This document shows, in pieces, positions 1 to 64,000 of a stretch of 64,000 nt of DNA. The position numbers and the translations under genes are program-made. Position 1 is the first letter of the stretch. The number at the start of each line of letters is the position of its first letter. Below the pieces are notes generated by a model. It saw nothing but the letters and a program-made list of their open reading frames with translations. It did no database searches and was not told the DNA's origin. The DNA comes from Diplolepis rosae (lineage: Eukaryota > Arthropoda > Insecta > Hymenoptera > Diplolepididae), in assembly GCA_030998225.1 (NCBI GenBank), contig JAPYXD010000711.1, positions 1,860,001-1,924,000 of the forward strand. Direction: 5' to 3'.

Positions 1-568
1 AAAATTTCTACAGGGCCCATTCTGCCACTAACACCTCCATTTTCAGTCGTTTAATATGCCAGTTCAGCGCCCTTCAAGGTACAGCTGCCATGAATAATGG
101 AACATGGATTTCCATGTCCATCAAGTTGTAAAAGAAGAGCACTCAATGCCACGTCGCTAGCACCAGTTTGCGAATATAAAGATTTTTTAATTTATGGATA
201 ATTCAGTAAAACTGAATCATAAAACATTGTTTTTATGTCCTTGAAAGCTCGATTCAATTCTTTATTCCATGACTATTTGATTCCTTTCGTAGTAGCTCCA
301 AAAGTGGAACTATTTTCGCAGAGGGGTTCATTTGACATGGCACATCAGTTATTGGCCTGATGCAAGTATCATAATCGCGCACCTGGTTTGCAACAAGATG
401 GCCTATAACGGCAAAGTTACGCCATTCATAGCGAGGCGTATTATTTGAAAAAGGATGAGAATTGTTGGCGTAATATTGGCTATTAAAATCAGCCTCACAA
501 TTATGATCATAATTCCGTATACATTAGGATGAGTAGACCTGCTTAATCGAAAGTATCAAGCAGTGCTA
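1..568. other. No gene recognised at left edge
   Basis: I see no convincing coding frame, RNA gene or repeat boundary here. The stretch lies downstream of the minus-strand gag-like ORF that ends at 569, so it may be non-coding or decayed sequence of the same retroelement, but nothing in it proves that. Confidence 0.4.
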
Positions 569-1295
569 TTAAATTTTTATAAGTTTTAGCATTTCTGATA
601 ATGACGGAAGTTCTAACATCATCATTGAAGTGTCTTGACAATTTTGACACAATTTCGGTTTCTGTGGTGGTGGAATTAAATCCATGGTAATATTAATAAT
701 TTTGATTGCGTATTCAATTCTGGATAAATTTCCATCAGAAATGTGTCTTTTAAATTGTATTTCAGAGGTAATCTGGAAACACACATTTTCATTCCAGTAC
801 TTTTTAATACAGTAAAACCTCATTTATCGGGACACTCATTTATCGGGATCTTCAATTATCGGGATCTCGCAACATCATTTATCGGGACATTTTGTTTCTC
901 CTCCAGCCACCACTCCATGTACATAGTGACATGAAGTGGGGTAAGATGAAAGCGTGGTGGGACTCCCACCATGAGACTGAAGGTGGTAGTGGGGAGCCCC
1001 TCGAAATCCCGATAAACGAGGTGTTTACATTTCAAAGGCGTCCCGACAAATGAGGTTTTACTGTACATTTTTCTCTAAAGGAACGCCCATTTTCATGCTC
1101 TGATGAGACTAATTCCCACCACTCTCTTGCTATTCCCTCTGAAGAAGCAAAAACTATATAATTAAAGTAATCAGTATTTAAATCTATGGTGCTAATATAG
1201 CGTTCAAAATCGATCAAAAAGCGCATGGGCCTTTCGTGCTTGTGCCCTGAGAATTTTGGCATCGGATATTTATTTGACCAAGGTGGAACTGACAA
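569..1295 (-). pseudogene. Gag-like retroelement ORF split by a MITE
   Basis: Two minus-strand ORFs (1295 to about 1064, and 807 to 569) belong to one coding sequence. The first part has a Gag-capsid flavour: a PKFSGHKHERP start followed by FLIDFERYI and WWELV, as in insect Ty3/gypsy Gag proteins. The 254-bp MITE at 810-1063 plus one TA of its target duplication interrupts it, and the flanking frames agree once the insertion is discounted, so the break is purely insertional. The product would be a capsid-type structural protein. The C-terminal part (LIPPPQKPKLCQNC) ends without a full zinc knuckle. No pol follows within the window. It could also be a domesticated gag gene, but the interruption argues that it is no longer used. 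Confidence 0.6.
810..1063. mobile_element. Pogo/Tigger-like MITE, 254 bp
   Basis: The ends form 24-bp inverted repeats (CAGTAAAACCTCATTTATCG start; 23 of 24 positions match) and are flanked by TA on both sides (808-809 and 1064-1065). Terminal CAGT and a TA duplication are typical of pogo/Tigger members of the Tc1/mariner superfamily. There is no transposase, so it is non-autonomous. It lies inside the gag-like ORF. Confidence 0.88.
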
Positions 1296-1617
1296 AGAAC
1301 CACCCAGGTTTCTCTGTAATACACATTGTAATCCTGTATTTTATTCATAATTCATTGAACTTTCCATTCTATTTACTAACAAATAAGTAAGTCCCTCAAT
1401 CTGTATATTAGTGTGTAATTTTAAATCTGATATTTTTTTGAATTTTTCGTCACTTTTTCGATTACTTTACATTGATTATGTGCCACGCTTTTAATATTTA
1501 CCACACGTAGAGTCACTTTTCTCCCTTCGTGTGAAAGTATTAGGTGCGCAACTAAGTCCCCTCTGTTTTTTTTTAATGAAAATGGAATTTTATTGTGAAA
1601 AAATGGTCACAAATGAA

Positions 1618-1849
1618 TCATTCAGAGTACTGCCCATCGTTAGCTACAACTTTTGCCCATCTTTCTGGTAGAGCTCAAATACCGTTACGGTAAAAATTTA
1701 CATCCTTTGAGGCTATTCACGAATCAAGCCATTGATCGATGTCTTCATGTGAGCGGAACTCCTGATCAGTCAGACCATGTGCCATCGACCGGAACAAGTA
1801 ATAATCGGACAGCGCAATATCTGGAGAATACGACGGGTGGGGTAGGACT
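1618..1849 (-). pseudogene. Mariner transposase C-terminal part
   Basis: Read on the minus strand, this piece gives a recognisable mariner C-terminus: HPSYSPDIALSDYYLFRSM, containing the third catalytic Asp of the D,D34D triad, then MAHGL, and a terminal WAKVVANDGQYSE followed by TGA at 1618-1620. At least two stop codons interrupt the last 40 codons. The frame continues from the segment at 15063-15130 across the inserted LTR element. Mariner transposase cuts and pastes DNA into TA sites; this copy cannot make a working enzyme. Confidence 0.9.
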
Positions 1850-3738
1850 TGTTACATCCCAGTAACTTTTAAAGTTTTATATTACCCCTGTGCAAGGGCA
1901 ACGCGCCAAACACCGAGGATAACAAGGAAGATATAATTCAAGTATAAGAGTGTTCCTATGATAAATTATCATATGGACCGGGTAGCTGTGCGCATGAGGT
2001 AAACCTATGTATACCTCACGCCGACGAATCGGTTTGACATATGGTAATAAGAGATAAAGAAGAACAGCGCTCTGTCTATATGGTAATTACACCCGTGGTA
2101 ATGAGTCAGTAACTCACACCGCGTGCCAATAAAGTAGTAACGCTGTGCTAATAACCTAATGAGAGAATCAGAAGTTATCGGCACAGCCTCACTAATTATA
2201 ATGACTAAATATTATAATCATTATTATGTTAATATTAATTATGTATCAACATTACACCATAACTATTATTAATATCTCAGGTAGTAAAATAGTATTGATC
2301 AATATTATCGCCATTACGTATTGATTGCCGATGAGTCGATCACGATCAATGAATAAAAATCGATCATTTATTATGGATCATAGATAAGAAATTGATTGAC
2401 TGATCATTGGCAACCAATTAATGATCATACTTCATAAAATAAGTAACACAAATTGTAAACAAATAAATGCAGAAATGAGTAATTAAAAATGCATTTATTT
2501 GGAAACTAGATATAAAATTGGGCAATAGAAGAGATGAACTCATGAACCCTTGCAGAGATCGTGCCTGGCCACCGATTCGCAATTCGTACGTGTCCTGCCA
2601 CCGATTTGCGATTCGAACGTGCCTTGCCACCGATTTACGATTCGAACGTGCCGTGCCTCCGATTTACGTTGATCTGCTCCCACTAATAGAAGCATAAATA
2701 GTATATATACCCCAGATTCACCTCTGGAGGTTTGTCATTAAGTTCCGAACAGTTGTACGGTTGTTAGGTCTGGACCGGTAATTCAACGTCGTGAGCAGAC
2801 CCTTCGATAAGCGTAAGTCTCATTGGATTTCTATGAGCAACTCAACATTCGGTACTTGGCAAATAAAATCCTTGGTCCTTAAGTGGTGCAAGTCCGGAAA
2901 CCGTAGTGCTAGATAGTTCCTTTGGAATACGTGTATCGTCGTATTTAGTCGTGTCGGTTAATAGTGATTTATTTCTGAAATCGGGACGAACTAACCTATC
3001 TTGTTAACAGATGCATGTTTGATTCATTTCTCGTGTACTCAACAAGATACGTAAGCGGATAATTGATCACATCAGTTGCTGGTGGACTTGCATCCCTTAC
3101 ACCATACCTCCTGCAAAATTTATCGTTGTTTTGCTACCTCACGGAGACTCAAACGAAACTCAACTACCCTGCAAGGATTTGTGCGCGTTGACTTGCAATA
3201 ACAGGAGTAGTAAACGACAATTCTCTCTTTTGCCCTCTAATTTAAGAGGTAGGCAAGTAAGTTATATATATATAAATAAGCATCTCAAAACTTATTATAT
3301 TAACTATAACGCTAAATGTGGAGCGTGAGTTGTATACCTAGGCATCTCAAAACCTAGTATATTAGCGTGAAACGTCCACAATCAACTGCGGAAGTTACAT
3401 ATATAGGCATCTCAAAACCTGTATATTTGGCCCATAACCGCATAAAACTCACAACATCGCCTTCTCATCTTGGGAAGTAGTATAAGTTACCAATTAAGTA
3501 TCATTTTATGAAAACTTGTGCAACAACTTATTTATTTATAATAAATTACCTTATATATTCGTAAATTCAGTGTTTTATTATCATTGTGAACAACTCAGGG
3601 CCCATATACCTGACAAGTGACAACGTACCCACAAACAAAAATAAATTATCAGGCCTTACCAACCTGATATAATCAGCTATCCTCCTCCCTTACATCCAAA
3701 AATCCAACCTACCCTCGCCTTTTGCTCGGGACGTAACA
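1850..3738 (+). repeat. 5' LTR of element A (1.89 kb)
   Basis: It runs from TGTTAC next to the GACT duplication to GTAACA just before the primer-binding region. From about 2447 to the end it is nearly identical to 13160-15058 of the 3' LTR, apart from insertions there. It contains a short tandem array near 2565-2665 (CCACCGATTTGCGATTCGAA units) and three diverged CATCTCAAAACCT-type units at about 3280-3430. A TATA-like stretch (tagtatatatacc) lies near 2700, a plausible promoter. Confidence 0.85.
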
Positions 3739-3745
3739 GCTGATT

Positions 3746-3763
3746 TGGTGGCAGCGGTGGGAT
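3746..3763 (+). promoter_or_regulatory. Candidate primer-binding site of element A
   Basis: Seven bases after the 5' LTR comes TGGTGGCAGCGGTGGGAT, starting with TGG as expected for pairing with a tRNA 3' CCA end. I cannot assign the tRNA. Position is the main support. Confidence 0.45.
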
Positions 3764-5298
3764 TGTCACTTTTGTTGTCACAATTCATAATAAATTAAAA
3801 AATATTTAATTGAAGCTAATCAAAATTATATGTGCAATTATTTCGATTAAAAATTGTACATAAATAAAGCTTCAAATTTTAGGAATTTTCAAAATTACAA
3901 AATTATAAGTTTAGTAGAAATAATTGGATAACATATTTCTACTTGTCAAAATTTAAATATTTAGGACTAAAATCTTAAAATAAATCATCTTATTTTAAGC
4001 GTTGGTATACTTCGTGTGAACACAAGCTCTGCCATCGTCAGTAACATCATCGAATCACCCCGAATAAACCTTGCATGTATTCTTTATAGCAAGATTGTGC
4101 AAGTGAAGGGTTTAAAAAGTATAAGAAAAAGTAAAACATCATTATTTTGATTTAAAATAAATTTAAAGTTCAGAAGCTTTTCTACCTAGAGTTTACGCAG
4201 GCAATTGTGTCTCAACCGTTACCTGAATAAACTTATAGTATTAAAACATTGAATATTTAAATTCAAAATATTAAAATTATAGGAATTTCTGAAAGTACTA
4301 AAATTACACAAGGTTTTGAGCTTGAGCCTGGCTTGTTTAATTTTGTACTACTGAAATTTCCAAATTGTTTGAACGGTCACCATCGATGACGATCGACTGG
4401 GTAAGGCAAAGTTCGAAGTGCTAGCATTGTAATTGTTTATAACTTTCATTTTAACTTTGTTAACTAACAGAATATTTTTGATTGCAAAGATTGTCCAAGA
4501 GTCTGTGCTTAAGTCTAGCTTGTCCAATCTTGCATCTCTAAAATTCTGTGACATAAAACAAATTTTTGTTTGTTTGTTTATTAACAATAAACATTTTCTG
4601 TGATTTTAAAGATTAATTAAGGGTTTGTGCTTGAGTCTGGCTTAATTAATTTTGTATCACCGAAAACGCAAGTTGTTAATACACATAATCAAATTATAAA
4701 TTCAAATATTGCAAAAATTTGCTCAGGAATTCGCGGTCGCGGCTGGCCTGACCCGCCTTATATCACTGAAAACATATAATCCAAGGTTAAACGCTGCAGC
4801 GACTGCGCGCGCCACAGCAAGAATTTGTAGTGCAGTAATAGCTAGAACAAAGCATTTACAATAATAGTTCAAAAATTAGTATTACCGCATTCATTTGACA
4901 ATAAACAATTACAGACAAAGAAATAATCACATTTAGCAATAAATAAAATTTTCCAAATTAACAATTAAAAATAAAATTCAAGGATTATAGTACACAATAA
5001 TAATTGAATTTTAATAGTTTTTTAAATATAAATACAACACTTTGAACAGATTCTCATACAAAAACAATAAAAAATCAATTTCAATACCATAACAGCTGAT
5101 TTGCTAGCAGCAATCAAAATTCATACGGTCAAGGAACCTAGGAAGAAGAATTAAGATCTACAGAATAGTTTATCAAAATTTAAAAAATCAAAATATTCTC
5201 AATTTTGCTCACAAAAGAACAAAATTTAGGGACAATTATACAAAAAATTATTATCTGGAAATTACAATTAAAAATAAGAATATAGAGATAAAAATTGT
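3764..5298 (+). other. Leader of element A, no gene
   Basis: AT-rich non-coding stretch between the primer-binding site and the small ORF at 5299. A long leader before gag is usual in these elements. It contains repeated phrases of the form TTGTGTGAAC/GCTTGAGTCTGGCTT (around 4310, 4510 and 4630), suggesting old internal duplication. No ORF of note. Confidence 0.5.
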
Positions 5299-5646
5299 AT
5301 GGCACATAAAAACTCACATATAGTGTTTAGACACGATTCAAACACTATAATTTCAGTATATTCCGATTTATTAAAAAACAAAGTAGGCGACTTTCTATAC
5401 GACCCAAATTTAACTAGCAATCTAATCCAGAAGGAAAAATTAGTCTCTTTTAATAATAACAATCATCTCAAAATTTACATTATACACAACGCCACCCTTA
5501 CAACAAGTGGTGTAGTAAAAATCCCCATATTAAAGCAAGAAATCGAATTCAACATTATAAATCCGGAAATAGGTACAGGTATATCCGGAGTAATTGGAAA
5601 ATCATTTCCAACTCTTTTCAAAATAAATATTCCGGACAAATTCTAA
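5299..5646 (+). CDS. Small retropepsin-like protein in the leader of element A
   Basis: This intact 115-residue ORF has an ATG and a normal stop. Its layout parallels the element's own protease at 6893 and following: an early HDSNTIISVYSDLL aligns with the catalytic DTGADINVI segment, and the C-terminal half (SGVVKIPILKQEIEFNIIN, then GISGVIGKSF) aligns with the flap-distal strands and the hydrophobic-hydrophobic-Gly (ILGRE) motif. The catalytic triplet would be DSN, not DTG or DSG, so proteolysis is doubtful. It lies 400 bp before gag, where no protease is expected. It may be a captured, possibly inactive protease-fold protein, or a remnant of another element. The alignment is by eye. Confidence 0.45.
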   Translation: MAHKNSHIVFRHDSNTIISVYSDLLKNKVGDFLYDPNLTSNLIQKEKLVSFNNNNHLKIYIIHNATLTTSGVVKIPILKQEIEFNIINPEIGTGISGVIGKSFPTLFKINIPDKF

Positions 5647-6041
5647 ATATTTCTTAGAAAAATTACAATACGGGAAATAAAAATAGATATAATTATAATA
5701 ATTAAAAACAATAAACATTTTATATAGGGCAACTTAATTTTGGAAGGATTAATTACTGGTTTCAAAAACAAATTTTGACATTACACTGGCAATTCAATTA
5801 ATTTATAAAATTTTTAATTAATAATAATCAATTTATTAAATCTTTAATTAATAATAATTAATTTAAATAATTTAATTAATTTTTGAAAAGGTCAGTTTTT
5901 ATTAACAATCGAAATTAAGTATCAGGTATTAAAATTCAATATAATTTCACACACAGGGAGCATTCGAAACTCTTGTTTTCTGGAAAAACTATATTATAAC
6001 GGATTGCATTTAACTTGCCGAATAACTAAAAATAAATCAAA
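5647..6041 (+). other. AT-rich leader upstream of gag A
   Basis: Very AT-rich, with repeated TTAATTAATAATAATCAATTT runs at about 5800-5890. No coding frame is seen. It is the untranslated leader before the gag ATG at 6042. Confidence 0.4.
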
Positions 6042-6854
6042 ATGCCTCACGATAAAAATAGCACCACTCATGACAAAATGCAGGGTGGAGAGTTCACAGG
6101 GAACATCTCACGCACCCTTAGTGACGCAATGGAGTGATGAATATACCCACTTTTAACGGAAAAAATATGCCAGTTAGGGACTTTATTCAAGATGTTCTAA
6201 ACGGAGAATCCAGTGTACCTGCAAATTGCGAAAGGCAGTACATAATGGCGGTACTAGCGCGATTAAAGGGTGCTGCAAGAGATAGTACTCACGGAAAAAC
6301 ATTTTCCACAATAAGCGATTTTATACAGCATCTCAAACAGCGTTTTGCCCCCCACAAAACTTACTCGTGGTATTTGCACGAGATATCTACAATTAGGATG
6401 TTCCACACCTTATATAGGATCAAGGGATGGAAGCCCGAGCCCTCATGTTAGGTTTGCGTCATCACCGGATAGGAATAGAGCAATGGAACCCAGACAAGGA
6501 CCAACAGGGATAATAAGGAGACCTACATCACCAATAGTGCCTAATTACCCAAATAATTACGCACCCCCATTTCAATACCCACCTTATTTACCCTATCAAC
6601 CTTATCCGTACTACCCAGGTTCGCTCGCATCAAACAACCCTTACCCTAACCACAATTACCCATATAAAGGAACTAATACAGCCCCGAGAGCACAATCACC
6701 CGCTCCAGCGAATGAAAATGATTTAAACTTCGACTCCGCTCGCCGAACAGACGTGACGACGAGCGTGGAGAAAACAGAGCGTCAGAACAGCGTGAGATTT
6801 CTGAAGAAGCAAGAAAAATCTTCTGTACCAAACTCAGTCGAGAATCCCCAGTAG
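6042..6854 (+). pseudogene. gag: Gag of element A, frameshifted and shortened
   Basis: The start at 6042 gives about 31 codons ending in TGA. The capsid-like core then continues in another frame from 6134 (IPTFNGKNMPVRDFIQDV, SDFIQHLKQRFAPHKTYSW), matching the capsid of elements B and C (PYFDGSNKVP..., FISKLKTIFSPSKTVY). After the ISTIRM segment the rest of the capsid is missing, and the frame shifts again into a Pro/Tyr/Asn-rich tail (6430-6854, with YPPYLPYQPYPYYPG). No CCHC knuckle remains. Gag normally forms the particle shell and packages RNA; this copy cannot. Pol follows in the -1 frame, the usual errantivirus arrangement. Confidence 0.8.
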
Positions 6855-8974
6855 TAGAGCTTTCGTCAAAGGAACTTTTACAGTCAAAGGCAATGTTTCT
6901 AGTGGACACAGGTGCGGACATAAATGTTATTAAATTAGATGCTTTAGATGAGGACCTACTGGTTAATGAAAATGAAGCAATAGAAATTACAGGAATCACA
7001 TAAAGTAGAATTTCGACCATAGGCACTGTAAACATCGAATTAATTAAATCTAACATCACTTTTCATGTCGTACATTCTGATTTCCCCATAAGCACAGATG
7101 GAATATTAGGTCGAGAATATCTTCGACAAGAGAAGGTGGAAATATCCTTTTGGCATAACACTATTGTGACGCATTCCAACCCCACAAAACCTATACCGTT
7201 CATAGACAATGAATCTAGAGTAGCGTTAGAAAATACCACAGATTACAAAGGACCTCTACTAGGACCAATCAAGGTAAGAGCCAGGACTCGACGAGCTATC
7301 CCAATAGCAGTGATAAATTCAGAATTAAAAGAAGGGTACCTACCCTTAATAAAAACTACAGAAGGCGTGCTAGTAGGCGAAGCAGCCGTAACCAACTCGA
7401 ATGGAATTTGTCATGTATTCGCTATTAACACCACAGATGATGACCTCGAAATAGAAATACCCCCGCAAGAAATCATCCCCTTTGAATATTACAAATTTCC
7501 AGGAGAGGATTTCGACGAATACTCCACCGACGAAGATTATTCACCCCCAGTAAATAAGGCTGAAGAGGTGATAAAACACCTTCGACTAGATCATTTAAAC
7601 CCCGAGGAAAAGGAACACGTAATAGAGATAATTAGAGACTTTCCTGATAATTTTTATCTTCCAGGAGAATCCCTAACCCCCACTCATTTAGTACGGCACA
7701 GAATTCACACCTTGGACGACGTACCTATTAATACCAGACCATACCGATTTTCACCCTCTCAAAGGGAAGAAGTTGAGAGAGTAATACAAAAAATGAAGAC
7801 AGAAGGAGCAATTCAAAACTCAAAATCTCCTTATAACTCACCCCTACTGATTATACCCAAAAAGATAGACGCCACAGGAAAGAAGAAATGGAGAATAGTA
7901 ATTGACTTTCGGCTTCTAAACGAGAAAACAATTGGGGATGCATACCCATTGCCAAATATTGCAGATATTTTAGATCACTTAGGTACTGCACAATATTTCT
8001 CTATTTTCGATCTGGCCAGAGCATTCCATCAAATAGAACTAGACCCGAATGATAGACAAAAAACAGCATTTTCATCATTGAATAGGCACTACGAGTACGT
8101 CAGAATGCCCTTGGGATTGAAAAATTCACCGGCTACATTCCAGCGCCTAATGGACCAAGTCCTATTAGGGCTACAGGGGACAGAACTATTTGTGTACCTG
8201 GACGACATAGTAAGATACGCCAAAGACTTAGAAGATCACGGAAAAAAGGTAAGACGTCTCCTCAAACAACTGAGAGAAGCCAACCTGTCACTACAACCGG
8301 AAAAGTGCGAATTTCTTTTCAAAGAAATAGCATATCTAGGGCACATAATTACAGACAAAGGAGTAAAGCCAGATCCTGAAGAGATCGAGGCTGTTCAAAA
8401 TTTTCCCAGACCAAAAACACCAAGAAACATAAAACAATTTTTAGGACTAGCAGGTTATTACAGAAGATTCATCAAGGACTTCTCAGCAAGAGCAAAACCT
8501 CTATCAAACTTATTAAAAAAGGAATTAGTATTTAAATGGGGACCGGAGGAAGAGAAGAGCTTCAAGGATCTACGACAGGCTCTGTGTGAGAGCCCCATAT
8601 TACAATACCCTGATTTTGAAATACCCTTTACAGTAACCACTGACGCTTCAGACTATGCAATAGGAGCCGTTCTAAGCCAAGAAAAGGATGGAATGGATCT
8701 CCCTGTGGCATATATGTCGAGTGTGTTAGATGGACCTGAATTAAATTATTTTACCACGGAGAAGGAATGCCTTGCGGTGCTTTACGCGGTACAACAATTT
8801 CGACCCTACATTTATGGAAGAAAATTTACCCTCATGAGCGACCATGAGCCCCTCAGGTGGATAGATTCTGTAAAAGATCCTAGGCCAAGCAACAATGATC
8901 TGTACAGGAATACTACTCATCATGACAGGCACGTCAGGAAACCCACAAAACTACGAAATCCAACCATTCAATAA
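6851..8974 (+). pseudogene. pol: Pol of element A: protease, RT, partial RNase H; integrase deleted
   Basis: The protease has FLVDTGADINVI at about 6898 and ILGRE at about 7105. An in-frame TAA at 7001-7003 interrupts it. The RT holds the classic steps SPYNSPLLIIPKK, DFRLLNEK, MPLGLKNSPATFQRLMD and catalytic FVYLDDIV at about 8190, then YLGHII and QFLGLAGYYRRFIK. RNase H begins with TTDASDYAIGAVLSQ and reaches LMSDHEPLRWIDSVKDP, where the element's sequence breaks at about 8885 and runs into the env start. The end of RNase H, the linker, the macro-like domain and the whole integrase seen in element B are gone. It could copy RNA only if the stop were suppressed and could not integrate. Confidence 0.92.
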
Positions 8975-10850
8975 CAACCCAGGACTATTCTACGAAAAAT
9001 TGGAAAATATCCGCACTACTCAAAACTATTGGAGGTTTGTTATATTCATGGACCCCCAACAACTACAGGAACATATTCAATTCGACAAAATAAAATTAGA
9101 AATTCAGAAAATCTACAAGACATGCCCAAATCGATTAAAAAGTACTAATTGCAAAGATATGATAAAATTGGATCGCCTCAATGAAAAGCTACATCAACTC
9201 GAAGTTATAAATGAGGATTTAAGTGAAATATTAATGGAATTACCCCAGGACATACCCCATGAAATAATCCCTCCCAGGACCATGCATAGGCGAAGAGCAC
9301 CTTTTCTAGGATTCATAGGCAGCATTCTAGGACCAGTAATAGGAGTCATGACTTCCGACGACGCAGAGGAATACAACGAAGCAATAAATGATATTTATGA
9401 AAAGCAAAATAACATCAGTAAAATAATTGGAAAACAAACCCACATAATAAAAGCAGAAGTGAATAATATTCACCAAGATTTAACCAAGAAAACTAACCAA
9501 ATTCAAATCCTTCAAAAAGAATTAAATGAAACTATCAACAAAATAGAATCGCAAGAACAATACTGGAATGATTACATGTATTATGAAAAAATGATTCAAT
9601 GGTCAACACATTTGGAACTAAAATTGGAAAATTTATATAAAATAATAAAACAATTCATTAAAATAATAGAATACGCACGAGAAGGCAAATTACACCCTTC
9701 GACAATTTCCAAAGCCCAACTACAAGAAGTAATTACTGAAATACACACAAAAATGGAAGATTACAAATTTCCGATTCCTACTTCACACGTTAGAGTGGAA
9801 TTACTTTCACAAATTGGCAAGACAGACCTGAAAATTAAATCTGGAAAATTACTAATATCAGTAGACATCCCATTGCTAGATAGAAAAGCACTACAATTAT
9901 ATAAAATTTACCCATTTCCTGTGTTCCAAGACATTTCAGGAAATGACACAAGAGCCATCTACATTTCGCCAAGAAAACAATATATTGCCCTGACAGAAGA
10001 CGAAAGAAAATTCTTTTTGGCAGATAAAGAGTACTATGACACCTGCCAGAAAACAATCTATCACACAATTTGCGAAAACACCCAACCAATACACGAAACA
10101 GTCACAACTACGTCCTGCGAATGTCTAATGCTGACGCGATCTTCAATGAAAATTTTAAAGCAATGTGATATAAAAATAAACACAAAAAATTCAGTATTTT
10201 GGAAGCATATTCCATCCTTAAACGCATGGATATTTTCAACTAAAAACCCAGAGCCAATCAGCATCACCTGTAAAAAGGGAAAAACAGAAAAAGGACATAT
10301 TACAAATTCAGGAATATTAAGATTAAGTGCAGGGTGTATTGCCAGAACGGAACATACAACTTTAATTGTAACTAAAATAAACGTAAACTCAGAAGAATTT
10401 ATCTACAACCCCGGATTTTCATTGAACATATCAGAAATTTCCCCAATAATCTATAAAACGATGCATATTCCTACGATAACATCATTTTTTTGGGAAACAG
10501 AAAAGGATAATAAATTAAAAAATCTGCATAGGGAAGAATCACTCTCTACCATAGAAGAACAACTTCTCAACATGGAAAACAATCATTATAAACATAAACT
10601 AACCCAAAAATATTGGTTAGGAGGGTCCAGTATCCAAACCTTATTAACAATAACAACAGTAATATACCTCACACAAGAAATAATCCGTAAAAACTGTAAA
10701 ATCTGTAATAATAAAAATATAAACATAAAAGAAAACCTAGAGGAAGTAGAACTACAACCCCTTTCGGTAGACAACCAAACAAACACAGAAGAAATTCACC
10801 CCCTCCCAAGAGTATTAACAATCCCAACAACAAATGTTAGAATTGCATAA
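8895..10850 (+). CDS. env: Envelope protein of element A (F-type, 651 aa)
   Basis: A full-length open frame with an N-terminal hydrophobic stretch (MICTGILLIMTGTSG, likely a truncated or alternative signal), a GLFYEKLENI segment typical of errantivirus Env N-termini, a furin-like HRRR site at residues 131-134, and directly after it a fusion-peptide-like APFLGFIGSILGPVIG. A coiled-coil-prone region follows (residues 160-220), then Cys-rich ectodomain, and a transmembrane segment at about 573-597 (SIQTLLTITTVIYLT) with a cytoplasmic tail. This is the family related to baculovirus F proteins, which fuse membranes during entry. The start overlaps the broken end of pol, so the natural 5' part and splice site may be lost. 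It is remarkable that this gene stays open while gag and pol are broken. Confidence 0.88.
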   Translation: MICTGILLIMTGTSGNPQNYEIQPFNNNPGLFYEKLENIRTTQNYWRFVIFMDPQQLQEHIQFDKIKLEIQKIYKTCPNRLKSTNCKDMIKLDRLNEKLHQLEVINEDLSEILMELPQDIPHEIIPPRTMHRRRAPFLGFIGSILGPVIGVMTSDDAEEYNEAINDIYEKQNNISKIIGKQTHIIKAEVNNIHQDLTKKTNQIQILQKELNETINKIESQEQYWNDYMYYEKMIQWSTHLELKLENLYKIIKQFIKIIEYAREGKLHPSTISKAQLQEVITEIHTKMEDYKFPIPTSHVRVELLSQIGKTDLKIKSGKLLISVDIPLLDRKALQLYKIYPFPVFQDISGNDTRAIYISPRKQYIALTEDERKFFLADKEYYDTCQKTIYHTICENTQPIHETVTTTSCECLMLTRSSMKILKQCDIKINTKNSVFWKHIPSLNAWIFSTKNPEPISITCKKGKTEKGHITNSGILRLSAGCIARTEHTTLIVTKINVNSEEFIYNPGFSLNISEISPIIYKTMHIPTITSFFWETEKDNKLKNLHREESLSTIEEQLLNMENNHYKHKLTQKYWLGGSSIQTLLTITTVIYLTQEIIRKNCKICNNKNINIKENLEEVELQPLSVDNQTNTEEIHPLPRVLTIPTTNVRIA

Positions 10851-10884
10851 ACAAATGCAAGTCGTTGAGGACAACGACACTTTT

Positions 10885-10896
10885 AAGGAGGGAGGA
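10885..10896 (+). promoter_or_regulatory. Polypurine tract of element A
   Basis: AAGGAGGGAGGA lies just after env, where plus-strand DNA synthesis is primed in LTR elements. The sequence after it (CAAGTACCCAGG) resembles the 5' LTR start only weakly, so the 3' LTR boundary is uncertain. Confidence 0.65.
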
Positions 10897-10897
10897 C

Positions 10898-13159
10898 AAG
10901 TACCCAGGTAGACAAAATTTTTGCCAAAAATCACCCTGAATTACGATACATCATTACGGATACCACCAGGAAAATACAATAAATAATCATGAAACATAAT
11001 GGCAGCTGTAATAAAATAAAAATCAAAGCAACGGAGGAAAAAGAATAAGGATCATAGAAAGTACGAAGAGTTTAGCCGTAGCAAGCTAACAAACCACTCC
11101 CACTTGAGAAAGAAATTAATCACACCCACCGAGAGCAACCATAATGAATTATAATCCAATCACATAAAGAAATGCAATGTGACACCTTACTGGACGCAGC
11201 GTATCACTAGCAGTCGAGACTCCCGACAACATGGCCAGAGCGTAACTTGAACCGCCCAGCGATAAGAAGACTCGCGACCGCCTGCAATGAATCATATATA
11301 CTAAGCAGTTCTCCTGTATCTATATGAATGCCTATTACAAGTTCTTTATTAGACTTGCCAAAAACCCACATGGCAGCGGGCCTTATACCAATGGATGCAC
11401 CGACAAGATGGCTATCATTATCAAAAACTCCATGGCAGCCCCGCAACAATGACCACCTAATATACAAGTATTGTTGGACATGCCACCATCATGGAGGCAC
11501 AAGTGTGATACATATAGGTATGCAGAACAGCGAACTCCACATACGGTATGCTATCCGGTCAGAAAATTTTTAACGAACAATCAAATTCGGGAGATTCCAT
11601 TAACATTAATTGAATAATATCCGCGAAGAATAAAAGATGTGCAATGCTATATATCCATAAACCTTTAATCATGTAAATCAATCAGAATTGAGCCACATGA
11701 CTAAGGGTTTCTCCGAACTATAAGGGCACATATCTCCGTTGTTAACACAATACTAGAAATAACCACAGAGATATTTCAAGTAATTGATTAAATAACTAGT
11801 TAATGGGATAAGGCCAAAATTTTGTAAAGAAAATATTTACGAGCATGGCGATTAATAAAGCCATTATTGGTAAAATCGGGTGACGCAAAACTTAGCCATG
11901 AATTTTCAATTATAAATTACCCGATTTGGCCAATAAATGAGCTCGTGCCAGCCAAATTAACCTATAAATAAGCAATAAATGGAATCACTAAAATAACTAT
12001 AAAATGGATTCCCAGAATTTGGATTATAATCCGATTATAAGTTAAAAATAGGGTAGAATTTTGTAAAATAGCAATACTTTTAAGAAAATGTTTTAATTTT
12101 AATTACACAGAACTAAGATAACATTTTAGTCAACTGAAGTTTTATGCAGTGACATGAAAAAGGAAAATTCCTTGCAAAATTGTAATTTACGATGAATTTT
12201 ATACTGAATTACAGTTTCGTAAGAAAAACACCTATAATCACAACATCATAAATGGCATCAAGTTTGTGTTATTTTTGTAACACGGAAATTCGGGAAGTTT
12301 CCAAAGAATATATGAAATAATAAGAACCAAACTCCGAGGTGTCATTATCTCAATCCAAAAAGCAATGTCGAGATTGCATACGTATATTATACGAATTGTA
12401 TGTATGATACAAATAATGTTGTGAATGCATATGCAATTTCGACATACTGCAGACAGCCTCAAGGAGATATAACAGCAAGAATGCTCCTCAAGCATTATGC
12501 TACCCTACTAAATCCTTACTAGTTCCACGCTCAAATTCGGGTGGTCCTACATTAAAATTGCGGAAATTCACCTCGGAACCTGAAAATATCTATTATCAGA
12601 AACCGATTCACCCTCAATCAGGTATCCCAGTCGAATTCGAGAGTATTCCTGCGCATCCATAAAGCCCACTTTTCCGAATATGCTTGTTTTAAAGGTTTCA
12701 TGAATTTCCGATCAAGAGGTTGCAATTATTTGTGACTCGTGTGTGGGGGTAAACTTAGAAACTTAGCAGAAAAATGAGGCCAGGGCTACCCGACACGAAA
12801 TGGCCAGGGCTATCCGACTCTGACAAGTTTCACTAAAACTGCTGTAAATAAAAATGTGTATAAAAAGTGAATTTATATATCCCAATCAGAACCAATCTGA
12901 TATTTCTTTTAGCTTTAGAAATATTTTATAATAAAGATGGTACATATTTCTCAAAATGCACCTGTTTTCTAGAGATGAAATATTTAGATCGGATTTTCTT
13001 TTAAGTTGATGAAAGATACGACTCCATATCATTAAAATTACACTTTGGCACAATTCTGAAAGAAAAAAATGTTAATTTATTTTCGCAGAAAGTACAGTTT
13101 ATTCAATCTCATGAGTGGCCGGGGCTACCCGATGGCCGGGGCTACCCGACTTTCCCCTA
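10898..13159 (+). other. Non-matching segment between polypurine tract and 3' LTR match
   Basis: This 2.26-kb stretch lies where the U3 of the 3' LTR should be, but I find no clear match to the first 600 bp of the 5' LTR. It carries no gene I can support. Its right end has short repeated phrases (GGCCAGGGCTACCCGAC at about 12780, 12802, 13118 and 13135). It may be a diverged U3 from a related subfamily brought in by recombination, or an unrelated insertion. Confidence 0.5.
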
Positions 13160-13352
13160 ACACAAATTGTAAACAAATAAATGCAGAAATGAGTAATTAA
13201 AAATGCATTTATTTGGAAACTAGATATAAAATTGGGCAATAGAAGAGATGAACTCATGAACCCTTGCAAAGATCGTGCCTGGCCACCGATTCGCAATTCG
13301 TACGTGCCTTGCCACCGATTTGCGATTCGAACGTGCCTTGCCACCGATTTAC

Positions 13353-13813
13353 CGATGCAGGCCAAGATCCAATCGCAAAATACGCCAGGTAGTCATCCTG
13401 GACAGGCCCATTTCCTGAGATCGGCGTGGCACGGACAATTCACGGTTTTCCTCGATACTGGCCTGTACGGCGGCTATATTCTGTGTAGAACGTGCGGTAC
13501 GCATACGATTTTTAGGCTTAGTATCCAATAGAGTAAATTCACTCTCCAACTTATCGATTATTCGACGAATTGAGAGCGCGGATGGAGCAGAATGACGACC
13601 ATATTTTGCACGATATGCTCTTTGAACACCGACAAAACTTCTCGAATTTTGATAAAATAATTGGACAATTTCCAAACGTTGTGGAAGCGTGAAACTACTC
13701 ATGATTAAATGGCAAAACTTTCTGATGACAACTGACAGCAGACGTCAAAAATTTCAGTTCAAATGAGCCCGATAGGGACATTCAAAATCATATCACCCCT
13801 ATTGGGAAACCCT
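13353..13813 (-). mobile_element. Tc1/mariner-like transposon fragment in the 3' LTR
   Basis: The segment replaces about 90 bp of LTR sequence present in the 5' copy. On the minus strand it codes from 13702 to 13349 for a 117-residue helix-turn-helix protein (FTLPQRLEIVQLFYQNSRS, SALSIRRIIDKLE), the N-terminal DNA-binding region common in insect Tc1/mariner-like transposons of the DUF4817 type. A linker and a second helix-turn-helix (RRSQEMGLSRMTTWRILR) follow. The catalytic domain is absent. The outer end carries GGGTTTCCCAATAGGGGTG on the minus strand, a likely terminal repeat. It is a truncated, immobile copy. Confidence 0.72.
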
Positions 13814-14375
13814 TTATATATACCCTAGATTCACCTCTGGAGGTTTGTGATTAAGTTCCGAACAGTTGTACGGTTGTTAGGTCTGGACCGGTAATTCAAC
13901 GTCGTGAGCAGACCCTTCGATAAGCGTAAGTCTCATTGGATTTCTATGAGCAACTCAACATTCGGTACTTGGTAAATAAAATCCTTGGTCCTTAAGTGGT
14001 GCAAGTCCGGAAACCGTAGTGCTAGATAGTTCCTTTGGATTACGTGTATCGTCGTATTTAGTCGTGTCAGTTAATAGTGATTTATTTCTGAAATCGGGAC
14101 GAACTAACCTATCTTGTTAACAAATGCATGTTTGATTCATTTCTCGTGTACTCAACAAGATACGTAAGCGGATAATTGATCACATCAGTTGCTGGTGGAC
14201 TTGCATCCCTTACACCATACCTCCTGCAAAATTTATCGTTGTTTTGCTACCTCACGGGGACTCAAACGAAACTCAACTACCCTGCAAGGATTTGTGCGCG
14301 TTCACTTGCAATAACAGGAGTAATAAACGACAATTCTCTCTTTTGCCCTCTAATTTAAGAGGTAGGCAAGTAAGT

Positions 14376-14401
<26 letters not shown>

Positions 14402-14408
<7 letters not shown>

Positions 14409-14770
14409 GCATCTCAAAACTTATTATATTAACTATAACGCTGAATGTGGAGCGTGAGTTGTACACATAGGCATCTCAAAACCTAGTATATTAGCGTAAA
14501 ACTTCCACAATCAACTGCGGAAGTTACATATATAGGCATCTCAAAACCTGTATATTTGTCTCATAACCGCATAAAACTCATAACATAAATATAAATAAGC
14601 ATCTCAAAACTTATTATATTTAACTATAACGCTAAATGTGGAGCGTGAGTTGTATACCTAGGCATCTCAAAACCTAGTATATTAGCGTAAAACGTCCACA
14701 ATCAACTGCGGAAGTTACATATATAGGCATCTCGAAACCTGTATATTTGGCTCATAACCGCATAAAACTC
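14402..14770 (+). repeat. Tandem duplication inside the 3' LTR
   Basis: Two copies of a segment of about 185 bp (AAATAAGCATCTCAAAACTT to CATAACCGCATAAAACTCA) stand in tandem; the 5' LTR has one copy at about 3265-3448. Each copy itself holds three diverged CATCTCAAAACCT units. The duplication arose after insertion or by LTR slippage. Confidence 0.8.
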
Positions 14771-15062
14771 ACAACATCGCCTTCTCATCTTGGGAAGTAG
14801 TATAAGTTACCAACTAAGTATCATTTTATGAAAACTTGTGCAACAACTTATTTATTTATAATAAATTACCTTATATATTCGTAAATTCAGTGTTTTATTA
14901 TCATTGTGAACAACTCAGGGCCCATAGACCTGACAAGTGACAACGTACCCACAAACAAATATAAATTATCAGGCCTTACCAACCTGATATAATCAGCCAT
15001 CCTCCTCCCTTAAATCCAAAAATCCAACATACCCTCGCCTTTTGCTCGGGACGTAACAGACT

Positions 15063-15344
15063 TACCATTTAAGCGTTTTCAGGTGGGTTTTAACGGGTTT
15101 GGCAACGTGAGGCCGAACGTTGTCATGCTGTAGAATCACTTTTTTGTGCCTCTGATCGTATTGTGGCCGTTTTTCGTACAGTGCTCGGGTCATGTGCATA
15201 AATTGCGTTCGATACCGCCCCCCAGTGATGCGCTTCATCCGTTGTTTTCTTCGACTGAAAAAATAAAATCAACACTTCCCGAAAATGACGATTATTTGGT
15301 ACAAAATCAGACACTTTCACACAACTAAAAGTATATGACGCCAA
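15063..15344 (-). pseudogene. Mariner transposase N-terminal and middle part
   Basis: The minus-strand frame opens with a helix-turn-helix-like FREVLILFFQSKKTTDEAHH, then jumps by an internal deletion and a frame change to the catalytic core: YEKRPQYDQRHKKVILQHDN, carrying the second catalytic Asp, then VRPHVAKPVKTHLKTLKW. It stops at the LTR element insertion, and the remaining C-terminus is at 1618-1849. The segment with the first catalytic Asp is absent. Confidence 0.85.
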
Positions 15345-15487
15345 AACAAAATCACTAATGTGTCAAAACGGTTTGTTTGCAATATGTCTAAGCTTGGTTC
15401 ATGATGTTTTGGATATTTCAAAATCGACCAGCACTTAATGCTGGAGCCATCTATTTACAAACAGCAGGAACTTAGTTGCGCACCTAA

Positions 15488-15860
15488 TAACAGAAGATAT
15501 CCTCGTTCAGAATCTAGAAAACAAATTACATTCCATTTGAAAAAATAATCTTCTGACATTGGATAAACATCTCGAACGCGTTAGAAGTTGAATTTTTGAA
15601 CAAGAATATTAGTTACAAACGAAGGAAAAGAAAAGTGTGTAGTTTTCTTTGAATTGTTAATTTAGATCACGAGGAGACTAGAATGTGCCTCCGGCCGTCG
15701 AAACCTCGTCTAAGGTTTAAGTGAAAAATTGAACATAATCGAATCACCAGTTCAAACCAAGGAATACATTTTTTTTGTATATAAATTTTCGTGAGTCATC
15801 TTAAAGGATATTATTTTTTTAAATTTTGAGTTAGGCACCTCTTGACCTTACTACTCAAAG
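15488..15860. other. No gene recognised
   Basis: Flank of the mariner insertion, continuous with sequence before 1538. It is AT-rich and holds no ORF or repeat that I can name. Confidence 0.4.
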
Positions 15861-16157
15861 ATGCCTTTAGCTCCACCGGAGAATAATCGGTCTCGTAAAA
15901 AGTGGAGAAAAGTCCGGAAGGAGAAAAGAGACGCTTATCTGCGGGCAGCTGCCGACAGTTCGTATCCCACTGGAACCACCACTCAGAAGATCTGTTCCGT
16001 GCCCCCACCCTCAGTTGATGCACGGGGCGTCTCTATTAACACCAGATTCATAAATTTTTCTCGCCCTCTTCCATCTAGAAGAGGTGTTTACAATAGAATT
16101 AAAGACGATAAGGTGTTCCTGGTCTTATTCAATAAAATGTTGAATAATCTTTCATGA
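15861..16157 (+). CDS. Small basic ORF upstream of element C
   Basis: A 98-residue ORF with a good ATG. The N-terminus is strongly basic (RSRKKWRKVRKEKRDAYLRA). I do not recognise the family. After its stop, other frames remain readable to about 16430, ending in an acidic stretch (FVFLDFDDD, ENGIFEEIARLDSL), so the gene may once have been longer. Its place, about 700 bp before gag of element C, parallels the small acidic ORF that stands before gag in element B, so it may be the same accessory slot. The match between the two proteins is not convincing. Confidence 0.35.
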   Translation: MPLAPPENNRSRKKWRKVRKEKRDAYLRAAADSSYPTGTTTQKICSVPPPSVDARGVSINTRFINFSRPLPSRRGVYNRIKDDKVFLVLFNKMLNNLS

Positions 16158-16839
16158 GCCGCCCCTCTCCCGAGATAACCCTCCACTAGTAGTCAATCGG
16201 TTACCAGCTTTCTTTCCGAGGATTGTCCACCCTCAGAGTGGGCAAGAAAACCTCCAGATTTGGTTGACCGTGATTCTGTTGACTACATTGTATCTGCGAA
16301 AAGAAAACCTCCAGATTTTGTTTTCCTTGACTTTGATGACGACATTGTATCTGGAAACAGATCGGCTTTAGATATCGAAAACGGTATTTTTGAGGAGATT
16401 GCGAGATTAGACTCGTTGAATCATTGACAGCTCAATGCGAATGTTGCCTGGAAATATGTAAAATTTAAGACAAGAAATAAAATCTATAATTAAGAAATTG
16501 ATGATGGTCGTATTGAAAGTTTTATGAAATAAGGCAGTCGTATTAGAGTATGATTTGAATAGGGAAAATATTGCATGCGTTGCTACGTGGCGCGAAGGTC
16601 TCTTTATCACCTCCAGCAGGCGTTGTCTTTTCACATTGCTAGGGTAAGGTAGTATGTAGCATTGCAGTGAAGTTTCACTGCCGTAAGAATTTCACAACGA
16701 CCCGTTACGCGATTGCTATGAACGGGGTAGGTTCCAACAGAGTCATTTTTTTTAAATTTGTCCACAGTAAATGTAGTTTTTTTTTTAAAGTTATATATTT
16801 TCATTTAATTTCATTTTTCTTTTCTCTAAACCTACCGAT
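16158..16839 (+). other. Decayed leader upstream of gag C
   Basis: The first 270 bp hold a readable but interrupted frame with a twice-repeated RKPPD phrase (at about 16247 and 16300). The remainder is AT-rich leader with no ORF. It probably belongs to element C, but no LTR boundary is visible. Confidence 0.4.
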
Positions 16840-17755
16840 ATGCCTAATGACGAAACCGCAGACAAAACACTAACAAAAAATCCAGGCGCAACCACATTGC
16901 AACAATCTTTCATCGGCGTATCCCCTGACATTCCAATTTCCTCAAATCAAACAATGCGCGCCATGGACGTGAGTGCTCCGATGGCTACAGCTTTTGAGGG
17001 TATGACCCTTCAGCAAAGTACATACCATATAACTACGTTCGATTGTAGGACGCCCGCGCTAAAGGAGTTTTTACAGGACGTCGTAAACGGCGTGGTATAT
17101 GTCACCGAATCAACGGAACCCGCATTCATAATAATAATTCCCAGCAAATTAAAAGGAACCGCGCGCAAAAGTATCCACGACAAAGAGTTAAGGAACATAC
17201 AGGGATTTATCTCTCGTCTTAAAAAGCGTTTTGCTCCCACTAAGAAGTACAATGGCACTTCAAAGCTATTGTAAATTTCCGTATGAAGCAGACTGAAAGT
17301 GTGAGCGATACTATGACAGGACGTTGGGTCTTCTTATCGGAGCAAAGCACGCGCTCAAACAAAAATATGGTGGGTCAATCGTAAATACAACTAGCATGAT
17401 TAAACGTGTAACGGACTGAGCCCTTGATGCATTTATTCGCGGACTACCGGATGAAATGTTGACGTTTGCTGACACCAGAAACCCTCGAACCTTATATTAA
17501 GCTTACGAATACGCGCTTCACGTGGAGGAACGACAAAGGTACACTGGAAAGGCTAGGGTTGCATCAGTCTTGACCTATCACGTCGCACGGCAGGATCGAA
17601 TTCGCGACCGCGCTAGATTACCTAGCCCATGTACTAGGCAAATGGAAGACGCTGGCAGGCCAAGAAGAGTAGAAAAAGAAGAAACAGAAGCTCCTTCGCC
17701 TACTGTGCAATATTCTTCCTCATCCTACCCATCTTTCCCAGAACAGTACTACTAA
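16840..17755 (+). pseudogene. gag: Gag of element C
   Basis: The 144-residue ORF from the ATG at 16840 has the shared capsid pattern: FDCRTPALKEFLQDVVNGV, then IQGFISRLKKRFAPTKKYNG, which aligns with gag of A and B. After the stop at 17274 the capsid continues in shifted frames (LGLLIGAKHALKQKYGG, ALDAFIRGLPDEMLTFAD), and a last ORF (17522-17755) holds HVEERQRYTGKARVAS and an Arg/Glu/Pro tail. No zinc knuckle is seen. At least three lesions separate the parts. It encoded the particle shell. Confidence 0.78.
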
Positions 17756-20492
17756 TTCGTATTTGAGTACAAAAAGGGAAAGTTGAATTGCGGGGTAGAA
17801 TCCTTATCCGGAAACCCTGTATGAAAAATTAACTGTGACCCCAGCGAAATTGACAATGAACCTGCGCATTCAGCAATTTCGTCTGGGAAATTACACCAGA
17901 ACGAGGGAGATAAGCTGATCCGGACATCACACCCGACTAGAACAGTACACTGCGTGTTGCCGCTTAAAAAGAAACTAACCGAAACGAGTGAACAACAGAG
18001 GAGTAATCTGGTTGCTCAATCCGAAGATAGTGAGGATTATTGCGCACCTGTCTATAGGAAGGATCACAGTGTCTTCCCTAGCCTGAAGCCTACTCTCGCT
18101 TCTCCAAAGGAGGTTGCTCCTGCAGAGGTATCACCGTGTTTCCCAAGTCCAGGGTTTCCTGCTTAATGTAGTAAGCCGACCGAGGTTTATATAGATGGAG
18201 CCTGTCTTCACAATCATAAGGGAGAATCCAAAGGAGGTGTGGGCGTATGGTTTGGCCCCAATCACACTTGGAACATCTCAAAGACTGCCCAAGAATGGCA
18301 AACTAATAGCTCTGCCGAGATACAGGCTGCAACAGCTGCGGCTAAAAAGGCCACTGAGAATGGTGTGGCTAAGTTATCAATATTTACACTTTCCAAATTT
18401 TTAATCGACAGTTGTACAAAATGGATACACACATGGAAAAAAAATGGATGGAAAACTGCAGATGGAAAGCCAGTTGTCAACAAGACGGAATTCGAATAAC
18501 CATTGGAAGCTTTAGCTTCTTTAGAGGTAGGACGGAATCATGTTCCTGGAAATCAAGGGATTAAAGGGAATAAGGCCGCTGATCAACTAGCTAGAGCCGC
18601 AATAAAGAAAGATGATTCAGCCGTTATGACTCCTCTAGAGGATGGAACATACCGCAAGGACTCTATCGACGAGCCTAAGGGAACTATGGAAACGATGATA
18701 AGCATCAGCCCGAATTGTACCAGCAGCAAGGACAGTGACAGTCTTGATGAAGAACCAGATGCACCAGAAGCAATATCCGACACACAGATCAAGGCAGAAA
18801 GGGAAGGCAGAAAATGCACCGTACGATTCAAGGAAGTTCCGGAATTTATGGATTCTCCCATATTGGGTCAGAAACCTTCACGACGCTCTCTGTTCCAAAC
18901 GCCAACCATGCCACCTATACCGTTCACGGGATCAACTCTAACTCAACTCAAAACTAAACAACCAGTTACGTTAATCGGCAATGAAAAAAAAATCCGAAAA
19001 AGGGTTTTCCTACCTTTCAGTCTAAACAGGATCTTCCCTCTATCCGGTCACCTATTGACATAAGGGTCCCAGATTTCGATCCGACTTCTTCGCTTTCAGA
19101 AGAAGAAGTAAGGAAAATATTAGGACACCATAGTAGTCTTCCAAGGGCTTCAGAAATCGCACCATCCATCCGTCACGAATGGACCGAACTAATAACCTAT
19201 CGTCTCGATAACTATGCCCACTTTATTTCGGAAAATTTCGAACCTTATAACACCATTTTTGAATTGCTGATCGCCACAGACCGTGTGGACCCACAAGAAT
19301 TATGGTAGAAATGACCACGAAAGGGTCAAGTCATAATTATTCCCTTAGGAAAATACAAAACCTACTCAATAGTTATTCAACAGAATCATTTCGACGATAC
19401 TAATTGAGAAGACGTCCGGTCGGGTCTACTGAACTTCAAAATTGCTTTTGAACGTGATCAGTGAAAACGTGTAGAATGGCTAACTCTGGCGACTTGTTGG
19501 GTGCATTGTCACAAAAAAGAATGACAGAGCTGCTGTCGGACATGTTCCTTAATGGCCCGCCCGCTATAACACTCTGCCATGGGAAGATAGAAGTACCCCC
19601 AGTTAAAGACCGTCTCCAAATATATTAAAAAATCACGATAGTCTAATCGGCGGACATAAGGGTATAACCAAAACATGCCGACGCATACGCGAACGATACA
19701 CTTGGCCCGGTCAGCACAATAAAGTATACAATTACATTCGGAACTGTAAAAGCTGTTTACAAAACAAGTTGGTGCGTTTGCATAGCCACGTACCTATGGT
19801 AATCACTGACACCCCACTGGGGATGTTTCATAAGGTTTTTTTAGATACCGTACGGAGATTGTCGACCACTCCCAATGGAAACCGATATATACTGACTATG
19901 CAATACAATTTCTCAAAATTATGCATTGCAGTATCGAAACCACACTTAAAAACAGAAACATCTGTTCACAGACTAACGGTTCACTTGAGCGTAGCCATAT
20001 GGTACTCGCCCATTACATAAAGCATTATGCGGATAGTTTTGACGACTGGGACCGATTGTTGCCCTTCGCGATGTTTGCATATAATAGATCCGTCCATGAA
20101 TAACTAATTTAACGCCATTTAAATTAGTTCATGGAAGAGTAGCATAGATGCCTAGTTCATTCTCAACTGCAGATAAACTAGAAACATATGACTCGTATCT
20201 TCGGGACCTGATCATTGGACTAAACGGGATTCAAAAAATCACCGCGAAAAATATGATTCAGGACAAGGAGCATTCAAAATTACGTTATGAAAAGACAGGG
20301 CGACCTCTTAACGCCGCTATTCGTGACAGGGTAATGGCGTTCAAGGATGCTCGCAAGAAAAAATTGGATAAACGAGCCGTTGGAACTTGTACTATAATGG
20401 GTTTCACAGAAAACCATAATGTGATTCTTGAAGCCGACAATGGTACAAGATTCACCAAACATGACGACGAACTCTTGGTCGTTCACTGTTGA
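17756..20492 (+). pseudogene. pol: Pol remnant of element C with added RNase H1 and macro-like domains
   Basis: The first 60 bases (KKGKLNCGVESLSGNPV) match the canonical end of the RT-linked RNase H in element B (KAGKTNVNADALSRNP), so everything earlier in pol was deleted. A linker, the RNase H1 domain (separate entry) and an acidic Ser/Glu linker follow. Next is a macro-like segment (LDNYAHFISENFEPYNTIFE at about 19206; ITLCHGKIEVPP at about 19570). The integrase starts LIGGHKGITKTCRRIRERYT with C-x2-C (CKSC) and YILTMQYNFSKLCIAVS, then loses the core up to TNGSLERSHMVL. The last ORF (20148-20492) is the C-terminal DNA-binding part. It is multiply interrupted and inactive. Confidence 0.82.
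18185..18606 (+). pseudogene. Cellular-type RNase H1 domain inside pol of element C
   Basis: One frame, broken only by a TAA at 18497-18499, reads as a eukaryotic RNase H1 catalytic domain. It has VYIDGACLHNHKGESKGGVG, VWFGPNHTWNIS, QTNSSAEIQAA, WIHTWKKNGWKTADGKPVVN and HVPGNQGIKGNKAADQLARA. The first Asp (YIDG), the Glu (AEI) and the last Asp (AADQ) of the active site are present. The third position, normally Asp in a TDS motif, is Leu (FTLSKF). RNase H1 cleaves RNA in RNA/DNA hybrids. The domain is distinct from the RT-linked RNase H of these elements and lies after it, giving a dual RNase H architecture. It is probably inactive now. Confidence 0.85.
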
Positions 20493-20512
20493 CAACAATG
20501 TAACTGCGAAAC

Positions 20513-20863
20513 ATGTTAGTAGCACTATTTTCAATTCTAATTCATTCACTATTCAGATTTGTTTTCTACTCACGAGTCGAAAAAAAATTGTATTTTCGCC
20601 TCCTCATCTTGTTACTTCTCTTCTGCGTCACCTGGACCAGCACCACAAGAGCGGACACCCCGTACCAGCATCTACAATTTGAAGGTAGCACTGGGATCTA
20701 CTATGAGCACCAGGGACCAGTGAGAAGGGTTAGCAACTGGAGAATTAACACATGTCTCCATGTTGGAAAGCTTTATGACTCATTGGCCTACTATCAGCTC
20801 AAGACGAAGGCTTTAACCAAACACTGCGCTCTCTCTCGCGCTCTCTCTGTCTCTCTCAACTGA
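20513..20863 (+). pseudogene. env: Env N-terminal fragment of element C
   Basis: The ORF has a hydrophobic signal-like run (FRLLILLLLFCVTWTSTTRA), then YQHLQFEGSTGIYYEHQGPV, which parallels STGLYFEPIEKI of the B envelope and GLFYEKLENI of A. It ends early in a CT-rich tract (20822-20860) that may mark an insertion or slippage. A pyrimidine tract and AG (about 20541-20555) just inside could be a splice acceptor. Only the first 115 residues remain, so no fusion or membrane anchor is left. Confidence 0.65.
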
Positions 20864-21750
20864 GCTCAAAGATGGTTTCCACGGCAAATCTGAAACAATT
20901 TTTGCGACAGCCTGATGTTTGTTCTTCTTAATGAAACTAACAGAATTTTCGCCCGTCGACTCTTCTTGATCGAACGTCAGACGGTAGTGCTAAGTCAGTA
21001 GCTATTTTCGATTAAGCATAATTGTAATATTTTCTTGTGTCAAAATAAGACCATTACTGCCCTGGTGAATAAACTTGTTTTATTCCACAGTAGTGCAAGG
21101 TAGTAACTATTTTCGCATAAACTAATTGCAATATTTTCTTTTGTCAAAATAAAACCACCATTACGATGGTGAAAGACATTTGGCACTTCACGGTAATTAC
21201 AAGTTAAAAGATTATTTGAAAACCTTAAAATAAACAAAATAAGGTTGATATGGTAGAGTTCTGTTATCACGTAGAGTGATACACACTCTTCTAATGATCG
21301 ACATAATCGACTGAAATGATTTAGAAAAATTGATTAATAGTTTATGATACATCCGCTGCCGAATTGGCGTTAACAAGTTTCTGTGAGAAAAGTTGCGGAA
21401 CATCCGAAGCTCAGATTACAGAGCATTCGACCGGCAATCGAAAGGAACTGGACTCGATACCAGCGGAGTGTAAGCGTTCCCTTTTTCACAGAAAATTTCT
21501 TCAAAAATTATATTGAAAAATATCCATCTAGTCTTACGAGACGTTAAAATTATTTCTAAATTGCAAGTTGGTAAGGTCGATATGGTAGAGTTCTGTTATC
21601 ACGTAGAGTGATAAACAACAACTAAAATAAATTCTATAAATAAGAAAAAAAAATGAAATACGTATATTTGTAAATTTATTTGAAAAAATATATATATGTA
21701 CTATATCAAAATATACATTACTCATATTTTGTACAATACTGTATTTCTAC
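20864..21750 (+). other. Junction of elements C and B, with tandem and direct repeats
   Basis: No gene. Two diverged tandem copies of a unit of about 104 bp lie at roughly 20988-21190 (AATATTTTCTTNTGTCAAAATAA core). A 41-bp direct repeat (AAGGTTGATATGGTAGAGTT start) occurs at 21241-21281 and 21573-21613 with one mismatch. Each copy includes the inverted repeat TATCAC-GTAGA-GTGATA. The sequence from 21617 onward matches the start of copy B', so the leader of element B lies here, but I could not define its 5' LTR. Confidence 0.5.
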
Positions 21751-22278
21751 ATGTCTTCACCACCCGTTAGATATACTCTTAAACGCTCCCGAGCAGGAAA
21801 ACATATAGATGAGTTGAAACTACCAAATTGTAAAATAAGAGAAATAAAAAACGACGTTGAATTTTCCGATTTATTTGAGCAATTGATAGAGAAAAGAAGC
21901 AATTATATAAAAAACAAACTTTCGCGTAATTTAGAAAAGGAAAAGGATACAAAAATCGAATCTGTACCAGAAAACATTGAAACGAAAAGTCCCGAACCTG
22001 AATTAATATTGACTGAAAATAAAATTTCTGAATATCTACCCCCAATTATCGAAACTTTAAATATTTTCTCTGACTCGGAACCTGAAGCAAACTCGAGTCA
22101 CTTTGTTCCTAATAAAGATAAAATATCAAGTATTGAGGTTATCAGCATATTCTCAGATTCAGGATCTGAAACAGAAATTGAGGAACCCAGTTTTGCGCAG
22201 AATAAAATTTTTCTACCCAAAATAACAAATATTTGCAGTTTAGGAAAAAATAAAGTTAAATTAATTAAAGATTTTTAA
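21751..22278 (+). CDS. Acidic ORF before gag in element B (175 aa)
   Basis: An intact ORF with an ATG, ending 89 bp before gag. The N-terminus is basic (RYTLKRSRAGKHIDELKLP); the rest is charged and acidic. Two copies of a short motif stand about 60 residues apart (TLNIFSDSEPE and EVISIFSDSGSETEIEE): a hydrophobic patch next to Ser/Asp/Glu, the layout of a SUMO-interacting motif. The same gene, with stops, precedes gag in the decayed copy B', including the SDSGSETET-like repeat, so it is a conserved part of the family. The function is unknown; a role in binding host nuclear proteins is only a guess. Confidence 0.55.
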   Translation: MSSPPVRYTLKRSRAGKHIDELKLPNCKIREIKNDVEFSDLFEQLIEKRSNYIKNKLSRNLEKEKDTKIESVPENIETKSPEPELILTENKISEYLPPIIETLNIFSDSEPEANSSHFVPNKDKISSIEVISIFSDSGSETEIEEPSFAQNKIFLPKITNICSLGKNKVKLIKDF

Positions 22279-22366
22279 GAAAAGAAAAGTTATTCTATTT
22301 TTGAAAAAAAGGGGTGATATTAATAATATCAAATAAATTTATTTCTGAAAAATATGAGAAATATCA

Positions 22367-24649
22367 ATGTCGGTTCCATCACGAGACAGCAGTAAAAAAG
22401 GCACCATAACTCGTAGTCAAGCAAGGAAAACCCCAACTTTAGCAAAAGAAGTTGAAGAAAGTTCCCAAGTACCACTTAAACCAAAACGAAAAACTCAAGA
22501 AGGAAATTTACAATATTCCGAATCTTCAAGTAATTTAGATCAAACTGATCTTTTAGATATTAGCATAGGAAGTATTCCTGACGCTGAAAGTAGTACTTTA
22601 AGCAAATCAATTATTGGCACAAAAAACCCTAAGAGTCCATTTGTTGATAAATTAAAAGCTTTTATCAAACGCAATAATAGTATAATTATTGCAGGAGATC
22701 AGTACAACGATACACCGCAAATTACCCCTTCATTTGACGATACCATAGGGGATATAACACTCAGAGAAAAATCAATAATTGAAAGCATTGCAGCAAACTC
22801 AACCTTGTGTGATAGAACTTTATGCCCAGATCAATTTGGTGATATTTCAAATAATAAAATTCTCACTACACCTCAAAAAAGATACGAATCAATAGATCCG
22901 TTTGAAACAAAATCACAACTAAATAGGACTCCAGAATCTTTCAATCAAACAACAATATTTAAAAATCCAAATCTAGAATTTGAACAAGTTCAAGAAACTT
23001 TACCAAATAAAATCAATCAAATTATACTTGACGACTCTGCAAATATTGACCAGGCTCTTGATTCGCTAAAATCTTCACATCCGTACTCAACCTCTAGGAA
23101 GTCTAATAAAGAAATTTTAGCAAATAATTTAGCAAATAATTCATCGAATAATTTACCAAATAACCTACCAATACAATCCATCGAAATGATGAATTTACCT
23201 ACAAATCAACAAGTATCTCTACGAGATGCGTTAGAAATTGTCCCATACTTTGATGGATCAAATAAAGTGCCATTAACAATTTTTATTGAGGCTTGCAAGG
23301 AAGCCAAAGAAATGGTTCCAAATGCAGAAGCAAATTTGGTCAAATTACTAAGAAGCAAACTTACAGGTGAAGCCAGAAGATGTCTAATAGGAAATTATTA
23401 TAATAATTTAGAAGATTTTATTTCAAAGCTAAAAACAATTTTTTCACCATCAAAAACCGTATACCAATTACAAGGAGATTTAGGCAGGATATATATGTGG
23501 GAAAACGAAAGTGTTCTATCCTACGCAACACGCATACAAGAAATAGCAGCGGAAATCCTTGAATGTCATAAACAAAATAATAATGGTAAGGAAGCTGCTG
23601 AATTTGAAAGAAACTTGGAAAGAGACGCGATCGATTGTTTTCTCCGAGGTTTGAAACCAGAATTAGAGATACGAATAGGAACAGCCAATAAATTTGACGA
23701 AATTGTAAAAAGAGCAATACGAGAAGAAAGAAATTTAACAGCCAGAAACGAACTGCGAAGAGGAAATAAACAACACTCACTAGTCCAAGAAGTTGAGAAA
23801 TCATCATATAATAGTCGACATTTTGCAAAAACAAATAAAATAAATTTAGCACGAGAGGAACCAATAAAATGTCAAATCTGTCAGAAAATAGGCCACACAG
23901 CAGCAACCTGTTTTCAATATGTTCAACAGTTAACAAATAAAAATTGACAGAGCAATCAGTTTAGAAATAACTTGACTAGACAAAATAATCAATACCAGGG
24001 AAATATGCAAGGTCAGGGAACGCAGTGGAGACCCCCACAGAGATACCAGGTGCAAAGCCTAAATCAACAAAGTAGTAGAAACAACTATAGAGATATAAAT
24101 AGCTTCCCATCCCACCCTAATTTTTCCCAAGGAAACAGATTTAATCAAAACCCAAACTTCAATCGAAATACCCAGAATATGTATCGCAATTTTAACCAAA
24201 ATAATCAAAGTCGAAATTTTAATCAAAATTCAAATTTCAATAGAAATTCTAATCAAAATCCGAATTTCAACAGAAATTTCAATAGCAATTTCAACCAAGG
24301 ACAAAATTTCAACCAAGGTCAAAATTTTAATCAAGTTCAAAATCAAGGTAGGAATTTCAATCAAAACCCCCATTTTAATCAAAGACCAAATTTTAATATG
24401 AATTACAATGAAAATAGAAATCAAAATCCAAATTTTAATCAAAACCCAAATCAAGTTCAAAATTTCGAAGTTATTTGCTACTCGTGTAATACACCAGGAC
24501 ATACATCTAGGAATTGTAGCAAGAAAATAAATACTAATCAACAATTACCACAAGAACCACAACAACAACAACCACTACAACAACAAGAATTTAATCGTCA
24601 GGAAAACTCCAATACCCTTCCTGGAACGGGTGCACAAAGGAGGGGTTAA
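22367..24649 (+). pseudogene. gag: Gag of element B with one nonsense codon
   Basis: The frame runs from the ATG at 22367 through a TGA at 23945-23947 and on, in the same frame, to 24649. Residues 1-280 are a Ser/Asn-rich leader. The capsid follows (IVPYFDGSNKVPLTIFIEA, DFISKLKTIFSPSKTVYQLQ, FERNLERDAIDCFLRGLKPE). A first CCHC knuckle, CQICQKIGHTAATC, lies just before the TGA. After it comes a low-complexity FNQNPNFNRN tract (24110-24465), a second knuckle, CYSCNTPGHTSRNC, and a Gln-rich tail. Gag builds the particle and binds RNA. The aligned site in copy B' has no TGA, so the stop looks like a mutation. Pol starts in the -1 frame, overlapping the last codons. Confidence 0.9.
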
Positions 24650-27252
24650 ACGAACAAATATTCGCACCTAATTTGATTGAAAATAAAACTGAAAAAATCA
24701 ATTTGAATACAAGTAATACAATTCCTCATATAATTCTATCAGCTGAAGGATTGAAAAATCCTATACACATGATGATAGATACAGGAGCCGGATCAAATTT
24801 AATCAAACAACAAGCAGTCAAAACAAACGTAAAAATAAATAAATACGAATGCCTAAAACTAACAGGCATAAATGAACATCCTATATTTACACTTGGCCAA
24901 ATAACAATCGATTTTTTCGGCTACCTGACCACCCTCAACATAATACCGAACGAAGTACCTATCGAACATGATGGTATACTAGGCACAGAATTTTTCAGAA
25001 ACAACAATGCAAAAATTAATTATGCAGAGAAACAACTTGAAATAAATGATAAAATTTACCCATTTGAAATGCAAGAAACTATATTGGTACCAGCAAGAAC
25101 AGTTTCAGATTTTTATGTGAGTATTAAAAACAGTGAACAAAAACAGGGATTTATTCCACAATTACACTTATGCAATGGAGTTTATTTAGGAAATGCAACT
25201 GTTTCTAATAATAACAATAAAGCATACCTGAAAATATTCAATACAAATACACAACCTCAAAGATTAACTATACCAACTATTGAATTGATAAACTTTGAAG
25301 AACTATCAATACATGATAAAACAATAAATCAGAATGACAAAAAATTTAATTTAGGAAATGAAAAATTTAATTTTTCGCAACAAATTTTTAATGATTTAAT
25401 TACTCAGACAAATGATTATCACCAATTATTCAATATTTCAAATAAAAATCGAGAGAACGCAATTAAAGAATTATTAAGATCAGATCATTTAAACAAAGAA
25501 GGAAAACAACATGTTGAAAATTTAATTGAAAGATATGCAGATCGATTCCACATACCAGGAGAACCATTAGGAGCAACAACTGTTTTACAACACAACATTC
25601 CAACAACAGATGATCAACCGAAATTTTCAAAACAATATAGATTCCCTCCGGTACATAAAGAAGAAATTTCACGTCAAGTAAATGAACTAATTGAAAATAA
25701 AATTATTAAACCCTCACAATCACCATATAATACACCTGTTTGGATAGTACCTAAAAAATTGGACTCACATGGAAATAGAAAATGGCGAATGGTACTTGAT
25801 TTTCGCAAACTCAATGAAAAAATGATTGGAGATTCTTACCCTTTACCAAATATAATCGATATTTTGGATCAATTGGGATCTGCACAATATTTTTCCGTAT
25901 TTGATCTTGCTTCCGGATTTCATCAAATAAAAATGAGCCCTGAAGACTCTCATAAAACACCTTTTTCCACCCCTTATGGCCATTATGAATTTGACTGTAT
26001 GCCATTTGGTTTAAAAAACGCACCAGCTACCTTTCAACGATTAATGGATTTAGTTTTAACAGGACTTCAAGGAACTGAATTATTATTCTACTTGGATGAC
26101 ATTATTTTATATGCAAATTCTTTAGAAGAACACGAGGAAAAATTTAACAAACTAATGGAAAGATTAAGTGCAGCAAATCTCAAATTACAGCCAGATAAAT
26201 GTGAATTTTTACGCCCAGAAGTTGCATATTTAGGACACATAATAGACAAGGAAGGAATACGACCAGACCCTAAGAAACTAGAGGCAGTAAAAAATTTTCC
26301 AATACCAAAATACCCTAAAAATATTAAACAATTTTTAGGATTAGCTGGCTACTACCGAAGATTTATTGATGGATTTTCTAAAATTGCAACACCCTTTAAT
26401 CAACTTTTAAAGAAGGATGTAAAATTTAATTGGTCTGAAAAACAGCAAGAAGCAGTTGAACTTTTGAAAGAAAAATTGTGTGAAGAACCTCTTTTACAAA
26501 GACCAGACTTCTCACAACCTTTTATTTTGACAACTGATGCGTCAGGATTTGCTATAGGTGGAATACTTTCACAAGGTAAAATAGGTAAAGATAAACCTAT
26601 AGCTTATACTTCTAGATCATTAAATGACTGTGAAAGAAAATACGACAGATACGAAAAAGAAGCCTTAGCAATTATTTATTGCGTAACATATTTTCGCCTT
26701 TATTTATACGGAAGAAAATTTACCTTGGTCACAGACCATAAACCACTAGTATGGTTTCAAAACTCGAAAGATCCTTGCTCTAGAGTAACTAGATGGAAAC
26801 TAAAACTGGCAGAATATGATTTTGATGTTGCATATAAGGCAGGTAAAACTAACGTAAATGCAGATGCTTTATCAAGAAATCCTATTGACGTAGAGAATAT
26901 TGAACATAATTATATAAACAATAAGATTAGTAGTGAAGTAAATTTAGTTAAACCAAGAGATGCAAAACGCATATCTGATTTAGAATATAAGGAAAAAGTA
27001 CCCGTAACAGATCTAGCATGCGATGAAGAAATAAACTATGATAATTTTGAAGAAGATATAGAGGAGAATAATTACGAAGAAACTGAACAATTTATGAATA
27101 AGAAAAAATTATTTAAGAATAGAAATAATCAAGGAAATTATGATAAATTAAAATATAAGGACATTGAAAACGAAAATATAACCACTGATAATTCTGGAGG
27201 AAACGAACAAATGCCGATAAATGATGAGAACTTAATTAAGGATACTAGAAAT

Positions 27253-27780
27253 AAGGAATTTAATGCTATAAATTATGAAGATTTTGAAAAACGAAAAACT
27301 TGTAAAGATTTTGAAAATGGTGGACAATTAAACGAAGAAACTTTATTTAGGAATATTGGTAATAAAAAACGTTATTACGCGTATATTAATGAGGGAAAAA
27401 TTGATTGGAATAATACTGAAAAATTATTAAATGAAGAATATTTACTGATAAATGATGAAGACAATGATAAAGACAATGATGAAAAATGTATTAAATTGAA
27501 TATTAAGGATATTAAAAATAAGAAATTTAATGATATAAATTATAAACATTTTGAAAAACGAAAAACTTGTGAAGATTTCGAAAATATTGGACAATCAAAC
27601 GAAGAAACTTTATTTAAAAATGTTGATGATAAAAAACGTTATTATGAAGATATTGATGAAAAAAAAATTGATAGAAATGATATCGAAGAATTATTAAACG
27701 AAGAATATTTACTAATAAATGATAAAAACAATGATGAAGACAATGATGAAAAATGTTGTATTAAATTGAATATTAAGGAT
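27253..27780 (+). repeat. 267-bp tandem repeat in the pol linker of element B
   Basis: Two head-to-tail units start at 27253 and 27520 and code for 89 residues each (KEFNAINYEDFEKRKTC... and KKFNDINYKHFEKRKTC...; both reach EELLNEEYLLIND-type ends and Asn/Asp-rich tails). They are in frame and diverged at many positions, so the duplication is old and the frame was kept. The unit has no fold that I recognise. Confidence 0.85.
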
Positions 27781-28137
27781 ACAAAGAAAAGAACGGTTTA
27801 TGAAAATAATGAAAAAACTATTGAAGAATTGAACGAAGAAGATATATTTAACATAATTAATAAAAAGTTGATTAATGTAATAATGAATAAAATGAAAAAT
27901 GAGGGAAATGGAAACACTTTTTACAAATTGATCGATGAAGGAAATATTTCGGAAACATTTGTTTCGCAATTTTTGAAATGTGTCATGGATTCAATTCCAA
28001 TTTTATTAGAAAATAAAAATAAATGCTATGCTATGCAAACAAGAAGTCAGTTAAAGAATTCGAAGAATATAAGTAATAATAATGAAGATAATATAAAAAA
28101 TAAATTGATAAAAAATGTTGAAGTAACAAATAAAGTA

Positions 28138-28221
28138 AAAAAGAAACGTGGAAGGCCACGAAAAATTATTCAGGAAATAAAAATACAGGAACATATTAAA
28201 AAGAGAGGTAGACCCATAAAA
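28138..28221 (+). other. Two AT-hook motifs in the pol linker of element B
   Basis: KKKRGRPRK (28138-28164) and KKRGRP (28198-28215) are AT-hooks, short Arg-Gly-Arg-Pro cores that bind the minor groove of AT-rich DNA. They lie between RNase H and the macro-like domain and are followed by basic KKRK patches and an acidic tract. They could guide the integration complex to AT-rich chromatin. I do not see them in elements A or C. Confidence 0.8.
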
Positions 28222-28609
28222 TGCATAAATAAATCACCTGAGATTAATAAAAAACGTAAATTTACGGAATCAGAAGACGAATCCGATTCTGATCCAGATT
28301 ATGATATTAAGCAAAAGCCAAAAGCAAATAAGAAGAGGAAACATTTTAAGGAAGATGAAGAATTAAATGAAGAAAGTAATTTTGAAACAAATTCTGATTT
28401 TTCAAGTGAAGACGAAGAAGAAGAAGAAACACAGGAAAATCTTCAGAACATAGAATATGAAAACGAAAACGAACAACCGGATATACTAGAAATAGAAAAT
28501 TCTGAAAACTCTGATGAATGCGATTTTACAGAAGAAAGACCACCCCCAGAGCCACCCCCTAATCAACCTTCAACATCTGGATTGCCTACGACACAGAAAA
28601 ATATAATTG

Positions 28610-29010
28610 AATGCCGCGACCAATTAACGATGAGAAAAGATAATTATGCGTATTTTGTGACCAATAAAGGAGAACCTCGCGATATAGGCTCTAAACTCTT
28701 GGAGAAATGTGGAAAACTACCTAATTTTAAAAATTTACAAAAAGAAATTATCCAAAAATTACGTAAGGGAAATCAATACCATTTTGTAGTTCCAATCGAA
28801 GATGAATTTAAGGCAAGTCTAGGAGAAACGACTAAAGATATTAAATTAGCGATTTATTCTCTTCATTCCATGGTAAATGAATTAAATATTAAATCAATTA
28901 GCATTGCGAAATCACCACACATTAACAATGTTTTGTGGGAAGAAATTTTGGCTACATTAAAAATAGCATTTTTGGATTCTACAATTAAAATAATAATTTG
29001 TATTGGTATC
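28610..29010 (+). other. Macro-like domain in pol of element B
   Basis: The region between the linker and the integrase reads YAYFVTNKGEPRDIGSKLLE, then YHFVVPIEDEFKASLGETTK, LAIYSLHSMVNELNIKSISI and ILATLKIAFLDSTIKIIIC. The order of strands and helices resembles ADP-ribose-binding macro domains (AhCVS...GIA..F; LVTK; al..l; W..V..ll..F). The glycine-rich ligand loop is weak, so binding may be lost. The same segment is readable in elements C (about 19200-19600) and D (about 62900-63180). It may be a family-specific connection domain with only a remote macro fold. Confidence 0.5.
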
Positions 29011-30126
29011 ACACAATACCCTACAAAAGAGCAAAGAAATCAATTAATCGAAGAAGCTCACTCATCTGCCATAGGAGGACATAAAGGAGTAACAAAAACT
29101 TATAATAGAATCAGACAAAGATACTATTGGGAAAATATGAAATTGGACATACAAAAATATATACAACTCTGTTTACAATGTCAACTTAAAAAACTTGTTC
29201 GGGTCAAAACGAAAAACCCTATGATAATTACCGATACCCCAGGAACTGCATTCGAGAAAATATCAATGGCTATTGTTGGGAAGTTACCAATAACTTCAGC
29301 ACAAAATCAGTATATACTTACAATTCAGGATAATTTTACTAAATACTCTTTGGCAATTCCACTCCCAAATCACCAAGCTGGAACAATAGCAGATGCTTTT
29401 GTTAAGAAATTTATTTGCATATATGGCTCGCCAAAAGCAGTTTTAACAGATCAAGGAGCAGATTTTCTCAGCAATTTAATGAGAAAAATGGCAAAGCGAT
29501 TCCGTATACGTCAATTTAAAACTATTGCTTATCATCCTCAATCAAACGGATCATTGGAAAGATCCCATCACGTTCTTAAGGAATATCTTAAGCAATTTAT
29601 CGAAAAAGCGCAGAATGGGATGATTGGATTGAATTAGCAATGTTTTCATATAACACGAGTGTTCACGAAGGAACGAAATGCACACCTTACGAATTAGTCT
29701 TTGGAAAATTAGCACGTTTACCATCAGGCGATCCTTTACCAGAACACGAAAAATGAAAAATGACATGAAAGAACATGACAAAATTAATTACAAAATTACA
29801 TGAAATGCATGGAATAGCAAGACAGAATTTAATAGCAGCTAAAGAAAAATCAAAGGAATACTATGATAGAAAAATTAATCCACAGAATTTTAAAATCGGA
29901 GATAGTGTATTTTTACTGGAAGGTGGAGAACTAAAGAAGTTCGAAAATCAATACTCAGGACCATACGAAGTACTTGAAATATTAGGCAAAGGAAACATAA
30001 AAATTTCAGTTAAAAATAAACCTAAAATTGTTAATATTAATAGACTCAGACTTTCATACATAACCCCACCAGCAACCAATCAGAGTAAAAAGAATTACAA
30101 TTAAATAAAAATTATTGCATATCACA

Positions 30127-30408
30127 ATGGAACCAAAACATCGCCAACGCATTGATTTATTATGTGACTTAATCGTTCGTCAAATTGATATGAAGGCCTT
30201 ATGGCCATACTTATTCATAAATGGAATATTTAATTATGATGATTGCAACGTACCTTATTGGTCTCAAGATATAACAAATCCAGAAATAATCAAAGACATA
30301 ATCTTAACAATCAAAACAAGAGGACCTTACGCATATTACGATTTACTAAGAAGCTTACGACAATCCGATCAAGAATTTTTAGCCGACATCCTAGATATGC
30401 CCAACTAA
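30127..30408 (+). CDS. CARD-only protein of element B (93 aa)
   Basis: The intact ORF starts at the first ATG (30127), 23 bp after pol. The whole protein has the six-helix layout of a caspase-recruitment domain: MEPKHRQRIDLLCDLIVRQI as helix 1, then ALWPYLFINGIFNYDD, IIKDIILTIKTRG, and the hallmark RGPYAYYDLLRSL (residues 65-77) followed by DQEFLADIL. CARDs pair with CARDs of initiator caspases and apoptosome adaptors (Dronc and Dark in insects). A CARD without a protease or adaptor part would be expected to block such assembly, as cellular CARD-only proteins do. It was probably captured from a host caspase or adaptor. The effect on apoptosis is inferred. I know of no errantivirus reported with such a gene. 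Confidence 0.8.
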   Translation: MEPKHRQRIDLLCDLIVRQIDMKALWPYLFINGIFNYDDCNVPYWSQDITNPEIIKDIILTIKTRGPYAYYDLLRSLRQSDQEFLADILDMPN

Positions 30409-30484
30409 GTATAAATTTAATAAATTAAAAAAAAAAAGAATTTATTAGCAGTTACTAGCTGCTAATTGAGAAATATCATTTTAC

Positions 30485-30486
30485 AG
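30485..30486 (+). promoter_or_regulatory. Splice-acceptor-like site before the glycoprotein gene
   Basis: The sequence atcattttacAG lies 4 bases before the ATG at 30490, a pyrimidine-rich tract with AG. Retroviral env genes are expressed from spliced RNA. It fits, but no donor was identified. Confidence 0.4.
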
Positions 30487-30489
30487 ATA

Positions 30490-31631
30490 ATGAAACCAAA
30501 AGTCAAGAAAATCTACAACATCTTTTGCCTTTTACTTTGGAGTGGTACAGTACACGCCATTATTGGATATAACTGTGGGACGAATCATCTGAATATAACA
30601 ACCATGTCTTTACTGGAGGTAGGAGAATGTGATATTCCAGAACCTCAGGTACAAGTAGAAAAAATATACCTTCAACTTTTACAATTAAGTGACTTTACCT
30701 TGACAAAAATTATTCAATGTAAAGTAGAAGTAGACAGAAAAATCGAATATTGTGGAATGCACTCTCACACATCAGCCGTTATTAACGGATACAGAGAATA
30801 CATCCAAGAAGTGTCTAGAGATCAATGTAGCAAAATGCATGAAACTGGAGTATTTTTAGTCTCACTAAATACACAAATAACTGGTCTAAAAATCAATAGA
30901 ACTTCCTCACATGCTATAATGTTAGCAGGATCTACGCAAGTCAATGGACAATGCTCAGGATCACAATATTCCGATCTTTTTGGAACATGGGAAAACGTTA
31001 TAGTATATGCAAAATACAGAATAACCCTACAAGAATACCAAGCAACAATCAATATAAATACAGATAAAATTCATTTAAAATCTGGAGTAATTTGTTCACT
31101 CTCTGATACTACATGTACTGACGAACTAGGAGGTGGACAAACTTTTTGGAATCCATTACCCAACGACAATTGTAATTTTCAAAAATATACAGTATTATAC
31201 GAAGGTTCAGCAAATAAAACTTGGGAAGATTCTGGACATTATTTACAAATTTTGGTACAGCAAGCGCAGGATTTATAGGAATAATAATAATAATTAGAGG
31301 AATTAAACTAATAGCAGACACGATCATACATGGATACGCCCTACATAGTGTATTTGGTTGGTCAATCCATCTTCTTGGTGCACTTTGGGATTCAGTAACT
31401 AATCTTTTATTGCATCTAGGAAAACCCGGAACAAACACGGAACAAGTGAGAGAACCAGCATTGGAGTTACAAAAAGGAAACCCTTCAGCCCCCCAGCAAG
31501 GAGTACAAACGCCACTGTACACAGAACTCACCCATACAGGTAACATACGCACTTATACTGAAGCAAACCTTTATCCTCAAGCTCAACTTAATAATATCGA
31601 AGAACCATCAAGCTATCCTATCCGTTTGTAA
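30490..31631 (+). pseudogene. Chuvirus-like glycoprotein, middle deleted and frameshifted
   Basis: The first frame (30490-31278, 262 aa) has a signal peptide (IYNFCLL-like hydrophobic run ending VHA) and an ectodomain with YNCGTNHLNITTMSLLEVGE, QCKVEVDRKIEYCGMHSH and VSRDQCSKMH. That pattern is the N-terminal half of chuvirus-type glycoproteins, which some insect retroelements carry as env. The C-terminal part is in another frame (31221-31631): membrane segment GFIGIIIIIRGIKLIADTII, the juxtamembrane YALHSVFGWSIHLLGALWDS and a cytoplasmic tail. The central ectodomain is missing and the two parts overlap out of frame, so no anchored full protein is made now. A secreted N-terminal form of 262 residues could still be produced. 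Confidence 0.72.
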
Positions 31632-31647
31632 TACTTAACCTCGTAAA

Positions 31648-32193
31648 ATGTCAATAACAACTGTTACTTGCGAGAAACAAGCAGTCCAAAATAATCCGCG
31701 AGAAGAAATAGCCAAAGCAAACAAAAAACCTATCGAATATCTATATAACTACATAAAACAAATAAACAATGACGTACTACCACAATTTAATACTACCATT
31801 AGCCATGTAACAAAAGATACAGTTTATTACAGTGTAGCAGTTGAATATGAAAACTATACAATAATGACCACTTCAGATCAAATAGATATAGCAAAACAAA
31901 ACGCAGCACAAACCCTTTACTACCTACTAACAGACAAACGTATCCCAGAAAGTAAATACGAAGACCATACAAACATAATACCTATGGAACTGGAAAAACA
32001 TTGCATTTTGAATAAAATTGAACAACCAATGTACTCATACATTAAAACAAAAATTTCAAACAGAAAATTTAATTGCATAGCAATTTGCAAAATTGGCAAC
32101 CTAAGATACAGTGGTATAGGAGGAACTTGTTTATCAGCAAAACTTTCAGCCTCAATAAAAGCCTTAAAATCACTCACTCGTAAGACAACGTAA
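31648..32193 (+). CDS. Protein of two tandem dsRNA-binding domains, element B (181 aa)
   Basis: Intact ORF, ATG 16 bp after the glycoprotein stop. Domain 1 (residues about 28-95): helix KPIEYLYNYIKQINN, strands FNTTISHV, VYYSVAVEYENYTIM, and helix DIAKQNAAQTLYYLL with the AK..AA pattern. Domain 2 (about 112-177): helix ELEKHCILNKI, strands MYSYIKTKI, FNCIAICKIG, LRYSGIGGT, and helix LSAKLSASIKALKSL. Both follow the alpha-beta-beta-beta-alpha order of the double-stranded-RNA-binding motif. The usual Lys pair at the start of the last helix is reduced to a single Lys in each. Several insect viruses use dsRNA-binding proteins to suppress RNA interference. That is the likely role here, by inference. 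It could also act as a host-type Dicer partner mimic. Confidence 0.75.
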   Translation: MSITTVTCEKQAVQNNPREEIAKANKKPIEYLYNYIKQINNDVLPQFNTTISHVTKDTVYYSVAVEYENYTIMTTSDQIDIAKQNAAQTLYYLLTDKRIPESKYEDHTNIIPMELEKHCILNKIEQPMYSYIKTKISNRKFNCIAICKIGNLRYSGIGGTCLSAKLSASIKALKSLTRKTT

Positions 32194-32270
32194 AACAATA
32201 ATAACAACCTTAACTAAATAATCAAAAAGTAAATACATATAATAAATTAACATTTCTAATTTTGTTTTTA

Positions 32271-32272
32271 AG
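32271..32272 (+). promoter_or_regulatory. Splice-acceptor-like site before the dsRBD-like/CCHC gene
   Basis: A pyrimidine-rich tract (catttctaattttgttttta) ends in AG 14 bases before the ATG at 32286. It would supply a spliced RNA for this ORF. Confidence 0.4.
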
Positions 32273-32285
32273 GAAAAACATTAAC

Positions 32286-32813
32286 ATGGATACCCAACCT
32301 ATACCAAGGACTTCAGCCTCCATGAATTTAAGAGCAATAGAAGAATCAAAATCACAAAAAGACACGTATAAAACAAAAACCTTAGGTATCATTAATTACG
32401 TAAGAATTTTGAGAGATTTAACAAATAAATACGGACTCGAAGAACCAGAATTTCTAACCTATAAAGATTTTGACATTGACAAAAGGATAATTTTTACATC
32501 ATACTGTAGAGTAGAAAACCAAACAGTAATAGCTACAGGAACTATAGCGATAATAACCGAAAACGAAGCAGCATTCAAGCAAATAAAATTGATACAAGAA
32601 AATTACGACCTTCGTGAAGAAAAATATGAAAATTTAGAAACACAAAAAACTAAATTCCAAAATAAGAGCACTCAAACAGATTTTCACCCAAGATTGGTAC
32701 CCTTTTGTAAAACATGTAAAAGCTTCAACCACACCTCATACAATTGTTCAAAGAAAACAACGAAAACTAAAAAGCCGACAATTTTTAGGAAATTTTTAAA
32801 GCTCTTTGCATAA
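32286..32813 (+). CDS. dsRBD-like protein with CCHC knuckle, element B (175 aa)
   Basis: Intact ORF from the first ATG. Residues about 37-104 again show the dsRNA-binding layout: helix YVRILRDLTNKYGL, strands EPEFLTYKDF, IIFTSYCRVE, TVIATGTIAII, and helix NEAAFKQIKLI. The AK motif of the last helix is absent, so RNA binding by this domain is uncertain. A retroviral-type zinc knuckle CKTCKSFNHTSYNC (Cys141, Cys144, His149, Cys154) follows, then a basic Lys/Thr tail ending RKFLKLFA. The gene adjoins the tandem-dsRBD gene and may have arisen from it by duplication with a knuckle added from gag. It probably binds RNA; the partner is unknown. Confidence 0.6.
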   Translation: MDTQPIPRTSASMNLRAIEESKSQKDTYKTKTLGIINYVRILRDLTNKYGLEEPEFLTYKDFDIDKRIIFTSYCRVENQTVIATGTIAIITENEAAFKQIKLIQENYDLREEKYENLETQKTKFQNKSTQTDFHPRLVPFCKTCKSFNHTSYNCSKKTTKTKKPTIFRKFLKLFA

Positions 32814-32850
32814 TCAAAATATCACCTATGAATTCATTTTAACAAATAAA

Positions 32851-32897
32851 TTTTCTTTCAGGTTACATACTAATACAATCTATTTTTCTTGTTTTAG
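32851..32897 (+). promoter_or_regulatory. Two splice-acceptor-like sites before env of element B
   Basis: Two tracts, ttttctttcAG (AG at 32860-32861) and tatttttcttgttttAG (AG at 32896-32897), stand 60 and 25 bases before the env ATG at 32922. Spliced env RNA is the rule in errantiviruses. No donor site was pinned down. Confidence 0.5.
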
Positions 32898-32921
32898 GAC
32901 ACAACCAGCCGAGAAAGTGCC

Positions 32922-34613
32922 ATGTATGAAAAAATACTATTCCTTCTCAATTTTTGCACAATCCTTAATTCAATTTTTGTCCAAAAATCCAACCTCAATC
33001 ACTATTATACAAAAACTAAATTCGAAAATTCAACGGGACTCTATTTTGAACCAATCGAAAAGATACAATTTTTTAAAGAAGAAAGTTACCTAATATCCTA
33101 TTTGGACATATACAAGATATTAAATATGCAAAGTTCATTAATTGAAATTTACAAAAATGCCATTCATTTCTGTAAAAACATTCAAGAAAACATATACTGT
33201 ATCAAAGAATATAGTAATAAAAGATTCAATAGCCAAAAATCCAAGACAGCAAACTTAATAGAAAAAATCTACTACCTATTTAACGATACTAAAATAATAA
33301 TTCCAAAATATTTACCACATTTTATAAAAGATAACTTTGAACTTGAAGGAGAAATAATTAATATTTTTAAAGACGCTAAATACAATTCATATTTATCTTC
33401 ACACCCTTTGAATAATACAATGACAAACTTTAATACTACTTTCAACATAATAAGTATTTACAATTTTTGGATACAAGATTACCCAGAATATAAAAACGAT
33501 AAAAAATCTAGAGCAATAGAATGGCTAAATGATATACTTGACTTATTTGATAAATATCTTCTATATCTTCAAGAAATATTCGAATTATTGATTTATGCAA
33601 AAAATGAACTTTGGCGTCCCGAATTCTTTGATCCATCAACATTTAATTCATATCAACAAAATTTAAAACAAGATTTCATTAATTTTAATTTATCAGAAAT
33701 AATAAAATATTCAAAAATTCAATACCTTATATATCAACACCAATTAATTTTAACACTGAGTACTCCAAGCATTGGAAGAAATGAATTTCAAATTTATAAA
33801 ATTCATCCTTTACCTATAAACCACGACCTTCCTATTAATCCCAAACCAACTATATTTTTGAAACCTGAAACGCAATATATAGGAATTTCTGATGACAAGA
33901 AAAATTACTTCATTTTAGATGATAATTACTTAAATTCATGCAGTAACATAAAACAAAGAATCATTTGCAATAATATACCTACTCTTCTTAATATCAACAA
34001 AAACCCAACCTGCGAAACTTCGTTATTCATAGGTTCTTTTCCTAATCTTTGCAACTATATCATATATTTCAAAAATCATCCAATTTTAGTACCACTAAAA
34101 TCCCACGATGCATGGCTATATTCTTCTTCTTCTCTCCAACAGATAAAACTAGAATGTCCACAGGAACCAAATATAATGATTAACCTCTTAGATAACGGAA
34201 TACTTCAAGTTAATCAAGAATGTCAAATAAGCGACTCTTTACCCTTTATCAAATCCAAAAATCTCAATAATTTTAATATAAACATTATCACACCTCCATT
34301 CGAAATACCGCTAAAAACAATCGCACCACATTTAAATCAAATATCGATCGAAAATCCGTTACACCTCGAAAAACTCATAGCAAAAAAGAAATTTCTTGGG
34401 AACATGCCCCTATCACTTCTCGAATTCGAAATGAGCATTCCAGACCAAATTAATGAAAATTTTTAAAAAATATTGCAAAATAAGGAAAACTACTACTACG
34501 ATCACATATTCAAATTAATAATTGGGTTAACTGTTACATTATCACTAACCATATTAATCATCACAATAATTACAATAAAACTATATCGATATTATCTTAT
34601 TATGAAAATATAA
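32922..34613 (+). pseudogene. env: F-type envelope protein of element B, frameshifted before the anchor
   Basis: The main ORF (514 aa to 34466) begins with a signal peptide (KILFLLNFCTILNSIF), then STGLYFEPIEKI, the same N-terminal motif as in the C and A envelopes. The ectodomain has Cys motifs (CSNIKQRIICNNIP, CETSLFIGSFPNLC) and the YKIHPLPI region that parallels YKIYPFPV in A. I see no RxxR furin site or fusion peptide at the place where A has HRRR. The transmembrane segment (LIIGLTVTLSLTILIITIIT) and tail lie in a shifted frame at 34480-34613, after an A-run. As it stands the protein would be unanchored. It served membrane fusion or attachment in the ancestor. Confidence 0.75.
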
Positions 34614-35039
34614 ACCTAGAAAATACACACTTACATTTAGATTCATTGGACGAAGAAACTACAGACAATTTAAAAAGAAGTAACAGTATACAAACTGTAA
34701 TCTTTATACCCAATTCAAACAACCAACTAGAACAATCGTAATTCATAATAATAATAAAATCCGCCAAAAGTAAAAACGTCAACTCTCGGCAAAAATCAAA
34801 AACAAATATGTCAGAACAACTAAAACTCCAAAGAACTATCATTACAACCGGAAAACGCAACGACCCGAACAGAGTAACGAAAATTTTAAAACTAGTCAAA
34901 GTTCCCTTCAAGAAAAACTCAAAAGGTATCATCCTAGTCTTAATCAAACACCCCCACCTATATAATATCATATACATCAAATGCATTTGAAAACTTGCTA
35001 ATAAAGAACAAATACCATTTTTTTTGGACAACACTAGAA
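34614..35039 (+). other. 3' end of element B, truncated
   Basis: The stretch holds a 60-codon ORF (34808-34990, starting MSEQLKLQRTIITTGKRND) of unknown meaning. No polypurine tract or LTR is seen before the GC-rich non-LTR sequence that begins at about 35040, so the 3' LTR of B is lost or displaced. Confidence 0.4.
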
Positions 35040-35076
35040 ACAGTCATCAGACTTTCCTATTGCGCTATCCAGCCGT

Positions 35077-35900
35077 CCTGCATCCTAGCAGACCATATGT
35101 TTTACGCAACAGCAGCGACGAAGGAGTATGTGGCGACACTTCGACGCATAATTGAAGAGTCTGAGAGGAGGAGTGAGGGGCGCATGCATGAGATGCGTGC
35201 GCTTATTAAGATTATGACAGCTGCCGTTGCGCGGCAGACAAACGTTAGTAAAGACGTAAAGAATGCGCTTCCACGATTGGAAGCGATAATAGACCACCTC
35301 TAGGAGGCCAAAAAGGACGAAAACGAGGCCAAGAGGAAGCTCACGTCCTTTGCCGCTATAGCTGGCGGAGGCAGCTCCAAAAGGCAGGCCTCCACCTCTC
35401 CATTGGCACCAGCAGAGGGTGCCAAATTGGCAAAAAAGAAGAAGGGGACTGCGGCGGTACAGAAACCGCCCTCCGAAGAATGGACCGTCGTTCAAAACGA
35501 CAAAAGAAGAAGAAGAAGGAGGGAAAAGGGGAGAAGGCGGGGAAAACACTGCCAGATCCCAAAACCTCCCGAAAAAAACGAGCGTAGAGGCGGCTTCGTC
35601 CTGAGGCGATCGCGCTCAGACCTGCGGAGGGTAAAACCTACGCCGAAATACTGAGCGGGATTCGTAGCAAGGTCGACCCCAAAGAGAGCGGAACGGAAAT
35701 CAAAGCCGTTCGCAAAACTTGGAGTGGCAACGTCCTTATAGAGATAACGGAAACAACGGCCGAGGGGAAACAGGGCTTCACCGATGCCTTAAAGGAAGCA
35801 ATCTGAAAGTCGGGCAGCCCCAAGTGCTTCCTGTGCACAGGTGTGGCAGTAGGGCACGTAGCGGGGTCGGGAAATTGCAGGGTCTTCCGAGAAGCCCTAG
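35077..35900 (+). pseudogene. ORF1 (Gag-like) of the plus-strand non-LTR element
   Basis: Broken frames give a helical N-terminus (TKEYVATLRRIIEESERRSE), a basic Lys/Arg tract (NDKRRRRRREKGRRRGK) and a conserved core (KVDPKESGTEIKAVRKTWSG) that matches KVDPRKAGLEVLSIRRTRKE of the neighbouring minus-strand element. Most of the zinc-knuckle region is deleted; CFLCTGVAVGHVAGSGNC (about 35828-35880) is its end. The protein packages element RNA. Inactive. Confidence 0.75.
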
Positions 35901-35918
35901 CAAAATATGGCCGCTCCT

Positions 35919-38041
35919 CATAAAGGTTCTGCAGGGGAATTTGAATAGAAGCAGGACGGCCCAGGACCTGCTTGCTCAGATCTGTCTCGAGAAGAACGCT
36001 GACATAGTGATCGTCAGCGAACAGTACCGAGACAGCACTGAGGCAGGCTGGTTTCGCGACGTCCTCGGTATAGCAGCCATCTGGATTCCTGACACGCGGC
36101 GACATTTGGTGTCGCATCACGGGTCGGGAAGAGTCTATGTCTGGGTGAGATGCAGCCAGATAAATTTCATCAGCTGCTTCCTCACCCCAAATGCGAGCAT
36201 AGGTGACTTCCAGGCAAAGCTAGATTGCCTGGAAGACGCAGCCATAGACATGGAGGGGGAGCTGATAGTGGCCGGAGATTTTAACGCCAAAGCCCTCGAG
36301 TGGGGCGAAAGGCAGCCCGACTCAAGAGGCGGACGTGTCCTGGACTTAGCGTCCAGGCTGGGGCTAGTGGTTCTAAACACTGGCTCCACGTCCACCTTCA
36401 GGAGGGTTGGCTACAGGGAGACGATCCCGGATGTCTCCCTGGCGACGGAAAGCCCGGTGGCGCATGTGCAGGACTGGCAGGTGATCGAGGACTTTACGGC
36501 CAGCGATCACCAGTACATCACGTTCCGCGTTCGTGATGGAACGCCGTCCGGGCTGCTGCACAAAGCGGCCCTCCCCCAGGTGGAACGTCAAAGAAATGGA
36601 TATCGAGAGGCCGTCTCTGGCCCTAGAACGCGGTTAGCAGACCCTAGCCGAAAAAGAGGATGGAGCTGTGTCTCCAGCGTGGGCCGAAGTGGTGACAAGC
36701 ATGATAATGCGATTGATCCACCAGGCCTGCGCGGAGGCTATACCGAGGAGTAGAGCACGCGATAGCAAGCGTCCTGCTTATTGGTGGACAGATGAAATTG
36801 CGGCGCTCCGAAGGAAGTGCCTAAGATGCAGGCGCGTGGCTCAACGAGCCAAAAAGAGCGACCGCAATGCGGCCCTGAGAAGAGACGAATATCTGGTGGC
36901 GAAGAGAGCCCTAGGTCGGGCCATCAAAGCCAGTAAGCACCGATGCTGGAACAGACTGCGGGATGATCTGAAAAACGATCCGTGGGGACTAGGGTATAAA
37001 ATCGTGATGCGGAAACTCGGGGCTTTCGCTAAGAATGCCCCGATGGAAGCAGAAACGATGGACAGGATTGTCGATGCCCTATTCCCCACTCATCCAAAGC
37101 GGTCTGAGGATCCACGGAAACCGGAAAACCTGGAGGCTCCACCATTCACACTGGTGGAGCTCAGAAGAGCTGTGTGTTCATTGAAGAACAGAAAGGCTCC
37201 GGGTCCGGATGGATTGCCGGCTGAAGTGCTGAAGGCAGTAGCGAGGAGTCATCCGGAGCTCTTGCTTAACATGTACAACTCTGGCCTTAGGGCGGGTGTT
37301 TTTTACTCCCGCTTGAAGGAGGCGAGGCTTGTGCTGATAGGCAAGGGCAAAGGACCCGTAGATGCGCCGTCGTCTTACAGACCTCTGTGCATGCTGGACA
37401 CTGCCGAGGAAGCTCCTGGAGAAGCTGGTGAGACCGCGTCTCCAAGCCGCGCTGAAAGCGGCCGGAGACCTGTCCGAGAGGCAATACGGCTTTCGGACGG
37501 GTAGGTCCACCGTAGATGCTCTCCAGGAGGTAGTGAAGGCTGCCAAGAGCGCGGAGAGGGTAACCATTACTCCAGACCCGTCTGCCTCTTGGCGATGCTA
37601 GACGTCAGAAGTGCCTTCAATTCCGTGAGGTGGGTTGACGCGCTGAAGACTCTGAAGCGGGACTTCCAGGTACCCCAGTACCTTCTCCGACTTATCGGAG
37701 ACTATTTGAAGGACCGCTTCATTGTCTATGATACAGAGGATGGCCCAAAACGCAAAGAGCTCACGGCGGGAGCGGCCCGAGGCTCTATCCTGGGTCCCGA
37801 CATATGGAACGCCTCCTATGACGGGATCCGTCGCATGGAAATGCCAGATGGCTGCTTCCTGATCGGGTACGCGGACGACGTGGCGGCTCTCAACTCCGCA
37901 AGTGATGTGGAGGCTGCCCAACTGCGTCTCGGTCAGGTAATGTGCCGTGTTCGCCGCTGGATGCTAGACCACTGGTTGGAGCTAGCGATGGCGAAAACCG
38001 AGATCGTGCTCCTCACGCAGAAGAGGATTCCCCGCTTCTAG
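35919..38041 (+). pseudogene. ORF2 (endonuclease and reverse transcriptase) of the plus-strand non-LTR element
   Basis: The AP-type endonuclease starts VLQGNLNRSRTAQDLLAQIC, then IVSEQY, GELIVAGDFNAKALEWGE (catalytic Asn/Asp) and FTASDHQYITFRV. The RT follows from about 37180 (NRKAPGPDGLPAEVLKAV, SYRPLCMLDT, RQYGFRTGRSTVDAL, MLDVRSAFNSVRW) with the catalytic GYADDVA at about 37866. Frames change at about 36600, 37400 and 37590. The C-terminal zinc region is missing because the element is cut at 38041. This enzyme nicks target DNA and primes reverse transcription on it. The R1/TRAS clade is suggested by the endonuclease start. Confidence 0.85.
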
Positions 38042-39129
38042 GAGGATCTCCGGATATGCTCCGATCACCTCTTTGAGGATTTCGTTCGGCACTCCGTCGA
38101 ACCCCGATCCCCGTCCTTGCCTTGAGCCTTCTGCCCGCTCTCTTTAGTTCCTCGAGAGTGAAGAGTTCCTCGCGCCGGACCACGCAGGAACTTCGGTCCT
38201 GCCTTTGGAACGGCTCCACGTGTGGAAACAAGCTTCGCACCATATACTGGACATGATCGTGATTATCCAGGCCCGGGGTCTTTCTTCCAGTCCCCAATTT
38301 CTTTGTAACTATTTTGATGGCGAGACCCCATGGGTCCTTCTCAACCTCTCCAATCAAGTCTTTCCAGCATTGAAGTCGGCTTCTCTTTATGCCTCGCCTC
38401 AAAGCTGCTTTCGCCCTTTTCCATGCCTCGTGCAGCAGAAGATCACCCTTTCAGCGAGTGAATGTCCGCCGCGCTGCGAGGCATTCTCGACGTAGGGTGG
38501 CCAACTGGTCATTTTGCCAGCACATTGAGCCCCTAGCTTGCCTGCGATTCCGGCGGGGCATCGAGCAGTCACAAGCTACGACAACCTTTTGCCTCGCCGA
38601 GCGCACAGTGTTCTCCAATGACCCAGCAGGCTCGACCCAACCAAGCTCATCGATGAGCCGGGTCGTCTCGAGATGGACTTTAAGTCTCTCCCTGCAGAGC
38701 CGTCTCGCGTTCCAGGAGGGGCACCTTCCTTCACTGACCCTACCCTTATCCACTGCTTGGCGCCCTTGTTCTAGATTGAACTCGATGCACTGGTGGTCAC
38801 TCAAGGTTGTCTCCGCGAGAACCGACCAAAACTCCTCCAGGAAATCCTTGACGCCCAAATCAGGGTTACAAATAAGGATGCCGGCCCTCCTTGATGCATC
38901 CTGATACCAAGCAGAGTTGCTGCTCACTAATGAGCAGCACATCGGCCCCCCTCTCCCTGGCAGTCTTCATTAGGAGGTCCTTGGCATCCTTCCCCCTTCC
39001 GAGGTTGAGCTGCAGGAACTTCAATTCCTGCCTCTCAACCTCCGAAGCTGTTCCCGGAAAACCGAGCAGGTGCCGCTCCCTGACACATGGGCGACATCTT
39101 TGTCGCCCCTGTCTACACATGTCAGGCAC
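38013..39129 (-). pseudogene. ORF2 fragment of the minus-strand non-LTR element
   Basis: Read leftward: the endonuclease start (LKFLQLNLGRGKDAKDLLMK, VLLISEQ), then a deletion to DPDLGVKDFLEEFWSVLAE-like sequence with TTLSDHQCIEFNLEQG, then the spacer before RT (MRRGIKRSRLQCWKDLIGEV, KDPWGLAIKIVTKKLG). It ends in the first RT motifs (GVPNEILKEV in another frame) at the junction with the plus-strand element. Same clade as its neighbour, but a different copy. Confidence 0.8.
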
Positions 39130-39837
39130 CTTGGTGGCGCCTTACAACCCCTGGCCAAGTGTCCCGTGGCGCCGCACCTCCAACAGACGTTTTTCCTGTC
39201 GGGGTTGCTGCAGTCCCGGGACCCGTGACCGCACCCAAGGCACCTGAAGCAGCGGGCGACTTCCGCGTGCTCGCGAATGCGGCACGCAACCCACCCGATC
39301 CTCAATTTACCTAGCTGAAGCAGACGCGCGGTTTCTGCCTCAGCCAGCCTGATCACTGCAGTCTTCACCCCACCAAAGCGGGTGAAGAGCCTGCAGGATC
39401 CGTCGAGTGCCGGTCTGTCCAGTGCTAAGCACAAGGCAGCCACGACCTCTTCTTTCTCAACGGTCTCGTCGAGGTCCCTAATTTCGAGGGACCTCGTCGA
39501 GACCAGGGCTGAAATTTGTGCTCTTTCCCCGACCGCTAGGTCGAGCTCCTTTCGGATGGCCGAAACGTCTCCCCCCGTTTTGAGGAACAGAAGGACTTCT
39601 TCCTTCCTGGTCCTCCGGATAGACAGGACCTCAAGTCCTGCCTTCCGGGGGTCGACTTTCGCCTTCATCTCCTTCAAGATGTCTGGCCGTCCTTCGCCGA
39701 CACCTTGTTGGCGTCGCCCGACCTGGCGGGCGAGGAGCGCTTCGTTTTAAATTTGGCAACAGTTCCCTGTGCCTTTTGCACAGGGTCCTTCGCCTTTTTC
39801 TCCAGATTATGTTGAACATTTGGGCGTATAATATCAT
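39021..39837 (-). pseudogene. ORF1 (Gag-like) of the minus-strand non-LTR element
   Basis: Two overlapping minus-strand ORFs. The longer (39677-39021) has the core KVDPRKAGLEVLSIRRTRKE, an RNA-recognition-like stretch (SLEIRDLDETVEKEEVVAA, RIGWVACRIREHAEVARCF) and zinc knuckles CFRCLGCGHGSRDC and CWRCGATGHLARGC, then a third Cys-rich motif (CLTCVDRGDKDVAHVSGSGTC). It overlaps the start of ORF2, the usual arrangement. The 5' end of the element is near 39840. The protein binds and packages the element RNA. Confidence 0.85.
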
Positions 39838-39840
39838 GGG

Positions 39841-42285
39841 TTTGATTTTGAATTTTTTATTGATTTTAATATTAGAAGTTTAATGGTAGTCATTAAACAT
39901 TAATTAATTAATTAATTATAAATAATTAATTAATTAATTAATTTTTATAAATAAATAAATAAATTTAATAACGAAGTATTAAATTTTGATGAATAAATAA
40001 ATTTTAATCAATAATTTTAATATATGAATATAAATAATATTCAAACATAAATAAACGTTAGACTCTCTTTCTACAAAGCTGAATTTCGGGATTATAAAAA
40101 AAAATAATAACAACGATTGTCTAGTTTATATGTTGACTCTACTTTACAATCCGAATCAATTTCCTCAGCAAATAAGTACTTGTAATAATCTTTCTTCAAG
40201 TTGAATTGAATTTATTGTTCATTATTTATATTTTTTCGTATTATGTAGATAGAAGTATATCCGAAACCGTGTGACGTGACGATCACGCCGTGATCCCAGC
40301 TCCCTCCTGATCCTGTAAAGAAATAAACAATAATTAAATAAAATTGAACAGCATGCTGGCCGGAAGGGACTCACCGACTAGTAATTATATAATATTTATT
40401 TAGCTTAAGATACTATATACAAATGCACTGATAAATGTACTTAATATAGAATAGAAAAGTTAGTAGGGTAGAAATAGAAAATATTAGGTAAGAGTATTAG
40501 AAGCAAGGAATAAAATGTACAGACCTTATAGTAGTTTCACTAGATGTCTACAGCATCAAAAGGGTTGAGGACGGCGATTCGACGTTTGTCCTGGTTCCAG
40601 TCGACGACGACAATTCCCTCGAGGACAGCTGGTCTCTCTAAGGAGGTTATGTAAACACAACCTACATAACACGACACATCAGAACTATATGTACACTTAT
40701 TCACCACTATGTCACTGCCGGCACGGAATCGAGAGTTATAACCACACCACCTAGAGTGGAGTACGCGATCACACGTTAGCGGAATATCGATCGACAATTC
40801 AATCGAATTGGAACTTGGCGGCAGATAAACTGTCAACACTGACAGCTGCTAGGCTAGTTCCCAAAGTAGCCGCGTGGGTACGCTATCTCTCGGACAAAGT
40901 GCTCGGCTGCAGCAATATGGACGCCACCTGTCGGCGGAATGAAGAAGGAGTGGGAGGAGAAGGAACAGCGGAACGGCAGAACTCGTTCAGGCAGCAAGCT
41001 GTCAACGGCAATTAAGTTTTAAAAGAATTTGAGTGCCTTTTTGCGAGGAAGGAGAGGAGTTGGTGCCGTGTTACTGCTATCCAAAGGAAATCAGCCAAGG
41101 CAGAGTAGACAATCGAACTCTCAGCGGAGTGTCTGGAGCTCAGGTAGGCGCCCGATCACGTCCTCTCTCTCGACAAAACTAAAAGCACGCTAAGGGCGGC
41201 CATGTTATAAGTTAGCTTTAGGGAATTCTATCCAGTAAATTGTAGTATTAAAATTATAGAGTAAAGGTAGTTTAGAGTAGATACTTGAGATTTGAGTTTA
41301 AATGTAAATGTTGTAGTTTCTTTAATCCTTGTGATTGAAGACAAGGACGCGGTCGGAAATAAGTTTCAGTAAATGAATAGGAGTTTTAAATTGTTAATGC
41401 TATATCTTTAAATAATATTTTGGAATATTTGAGTGAATATAAAATTGAGTAAATATAAAATTAGAGAAAACTAGTTTTAAGCATTTAGGAATTTGCCGTT
41501 TAGTGGAGAGAATTTGAGCTTGTCAACTTATATCGTATATTAGTAACATAGCATAGTTATGTCAAAGAAGGTTAAATTGAGTCGTGATAGTAGTTTCTAA
41601 ACTTTCAAATGTAAACAAGTTTAAATGTTGTGATGCGTAATTGCTGTAAGAAGCAATTGATGTTATTCAGATGAATATTTTATTAATAAATTAGGGTTAT
41701 ATTATTTTATCAATATCAATTCTACAAGTGTATAATTCATTTCAAAATTTCTATTGTTTGTGTTCGACCTATCCAAGTGTTCGCCCCCACGTTCCCCTCT
41801 ACCGACTTAACCGGGAATACTGGAATATTATTAAGTATTATAATTTATTAAGAATTGATTAGAGATCGGAATTGTTGGAAATAAAGTTAAAGTTGGAAAA
41901 ATTAATTTGATTCGGTACTATAGATCAGTACCTGGCGCCCTGCAAATAAGATCACGTTGGGCATTTGTGCGACACTTTCGCTGGCGTCTTCCCTCGTTAG
42001 TGAGACTGTCGTTACAACCGAATACAGGAGTACGTAAAAAAATCCTGTACTAAAATAATTTTAATTCATACCTATAAGTTCCTAATTAAAATTTATAAAT
42101 TTTTTGTAAATTAAAAATATTCAGAACAAAATTAAGTATAACATTTTTAAATATAATTTCAATTTTATTTAACCTTCGTAATATTTGAGTTCAATTTGTA
42201 TCATTATACACTATTTTCTTTAGGTACACGGAGAAACTCTTTATATTTTTATATTCTCTATATTTATATACTCTTTATATATTTC
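39841..42285. other. No supported gene; AT-rich, possible old LTR sequence
   Basis: It opens with TTAATTAATTAA-type simple sequence (39890-39990). A 99-codon minus-strand ORF (40839-40540) has no family that I recognise and no supporting context. Around 41931 the sequence TGGCGCCCTGC resembles a primer-binding site, so part of this stretch could be an old LTR, but I found no matching second copy. Confidence 0.35.
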
Positions 42286-42476
42286 GATTTAGGGAAAAAC
42301 GTATCACTCTAAGACCTTTTGTTAAAAAAAATACTAAACTTTAGAAGAATTATATGAAACTTTAGCATAGTTCATAACAAATTTCAATATAATTCAGACT
42401 AAAGCTTCATATCATTCTTCTAAAGTTTAGCTTTTTTTGACAAAAGGTCTTAGAGTGGTCCGTTTTTCACTAAATT
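42286..42476. mobile_element. Foldback MITE, about 190 bp
   Basis: Two arms of about 80 bp pair across a short loop: GATTTAGGGAAAAACG... at 42286 and its reverse complement ending near 42476. Both contain the CACTCTAAGACCTTTTG and AAACTTTAGAAGAAT blocks. No transposase. Confidence 0.8.
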
Positions 42477-44115
42477 GAAAAATATTTCAGTAAAAATTCA
42501 TGTAAAAAGTTTTTTCGTGTACTATACTATTAATTGAAAGTGCAAGTTGTATTGACCTTTGCTCTTAAATACTGGTTTATTATTAGAAAAGATTGACTTT
42601 CTGGTCGAAAATGATGAAGTTAGTATGAATTATTAGTGTTTTTTATTAAAACCTAACAAAATTGAATTGAGATTTTCTTGGAATGGAATATTTTAGATTT
42701 GAAAATACGTAGCTTTTTCACATGGTAAATAAATTATATATTTGAAAACGAAAGGCTTGAACATAAAACAATCCTAAAAACATTTTTTTCAAAAAAAATA
42801 TTTCAAAGTAATTTTTTACGTGACATTTTTGCACGGAAAATTGAGTATGTATTGTACGGGTGTAAAATACATGATTTATACCATTTTTCTTGGAATAAGT
42901 ATACTTAATAAACCCCAAAAACAAACTATTACAATTGTCATATAAAAAAGTTACGTCAATTTAACAACCCACTTTTTCTGTGTATTTTCATAATTTAATA
43001 AAAAAACACTGATGAGGTTTCCGATCTAAGCTGATATGTTAGATTGATATTAATTTTATCATTTGTGGACCTCAAAGCAAATCTTTTCCAAAAATATACT
43101 ACTATTAATTTCTACTTATATCTCAATATAGTATTTAAATTAATAGTTTAATTATAAAAAAACACAATAATAGAAAAATATTTTTTAAATTCTTTTACAG
43201 ACAATTTCAAAACAGCATTTAAGAAGAGATATCAAAATATTGAAATAAGACGATAATCTTAGAAATTATAGACTTTTTTTACCTATGTAAAAAACAAGAT
43301 TCAGATACACTTTCAACTTGAACCGTTTTAAAAAAAATGTCTTATTTTTTGATTTAAATTTAAAAATTGTTTAACTTCAAATAAAATTATTTAAGCAAAG
43401 AGACGAGGCATAGCAATTTTATTTTTCAAAGTTGGAAAGTTTATGACTTTATAGCTCCTCTTTATAGATTTTCCATGGGAAAAACTTTTGCTGAGGTGTA
43501 TATACATTTATACTTCTTTTTTTACAACAAAAAATTATATATCGTATAGAACAGAACTTAAAATTATTAGCAAGCATATCCCGCTCAAAATTGCAACAAA
43601 TAGCATCTATGTGACAAATTTCACTTAAATGGTTATTCCCATGATACCAAAATTCTCGATCAAATAGTCAATGAAAGAAGTTCGTCAAAATATTTCTCTT
43701 TAAATATTCTCCACTTAACATTACATTAACATACATTACGTATTTGTAAAGAAAGACTCTATTTAAAAAGAAAATTATTCAAACCATAGAAAATATGTTC
43801 TCGAAATTGGAAGATCTGATATGTTGATATTTCTTATAATTTAATACTGAACCTCAAACCAATTTTATAATATTAAAGATGATGTGAATTACTAATTTTC
43901 TCAAATTCACTAAATTTCTTTTTCAGTTTAAGTGAAACAGAAAATTCAATTTACTTAAGGCTCTATCGGCCTTAAGGAACACATTCTCATCATGACACTC
44001 GCGCTTCGCGCGCGATTTTCTGTATACATTTCAGTAACTTTTTAATAAATTACATGATTAAAATAATTTATTTTCTTCCAAATCTCTCAAAAAGAAAAAA
44101 TAATCGTAGACTTTA
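42477..44115. other. AT-rich stretch without recognisable features
   Basis: I see no gene or clear repeat. A short GC palindrome (CGCGCTTCGCGCGCG) stands at about 44006, exceptional in this AT-rich context. Confidence 0.4.
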
Positions 44116-44790
44116 TTTAAGGTAGTACGATCACGAAAATTAGACCTCAAGCTAAAATAGATAATTTTGCTTTCAAGAATAGCAATATTATTATTGAAGG
44201 GCTAATTTGAAAGAAAAAAGATTATTTTTCATGAAAAAAATTTGAAACACAAAAAAATAATGTTATTAATAAATTTCATTTTTGCCCAAACTTATTTTCT
44301 TATCGCTGCGAGCCAAATTTTTAAAAATGATGCGATTATAATAAATCACGGTTCATTTTTTTAGGAAAAAGATTCTCCACAATTTGACCGTTTCCGATTT
44401 TTGAAAATGAATTCTTTAATGGCTGAAATTATAAAAAAACAATTTTTCAAAACAAAATTTTTATAAACAAATTGCTGTATTTGATAATAATTGATTCAAT
44501 TTCAAAAATAGGAAACGGTCAAGTTGTAGAGAATCTTTTTTCTGAAAACATGAACCATAATTTATTAGAATCGCATCATTTTCAAAAACTTGACTCGAAG
44601 CGATAAGAAGATAAGTTTGGGCAAAAATGAAATTTATTAATAACATTATTTTTTTGTGTTTAAAACTTTTTCATGAAAAATAATCTTTTCTCATTCAAAT
44701 TGGCCCTTCAATAATAATGTTGCTATTCTTGAAAGCAAAATTATCTATTTTTGTCTCAGGTCTAATTTTCGTGATCGTACTACGTTAAGG
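44116..44790. mobile_element. Large foldback element with TTAA flanks
   Basis: Arms of about 280 bp run inward from GGTAGTACGATCACGAAAAT (44120) and its reverse complement (to about 44785), separated by a loop of about 100 bp. TTAA stands at both outer edges. The arms share blocks such as AGCGATAAGAAAATAAGTTTGG. A related half copy lies at 48960-49540. Non-autonomous; the superfamily is unclear, although TTAA targets are typical of piggyBac-type insertion. Confidence 0.8.
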
Positions 44791-44799
44791 AAACGATTT

Positions 44800-45740
44800 T
44801 TCAGAACAACGCTTATTTCGTATCTCACATATTTTGGTGAAAAAAATGGAATTTTTTTAATATTAAAAATCAAAACATAATATATACATCCTGTCGAGAA
44901 ATTTCTTAATAAGAATGTTAGACCTCATTCAGGCAAATAATTTTTCATCTAAACTTTTTTTATGTATCTCATATATTTTGTCTAAAAAATGGAATTATTG
45001 AATTTTAATCGTATTTTTTGGAATTGAAACGAAAAATATATGTTTTTTCATAAACTGTGTGAGACAAAACTTGTAGCTCTTTTTGAAACGAACAACTTTG
45101 TATTCTTACGTTTTTTTCGTATTTCACATATTATTGTTAAATAATTGAATTTTGGATTTTCAATAGATTATTTTTGAATTAAAAAAAAAAATATGCATCT
45201 TATGAAAAAATGTTACAATTCAAATTTGTAGGTCTTTATGTAGAAAATAATATTGTATCTTAAAGTTTTTTCGTATCTCGTATAATTTAACTGGAAAATG
45301 GAATTTTGATATTGACTTTTCTCGAATTTGAATATGCTGTAACATTTCTAATTTTGATTTAATCAAAAAATGTTATCAGAATAATTTTTAAAAATTTATG
45401 AGCACTATCTAAAACCAGTATTAAAATTTTTGATTTTTTCAAAAAATTATTTTCAAAAACACAAAAGTAGTGCTCAATCCCTCAATTTTGATTGGATGTG
45501 GCTGGTTAACGAACTTGTCCTTACTTTTTCGGCTCCGATAAAGTGTGCCAAAGCACAATTCAATCTGATAATTCTATCCAGAGTTATGTCGCACACGACC
45601 TACAGACAGACAGACAGACAGACACTTTCGTAAAAACCCTTTTTTCGGACTTAGGGTTCTCAAAACGTAAAGATTTGATGAAATTTTCGAAAGTCATTTT
45701 TCACATAAAACCAATACCTTCTCATCCATGATGAGAATGT
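44800..45740 (+). repeat. Degenerate tandem repeat of about 145 bp, then (CAGA)n
   Basis: Four diverged units are marked by TTTCGTATCTCACATATTTT-like starts at about 44817, 44962, 45118 and 45270, each followed by AAAAATGGAATTTT. Next comes a (CAGA)n run at 45602-45624. No coding content. It may be the end of an unrecognised transposon. Confidence 0.55.
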
Positions 45741-46477
45741 AAAAATTACCTAATGTAGTTTAGGATTTGTTTTTTAAATTGAAATCGGTTTTGTAGCCAT
45801 TTATTGAATTTAAGTTAGTCAAAAAAATTATTTAAACAAAAAAAACGAAAGAAAGGAGTTTTTTAACTAAAAATTCATAACTCATGTAATTTTTAATATT
45901 TTTGCCCAATAATTTATGAGTGCATTCTTGAGATACTATAATTCACGAAAAAATTACTGCAATATTTATGCTTCCAAAAAAGGTATTTATTTTGCAAAAT
46001 TAAAACTCGATTCTTTGGTAAAATGAAACATTATATTTTTCCACATTTAAATCAATTTATTTGTTTTTAAATGGATTGAAATAGGTATAAAAATGAGAAA
46101 GAATAAACAAGAAACATAAATAAAAGTTTTTCAACTTTGCAAGCTGCTTCGCAACGTTTTAAACTTCACTCTCTTCTCTTCATGCAGCAAGCGAGGCCGA
46201 AAATTATAGGAAATCTAGAAAAGCAAAAAACTACACTGATAGAAAAGAATGACCGTTACAACCATATATATGATTAATTGAACCGTACTTTATTACTGAG
46301 ATAGATACAGCAATGTAGGGATTGTATTTTTACCAACCGATCATGAGTGAATGAATATGGAAGATTCAATCATATTATTGGTTACTTTAGATGATATACT
46401 TACGTTGGAAATTGAATGAAAATCACTAATATAACTAGTAATTTTTTTTTTAAATTCACTTTTTTATAAACTGACGA
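45741..46477. other. No features recognised
   Basis: AT-rich intergenic stretch, no gene or repeat boundary seen. Confidence 0.4.
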
Positions 46478-46702
46478 CACAAGGGGTATTAAATACCCCA
46501 GAACTTTTGGACTTCACTTTGAACGAATACCAACGACTACCTAGCGTATAATGTTACTCGACGCTCTATGCTAGCCCACTGTACCTTTAGTTACTGATGT
46601 CAATTACTGCTACATGTTGCCATATGGTCCATTTTATTGAATTTAGTAGGCTTCATTTGAGCTCAAAAATTTCTTGGGGTATTTTTTATCCCAATGCCAG
46701 TT
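46478..46702. mobile_element. Candidate MITE with GGGGTATT inverted ends
   Basis: The left end (AAGGGGTATTAAATACCCCA, 46481) and the right end (reverse complement of GGGATAAAAAATACCCCAAG, about 46672-46692) form diverged inverted repeats of about 35 bp. The left repeat is itself a palindrome. No transposase. The boundary is approximate. Confidence 0.5.
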
Positions 46703-47695
46703 AAGGGTTATACTTGCAAATACAAAAATGTAGTAACATCGTATGGAATTTGATAATTTTATTTTTTACTCACTTTCTTTGATTTTTTAATTTGATTACC
46801 CTGACACTCCAAGTTGATCAGAATTATTGTCAAAAGAATTTATTTACTTATTTTCATTTTAAAATTTTTACCAAACTTTATTAAATTTATAGTTGAGGAA
46901 AAGAATTTGCAAAATAAAGTAAAGATCCCCGAGTCGAACTATTGATTCTCTATTGATTCTCTATGATGCTCCATTTTCGAGGACTTGAGAGAATCAAAAG
47001 AGGCGTATTAGCTGTTTAAATCAATGTAATTTTGATACTCTGTTGATGCTCTTCTCCTGCAGATATTTCCGTTTCTGCACCTTGGAGGATCTTAAAGAGT
47101 AGCAACTAAGATTCTCCTTACCTCCTCTATGATACTCCATTTTTAAAAGTATGTAATTCCTGATGACGTCAGGAATTAGCAACGGTTTATTATTATTTAC
47201 ATTCATCGTGTTGGTTAAAAGAGAAACGAAAATATAGTACCAGACTTTTGGAAAATAATGAGGAATGTATCAAAGCATCAATGTCTGGTACATGTCAAAT
47301 TTTGTTTTGAAAACATTAATTTTGAAATTTGGACAGTAAAACGTATGGAAAGGCCATCCATTTTACTGTCCCAATTACAATACCGGTAACAATATATCTA
47401 CAAATTAATTTTGAGAAATTTTATTTTTCGAAATAAAAATCCAAATGGTACCGGAGATTGATTGTTTGATGGATTCCTCATTGTTGCCTACAATTTCATG
47501 ATTATATTTACAATCCTGTCCTAATCAACCCGATGAATATAAATAATATAAAATGGTTGGTCATTTGTGACGTCATTACGCATCACATACCCTCAAGTAC
47601 CAGAATGAAAAGGGTTCAACAAGAGCGAGTCCTCGATTTTTCGAAAACTATCAGAGATTTTAAAACGTTTTGTTTTTTTAAATAAAAGTACTCTC

Positions 47696-48392
47696 AAAGG
47701 ACTACGGCGCTACTATCTAATAGATAGTCCAGTCCCCATCGTTGACCAGAATGGCCTGGCACCTTTTCGGCATGCTTTCCACTTATTTTTGCAGCGTAGT
47801 CCGTTGGTAATTCTTGCCATATCTTCCTGATTTTTTGCGAGAGCTGTTTCAGGGTGAACACACGTTTTTCCGCAAGCTTCCTCTTTAAAACACTCCAGAC
47901 ATTTTCAATTGGATACGCATCGGGGGACTGTGATGGCCAGTCCAAAGTTGTGGTGCCCTTTTCTGTTTTCCAGGCGGTGCAGAGACGGCTTCGATGTTTC
48001 GGGTCGTTATTTTCTTGTAAGATCCAAACATCTTTGTAGCAGACCTTAGAAGACCACGTTCATATATTTGGAGCATTTTCTGAGCATTCAAGTTCTCGGT
48101 GAAGAGCTCTAAACACCCAAAACCGCGCTATGAGAAGCATCCCCAAACATGGACCTTCACGGAGTGTTTTTTATTGGCTTTATAACGCTCAACCCACTTC
48201 TTCACAAACGAGTTCGACTTTTTGATGTATTTAGCAGCGGCTGTATAGGACATAAGTGGTCCCTTTGGATGGGTACACAAGAAGACAGCTTCAAAGCGTT
48301 TCGCGTACACAGAACTCATTATGACTCACGTCTGCTGTCTCCGACGATTCGAACGCTACAGAATCGCCTTGGTAATTGCGCCGTAGTCCTTT
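47696..48392 (-). mobile_element. Tc1-like transposon, internally deleted
   Basis: Perfect 15-bp inverted ends (AAAGGACTACGGCGC at 47696-47710; reverse complement at 48378-48392). The interior is about 700 bp, less than half the usual Tc1 length. The transposase on the minus strand is in pieces, and the neighbouring repeats belong to the host element. Confidence 0.88.
47697..48319 (-). pseudogene. Tc1-like transposase remnant
   Basis: Reading leftward from 48319: a helix-turn-helix part (TAAAKYIKKSNSFVKKWVER), a deletion, then KVHVWGCFS. Next comes LNAQKMLQIYERGLLRSA (about 48095-48040), and finally DWPSQSPDAYPIENVWSVLK with the catalytic Glu of the DDE triad, and the C-terminus (TLKQLSQKIRKIWQELP). 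Frames change at least twice, and the segments with the first Asp are missing. It once catalysed cut-and-paste transposition. Confidence 0.88.
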
Positions 48393-48402
48393 AAATGTAC
48401 TT

Positions 48403-48640
48403 TCATTAAATCAAGAGAGTATAAAGAGAAGCAAAAGAGAATCAAAAGAGTATCAAGAGAAGCAAAAGAGAATCAAGAGAGTATCAAGTGAAGAAAAAGA
48501 GAATCAAAAGAGTATCAAGAGAAGCAAAAGAGAATCAAAAGAGTATCAAGAGAAGCAAAGGAGAATCAAGAGAGTATCAAGAGAAGCAAAGGAGAATCAA
48601 GAGAGTATCAAGAGAAGCAAAAGAGAATCAATAGTTCGAC
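48403..48640 (+). repeat. 30-bp minisatellite
   Basis: About eight tandem units of GAGTATCAAGAGAAGCAAAAGAGAATCAAA-like sequence (period about 30 bp, with AAGAG sub-periodicity). It forms the right terminal tract of the enclosing element and is open as a Lys/Glu/Ser-rich frame by chance. Confidence 0.9.
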
Positions 48641-48699
48641 TCGGGGAGGGTGTAGAAGTGGCTTGGATCATAATTATAATTATTTTTAAATAATTTATC

Positions 48700-48790
48700 A
48701 AATATATATGAAGTGCAAGAATATACATACATATATGAATATATGTATATATAATGTATAGTATATATATATATATATATAATTATAATA
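48700..48790. repeat. (TA)n-rich microsatellite
   Basis: Alternating TATATA/TATG simple sequence, with no coding value. Confidence 0.85.
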
Positions 48791-48959
48791 CCGCCGACCT
48801 CATTTCATGCTTCAAATTTTGTTTACTCACTGAAAGAAAGTATTAGTCATGGCTACCCATTTTTTTATGTAAAAAAGGGTCACAAGTATGTTTTTTACTC
48901 TGTATGATCTAAACACCTTAGTTCTTACAGCTAGATTAACTGATTAGCAATAATTAAAA

Positions 48960-49540
48960 TTTTTATTAAAACTTACAAAATCCGATTAGTCGGTCCGTTT
49001 CGTAGCTGGGACTATTTTCATGCATTCCCATATTGTATTGATCTTATATTATTATCAAATACAGCAATTTGTTTAGAAAAATTTTGTTTTGAAAATTTGT
49101 TTTTCTATGATTTCAGCCATTAAAGAATTCATTTCCAAAAATTGGAAAGGGTCAAGTTGTAGAGAATCTTTTTCCTAAAAAAATGAACAGTGATTTATTA
49201 GAATTCTGATTTTTTTCAAAATTTTCCTATGATTAGTTTAGCTAAAAAACGCAAAAAACGAAAATGGTAAAATATAGTCGATGCGAAATTTGATTTGGTT
49301 TCAAGGCCGATTTCACATAGAAACCCGGTTATGCCCTTTGGCTCGAAGCGATAAGAAAATAAGTTTGGGTAAAAATAAAATTTATTAATAAAATTATTTT
49401 TTGTGTTTCAAATTTTTTTCATGAAAAATAATCTTTTCTCTTTCAAATTAGCCCTTCAATAATAATATTGCTATTCCTGCAGGCAAAATTATCTATTTTT
49501 GCCTGAGTTCTAATTTTCGTGAATGAACTACCTTAATACA
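48960..49540. mobile_element. Second, partial copy of the TTAA foldback family
   Basis: It repeats the loop and right arm of the element at 44116-44790 (AAAGGGTCAAGTTGTAGAGA, CTCGAAGCGATAAGAAAATA, ATTATTTTTTGTGTTTCAAA and AACTACCTTAA at the end). About 140 bp (49205-49345) is foreign relative to the first copy. The left arm is absent. Confidence 0.75.
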
Positions 49541-49884
49541 ATTACTTTAATACCTAGACAAAATTTCAAGTGTTTATCTCTCTAACTTTTCTCCCGAAAA
49601 ATTCGAGAAAATGGTATAGCCTTTTGACCCAACAAGGTAGAAACCCCCCTTAACTTGGAACATGAATAAAATTTGGGGCAATGAATGAGCTCGATTAGCC
49701 TGAGGATTTATTTAGGTAGGCATCCTAAAATATTAAAAAGTGGATATAAATTATGAAATTTCCACATCTAAAAGGAGTCCCTAAAAATTATTCTTTAGCG
49801 AAGTACCATACAAGATCTCGAACCTGTAAATTACCTATTCATATAATTGAATATGTATGAAATTGAAAAAGATTATTTAGTTTT

Positions 49885-50436
49885 TCAAAATGTGTTTCGG
49901 TTCTAATCGGAGCCCTCATCAGAGATTTATTTTTCAAATAAAAATTGCATAATAAAAAGTTGTTAACTTAGGATTGCTTTGTTGGAAGTTTTTAAAAATC
50001 AACATAGTTTTACATGCACGACAATAAGAAACTTGACATTGATTCGAAAGAAGAGGTTGAATGAATTTAACAATTTTTAAAAATATTTCTTTGGTATAAA
50101 ATAATTGAAAATAATTTTGAATTAATAGGTTGAGTTTGAAATTTTTCCACTGAGATTTGGGCTCGGATCCCAGCGCAGTCGAAAACGTCTTTTTTCCACA
50201 GAAAGAATTCAAATTCTTCAAATTGAAAATAATGTTTCAGGATATAATTATTTGGTTTCATATCGATGAAAGGGCTTAATGATAATTTTAGGCAGCTTTT
50301 TACAAGTTTTTTTTTCTCAAATGTTGATTTTTAAAAATTTCCATCAAGGAAATCCTAAGTTAATAACTTTTTATCATGCATTTTTTATTTTAAAAATGAA
50401 TCTCTGATTAGGGCTTCGATCAGAACCAAAACTTCT
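49885..50436. mobile_element. Foldback element with arms of about 120 bp
   Basis: The left arm (about 49887-50010) and the right arm (about 50316-50436) are reverse complements over blocks such as AGTTGTTAACTTAGGAT and TTTTTAAAAATCAACA. The loop holds a tRNA-like B-box phrase (GGGCTCGGATCCCAGCGCAG, about 50158-50177). The outer arm has a CTGATGA...GAAAC core on the minus strand. Confidence 0.75.
49895..49922 (-). ncRNA. Possible hammerhead-ribozyme-like core
   Basis: The minus strand reads CTGATGAGGGCTCCGATTAG followed by AACCGAAAC, which is CUGAUGA, a stem-loop and GAAAC, the conserved hammerhead core. The inverted copy at about 50404 has CTGATTA and CAAAAC, which are mutated. Stem II pairs only partly, and I could not find a clear cleavage site with stems I and III. 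Weak call. Confidence 0.3.
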
Positions 50437-50458
50437 ATAACTATAACATTCTATAACA

Positions 50459-51600
50459 TCTGGTCACTTTATCTGGGTCAGATTTTGTTGAAACTCGCGC
50501 ATTACTGGCTACTTTATTTAGGTCAGACTTCGTTGAACTCGCGTATTACGCGGCTATTTTTGTATTTATAGCAGTTCTGACGTCCATTTAACGAGGCCAC
50601 TTATGTATTTATATCATTCCTGAGGTCCATTGAACTCGCGCATTACTTGATCACCTTACTTAAAGTCAGAGTCCGGGAATCTCGCGTATTACTTGGCCAC
50701 TTTATAAAAATTCTCATACTCTTAAGAATTAGCGCATTACTTGGCCACCTTACTTAAAGTCAGAGTCCGGAAATCTCGCGTATTAGTTGGCCACTTTTAA
50801 CAATTCTTATACTCTTAAGAATTCGCGCATTACTTGGCCACTCTTTTCAGGACAGACTTCGTTTAACTCGCGTTTAACGAGGCCACTTATGTATTTATAT
50901 CATTCCTGAGGTCCATTGAACTCGCGCATTACTTGATCACCTTACTTAAAGTCAGAGTCCGGAAATCTCGCGTATTACTTGGCCACTTTATGAAAATTCT
51001 TATACTCCTAAGAATTCGCGCATTACTTGGCCACTCTTTTCAGGACAGACTTCGTTTAACTCGCGTTTAACGAGGCCACTTATGTATTTATATCATTCCT
51101 GAGGTCCATTGAACTCGCGCATTACTTGATCACCTTACTTAAAGTCAGAGTCCGGAAATCTCGCGTATTACTTGGCCACTTTATAAAACTTCTTATACTC
51201 CTAAGAATTCGCGCATTACTTGGCCACTCTTTTCAGGACAGACTTCGTTTAACTCGCGTTTAACGAGGCCACTTATGTATTTATATCATTCCTGAGGTCC
51301 ATTGAACTCGCGCATTACTTGATCACCTTACTTAAAGTCAGAGTCCGGAAATCTCGCGTATTACTTGGCCACTTTATAAAAATTCTCATACTCCCAAGAA
51401 CTCGCGCATTGCTTGGCCACCTCACTTAAGGTCAGGGTCTGAAGTGCTCGCGCATCACTTTGCAACTTTTTATTAGTCTTAGAATCCGTTGTGCTACCGT
51501 ATTGATTGACCACTCTATTCAAATCAGAGTTTGAATAGCTCACGTAATATTTTGCCACTTTACAGCAGTCTTATAATCCGAAAAACTCGGACATCATACT
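50459..51600 (+). repeat. Satellite array, 193-bp higher-order unit
   Basis: Phrases CTCGCGCATTACTTGGCCAC and variants recur about every 48 bp. Four such subunits make a unit of 193 bp: TGAGGTCCATTGAACTCGCG begins at 50621, 50907, 51100 and 51293 (spacings 286, 193, 193). The last three long units are nearly identical, and the edges are diverged. No coding role. Confidence 0.88.
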
Positions 51601-53494
51601 TATAAACTTAATATTGTATTTTTCCGGGTTCCAGTTATTAAGAATCAGAGGTTTCGAAAAACCAGGAAATTAATTTTTCGTGAATTTCCACTTTAGTTGC
51701 ATTTTACTTTCTATATCCACAAAAATGTGTATAATTTTTACCGCGCCGGAACCGTATTGAGTGCCTTTTCTTACAGAATTCTTCGAACACGTGGTAGGGG
51801 TTTGCTTTCCTTGGACGCTTGAGCACATAGAAATCTCAAGTGCCGGGGACATTAAAGTAAATTTTGACAGTGTATAACCCTTGGTGTTGGAACCTGACTT
51901 ATAATGGAGAATGCTCTCCATATACGTCAAACTCTGAACACTTGTCTTCCTAAATACGACTTTTTCCCAAATCAGTTTTCTTCTAGCCATGTGGCAGAGT
52001 GGTGGAATTACATCCGTCTGTCATCTCTGTGGTTTTTGAGAAAATAAATAAATTTTTTCGTACCAATTGCAATGTTCTGATTGTTTTAACTTTAGTGTCC
52101 TTTACTTCTGGTGCTCGTGCATATGTGTGGTTTGCTGTGCGTGCTTTACCAAGGATCCACGTTATATTCTCCAGTGTGTTGTTTCTTTCTGGTTTGGAAT
52201 AATTGTGTTTATATATGTGCCCTTGAGGGAGTGCGTTCCGCGGCCGCATTTTTTACGGTTCCTGTGGGAGAGGATTACTTGTTGGAACAGTTTTTGGAAC
52301 GGCCTAGTTTCTTCACACCTAGGAACTCGCTTACTCATAAGTTTTTCTGCATGTTTACTCTATTTTTAATTAATAAGCAAAGAAAAAAACAAAAAATACC
52401 ATATATTTTTTAACTGCATGTATTAGTTAATAAATATTTAAAGGTTACAATTAAGCTAATTGGCAATTAAGAGTGCCCCCATCTGTGTTCTAAACGTTCG
52501 CCTTCATAATGTTTATGTCCTCTATGACATAAATAATTAGAAACTAATCTGACCCCAAGCCAAAATTAAAACTAAAATTTTTTTGCACTTTAGTAGTTTA
52601 TCTTCTATTTAAACCTAAGAAATTTATTAACAAGTTAAAAATTGCATATTTTATGAGTGTTTAAAAAAAATCGCGTTTTACTGACGAAATTTTGTGATAA
52701 TTAACAAAAAATAGTTATTAAAAAAAATCTAAATCTAAGTTTTTTATTTACTTTGGACCCTAAAGCCAATTGTCAACAACAACACATATCTTCTATTAAA
52801 ATACTTTTAAAAATTCACTTTTAAAATATTTTGCATCTTAATTATTAATTTAATACAATTTAAAAGTTCGACTCTCATTCAGAAATTATTTTTTATTCGT
52901 GATTGTAATTCTTCATTGACCATTATGCCATAACTTTTGTTTACATTATGTTTTCAAGCTGTCAACTTTGACATTCATAACCTTAAAAGTCTTTGAAAAG
53001 AATTTTTGGCTCTGTTTTACCCAAACGTTATCGAAATTTCTTTGCTGGGTTTGATTTGGCTTGGTAGTACGATGAGGGCAGCACTTTGATATGGCGGAAA
53101 AAGTGGTTAGCTATATATATCGTTCCCCCACTCTGACGCCCTGCACCGCATCTAGGTTTATAATATCTTTGCAGGGGTTCAGATTAACGTATCGATAGGT
53201 CTTATTATTATGTAAGAAACTTCAATATATGTATTTTAATTAATGAACAATAAAAAATTTAAATTATACGCATTGTGAATGTTATCATTAACCAATGTAT
53301 TTAATTTAATGTATTTGCGAAAACACGGTTATTAACCTATCAAAGTATCAGTGTAAGTCACGGAAGATAAGTATAGCTCCTAATTCATTTTGATAAAAAG
53401 AAATTTCAATCTTTGCAAGTTTCATTAGAATTCATTGTTTAATTAAATTGTTCCGAAAGTTCAAACACGGTCATTGCATCTGCGTGTTCAAACT
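51601..53494. other. No gene recognised
   Basis: AT-rich sequence. Several ORFs of 60-106 codons near 51670-52410 overlap on both strands and lack any family resemblance, so I do not call them genes. Confidence 0.4.
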
Positions 53495-53900
53495 AAAGGG
53501 GGAGGTGTCATGTCCTGTGACCATTAATATTATTTACAACAATAATCAATGTAAAATTAATAAAAAAAACTCTACGAAATTACGTGTACAAAGCAGCAGC
53601 TTCTAAATATATTGATCGTAGTATATCGCTAAATATCTAGATGAAAGGAAATTGTACTCATTAGGGAACCCCATCGGAATGTGTTGTAATGTGTTATGTA
53701 TACAAACCATTAATCCTCTACTGCCTGGAAAGTTCATTCACCCGAGGGAAATAGGGAAGCTAGAGAAACAAGAAGGAAAATCTAGATGACCAGTAACCAT
53801 GGTAGGTCCACTCCTATAGATATAAATGGGAACGAATTATCGTGTTTGCTATCAACAAGCGGTGGCGCTATTGTCGCTATCGATGTTCTTTTTAACCTTT
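53495..53900 (+). repeat. Possible polypurine tract and solo LTR start
   Basis: AAAGGGGGAGGTG followed by TCATGTCCTGTGACC looks like a polypurine tract next to an LTR. A TATA-like AGATATAAAT lies near 53817. No second copy, internal region or right boundary was found. Confidence 0.3.
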
Positions 53901-53997
53901 TGTAACCATATCAACCATAGTTTGATATTCTTTTGATAAAATCTGATGGTATTAATCATTGATTTATGTTTAAAAAATTTCCGCTCTTTAGAACATA

Positions 53998-54176
53998 CCT
54001 GGTGAGAAGGTGGACATTGAAATGTCAAAATCTGGAGATAAATGGAATTCAGAACGAAACTTCTGAAAGTATTTTAATTCTTAGGCATTAAAAGGCATTC
54101 AAAAGTTTCATTCTCGATTCCGTTTTTTTGAGATTTTGACATTTCAATGCCATTCAATGCCCACCTTCTTACTAGG
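53998..54176. mobile_element. TA-flanked MITE, 179 bp
   Basis: Inverted ends CCTGGTGAGAAGGTGGACAT and ...CCACCTTCTTACTAGG, with most of the element folding into one hairpin (ATTGAAATGTCAAAATCT pairs with AGATTTTGACATTTCAAT). TA is present on both sides (53996-53997 and 54177-54178). Tc1/mariner-type non-autonomous element. Confidence 0.85.
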
Positions 54177-54421
54177 TATCGGTTTGCGGGGTAAGGTGGT
54201 TTCGTTTGCATTGATATTAATTCTTGCTATCATAACATGGTGACGCTGATGCTCATTTTCACTTTTTTAAGTACTCTCGTAAAATACATGTTAGTGGACG
54301 TACGGTGCCTGTAACTGAGTTGTAATAAATTTAGCATCATGCCGCTATCGATCCAAAATAAAAGAAGGTGTTGGAATCTGCATAGAAATAATGATAGTTG
54401 GTGGAACGTCAGGCCAAGGTC

Positions 54422-54595
54422 GGCCCAGTGTTCGCAGAACGTGGACGTAAACGGCCCCCACCATGGACCCTACCAGCTCATGGCTTCTTCCTCGCTCTAC
54501 TGCCATAGGTTGGTTGAATGAGGAAGACAGAATGAGCTCGAAGCATCTATAGTGGGGGCCGTTTACGTCCACGTTCTGCGAACACTGGGTCGGCC
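54422..54595. repeat. Long hairpin, arms of about 44 bp
   Basis: GGCCCAGTGTTCGCAGAACG...CCCCCACCAT (54422-54465) is nearly perfectly complementary to 54549-54595. Inside the loop CTCAT/CTTCCTC pairs with GAGGAAG/ATGAG. The arms are GC-rich, unlike the surroundings. It may be a foldback element or a transcribed hairpin. Confidence 0.75.
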
Positions 54596-56253
54596 TGCAA
54601 TTTCGCAAATTTTCAGTAACCTGCCAACTTCCATCCGCGCCGTTACTCTGCCCAAGATTGACTTTCACACCATTTTTGACAACGTTACTCTGCTTAAAAG
54701 AGTAAACCCCGTGAACCTCACTAAAAGTTCTAAGTCTAATTGTTCGATAGTGTTTAGTATTGCTTGACCGTTCATAAATATTTTAGAATTCCCGGTCGAT
54801 TAAGTTAAAAATAATTCGGGTCATCAGTGGATCTAGTTTGGATCATTAGTGGATATAGTTTTGATTATAAGTGGCCCTCCAGTTCAGAATTTATACTATT
54901 CGTACTGTATACTGGGCCAGCTGTTTTATCATAAGAAACATTGGAGATTGACCTTCAACAGATTTGACCCGTCCATCTGAGGAATTTTCAAATCCCCACA
55001 GAGTTCAAATTTAATGACATCTAATTTACCCCCCCCCCCCCCCCTACTGCTCTTATCGTGTCCATGGACGATAACGACACAACAACAGACGGACAGACAG
55101 GGTTTTAAAAAAAACATGTTCTCGTATTGTGGGAGTCATGAAATCTGGAAACTCATTTTAAAAAGTGAATGTCAAATTTTTACACACACATATTCTATTT
55201 TTAGTTTAGTCAGTGAATTTATTTAAATTTAATACTTCTGCTTAATAATAAATCGAATAATTTTCCGGTGAACGGATCTCACTACTACATTGGAACTTTT
55301 GAGAATTATTGCAAAATATATTTCTTCCCGGAGATATTGAGAATATTGAGTTTTGTCCCGTGTATTCGATGCCAATGTATTTGATGAAGTCATCTCATGA
55401 TGCAAGTGCAAAATGAAGGAAGATAAGTTCAGTCGTTGAGTGAATGTCCGTTTATCTTGTCACTATTTTTGTTTCAATACAAAACATGCTAGTGTTAGTC
55501 GTCAATTTTCTATTGGAAAGTAAGATTATAGGAAAGGGCGTTGTTCAAACGAATTTTAATCACTCGTGTGCAGCGATAAATATGGTGATAAGTTAAAGCA
55601 AAAAGTCCCGTAAGCGGGTAATAATTCATGATCCGCAGTGTATCAAGGCGAATAAGCATAAATGAATAATTGCATGATAGATAATTTTATGTGGTCACTG
55701 CGTGACCCTCACCACTTCCTCTATACCAATTTACCAGTCTGACTTTCAGCGTAATTTACGACATATTTTTATATTATTTTTAAAAGGAAAAAGGTCTTCA
55801 AGCAAAAATAAAATGTATACTTATTTAGAGTTCGAAGAAATATCAATGGGCGCTAAATTCAGATCATGGCAAATCGTTGAATACATAAAAATTCTTAAGT
55901 ATCAATGACTTTTTTCCCCCAATTTTGAATACTTGCCAGGGTATCTAAAATGATCTAATTTAAGAAATCACAACTACTAAAGAAAGTACTTTCTTCCTTA
56001 TCGCCTTGACTCTTGACAGGCTAGTCTGTCCCAACTCTGTCACTCGCTAGCCCAGTATATGACATAAAAATTCCTAAGTACCTAACACCTATAGTTTTCT
56101 TCACAATTTGGAAAAAATACTAAGGTGACTAAAATGAGCCAATAAGTAATTATGTAATTTCTAAAAAAAACACACACACACAACTCTACACCCATTTCGA
56201 TTATAAAAGTTATTTCATTGACTTTGGCTTATTCATCCTTGTTAAAATCAAAC
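54596..56253. other. No gene recognised
   Basis: AT-rich. It holds a poly-C run at 55028-55044 and two diverged copies of a stretch of about 190 bp (AAATTCTTAAGTATC near 55890 and AAATTCCTAAGTACC near 56066). No coding region is supported. Confidence 0.4.
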
Positions 56254-56474
56254 AGCAGCTAAAATAAATTCTAGAAATAAATAATAACATACATAAACCT
56301 GTGAATTCGGTTACCAATAATACTAAAAAAAAATATATTTATTATACATTTTTTATCGGTCGCAAATACATATACGAGTACAGTCGAAAGAAGGTTGATA
56401 ACTAAGAAAATTGTGCGATTTACGAATTCAAAAAATATGCATGAGGCATATTTTGTAAAACACTGTGTTTTTAA

Positions 56475-56927
56475 ATGTCTTCATCCTCACTTAGACGTAC
56501 CTTTAAACGCCCCCGAAAAATTGAAACTAAGTCAGTTATGAAAGTTTTGCAAGTTGAGGAGATTAAAGTGATATTAAATTCTTAAATTTTTTTGAAAAAC
56601 TGCTAGAGATGACAGAAAAATTAATTTCAAAGTCTGCTCGTAAAGTCGAATAAGGGAAAATTGAAAAAACTTCGACTGAACAAATACCAGATAATTCTAC
56701 ATATCAGATACTTCATCAGACTCTGAACCCGAAACAAATCAAAAAAATTATAATTTTTGTGAAAATATAGTCCCAGGGATCGAAACCTTGAACATATAAT
56801 CAGATTCAGGATCTGAAACAGAAACTGATGAACCCATTTTTGCATACAATAAAAGCTTGTTGTGTAGAATAACGGAAATTCATAGTTTACGAAACAATAA
56901 GGTTAAATTGGTTAAGGATTTCAAAGA
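56475..56927 (+). pseudogene. Acidic ORF of copy B'
   Basis: It matches the 175-codon ORF of element B: start MSSSSLRRTFKRPRK against MSSPPVRYTLKRSRA, the SDSGSETETDEP repeat, and the end KVKLVKDF against KVKLIKDF. Interrupted by stops and frameshifts. It shows the ORF is a regular component of this family. Confidence 0.75.
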
Positions 56928-57964
56928 GAATAGAAATTATTCTATTTGAAAAAATAAATATAATATTAATAATAAATTTTTAAAAAATCATATTCAAGAA
57001 ATAGATAATATGAAAAAAATCAATGTTAATTCCACGACGAGACGCTAGTAAGAACGGTACCATAATTCGTAGTCAAGCAAGGAAAAATCTAACTTTAGTG
57101 AAAGAAATTGAAGAAACTTCGCAAGGCCCACTCAAAGCAGAACGGAAAACCCAAGAAAATAACGATAAATCTTCGCAATATTCCGAAACTTCAAATACTT
57201 AAGGCCAAAATGATCTTTTAGATATCAGTGTAGGAAGTATTTCTGATCTCGAAACTAATACTGCAAATGAATCTTTTATTGATACAAAAAATTCAAAGAG
57301 TTCATTTTTTGATAAATTAAAAATTTTTATTAAACCAAAAAATAGCATAATCATTACAGGAGTTTAATATAACGATACACCACAAATTAAAAAAATTGTA
57401 TCACAGCAAATTCTACATTGTATGATAGAACTTTATGCTTGAACCAATCTGGTGATATTTCAAGTAATCAAACTTTTACTGCACCTCAAAAAAGATATGA
57501 ATCAATAGATCCATTTGCAACTAAATCCTAACTAACTAGGACTCCGGAATCTTTTAACCAAAAAGCAATATTAAATAATCCAAATATAAAATTACAACAA
57601 AGTCAAGAAGAATTACCCAATACGATCAACCAAATTACGCTCGATAACTCTGCAAATATTGAATAAGCTCTTAATAAGCTAAAATTTTCTTATCCCTATT
57701 ATCTTCTAAGAAATCTGATAAAGAAATATCAGCAAATAATTTCTCAAATAAAGCAACAACCAATAATTTACCAAATTATTTACCAAATAATAATTTGTGA
57801 ACAAAATCTACCAAAATGATAAATTTACCAACAAACCAACAAGTATCTCTACGAGTTGCTTTAGAGATTGTTCCATATTTTGACGGATCAAGTGAAGTAC
57901 CATTAACTATTTTTATTGAAGTTTGCAAGGAAGCCAAATAAATAGTCCCAAATGCAGAAGGAAA

Positions 57965-58506
57965 GGAGAAGGGCCAACAAGGCCGTTTTTTGGGACAGAC
58001 ACCAATTGTCCTCGAAGTGCGTGGCTTTAGTCTTATAAGCGAGTCTCATAATTCCTTGCAAGGGTTCTTTTCTAAGAGTGATTTCATTAAGAGAAATTAG
58101 TATATTACGACCCTAGGCCAGAAATTTTGAGTTCCTGGCGTATGTGTTATAAATATAATATAATTTTTGAAACTTTCTGAGAAAACTCGTACCTTTTCTT
58201 GTGGAACAGACTGTGCCACGCGGAAAATGGTGTCTGTGACGTATTTTGAAGAGCATATTTATGCGCAGTTTTTGTAAAAGTAGGATCATGCGTCCTCAAC
58301 AATAACCCTGTGAAACCTGACATCATATTTTGGATGGTACGAAACCCCTGTAAATTAGGGATAAAAAATACCTATTTCTTTTAATGATATCACTCTTAGA
58401 AAAAAATCCTAGCAAGGAATTATGAGACTCGCTTATACGACTAAAGTCACGCACTTCGAGGCCAATTGGTGTCTGGTAAAAAGATCGGCCTTATTGACCC
58501 TACTTC
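57965..58506. mobile_element. 542-bp foldback MITE in gag of B'
   Basis: Arms of about 125 bp, with shared blocks AGGCCG, CAATTG, CTCGAAGTGCGTG, CTAAGAGTGAT and ATAAGCGAGTCTCATAATTCC, face each other. The flanking gag sequence joins without loss when compared with element B, so it is a clean insertion. No coding capacity. Confidence 0.85.
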
Positions 58507-59505
58507 TTTGGTAAAATTATAAGGAAGCAAACTTACAGGAGAAGCAAGAAGATGTATAATCGGAAATTATTATAATAATTTAGGAGACTTTATTTCAAAG
58601 CTAAAAACAATCTTTTCCCGATCAAAAACTGTATACCAATTACAAGGAGATGTAGGTAGAATATACATTTGGGTTAACGAGAGCGTTTTATCGTATGCAA
58701 CACGTACACAAGAAATTGCAGCAGAAATACTCGAATGACACAAGAAAAATAATAATGGAAAAGAAGCCGCTGAATTTGAAAGAAATCTGGAAAGAGACGC
58801 GATCAATTGTTTTCTCCGAAGCTTAAAATCAGAGTTAAAGATACAAATAGGAAGAGCCGACAAATTCCACGAAATAGTAGAAAGAGCAATACGAGAAGAA
58901 AGAAATTTAACAGCTAGGAACGCACTGCGAAGAGAAAGCAGAGAACATTCACTATCTCAAGAAGTTTAAAAATCATCACATATTAACCGAGAATTTGAAA
59001 AGACAAATTAAATAAACTTAGCACGAGAAGAACCACTAAAACGTCAAATCTGTCAGAAAATAGGTCACACGGCAGCAGCCTGTTTCCAATTTATCAACAA
59101 ATGTTTAACAAATTAAAATTCGCAAGGTAATCAGTTGGGAAATAACGTGACTAGACAAAATAATCAATACGAGGGAAATATGCAAGTTCAGTGAACTCAA
59201 TGAAGACCCCCACAGAGATACCAGGTGCAAGGCCTAAATCAACAAGGGAGGAGAATTCAACAGAAATTTGAATCAAAATTAAAATTTCAACAAAAACTTT
59301 AATCAAAATCCAAATTTCAATAGAAACACCAACAAGGACAAAACCTTAATCAAGGTCAAAATTTCTATCAATGTCAAAATTATAATAAGACAGAAATTTT
59401 AATTAAAATCCTTATTTTAACTAAAGACCAAATTATAATGTAGATTCAAAAAAAAGAAATCAAAAATCAAATTTTAATCAGAACCAAATCCAGATTAAAA
59501 TTTTG

Positions 59506-60005
59506 ATAAGACAAGTGTTTATGCAAAATAGCGTACACACTGCCGTATGATATCTTTAAAGTGTCAGCTATCTCACGCAATTTTATTTACGTTTTTCCAA
59601 AACGATTTGGTGGACTTTTTTTATGGTTTCCGGTGTAACTACTTCATTTGTCCGGCTGGAGCGTTCAGCATCTTCAGTGTCTGTACGACCACGTTTAAAC
59701 TTAGCATACCACCCACAAATGGTTGTTTTTGATGGAGCAGAGTCCCCGTAGCACTTGTCAAGCCATTGCTGAGCTTGCACTGTGTTTTTTTCATCAAAAA
59801 GCAATGGTAAATCAACACAGGAAATTGTTTCGAATCCATTGCTTTGAGAATATCAAGACTAGTGTCTCTTAAATCACTGTAACTCGTGGACCAAACATCA
59901 GAATGTCATGAAATTTTGACAGGTATCTTTTGAAGGTTGGTACTCATGAAAAATCATATAGAATATTTATTGGCAACGCCATCTATGTGTCAGTCCCGGG
60001 ACTTA
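59506..60005 (-). mobile_element. Mariner fragment in gag of B'
   Basis: Minus-strand mariner with the 5' end near 60005 (GTATCAATAAGTCCCGGGAC) and an untranslated leader. The first part of the transposase lies at 59839-59510: FDEKNTVQAQQWLDKCYGDS, KTTICGWYAKFKRGRTDTED, ETIKKVHQIVLEKRK, then, after a frame change, LREIADTLKISYGSVYAILH. This is the paired helix-turn-helix DNA-binding region. The catalytic domain and the other end are missing. A different subfamily from the mariner at 1540. Confidence 0.85.
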
Positions 60006-60182
60006 TTGATACACGTGTTACATCTAGGAATTGTAACAAACAAATAAATATTAATCAACGATTACCGCAACAACAACAACAATATCATGAACAAGAATTT
60101 TATCAAAAGGAAAACCCCAAGGCCCTTCCCGGTACGGGTGCACAAAGGAGAGCATAAATGAACAATCGAATGCATCTAATTT

Positions 60183-60925
60183 GATTCAAAATAAAAACTA
60201 AAAAGGCTAATTTATGCAAAAGTAATACAATTTCTCATATATTTTTATCAGCAGAAGAATTAACAAACCCTATACACATGTTGATAGACCCAAGAGCCGG
60301 ATCAAATTTAATCAATCAAAAAGAAGTCAAAACAAATGTTTTCTTCCGCAATTACATCTTTGCAATAGAGTACACTTAGGAAACGAATTTTTTTCTAATA
60401 GCAACAATAAAGCGTATATAAAAGTATTCAATACAAATACACAACCTCAAAGGTTAACTATATCAACTCTTGAATTGCTAGATTTTGAAAAACTATCAAT
60501 GCATGAAAAAATAATAAATCAAACTGACAGAAAATCAAATTTAAAAAATAAAAAGGAATTTAATTTTTCACAACCTATTTTAATAATCTTATTAATTATA
60601 TTACACAGACTATTAATTGTGACCAATCATTTAATATTACAAATAAGAATCGAGGAAAATTCCATCGAAGAATTATTAACAATAGATCATTTAAATGCAG
60701 ATGAAAAACATGTTGAAGGTCCAATTAAAAAACTTGCAGATCGATTTTACATACCAGGAGAACTCTTAGCAGCTACAACTGTCTTACAACATAACATTCA
60801 AACAACATATGATCAACCTATATTTTCGAAACAATATAGATTTCTTCCAATACATAAAGAAGAGATTTCACGTCAAGTAAATGAACTGATCAATACAATT
60901 GAAAATATACTGAAAAATTGGGTCG
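60183..60925 (+). pseudogene. pol: Pol start of copy B'
   Basis: It matches the protease and linker of pol B. The catalytic triplet is changed (LIDPRAGSNLI instead of DTG), and most of the protease after it is deleted. The linker continues (KAYIKVFNTNTQPQRLTIST, TVLQHNIQTTYDQPIFSKQY, HKEEISRQVNELI) and stops before RT where foreign sequence starts. Inactive. Confidence 0.85.
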
Positions 60926-61096
60926 ATCAAATGGGGTACTGTAAGGCCAGCCGTGGCAGTCATTTGAATGATGTTGTATTACATTTTTAAATAGATTGGT
61001 TCAATCTTTCTAATAAAACCATACTTTTGAAAAAATATCCATATGTTTTTTTTTATAGCCGATTCAAATTCCAAATGTTAGATGGCCCACCCTGTA
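60926..61096 (-). mobile_element. Terminal fragment of a Tc1/mariner-like element
   Basis: The right end GATGGCCCACCCTGTA (about 61081-61096), read on the minus strand as TACAGGGTGGGCCATC, is a typical terminal repeat of insect Tc1/mariner-like elements with DUF4817-type transposases. Only the non-coding end remains. It forms the boundary of copy B'. Confidence 0.5.
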
Positions 61097-62879
61097 TTAG
61101 AATAGTCTATTACAATTGTGCCCCACCTTCCCCTATGGTTGTCCGAATATATGAAGTGATTGAGTAACTTTCTTGCCATATGTAAATCTCTGAATGACGA
61201 AATAAAAACAAATATAGTTTTGTGAGAATGGATATAAAAGTAGAATATGTGTAGAATAACATAAGAAAGTCAAAACGAATGAGAGAGGAAGGGAAACCAT
61301 AAGCACACACACAAACGAGCGTAAGCCAACATTGAGAGCTGCATACGCATATGTGACGCCTACGGCAAAACCATAAGCACCTTACATTTGCCTTGAACAG
61401 CTTACACTCGCCTACACACAAAATTTTAAATGTGACGGGAACCATCCACGAGTTGGTAGTACAGGAAGCTGAATACTTCCGCGACTAAAGTTCGCGTTTC
61501 GCTATAATTTCGAAGCACATCGTTAACCAGTCAGCCGCGAGTGCTAATAGTGCGTATCCAGCCTGAAGTGGAACAAAAGAAAGTCTTCGACGAAAATTCA
61601 TCTCGTCGAACCTGAAAACGGTTTTAAAAAAAAAATATTACTCTTATAAATGTTCCTTATTTTAATATAATGGTAAAAAACCGATGCATCACAGATTGTG
61701 AAAAAACAAAAATTACTTTAATACACAGAAGTGAAGTGTTAAAAATCAGATATTAAAAATCGATTGCCGATGCGTCATTCAAATTTAAAACAAAAAATCA
61801 TCATGTCAAACTAGAATATTGATGAGCATTTGAGTGTAGAAAAAAAGTCAAAAACAAATACCATAAAGTTACTTTGTAATGCAACATTACAATGAAACAT
61901 TTTTAAAACTTATAATTGATGTAAATTTCAGTACAGATCTCTGTTACGTACGGGTGATAGGGTTAATTGAATAAACAAATGAATATTCTGAAGAAAATAT
62001 TATTCATTTACAAGTGTACGTGCAGCCTTACAAACTTTAGAATATTTTCATGATCCTTTTTTATTCTCACGTGGGATCGCCTTCTACTACTTATTCTCTG
62101 CTTCTTTGCTCTTATTAATTTTATAAAAATCAAAAGATGGGTGGCTGTTAACCGGAAAGAAACCAGTACTTTTAAATTGTTTTTTCCCCACTTTTCATAT
62201 TTTATAACCTTAATATAGCTTCTCGAAAAATATCTTTTCGTCGTTTTGAGATTCGACGACCGGATAATTTTTCGGAAATTTTTGTTTTCAACCCCAGGCT
62301 GTGAACACACAGTTAACTCTTGTAACTAACCGACCAACGACGCACTCGAAATATTATTTCAGCGCGAAAACCCCGTGAATAGCTTTCGTCGGAGGAAAGA
62401 TTTGAGAATTTTCAACGTCCGCCCAAAAGTATACTTCACTGATTTTGTCGCTTCGTAACACGTTTGTTTCGAACCGCTGACGGGCAAAAGCAGAGAACCG
62501 TGTTTTGCTCTCTGGGGTTCTTACCCGGAGTAAGAAGCTCGTCAGAGTGCGATTTTGATTTCAATTTAATTTACCTCATAAGCTTCTATCGATGTCATTC
62601 AGGTGGGGAATACTGATGACTTCGAATTATTTTTATGTGGCGTGATTTCTGTGAAGAGGAATTTTCGCTGAGGAAAGATTTAGAAATATTGAAGGCCTAA
62701 TTACCTGGTAGTTTTGAAATTCTTCATGTCTATTGCCAAGTGGGAATTTTTGTCGACTTGACCTTTTATTAATTAATGATAATTTCTGGATCATATTCTA
62801 AATATTCCAGAATTTTCACAAGTCATAGGTCGAAATAAGAATTTTAGATTGACCGTTGAAATGTTTTAGAATCTGACAC
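61097..62879. other. No gene recognised
   Basis: Mixed AT-rich sequence. ORFs on the minus strand at 61110-61445 and 62008-62310 lack any domain or context. No repeats with clear ends. Confidence 0.4.
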
Positions 62880-63930
62880 CCTTTGAATTTTTTATATTCT
62901 CAGAAAAACGTTGCTTCAGATTATTTTAGTAATGTATTACTCACTGGCCGACAATTTTCAGCTACCCAAGCTTCAGGTATAATTAATAAGAATATTGATT
63001 TAATGGATTTACGTGGTTCCAGAAATACTATTGTACGCATAACATCGATACCAGCGGTCTTTAACATGCGTAGAAGTCATTAAAGTCAGTGAGTGAATAA
63101 AATGAACAACCTTCTGACAGAAACAATCCAGGGTGGTGACGTCATGGTCACACTTTGCAACGGAAAAATAGATGTCCTATTTCCTGAAGTAAGGCCAAAA
63201 ATAATAGCCGAATATACTCGGCCCCGGTTGCAAGATCAGGTTACTGAATTCATTCGCAGTTGAAAAAGCTGTTTTGAGCAGAAACTAGTACGGACACAAA
63301 CAAGGGAATCCATTCTTATTACCGATACGCCAGCAGAACCTTTCGAAAAAATTTCGCTTGGCACATTGGAAAAATTCGCAGAACACCTGATGGCAACCTC
63401 TATATTGTTACACTGCAGAATAATTTTAGTAAGTACTGCATCGCAGTTTCAATGCCAATTTTGAACATCACCACCACTGCGCGCGCCGTTGTTACGAATT
63501 TCTTCTCCCAACATGGTGCCCCGATAGCAATATTAACGGATAGAGGGGGGAGCTTCGTAAGCCAACTGATGCGAAAACTAGAGAGGCTGTTTAGAGTAAA
63601 ACAGCTAAGGACCAATGGATTGCTGAAAAGAAATCATATAGTGTTAGTCGACTATATTAAACCCTATGCCAATAATTAAGTCGATTGGGATCGCTTGCTT
63701 CCTTTTGCCATGTTCGCATATATGATACTACGGTTCACGAGGTGACCAACTTCGCGCCTTACGATTTAGTGTTTGGGAGAATAGCCAGAGTGTCCAGTTC
63801 TTTCACTCAAGGGAAGGAACTAGAGACGTATAGAACCTACTTACGGGACCTCAGAGTCCGGCTATCAGAGATACAGAAAATCGCGAGTCGGAATCTAGTT
63901 AAGGTTTAGTTTAAAGTTCAAAGTTTAGTT
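62880..63930 (+). pseudogene. pol: Pol fragment of a fourth errantivirus-like element (D)
   Basis: It starts in the macro-like segment (SDYFSNVLLTGRQFSATQAS at about 62915, TLCNGKIDVLFPE at about 63151). The zinc part of the integrase is missing; the catalytic core follows: ILITDTPAEPFEKISLGTLE, NLYIVTLQNNFSKYCIAVSM (first Asp replaced by Asn), APIAILTDRGGSFVSQLMRK with the second Asp, then a deletion before NGLLKRNHIVLVDYIK, where the usual Glu is Lys. The C-terminal part (APYDLVFGRIARVSSSF, LSEIQKIASRNL) runs to 63909. Close to element C. Inactive. The rest lies beyond the window. Confidence 0.82.
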
Positions 63931-64000
63931 CAAGAGGAACGTATGATCAGAAATCTCGACCCTTGAAGGGCAAGGTTGCTGATCAAGTATATCCCACCGA

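What the first reader, a model, noticed from the sequence alone, without database searches (positions are those of the whole stretch)
30127..34613. Retroviral element B carries a cassette of host-directed accessory genes
Between pol and the 3' end lie, on one strand and closely spaced, a CARD-only ORF, a chuvirus-like glycoprotein, a tandem-dsRBD ORF, a dsRBD-like/CCHC ORF and an F-type env. The three small ORFs are open from ATG to stop. Errantiviruses normally have only gag, pol and env. The mix points to an insect retrovirus that met both apoptosis and RNA interference, a complex-retrovirus strategy I do not know from this group.
Basis: partly seen in the sequence, partly recalled or inferred. 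Interest (0 to 1): 0.95.

Follow-up and report, generated by a model that had tools for sequence, protein, structure and literature searches.

The report
Insect retroelement with CARD–dsRBD cassette
A multi-copy family of retrovirus-like elements in this (likely gall-wasp) genome carries, beside the usual genes, a conserved set of extra genes - a CARD protein, two proteins with dsRNA-binding-type domains and a second kind of envelope protein - that would likely block the host's cell-death and RNA-interference defences, a complexity not expected of insect retroviruses.

The parts
22370..23947 (+). gag ORF with zinc knuckle near its end; an Asn/Gln-rich stretch with a further knuckle follows in another frame (23948-24649)
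   Evidence: weak zf-CCHC hits for the first part; the second part read by eye
24595..29637 (+). pol: protease-like, RT, RNase H, integrase; long acidic, repeat-bearing insert with a weak AT-hook match between RNase H and integrase; the integrase end is frame-broken
   Evidence: RVT_1 1.4e-36, RT_RNaseH 1.8e-36, Integrase_H2C2 2.1e-21, rve 6.1e-10; repeats
29769..30104 (+). integrase C-terminal part in a separate frame
   Evidence: Integrase_p58_C 0.0032, under cut-off; in L041 and L044 it runs on in one frame with the preceding integrase stretch
30127..30408 (+). CARD-only ORF, 93 aa
30490..31278 (+). N-terminal part of chuvirus-type (Monjiviricetes) fusion glycoprotein; possible 3' splice site ending at 30486
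   Evidence: 2.6e-86; rank 22 of 256 AG sites
31218..31631 (+). C-terminal part of the same glycoprotein, other frame, after loss of about 280 residues
   Evidence: 4e-29, profile 538-650; full-length in L041 and as one ORF in L042
31648..32193 (+). tandem-dsRBD ORF, 181 aa; 16 nt separate it from the GP stop
32286..32813 (+). ORF4: dsRBD-like plus CCHC, 175 aa; predicted 3' splice site ending at 32272
   Evidence: acceptor rank 3 of 256
32922..34466 (+). F-type (baculovirus F-like) env ORF; predicted 3' splice site ending at 32897
   Evidence: Baculo_F 4.9e-24; acceptor rank 1 of 256
34470..34613 (+). membrane-anchor/tail of env in another frame
   Evidence: read by eye from the sequence

Best explanation
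Element B is one broken copy of a multi-lineage, errantivirus-like insect retroelement family that carries a conserved cassette between pol and its 3' end - a CARD-only protein, a chuvirus-type fusion glycoprotein, a tandem-dsRBD protein, a dsRBD-like/CCHC protein and, in part of the lineages, an F-type env - and whose small proteins likely suppress host apoptosis and RNA interference. Proposed working (inferred): env and ORF4, and with weaker support GP, are made from spliced subgenomic RNAs, since predicted 3' splice sites sit just before their start codons; the dsRBD ORF lacks a strong acceptor in the seven loci scanned but begins 10-16 nt after the GP stop where GP is readable, so it would be translated from the GP mRNA by reinitiation. 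The CARD, which models as the caspase-9/Apaf-1 type, would plug the Dark-Dronc apoptosome as a CARD-only decoy, like ranavirus GIV-CARD. The tandem-dsRBD protein, closest to Loquacious and R2D2, would bind dsRNA or replace a partner of Dicer and so blunt siRNA production; ORF4 would help through its dsRBD and zinc knuckle. The two unrelated envelopes would give two entry routes; some sublineages kept GP and show no env ORF.
Against: No expression, splicing, binding or phenotype was tested. Sequence similarity of the CARD profile to solved CARDs is not significant (0.077 at best; ferritin follows at 0.72); no Foldseek match passed E 0.001; only one of five AlphaFold models was confident (91.7 against 72.0-59.1); of the CARD ORFs of L041, L042, L043, L048 and L049 only L041's passes Pfam's cut-off. 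The viral CARD is far from the two host-like CARD pieces tried (about 4 bits each), so the target is a guess. In the window copy the usual dsRBD lysine motif (recalled, read by eye) is mostly lost, so dsRNA binding may be weak. Window-lineage profiles of dsRBD and ORF4 alone found no dsRBD in the PDB. ORF4's AlphaFold model failed (37.6), its profile did not align with that of the dsRBD ORF (0.3%), and all its dsrm scores are under the cut-off. dsRBD and ORF4 are less constrained between lineages (w 0.25-0.75, dS mostly over 1), which fits an arms race but also relaxed constraint. Acceptors are uneven: ORF4 ranks 70 and GP 71 in single loci, and one locus (L048) has a middling acceptor 1 nt before dsRBD (rank 34 of 312), against the reinitiation idea. 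No LTR pair was found round the window copy.
Confidence: 0.6

Rival explanations
1. The dsRBD and ORF4 proteins do not fight RNAi but serve the element's own RNA: packaging, nuclear export or translation control of the unspliced RNA, like RNA chaperones; the zinc knuckles fit this.
For: ORF4 of the window copy has a weak CCHC match (0.0072, under cut-off), and L048's ORF4 a CCHC-like stretch read by eye (Pfam lists none); the dsRBD proteins of L042, L043, L048 and L049 have a Cys-bearing tail (read by eye); dsRBD lysines are partly lost in the window copy; no function tested.
Against: Closest solved relatives of the dsRBD profile are Dicer partners (Loquacious, R2D2, RDE-4), and the faster divergence between lineages fits host conflict better than an RNA chaperone.
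Confidence: 0.25
2. The CARD does not block apoptosis but assembles with another host CARD protein or with itself, for example to steer an immune pathway or to build a scaffold.
For: Sequence does not single out a partner: weak scores to both host-like CARD pieces, and many CARDs (Apaf-1, MDA5, RIG-I, CED-4) follow caspase-9 in the structural list.
Against: Caspase-9, Apaf-1 and Dronc CARDs are all within the top 11 structural matches, and the eight best profile hits are caspase chains (caspase-9 entries and one Dronc), though at E 0.077-0.29; a CARD-only protein of the same size in a ranavirus inhibits apoptosis (PMC4457926 abstract).
Confidence: 0.25
3. Chance: short open frames that happen to look like CARD and dsRBD.
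For: In the window alone CARD scores below Pfam's cut-off and ORF4 has no dsRBD hit; short ORFs stay open easily, and the intact rates of CARD and GP in the fetched loci are what length alone predicts.
Against: Same order in 20 of 20 loci for GP-dsRBD and in other lineages; pN/pS 0.27-0.33; profile E-values 4e-10 and 6e-7 once divergent members are included.
Confidence: 0.01
4. The genes are passenger host exons picked up by one element and spread by its amplification, without function for the element.
For: Retroelements are known to transduce host sequence (recalled); host-like CARD exons exist in the genome.
Against: Between lineages CARD dS runs from 0.77 to saturation with w up to 0.27 only, and a related CARD is annotated in a cynipid.
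Confidence: 0.04

Closest known systems
Errantiviruses (gypsy/ZAM/TED group of Metaviridae)
   Same: pol with RT, RNase H and integrase, and a baculovirus-F-like env behind it with a predicted splice acceptor before its start; env from a spliced RNA is typical in Drosophila members (passages of PMC12992720)
   Different: Three extra small genes and a second, unrelated glycoprotein between pol and env; some sublineages show no env ORF. LTRs and RT clade not established here.
Anakin (Pao-chuvirus hybrid of mosquitoes; PMC7642597, passages read)
   Same: Retroelement with a chuvirus-type glycoprotein as presumed envelope
   Different: Anakin is BEL/Pao; here the pol looks gypsy-like and F env, CARD and dsRBD genes are added. 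PMC10084718 (passages read) saw Gypsy fragments beside such glycoproteins in Hymenoptera but no clear capture by Gypsy elements. PMC13172572 (passages read) mentions gypsy elements with type III fusion glycoproteins in mosquitoes, so that part alone is not new.
GIV-CARD of grouper iridovirus (PMC4457926, abstract read)
   Same: Virus-borne CARD-only protein of 91 aa against 93 aa here
   Different: Ranavirus gene similar to human ICEBERG; here the model is nearest caspase-9/Apaf-1 CARDs, and anti-apoptotic action is not tested
R2D2, Loquacious, RDE-4, TARBP2 (Dicer partner dsRBPs)
   Same: Tandem dsRBDs and best profile matches; ORF4 dsRBD nearest TARBP2
   Different: 171-245 aa, coded by a retroelement, with degenerate RNA-contact lysines in the window lineage (by eye)
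dsRBD-type viral suppressors of RNAi (e.g. Drosophila C virus 1A; recalled, not looked up)
   Same: Small viral protein with dsRNA-binding domain in an insect virus
   Different: Two dsRBDs in one protein plus a third in a second protein, within a retroelement

Membership tests
Errantivirus-like retroelement | pol with RT, RNase H, then integrase | tested here: met
Errantivirus-like retroelement | F-type env downstream of pol | tested here: met
   Baculo_F in window and L041; but no ORF of 120 aa or more for over 2 kb behind ORF4 in the 10 loci looked at
Errantivirus-like retroelement | paired LTRs with tRNA primer site | tested here: inconclusive
   no LTR pair in window 20000-36500; not sought in other copies
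Errantivirus-like retroelement | spliced env RNA | tested here: inconclusive
   acceptor before env ranks 1 in window, L043, L044, L049, 3 in L041, 6 in L042; no RNA data
Errantivirus-like retroelement | RT falls in the errantivirus clade | not tested
   no RT tree was made
CARD domain family (PF00619) | profile score over curated cut-off | tested here: met
   met by L041's homologue (30.9 bits against 23.9) and by 37 of 57 genome matches, 4 of these only with neighbours in the frame, host-like ones included; the window copy itself (21.3) is below
CARD domain family (PF00619) | six-helix death fold | tested here: met
Dicer-partner dsRBP (R2D2/Loquacious type) | tandem dsRBDs with best similarity to that group | tested here: met
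Dicer-partner dsRBP (R2D2/Loquacious type) | binding to Dicer or dsRNA | not testable with these tools
   needs protein
Viral suppressor of RNAi | lowers RNA silencing | not testable with these tools
   needs a reporter assay
Anakin (Pao-chuvirus hybrid) | chuvirus-type glycoprotein inside a retroelement | tested here: met
   PF24664 2.9e-253 over 6-656 of 668 aa in L041
Anakin (Pao-chuvirus hybrid) | BEL/Pao-type pol | tested here: inconclusive
   no BEL-specific family among the 10 listed for pol (BEL family names recalled), which speaks against it; no RT tree

The most novel reading that the evidence does not exclude
A lineage of complex insect retroviruses exists: one retroelement group encodes a CARD decoy against the apoptosome, a viral mimic of the Dicer partners R2D2/Loquacious, a second dsRBD-CCHC protein and two envelopes of unrelated fusion classes, and has kept this set through divergent lineages in gall wasps.
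Probability: 0.5. Interest if true: 0.95.

Novelty: new variant of a known kind. Interest (0 to 1): 0.9.

Why it matters
Complex retroviruses with regulatory and anti-host genes are known from vertebrates; insect errantiviruses are textbook gag-pol-env elements (recalled). A retroelement that seemingly targets both apoptosis and the Dicer pathway would show that insect retroviruses fought small-RNA immunity with dedicated genes, would give a natural CARD decoy and an R2D2/Loquacious mimic as tools, and would be an example of chuvirus-glycoprotein capture by a gypsy-like element of the kind that a survey of Hymenoptera looked for and did not clearly find (PMC10084718, passages). Two envelopes in one element, one apparently lost in some sublineages, would let envelope replacement be watched in progress.

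Tried and rejected
Chance ORFs: rejected by recurrence and pN/pS. Open-frame argument alone: rejected as weak. The intact rate of CARD (13 of 20) predicts the GP rate (0.6 of 14 expected, 1 seen) and about 9 of 20 for ORF4 (12 seen); dsRBD openness is biased, because the loci were chosen by dsRBD score and four of the five rows that I skipped on the way down the list carry a stop. Neutral-decay simulation on CARD relatives (finished for CARD only, then stopped with an error): 2-9% of runs stay open at 55-71% identity; changes are more conservative than neutral in most but not all comparisons; weaker than pN/pS and subject to database bias. Viral contigs: no relatives with CARD, dsRBD, RT or GP queries. 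ORF4 structure prediction failed. Host origin of the CARD: not resolved; L047's exons looked Dronc-like to me (recalled), but a PDB search with the first exon gave no caspase. Contig-length coincidences between database clusters: unlikely by chance for dsRBD-ORF4 (0.0015), less so for CARD-ORF4 (0.025) and CARD-dsRBD (0.13); superseded by the loci. Papers: in the listings of ten searches I saw no report of CARD or dsRBD genes in such elements; I read passages of five papers (PMC12440569, PMC10084718, PMC7642597, PMC12992720, PMC13172572) and the abstract of PMC4457926. Most subscription papers are not held, and Chary and Hayashi 2025 on metazoan errantiviruses was not held, so an earlier description is not excluded. 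A DNA search to count near-identical copies never ran.
Full report
What is in the window. Between 22370 and 34613 lies one retroelement copy on the + strand. Pol has RT, RNase H and integrase domains, with a long repeat-bearing insert between RNase H and integrase. Behind it follow a 93-aa ORF with a CARD match, two pieces of a Monjiviricetes (chuvirus-type) fusion glycoprotein, a 181-aa ORF with dsrm matches in both halves, a 175-aa ORF with a weak zinc knuckle, and an ORF with a Baculo_F match. The copy is defective: the end of pol is frame-broken, GP lacks profile positions 256-537 with a frame change, and env's membrane part is in another frame. The three small ORFs are open.

Is it more than chance. 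Database relatives exist for each small ORF: 58 of 58 candidates for CARD, 14 of 35 for dsRBD, 25 of 64 for ORF4, at E up to 1. Six of the 58 CARD relatives carry a precomputed CARD domain. Only two proteins have a name, isoforms X5 and X6 of LOC117169146 of the cynipid wasp Belonocnema kinseyi (55-56% identity; lineage). That the window's host is a gall wasp is my guess from this.

The window's own genome. G000 has 757.7 Mb. The dsRBD ORF has 151 matches and CARD 150; only 150 of 754 and of 1187 first-look candidates were scored, so these are lower bounds and include pieces. I fetched 20 loci of 9 kb: rows 2-18, 22, 24 and 26 of the dsRBD list. The five rows skipped (19, 20, 21, 23, 25) include four with a stop in dsRBD, so the set leans to open dsRBD frames. 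In one search GP then dsRBD is present in 20 of 20 (GP in pieces in several), CARD upstream in 19 (absent in L021; partial in some), ORF4 downstream in 19 (absent in L040), and pol ahead of a CARD in 18. The window's type of env follows in 3 of 20 (L021, L023, L034), a 42% env-like stretch in 3 more. In all of 10 loci examined no + strand frame of 120 aa or more follows ORF4 for over 2 kb. Alignments running through this stretch are 95-98% identical among L024, L025, L031, L032 and L033 and 91% between L030 and L032, where the match ends about 1.3 kb behind ORF4: these sublineages spread with no readable env here.

State of the copies. CARD is 93 aa from ATG in 13 of 20, dsRBD 181 aa in 19 of 20 (biased, see above), ORF4 at least 175 aa in 12 of 20 (two lacking Met at that place), GP open throughout in 1 of 14 measured. 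From the CARD rate, length alone predicts 0.6 of 14 for GP and about 9 of 20 for ORF4.

Selection. Pooled pN/pS: CARD 0.271 (window plus 16 loci; 4 dropped as absent or out of register), dsRBD 0.290 (window plus 20), ORF4 0.330 (window plus 15; 5 dropped); kept were rows over 75% aa identity in register. Medians of pairs with dS over 0.1: 0.169, 0.220, 0.189. Over lineages: CARD w 0.07-0.27 where dS could be computed, GP 0.10-0.17 (5 loci), dsRBD 0.22-0.54, ORF4 0.34-0.75, with dS mostly over 1 in the wide comparisons and so uncertain.

Other lineages. L041 (C358): integrase end, CARD 93 aa, GP 668 aa (PF24664 2.9e-253), dsRBD 212 aa (3.8e-8), an ORF4 homologue of 105 aa, F env ORF of 489 aa. 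L042 (C427): integrase end, CARD, GP 670 aa, dsRBD-type 230 aa with weak support (dsrm 0.089), F-env-like frames in two pieces, no ORF4 seen. L043 (C182): integrase, CARD, GP in pieces, dsRBD 245 aa (7.6e-13), ORF4 128 aa (dsrm 0.0026), a 540-aa F-env-like frame. L044 (C278): all parts, GP and env in pieces. L048 (C382): integrase, CARD, GP inside a 766-aa frame, dsRBD 245 aa, ORF4 194 aa (dsrm 6.1e-4), no env ORF listed in the stretch; L049 (C350): integrase, CARD, GP 676 aa, dsRBD 243 aa, ORF4 123 aa (0.0019), env start at the edge. Env-like frames without a Pfam call were named by eye. L045, fetched as a possible host CARD, turned out to be integrase-CARD-GP. Of 150 listed dsRBD places 55 have a listed CARD 1-6 kb upstream on the same strand, 0 downstream and 0 on the other strand within 6 kb. 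PF24664 gave 2273 first-look candidates, 68 scored, 62 of the 68 without a stop (best-scoring first, hence biased to intact ones).

Expression anatomy. With a generic acceptor matrix (my own, recalled frequencies) the site 24 nt before env ranks 1 of 256 AGs, that 13 nt before ORF4 3 of 256, that before GP 22 of 256. In six other loci env ranks 1, 1, 1, 3 and 6 where present, GP 2, 2, 3, 27 and 71, ORF4 7, 12, 14, 22 and 70, CARD 9 to 79. Before dsRBD the best site ranks 34 to 119 in the seven loci; the best (L048, 1 nt before ATG) scores like the window's GP site. dsRBD begins 10-16 nt after the GP stop in window, L041, L042, L048 and L049, which suggests reinitiation (inferred).

Literature. 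GIV-CARD (abstract) is the nearest functional precedent. Chuvirus glycoprotein capture is described for Pao elements (passages); a survey saw Gypsy fragments beside such genes in Hymenoptera but no clear capture (passages). PMC13172572 mentions gypsy elements with type III fusion glycoproteins (passages), so GP in a gypsy element by itself is not new. I saw no report of CARD or dsRBD genes in such elements in the listings of ten searches; the most relevant survey was not held.

Verdict. Shown: the cassette, its recurrence across lineages of this genome, selection on its genes, CARD fold and dsRBD similarity. Inferred: anti-apoptotic and anti-RNAi action, splicing, reinitiation. Not established: LTRs, RT clade, host species, presence of the whole cassette in other species.

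Noticed in passing
21751-22278: An ORF of 175 aa without Pfam match upstream of gag; its C-terminal part recurs at 55% identity at 56716-56922 before a second, partial copy of the same gag-pol family (74-80% nt, about 56432-60990).
   Followed up: partly
27209-27828: Repeats with a spacing of about 267 bp inside pol between RNase H and integrase, in an acidic insert with a weak AT-hook match.
   Followed up: no
19607-20863: Related integrase (44% identity); the frame read by eye as its end (to 20492) is followed 12 nt on by an F-env-like frame, with no room for a cassette: apparently a cassette-free relative in the same window.
   Followed up: partly
6125-10850: Element A: gag-like and RT/RNase H frames (45% pol identity to element B) and an F-env-like frame of 658 aa overlapping behind RNase H, integrase apparently deleted.
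   Followed up: partly
L022, L024, L026, L029-L033, L035, L036 (behind ORF4): Sublineages with no long env frame behind ORF4, only a weak env-like stretch in L022, L030 and L033: env seemingly lost while GP is kept.
   Followed up: partly
Database proteins P0060, P0068, P0071, P0087, P0090, P0091: CARD stretches fused to ORF4: likely deletion derivatives of the cassette; P0014 likewise joins the dsRBD end to env.
   Followed up: no
G000, PF00619 search: 57 CARD matches in the genome, 47 with open frames of 93-108 aa like the element-borne CARD; C284:24095373 and C399:4981949 look host-like; C357:526211 reads in frame behind integrase.
   Followed up: partly
35304-38041 (+) and 38013-39746 (-): Two stretches that look by eye like non-LTR retrotransposons in opposite directions right behind element B, perhaps truncating its 3' end.
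   Followed up: no
50587-51601: Tandem array with a unit of about 190 bp (self-comparison).
   Followed up: no
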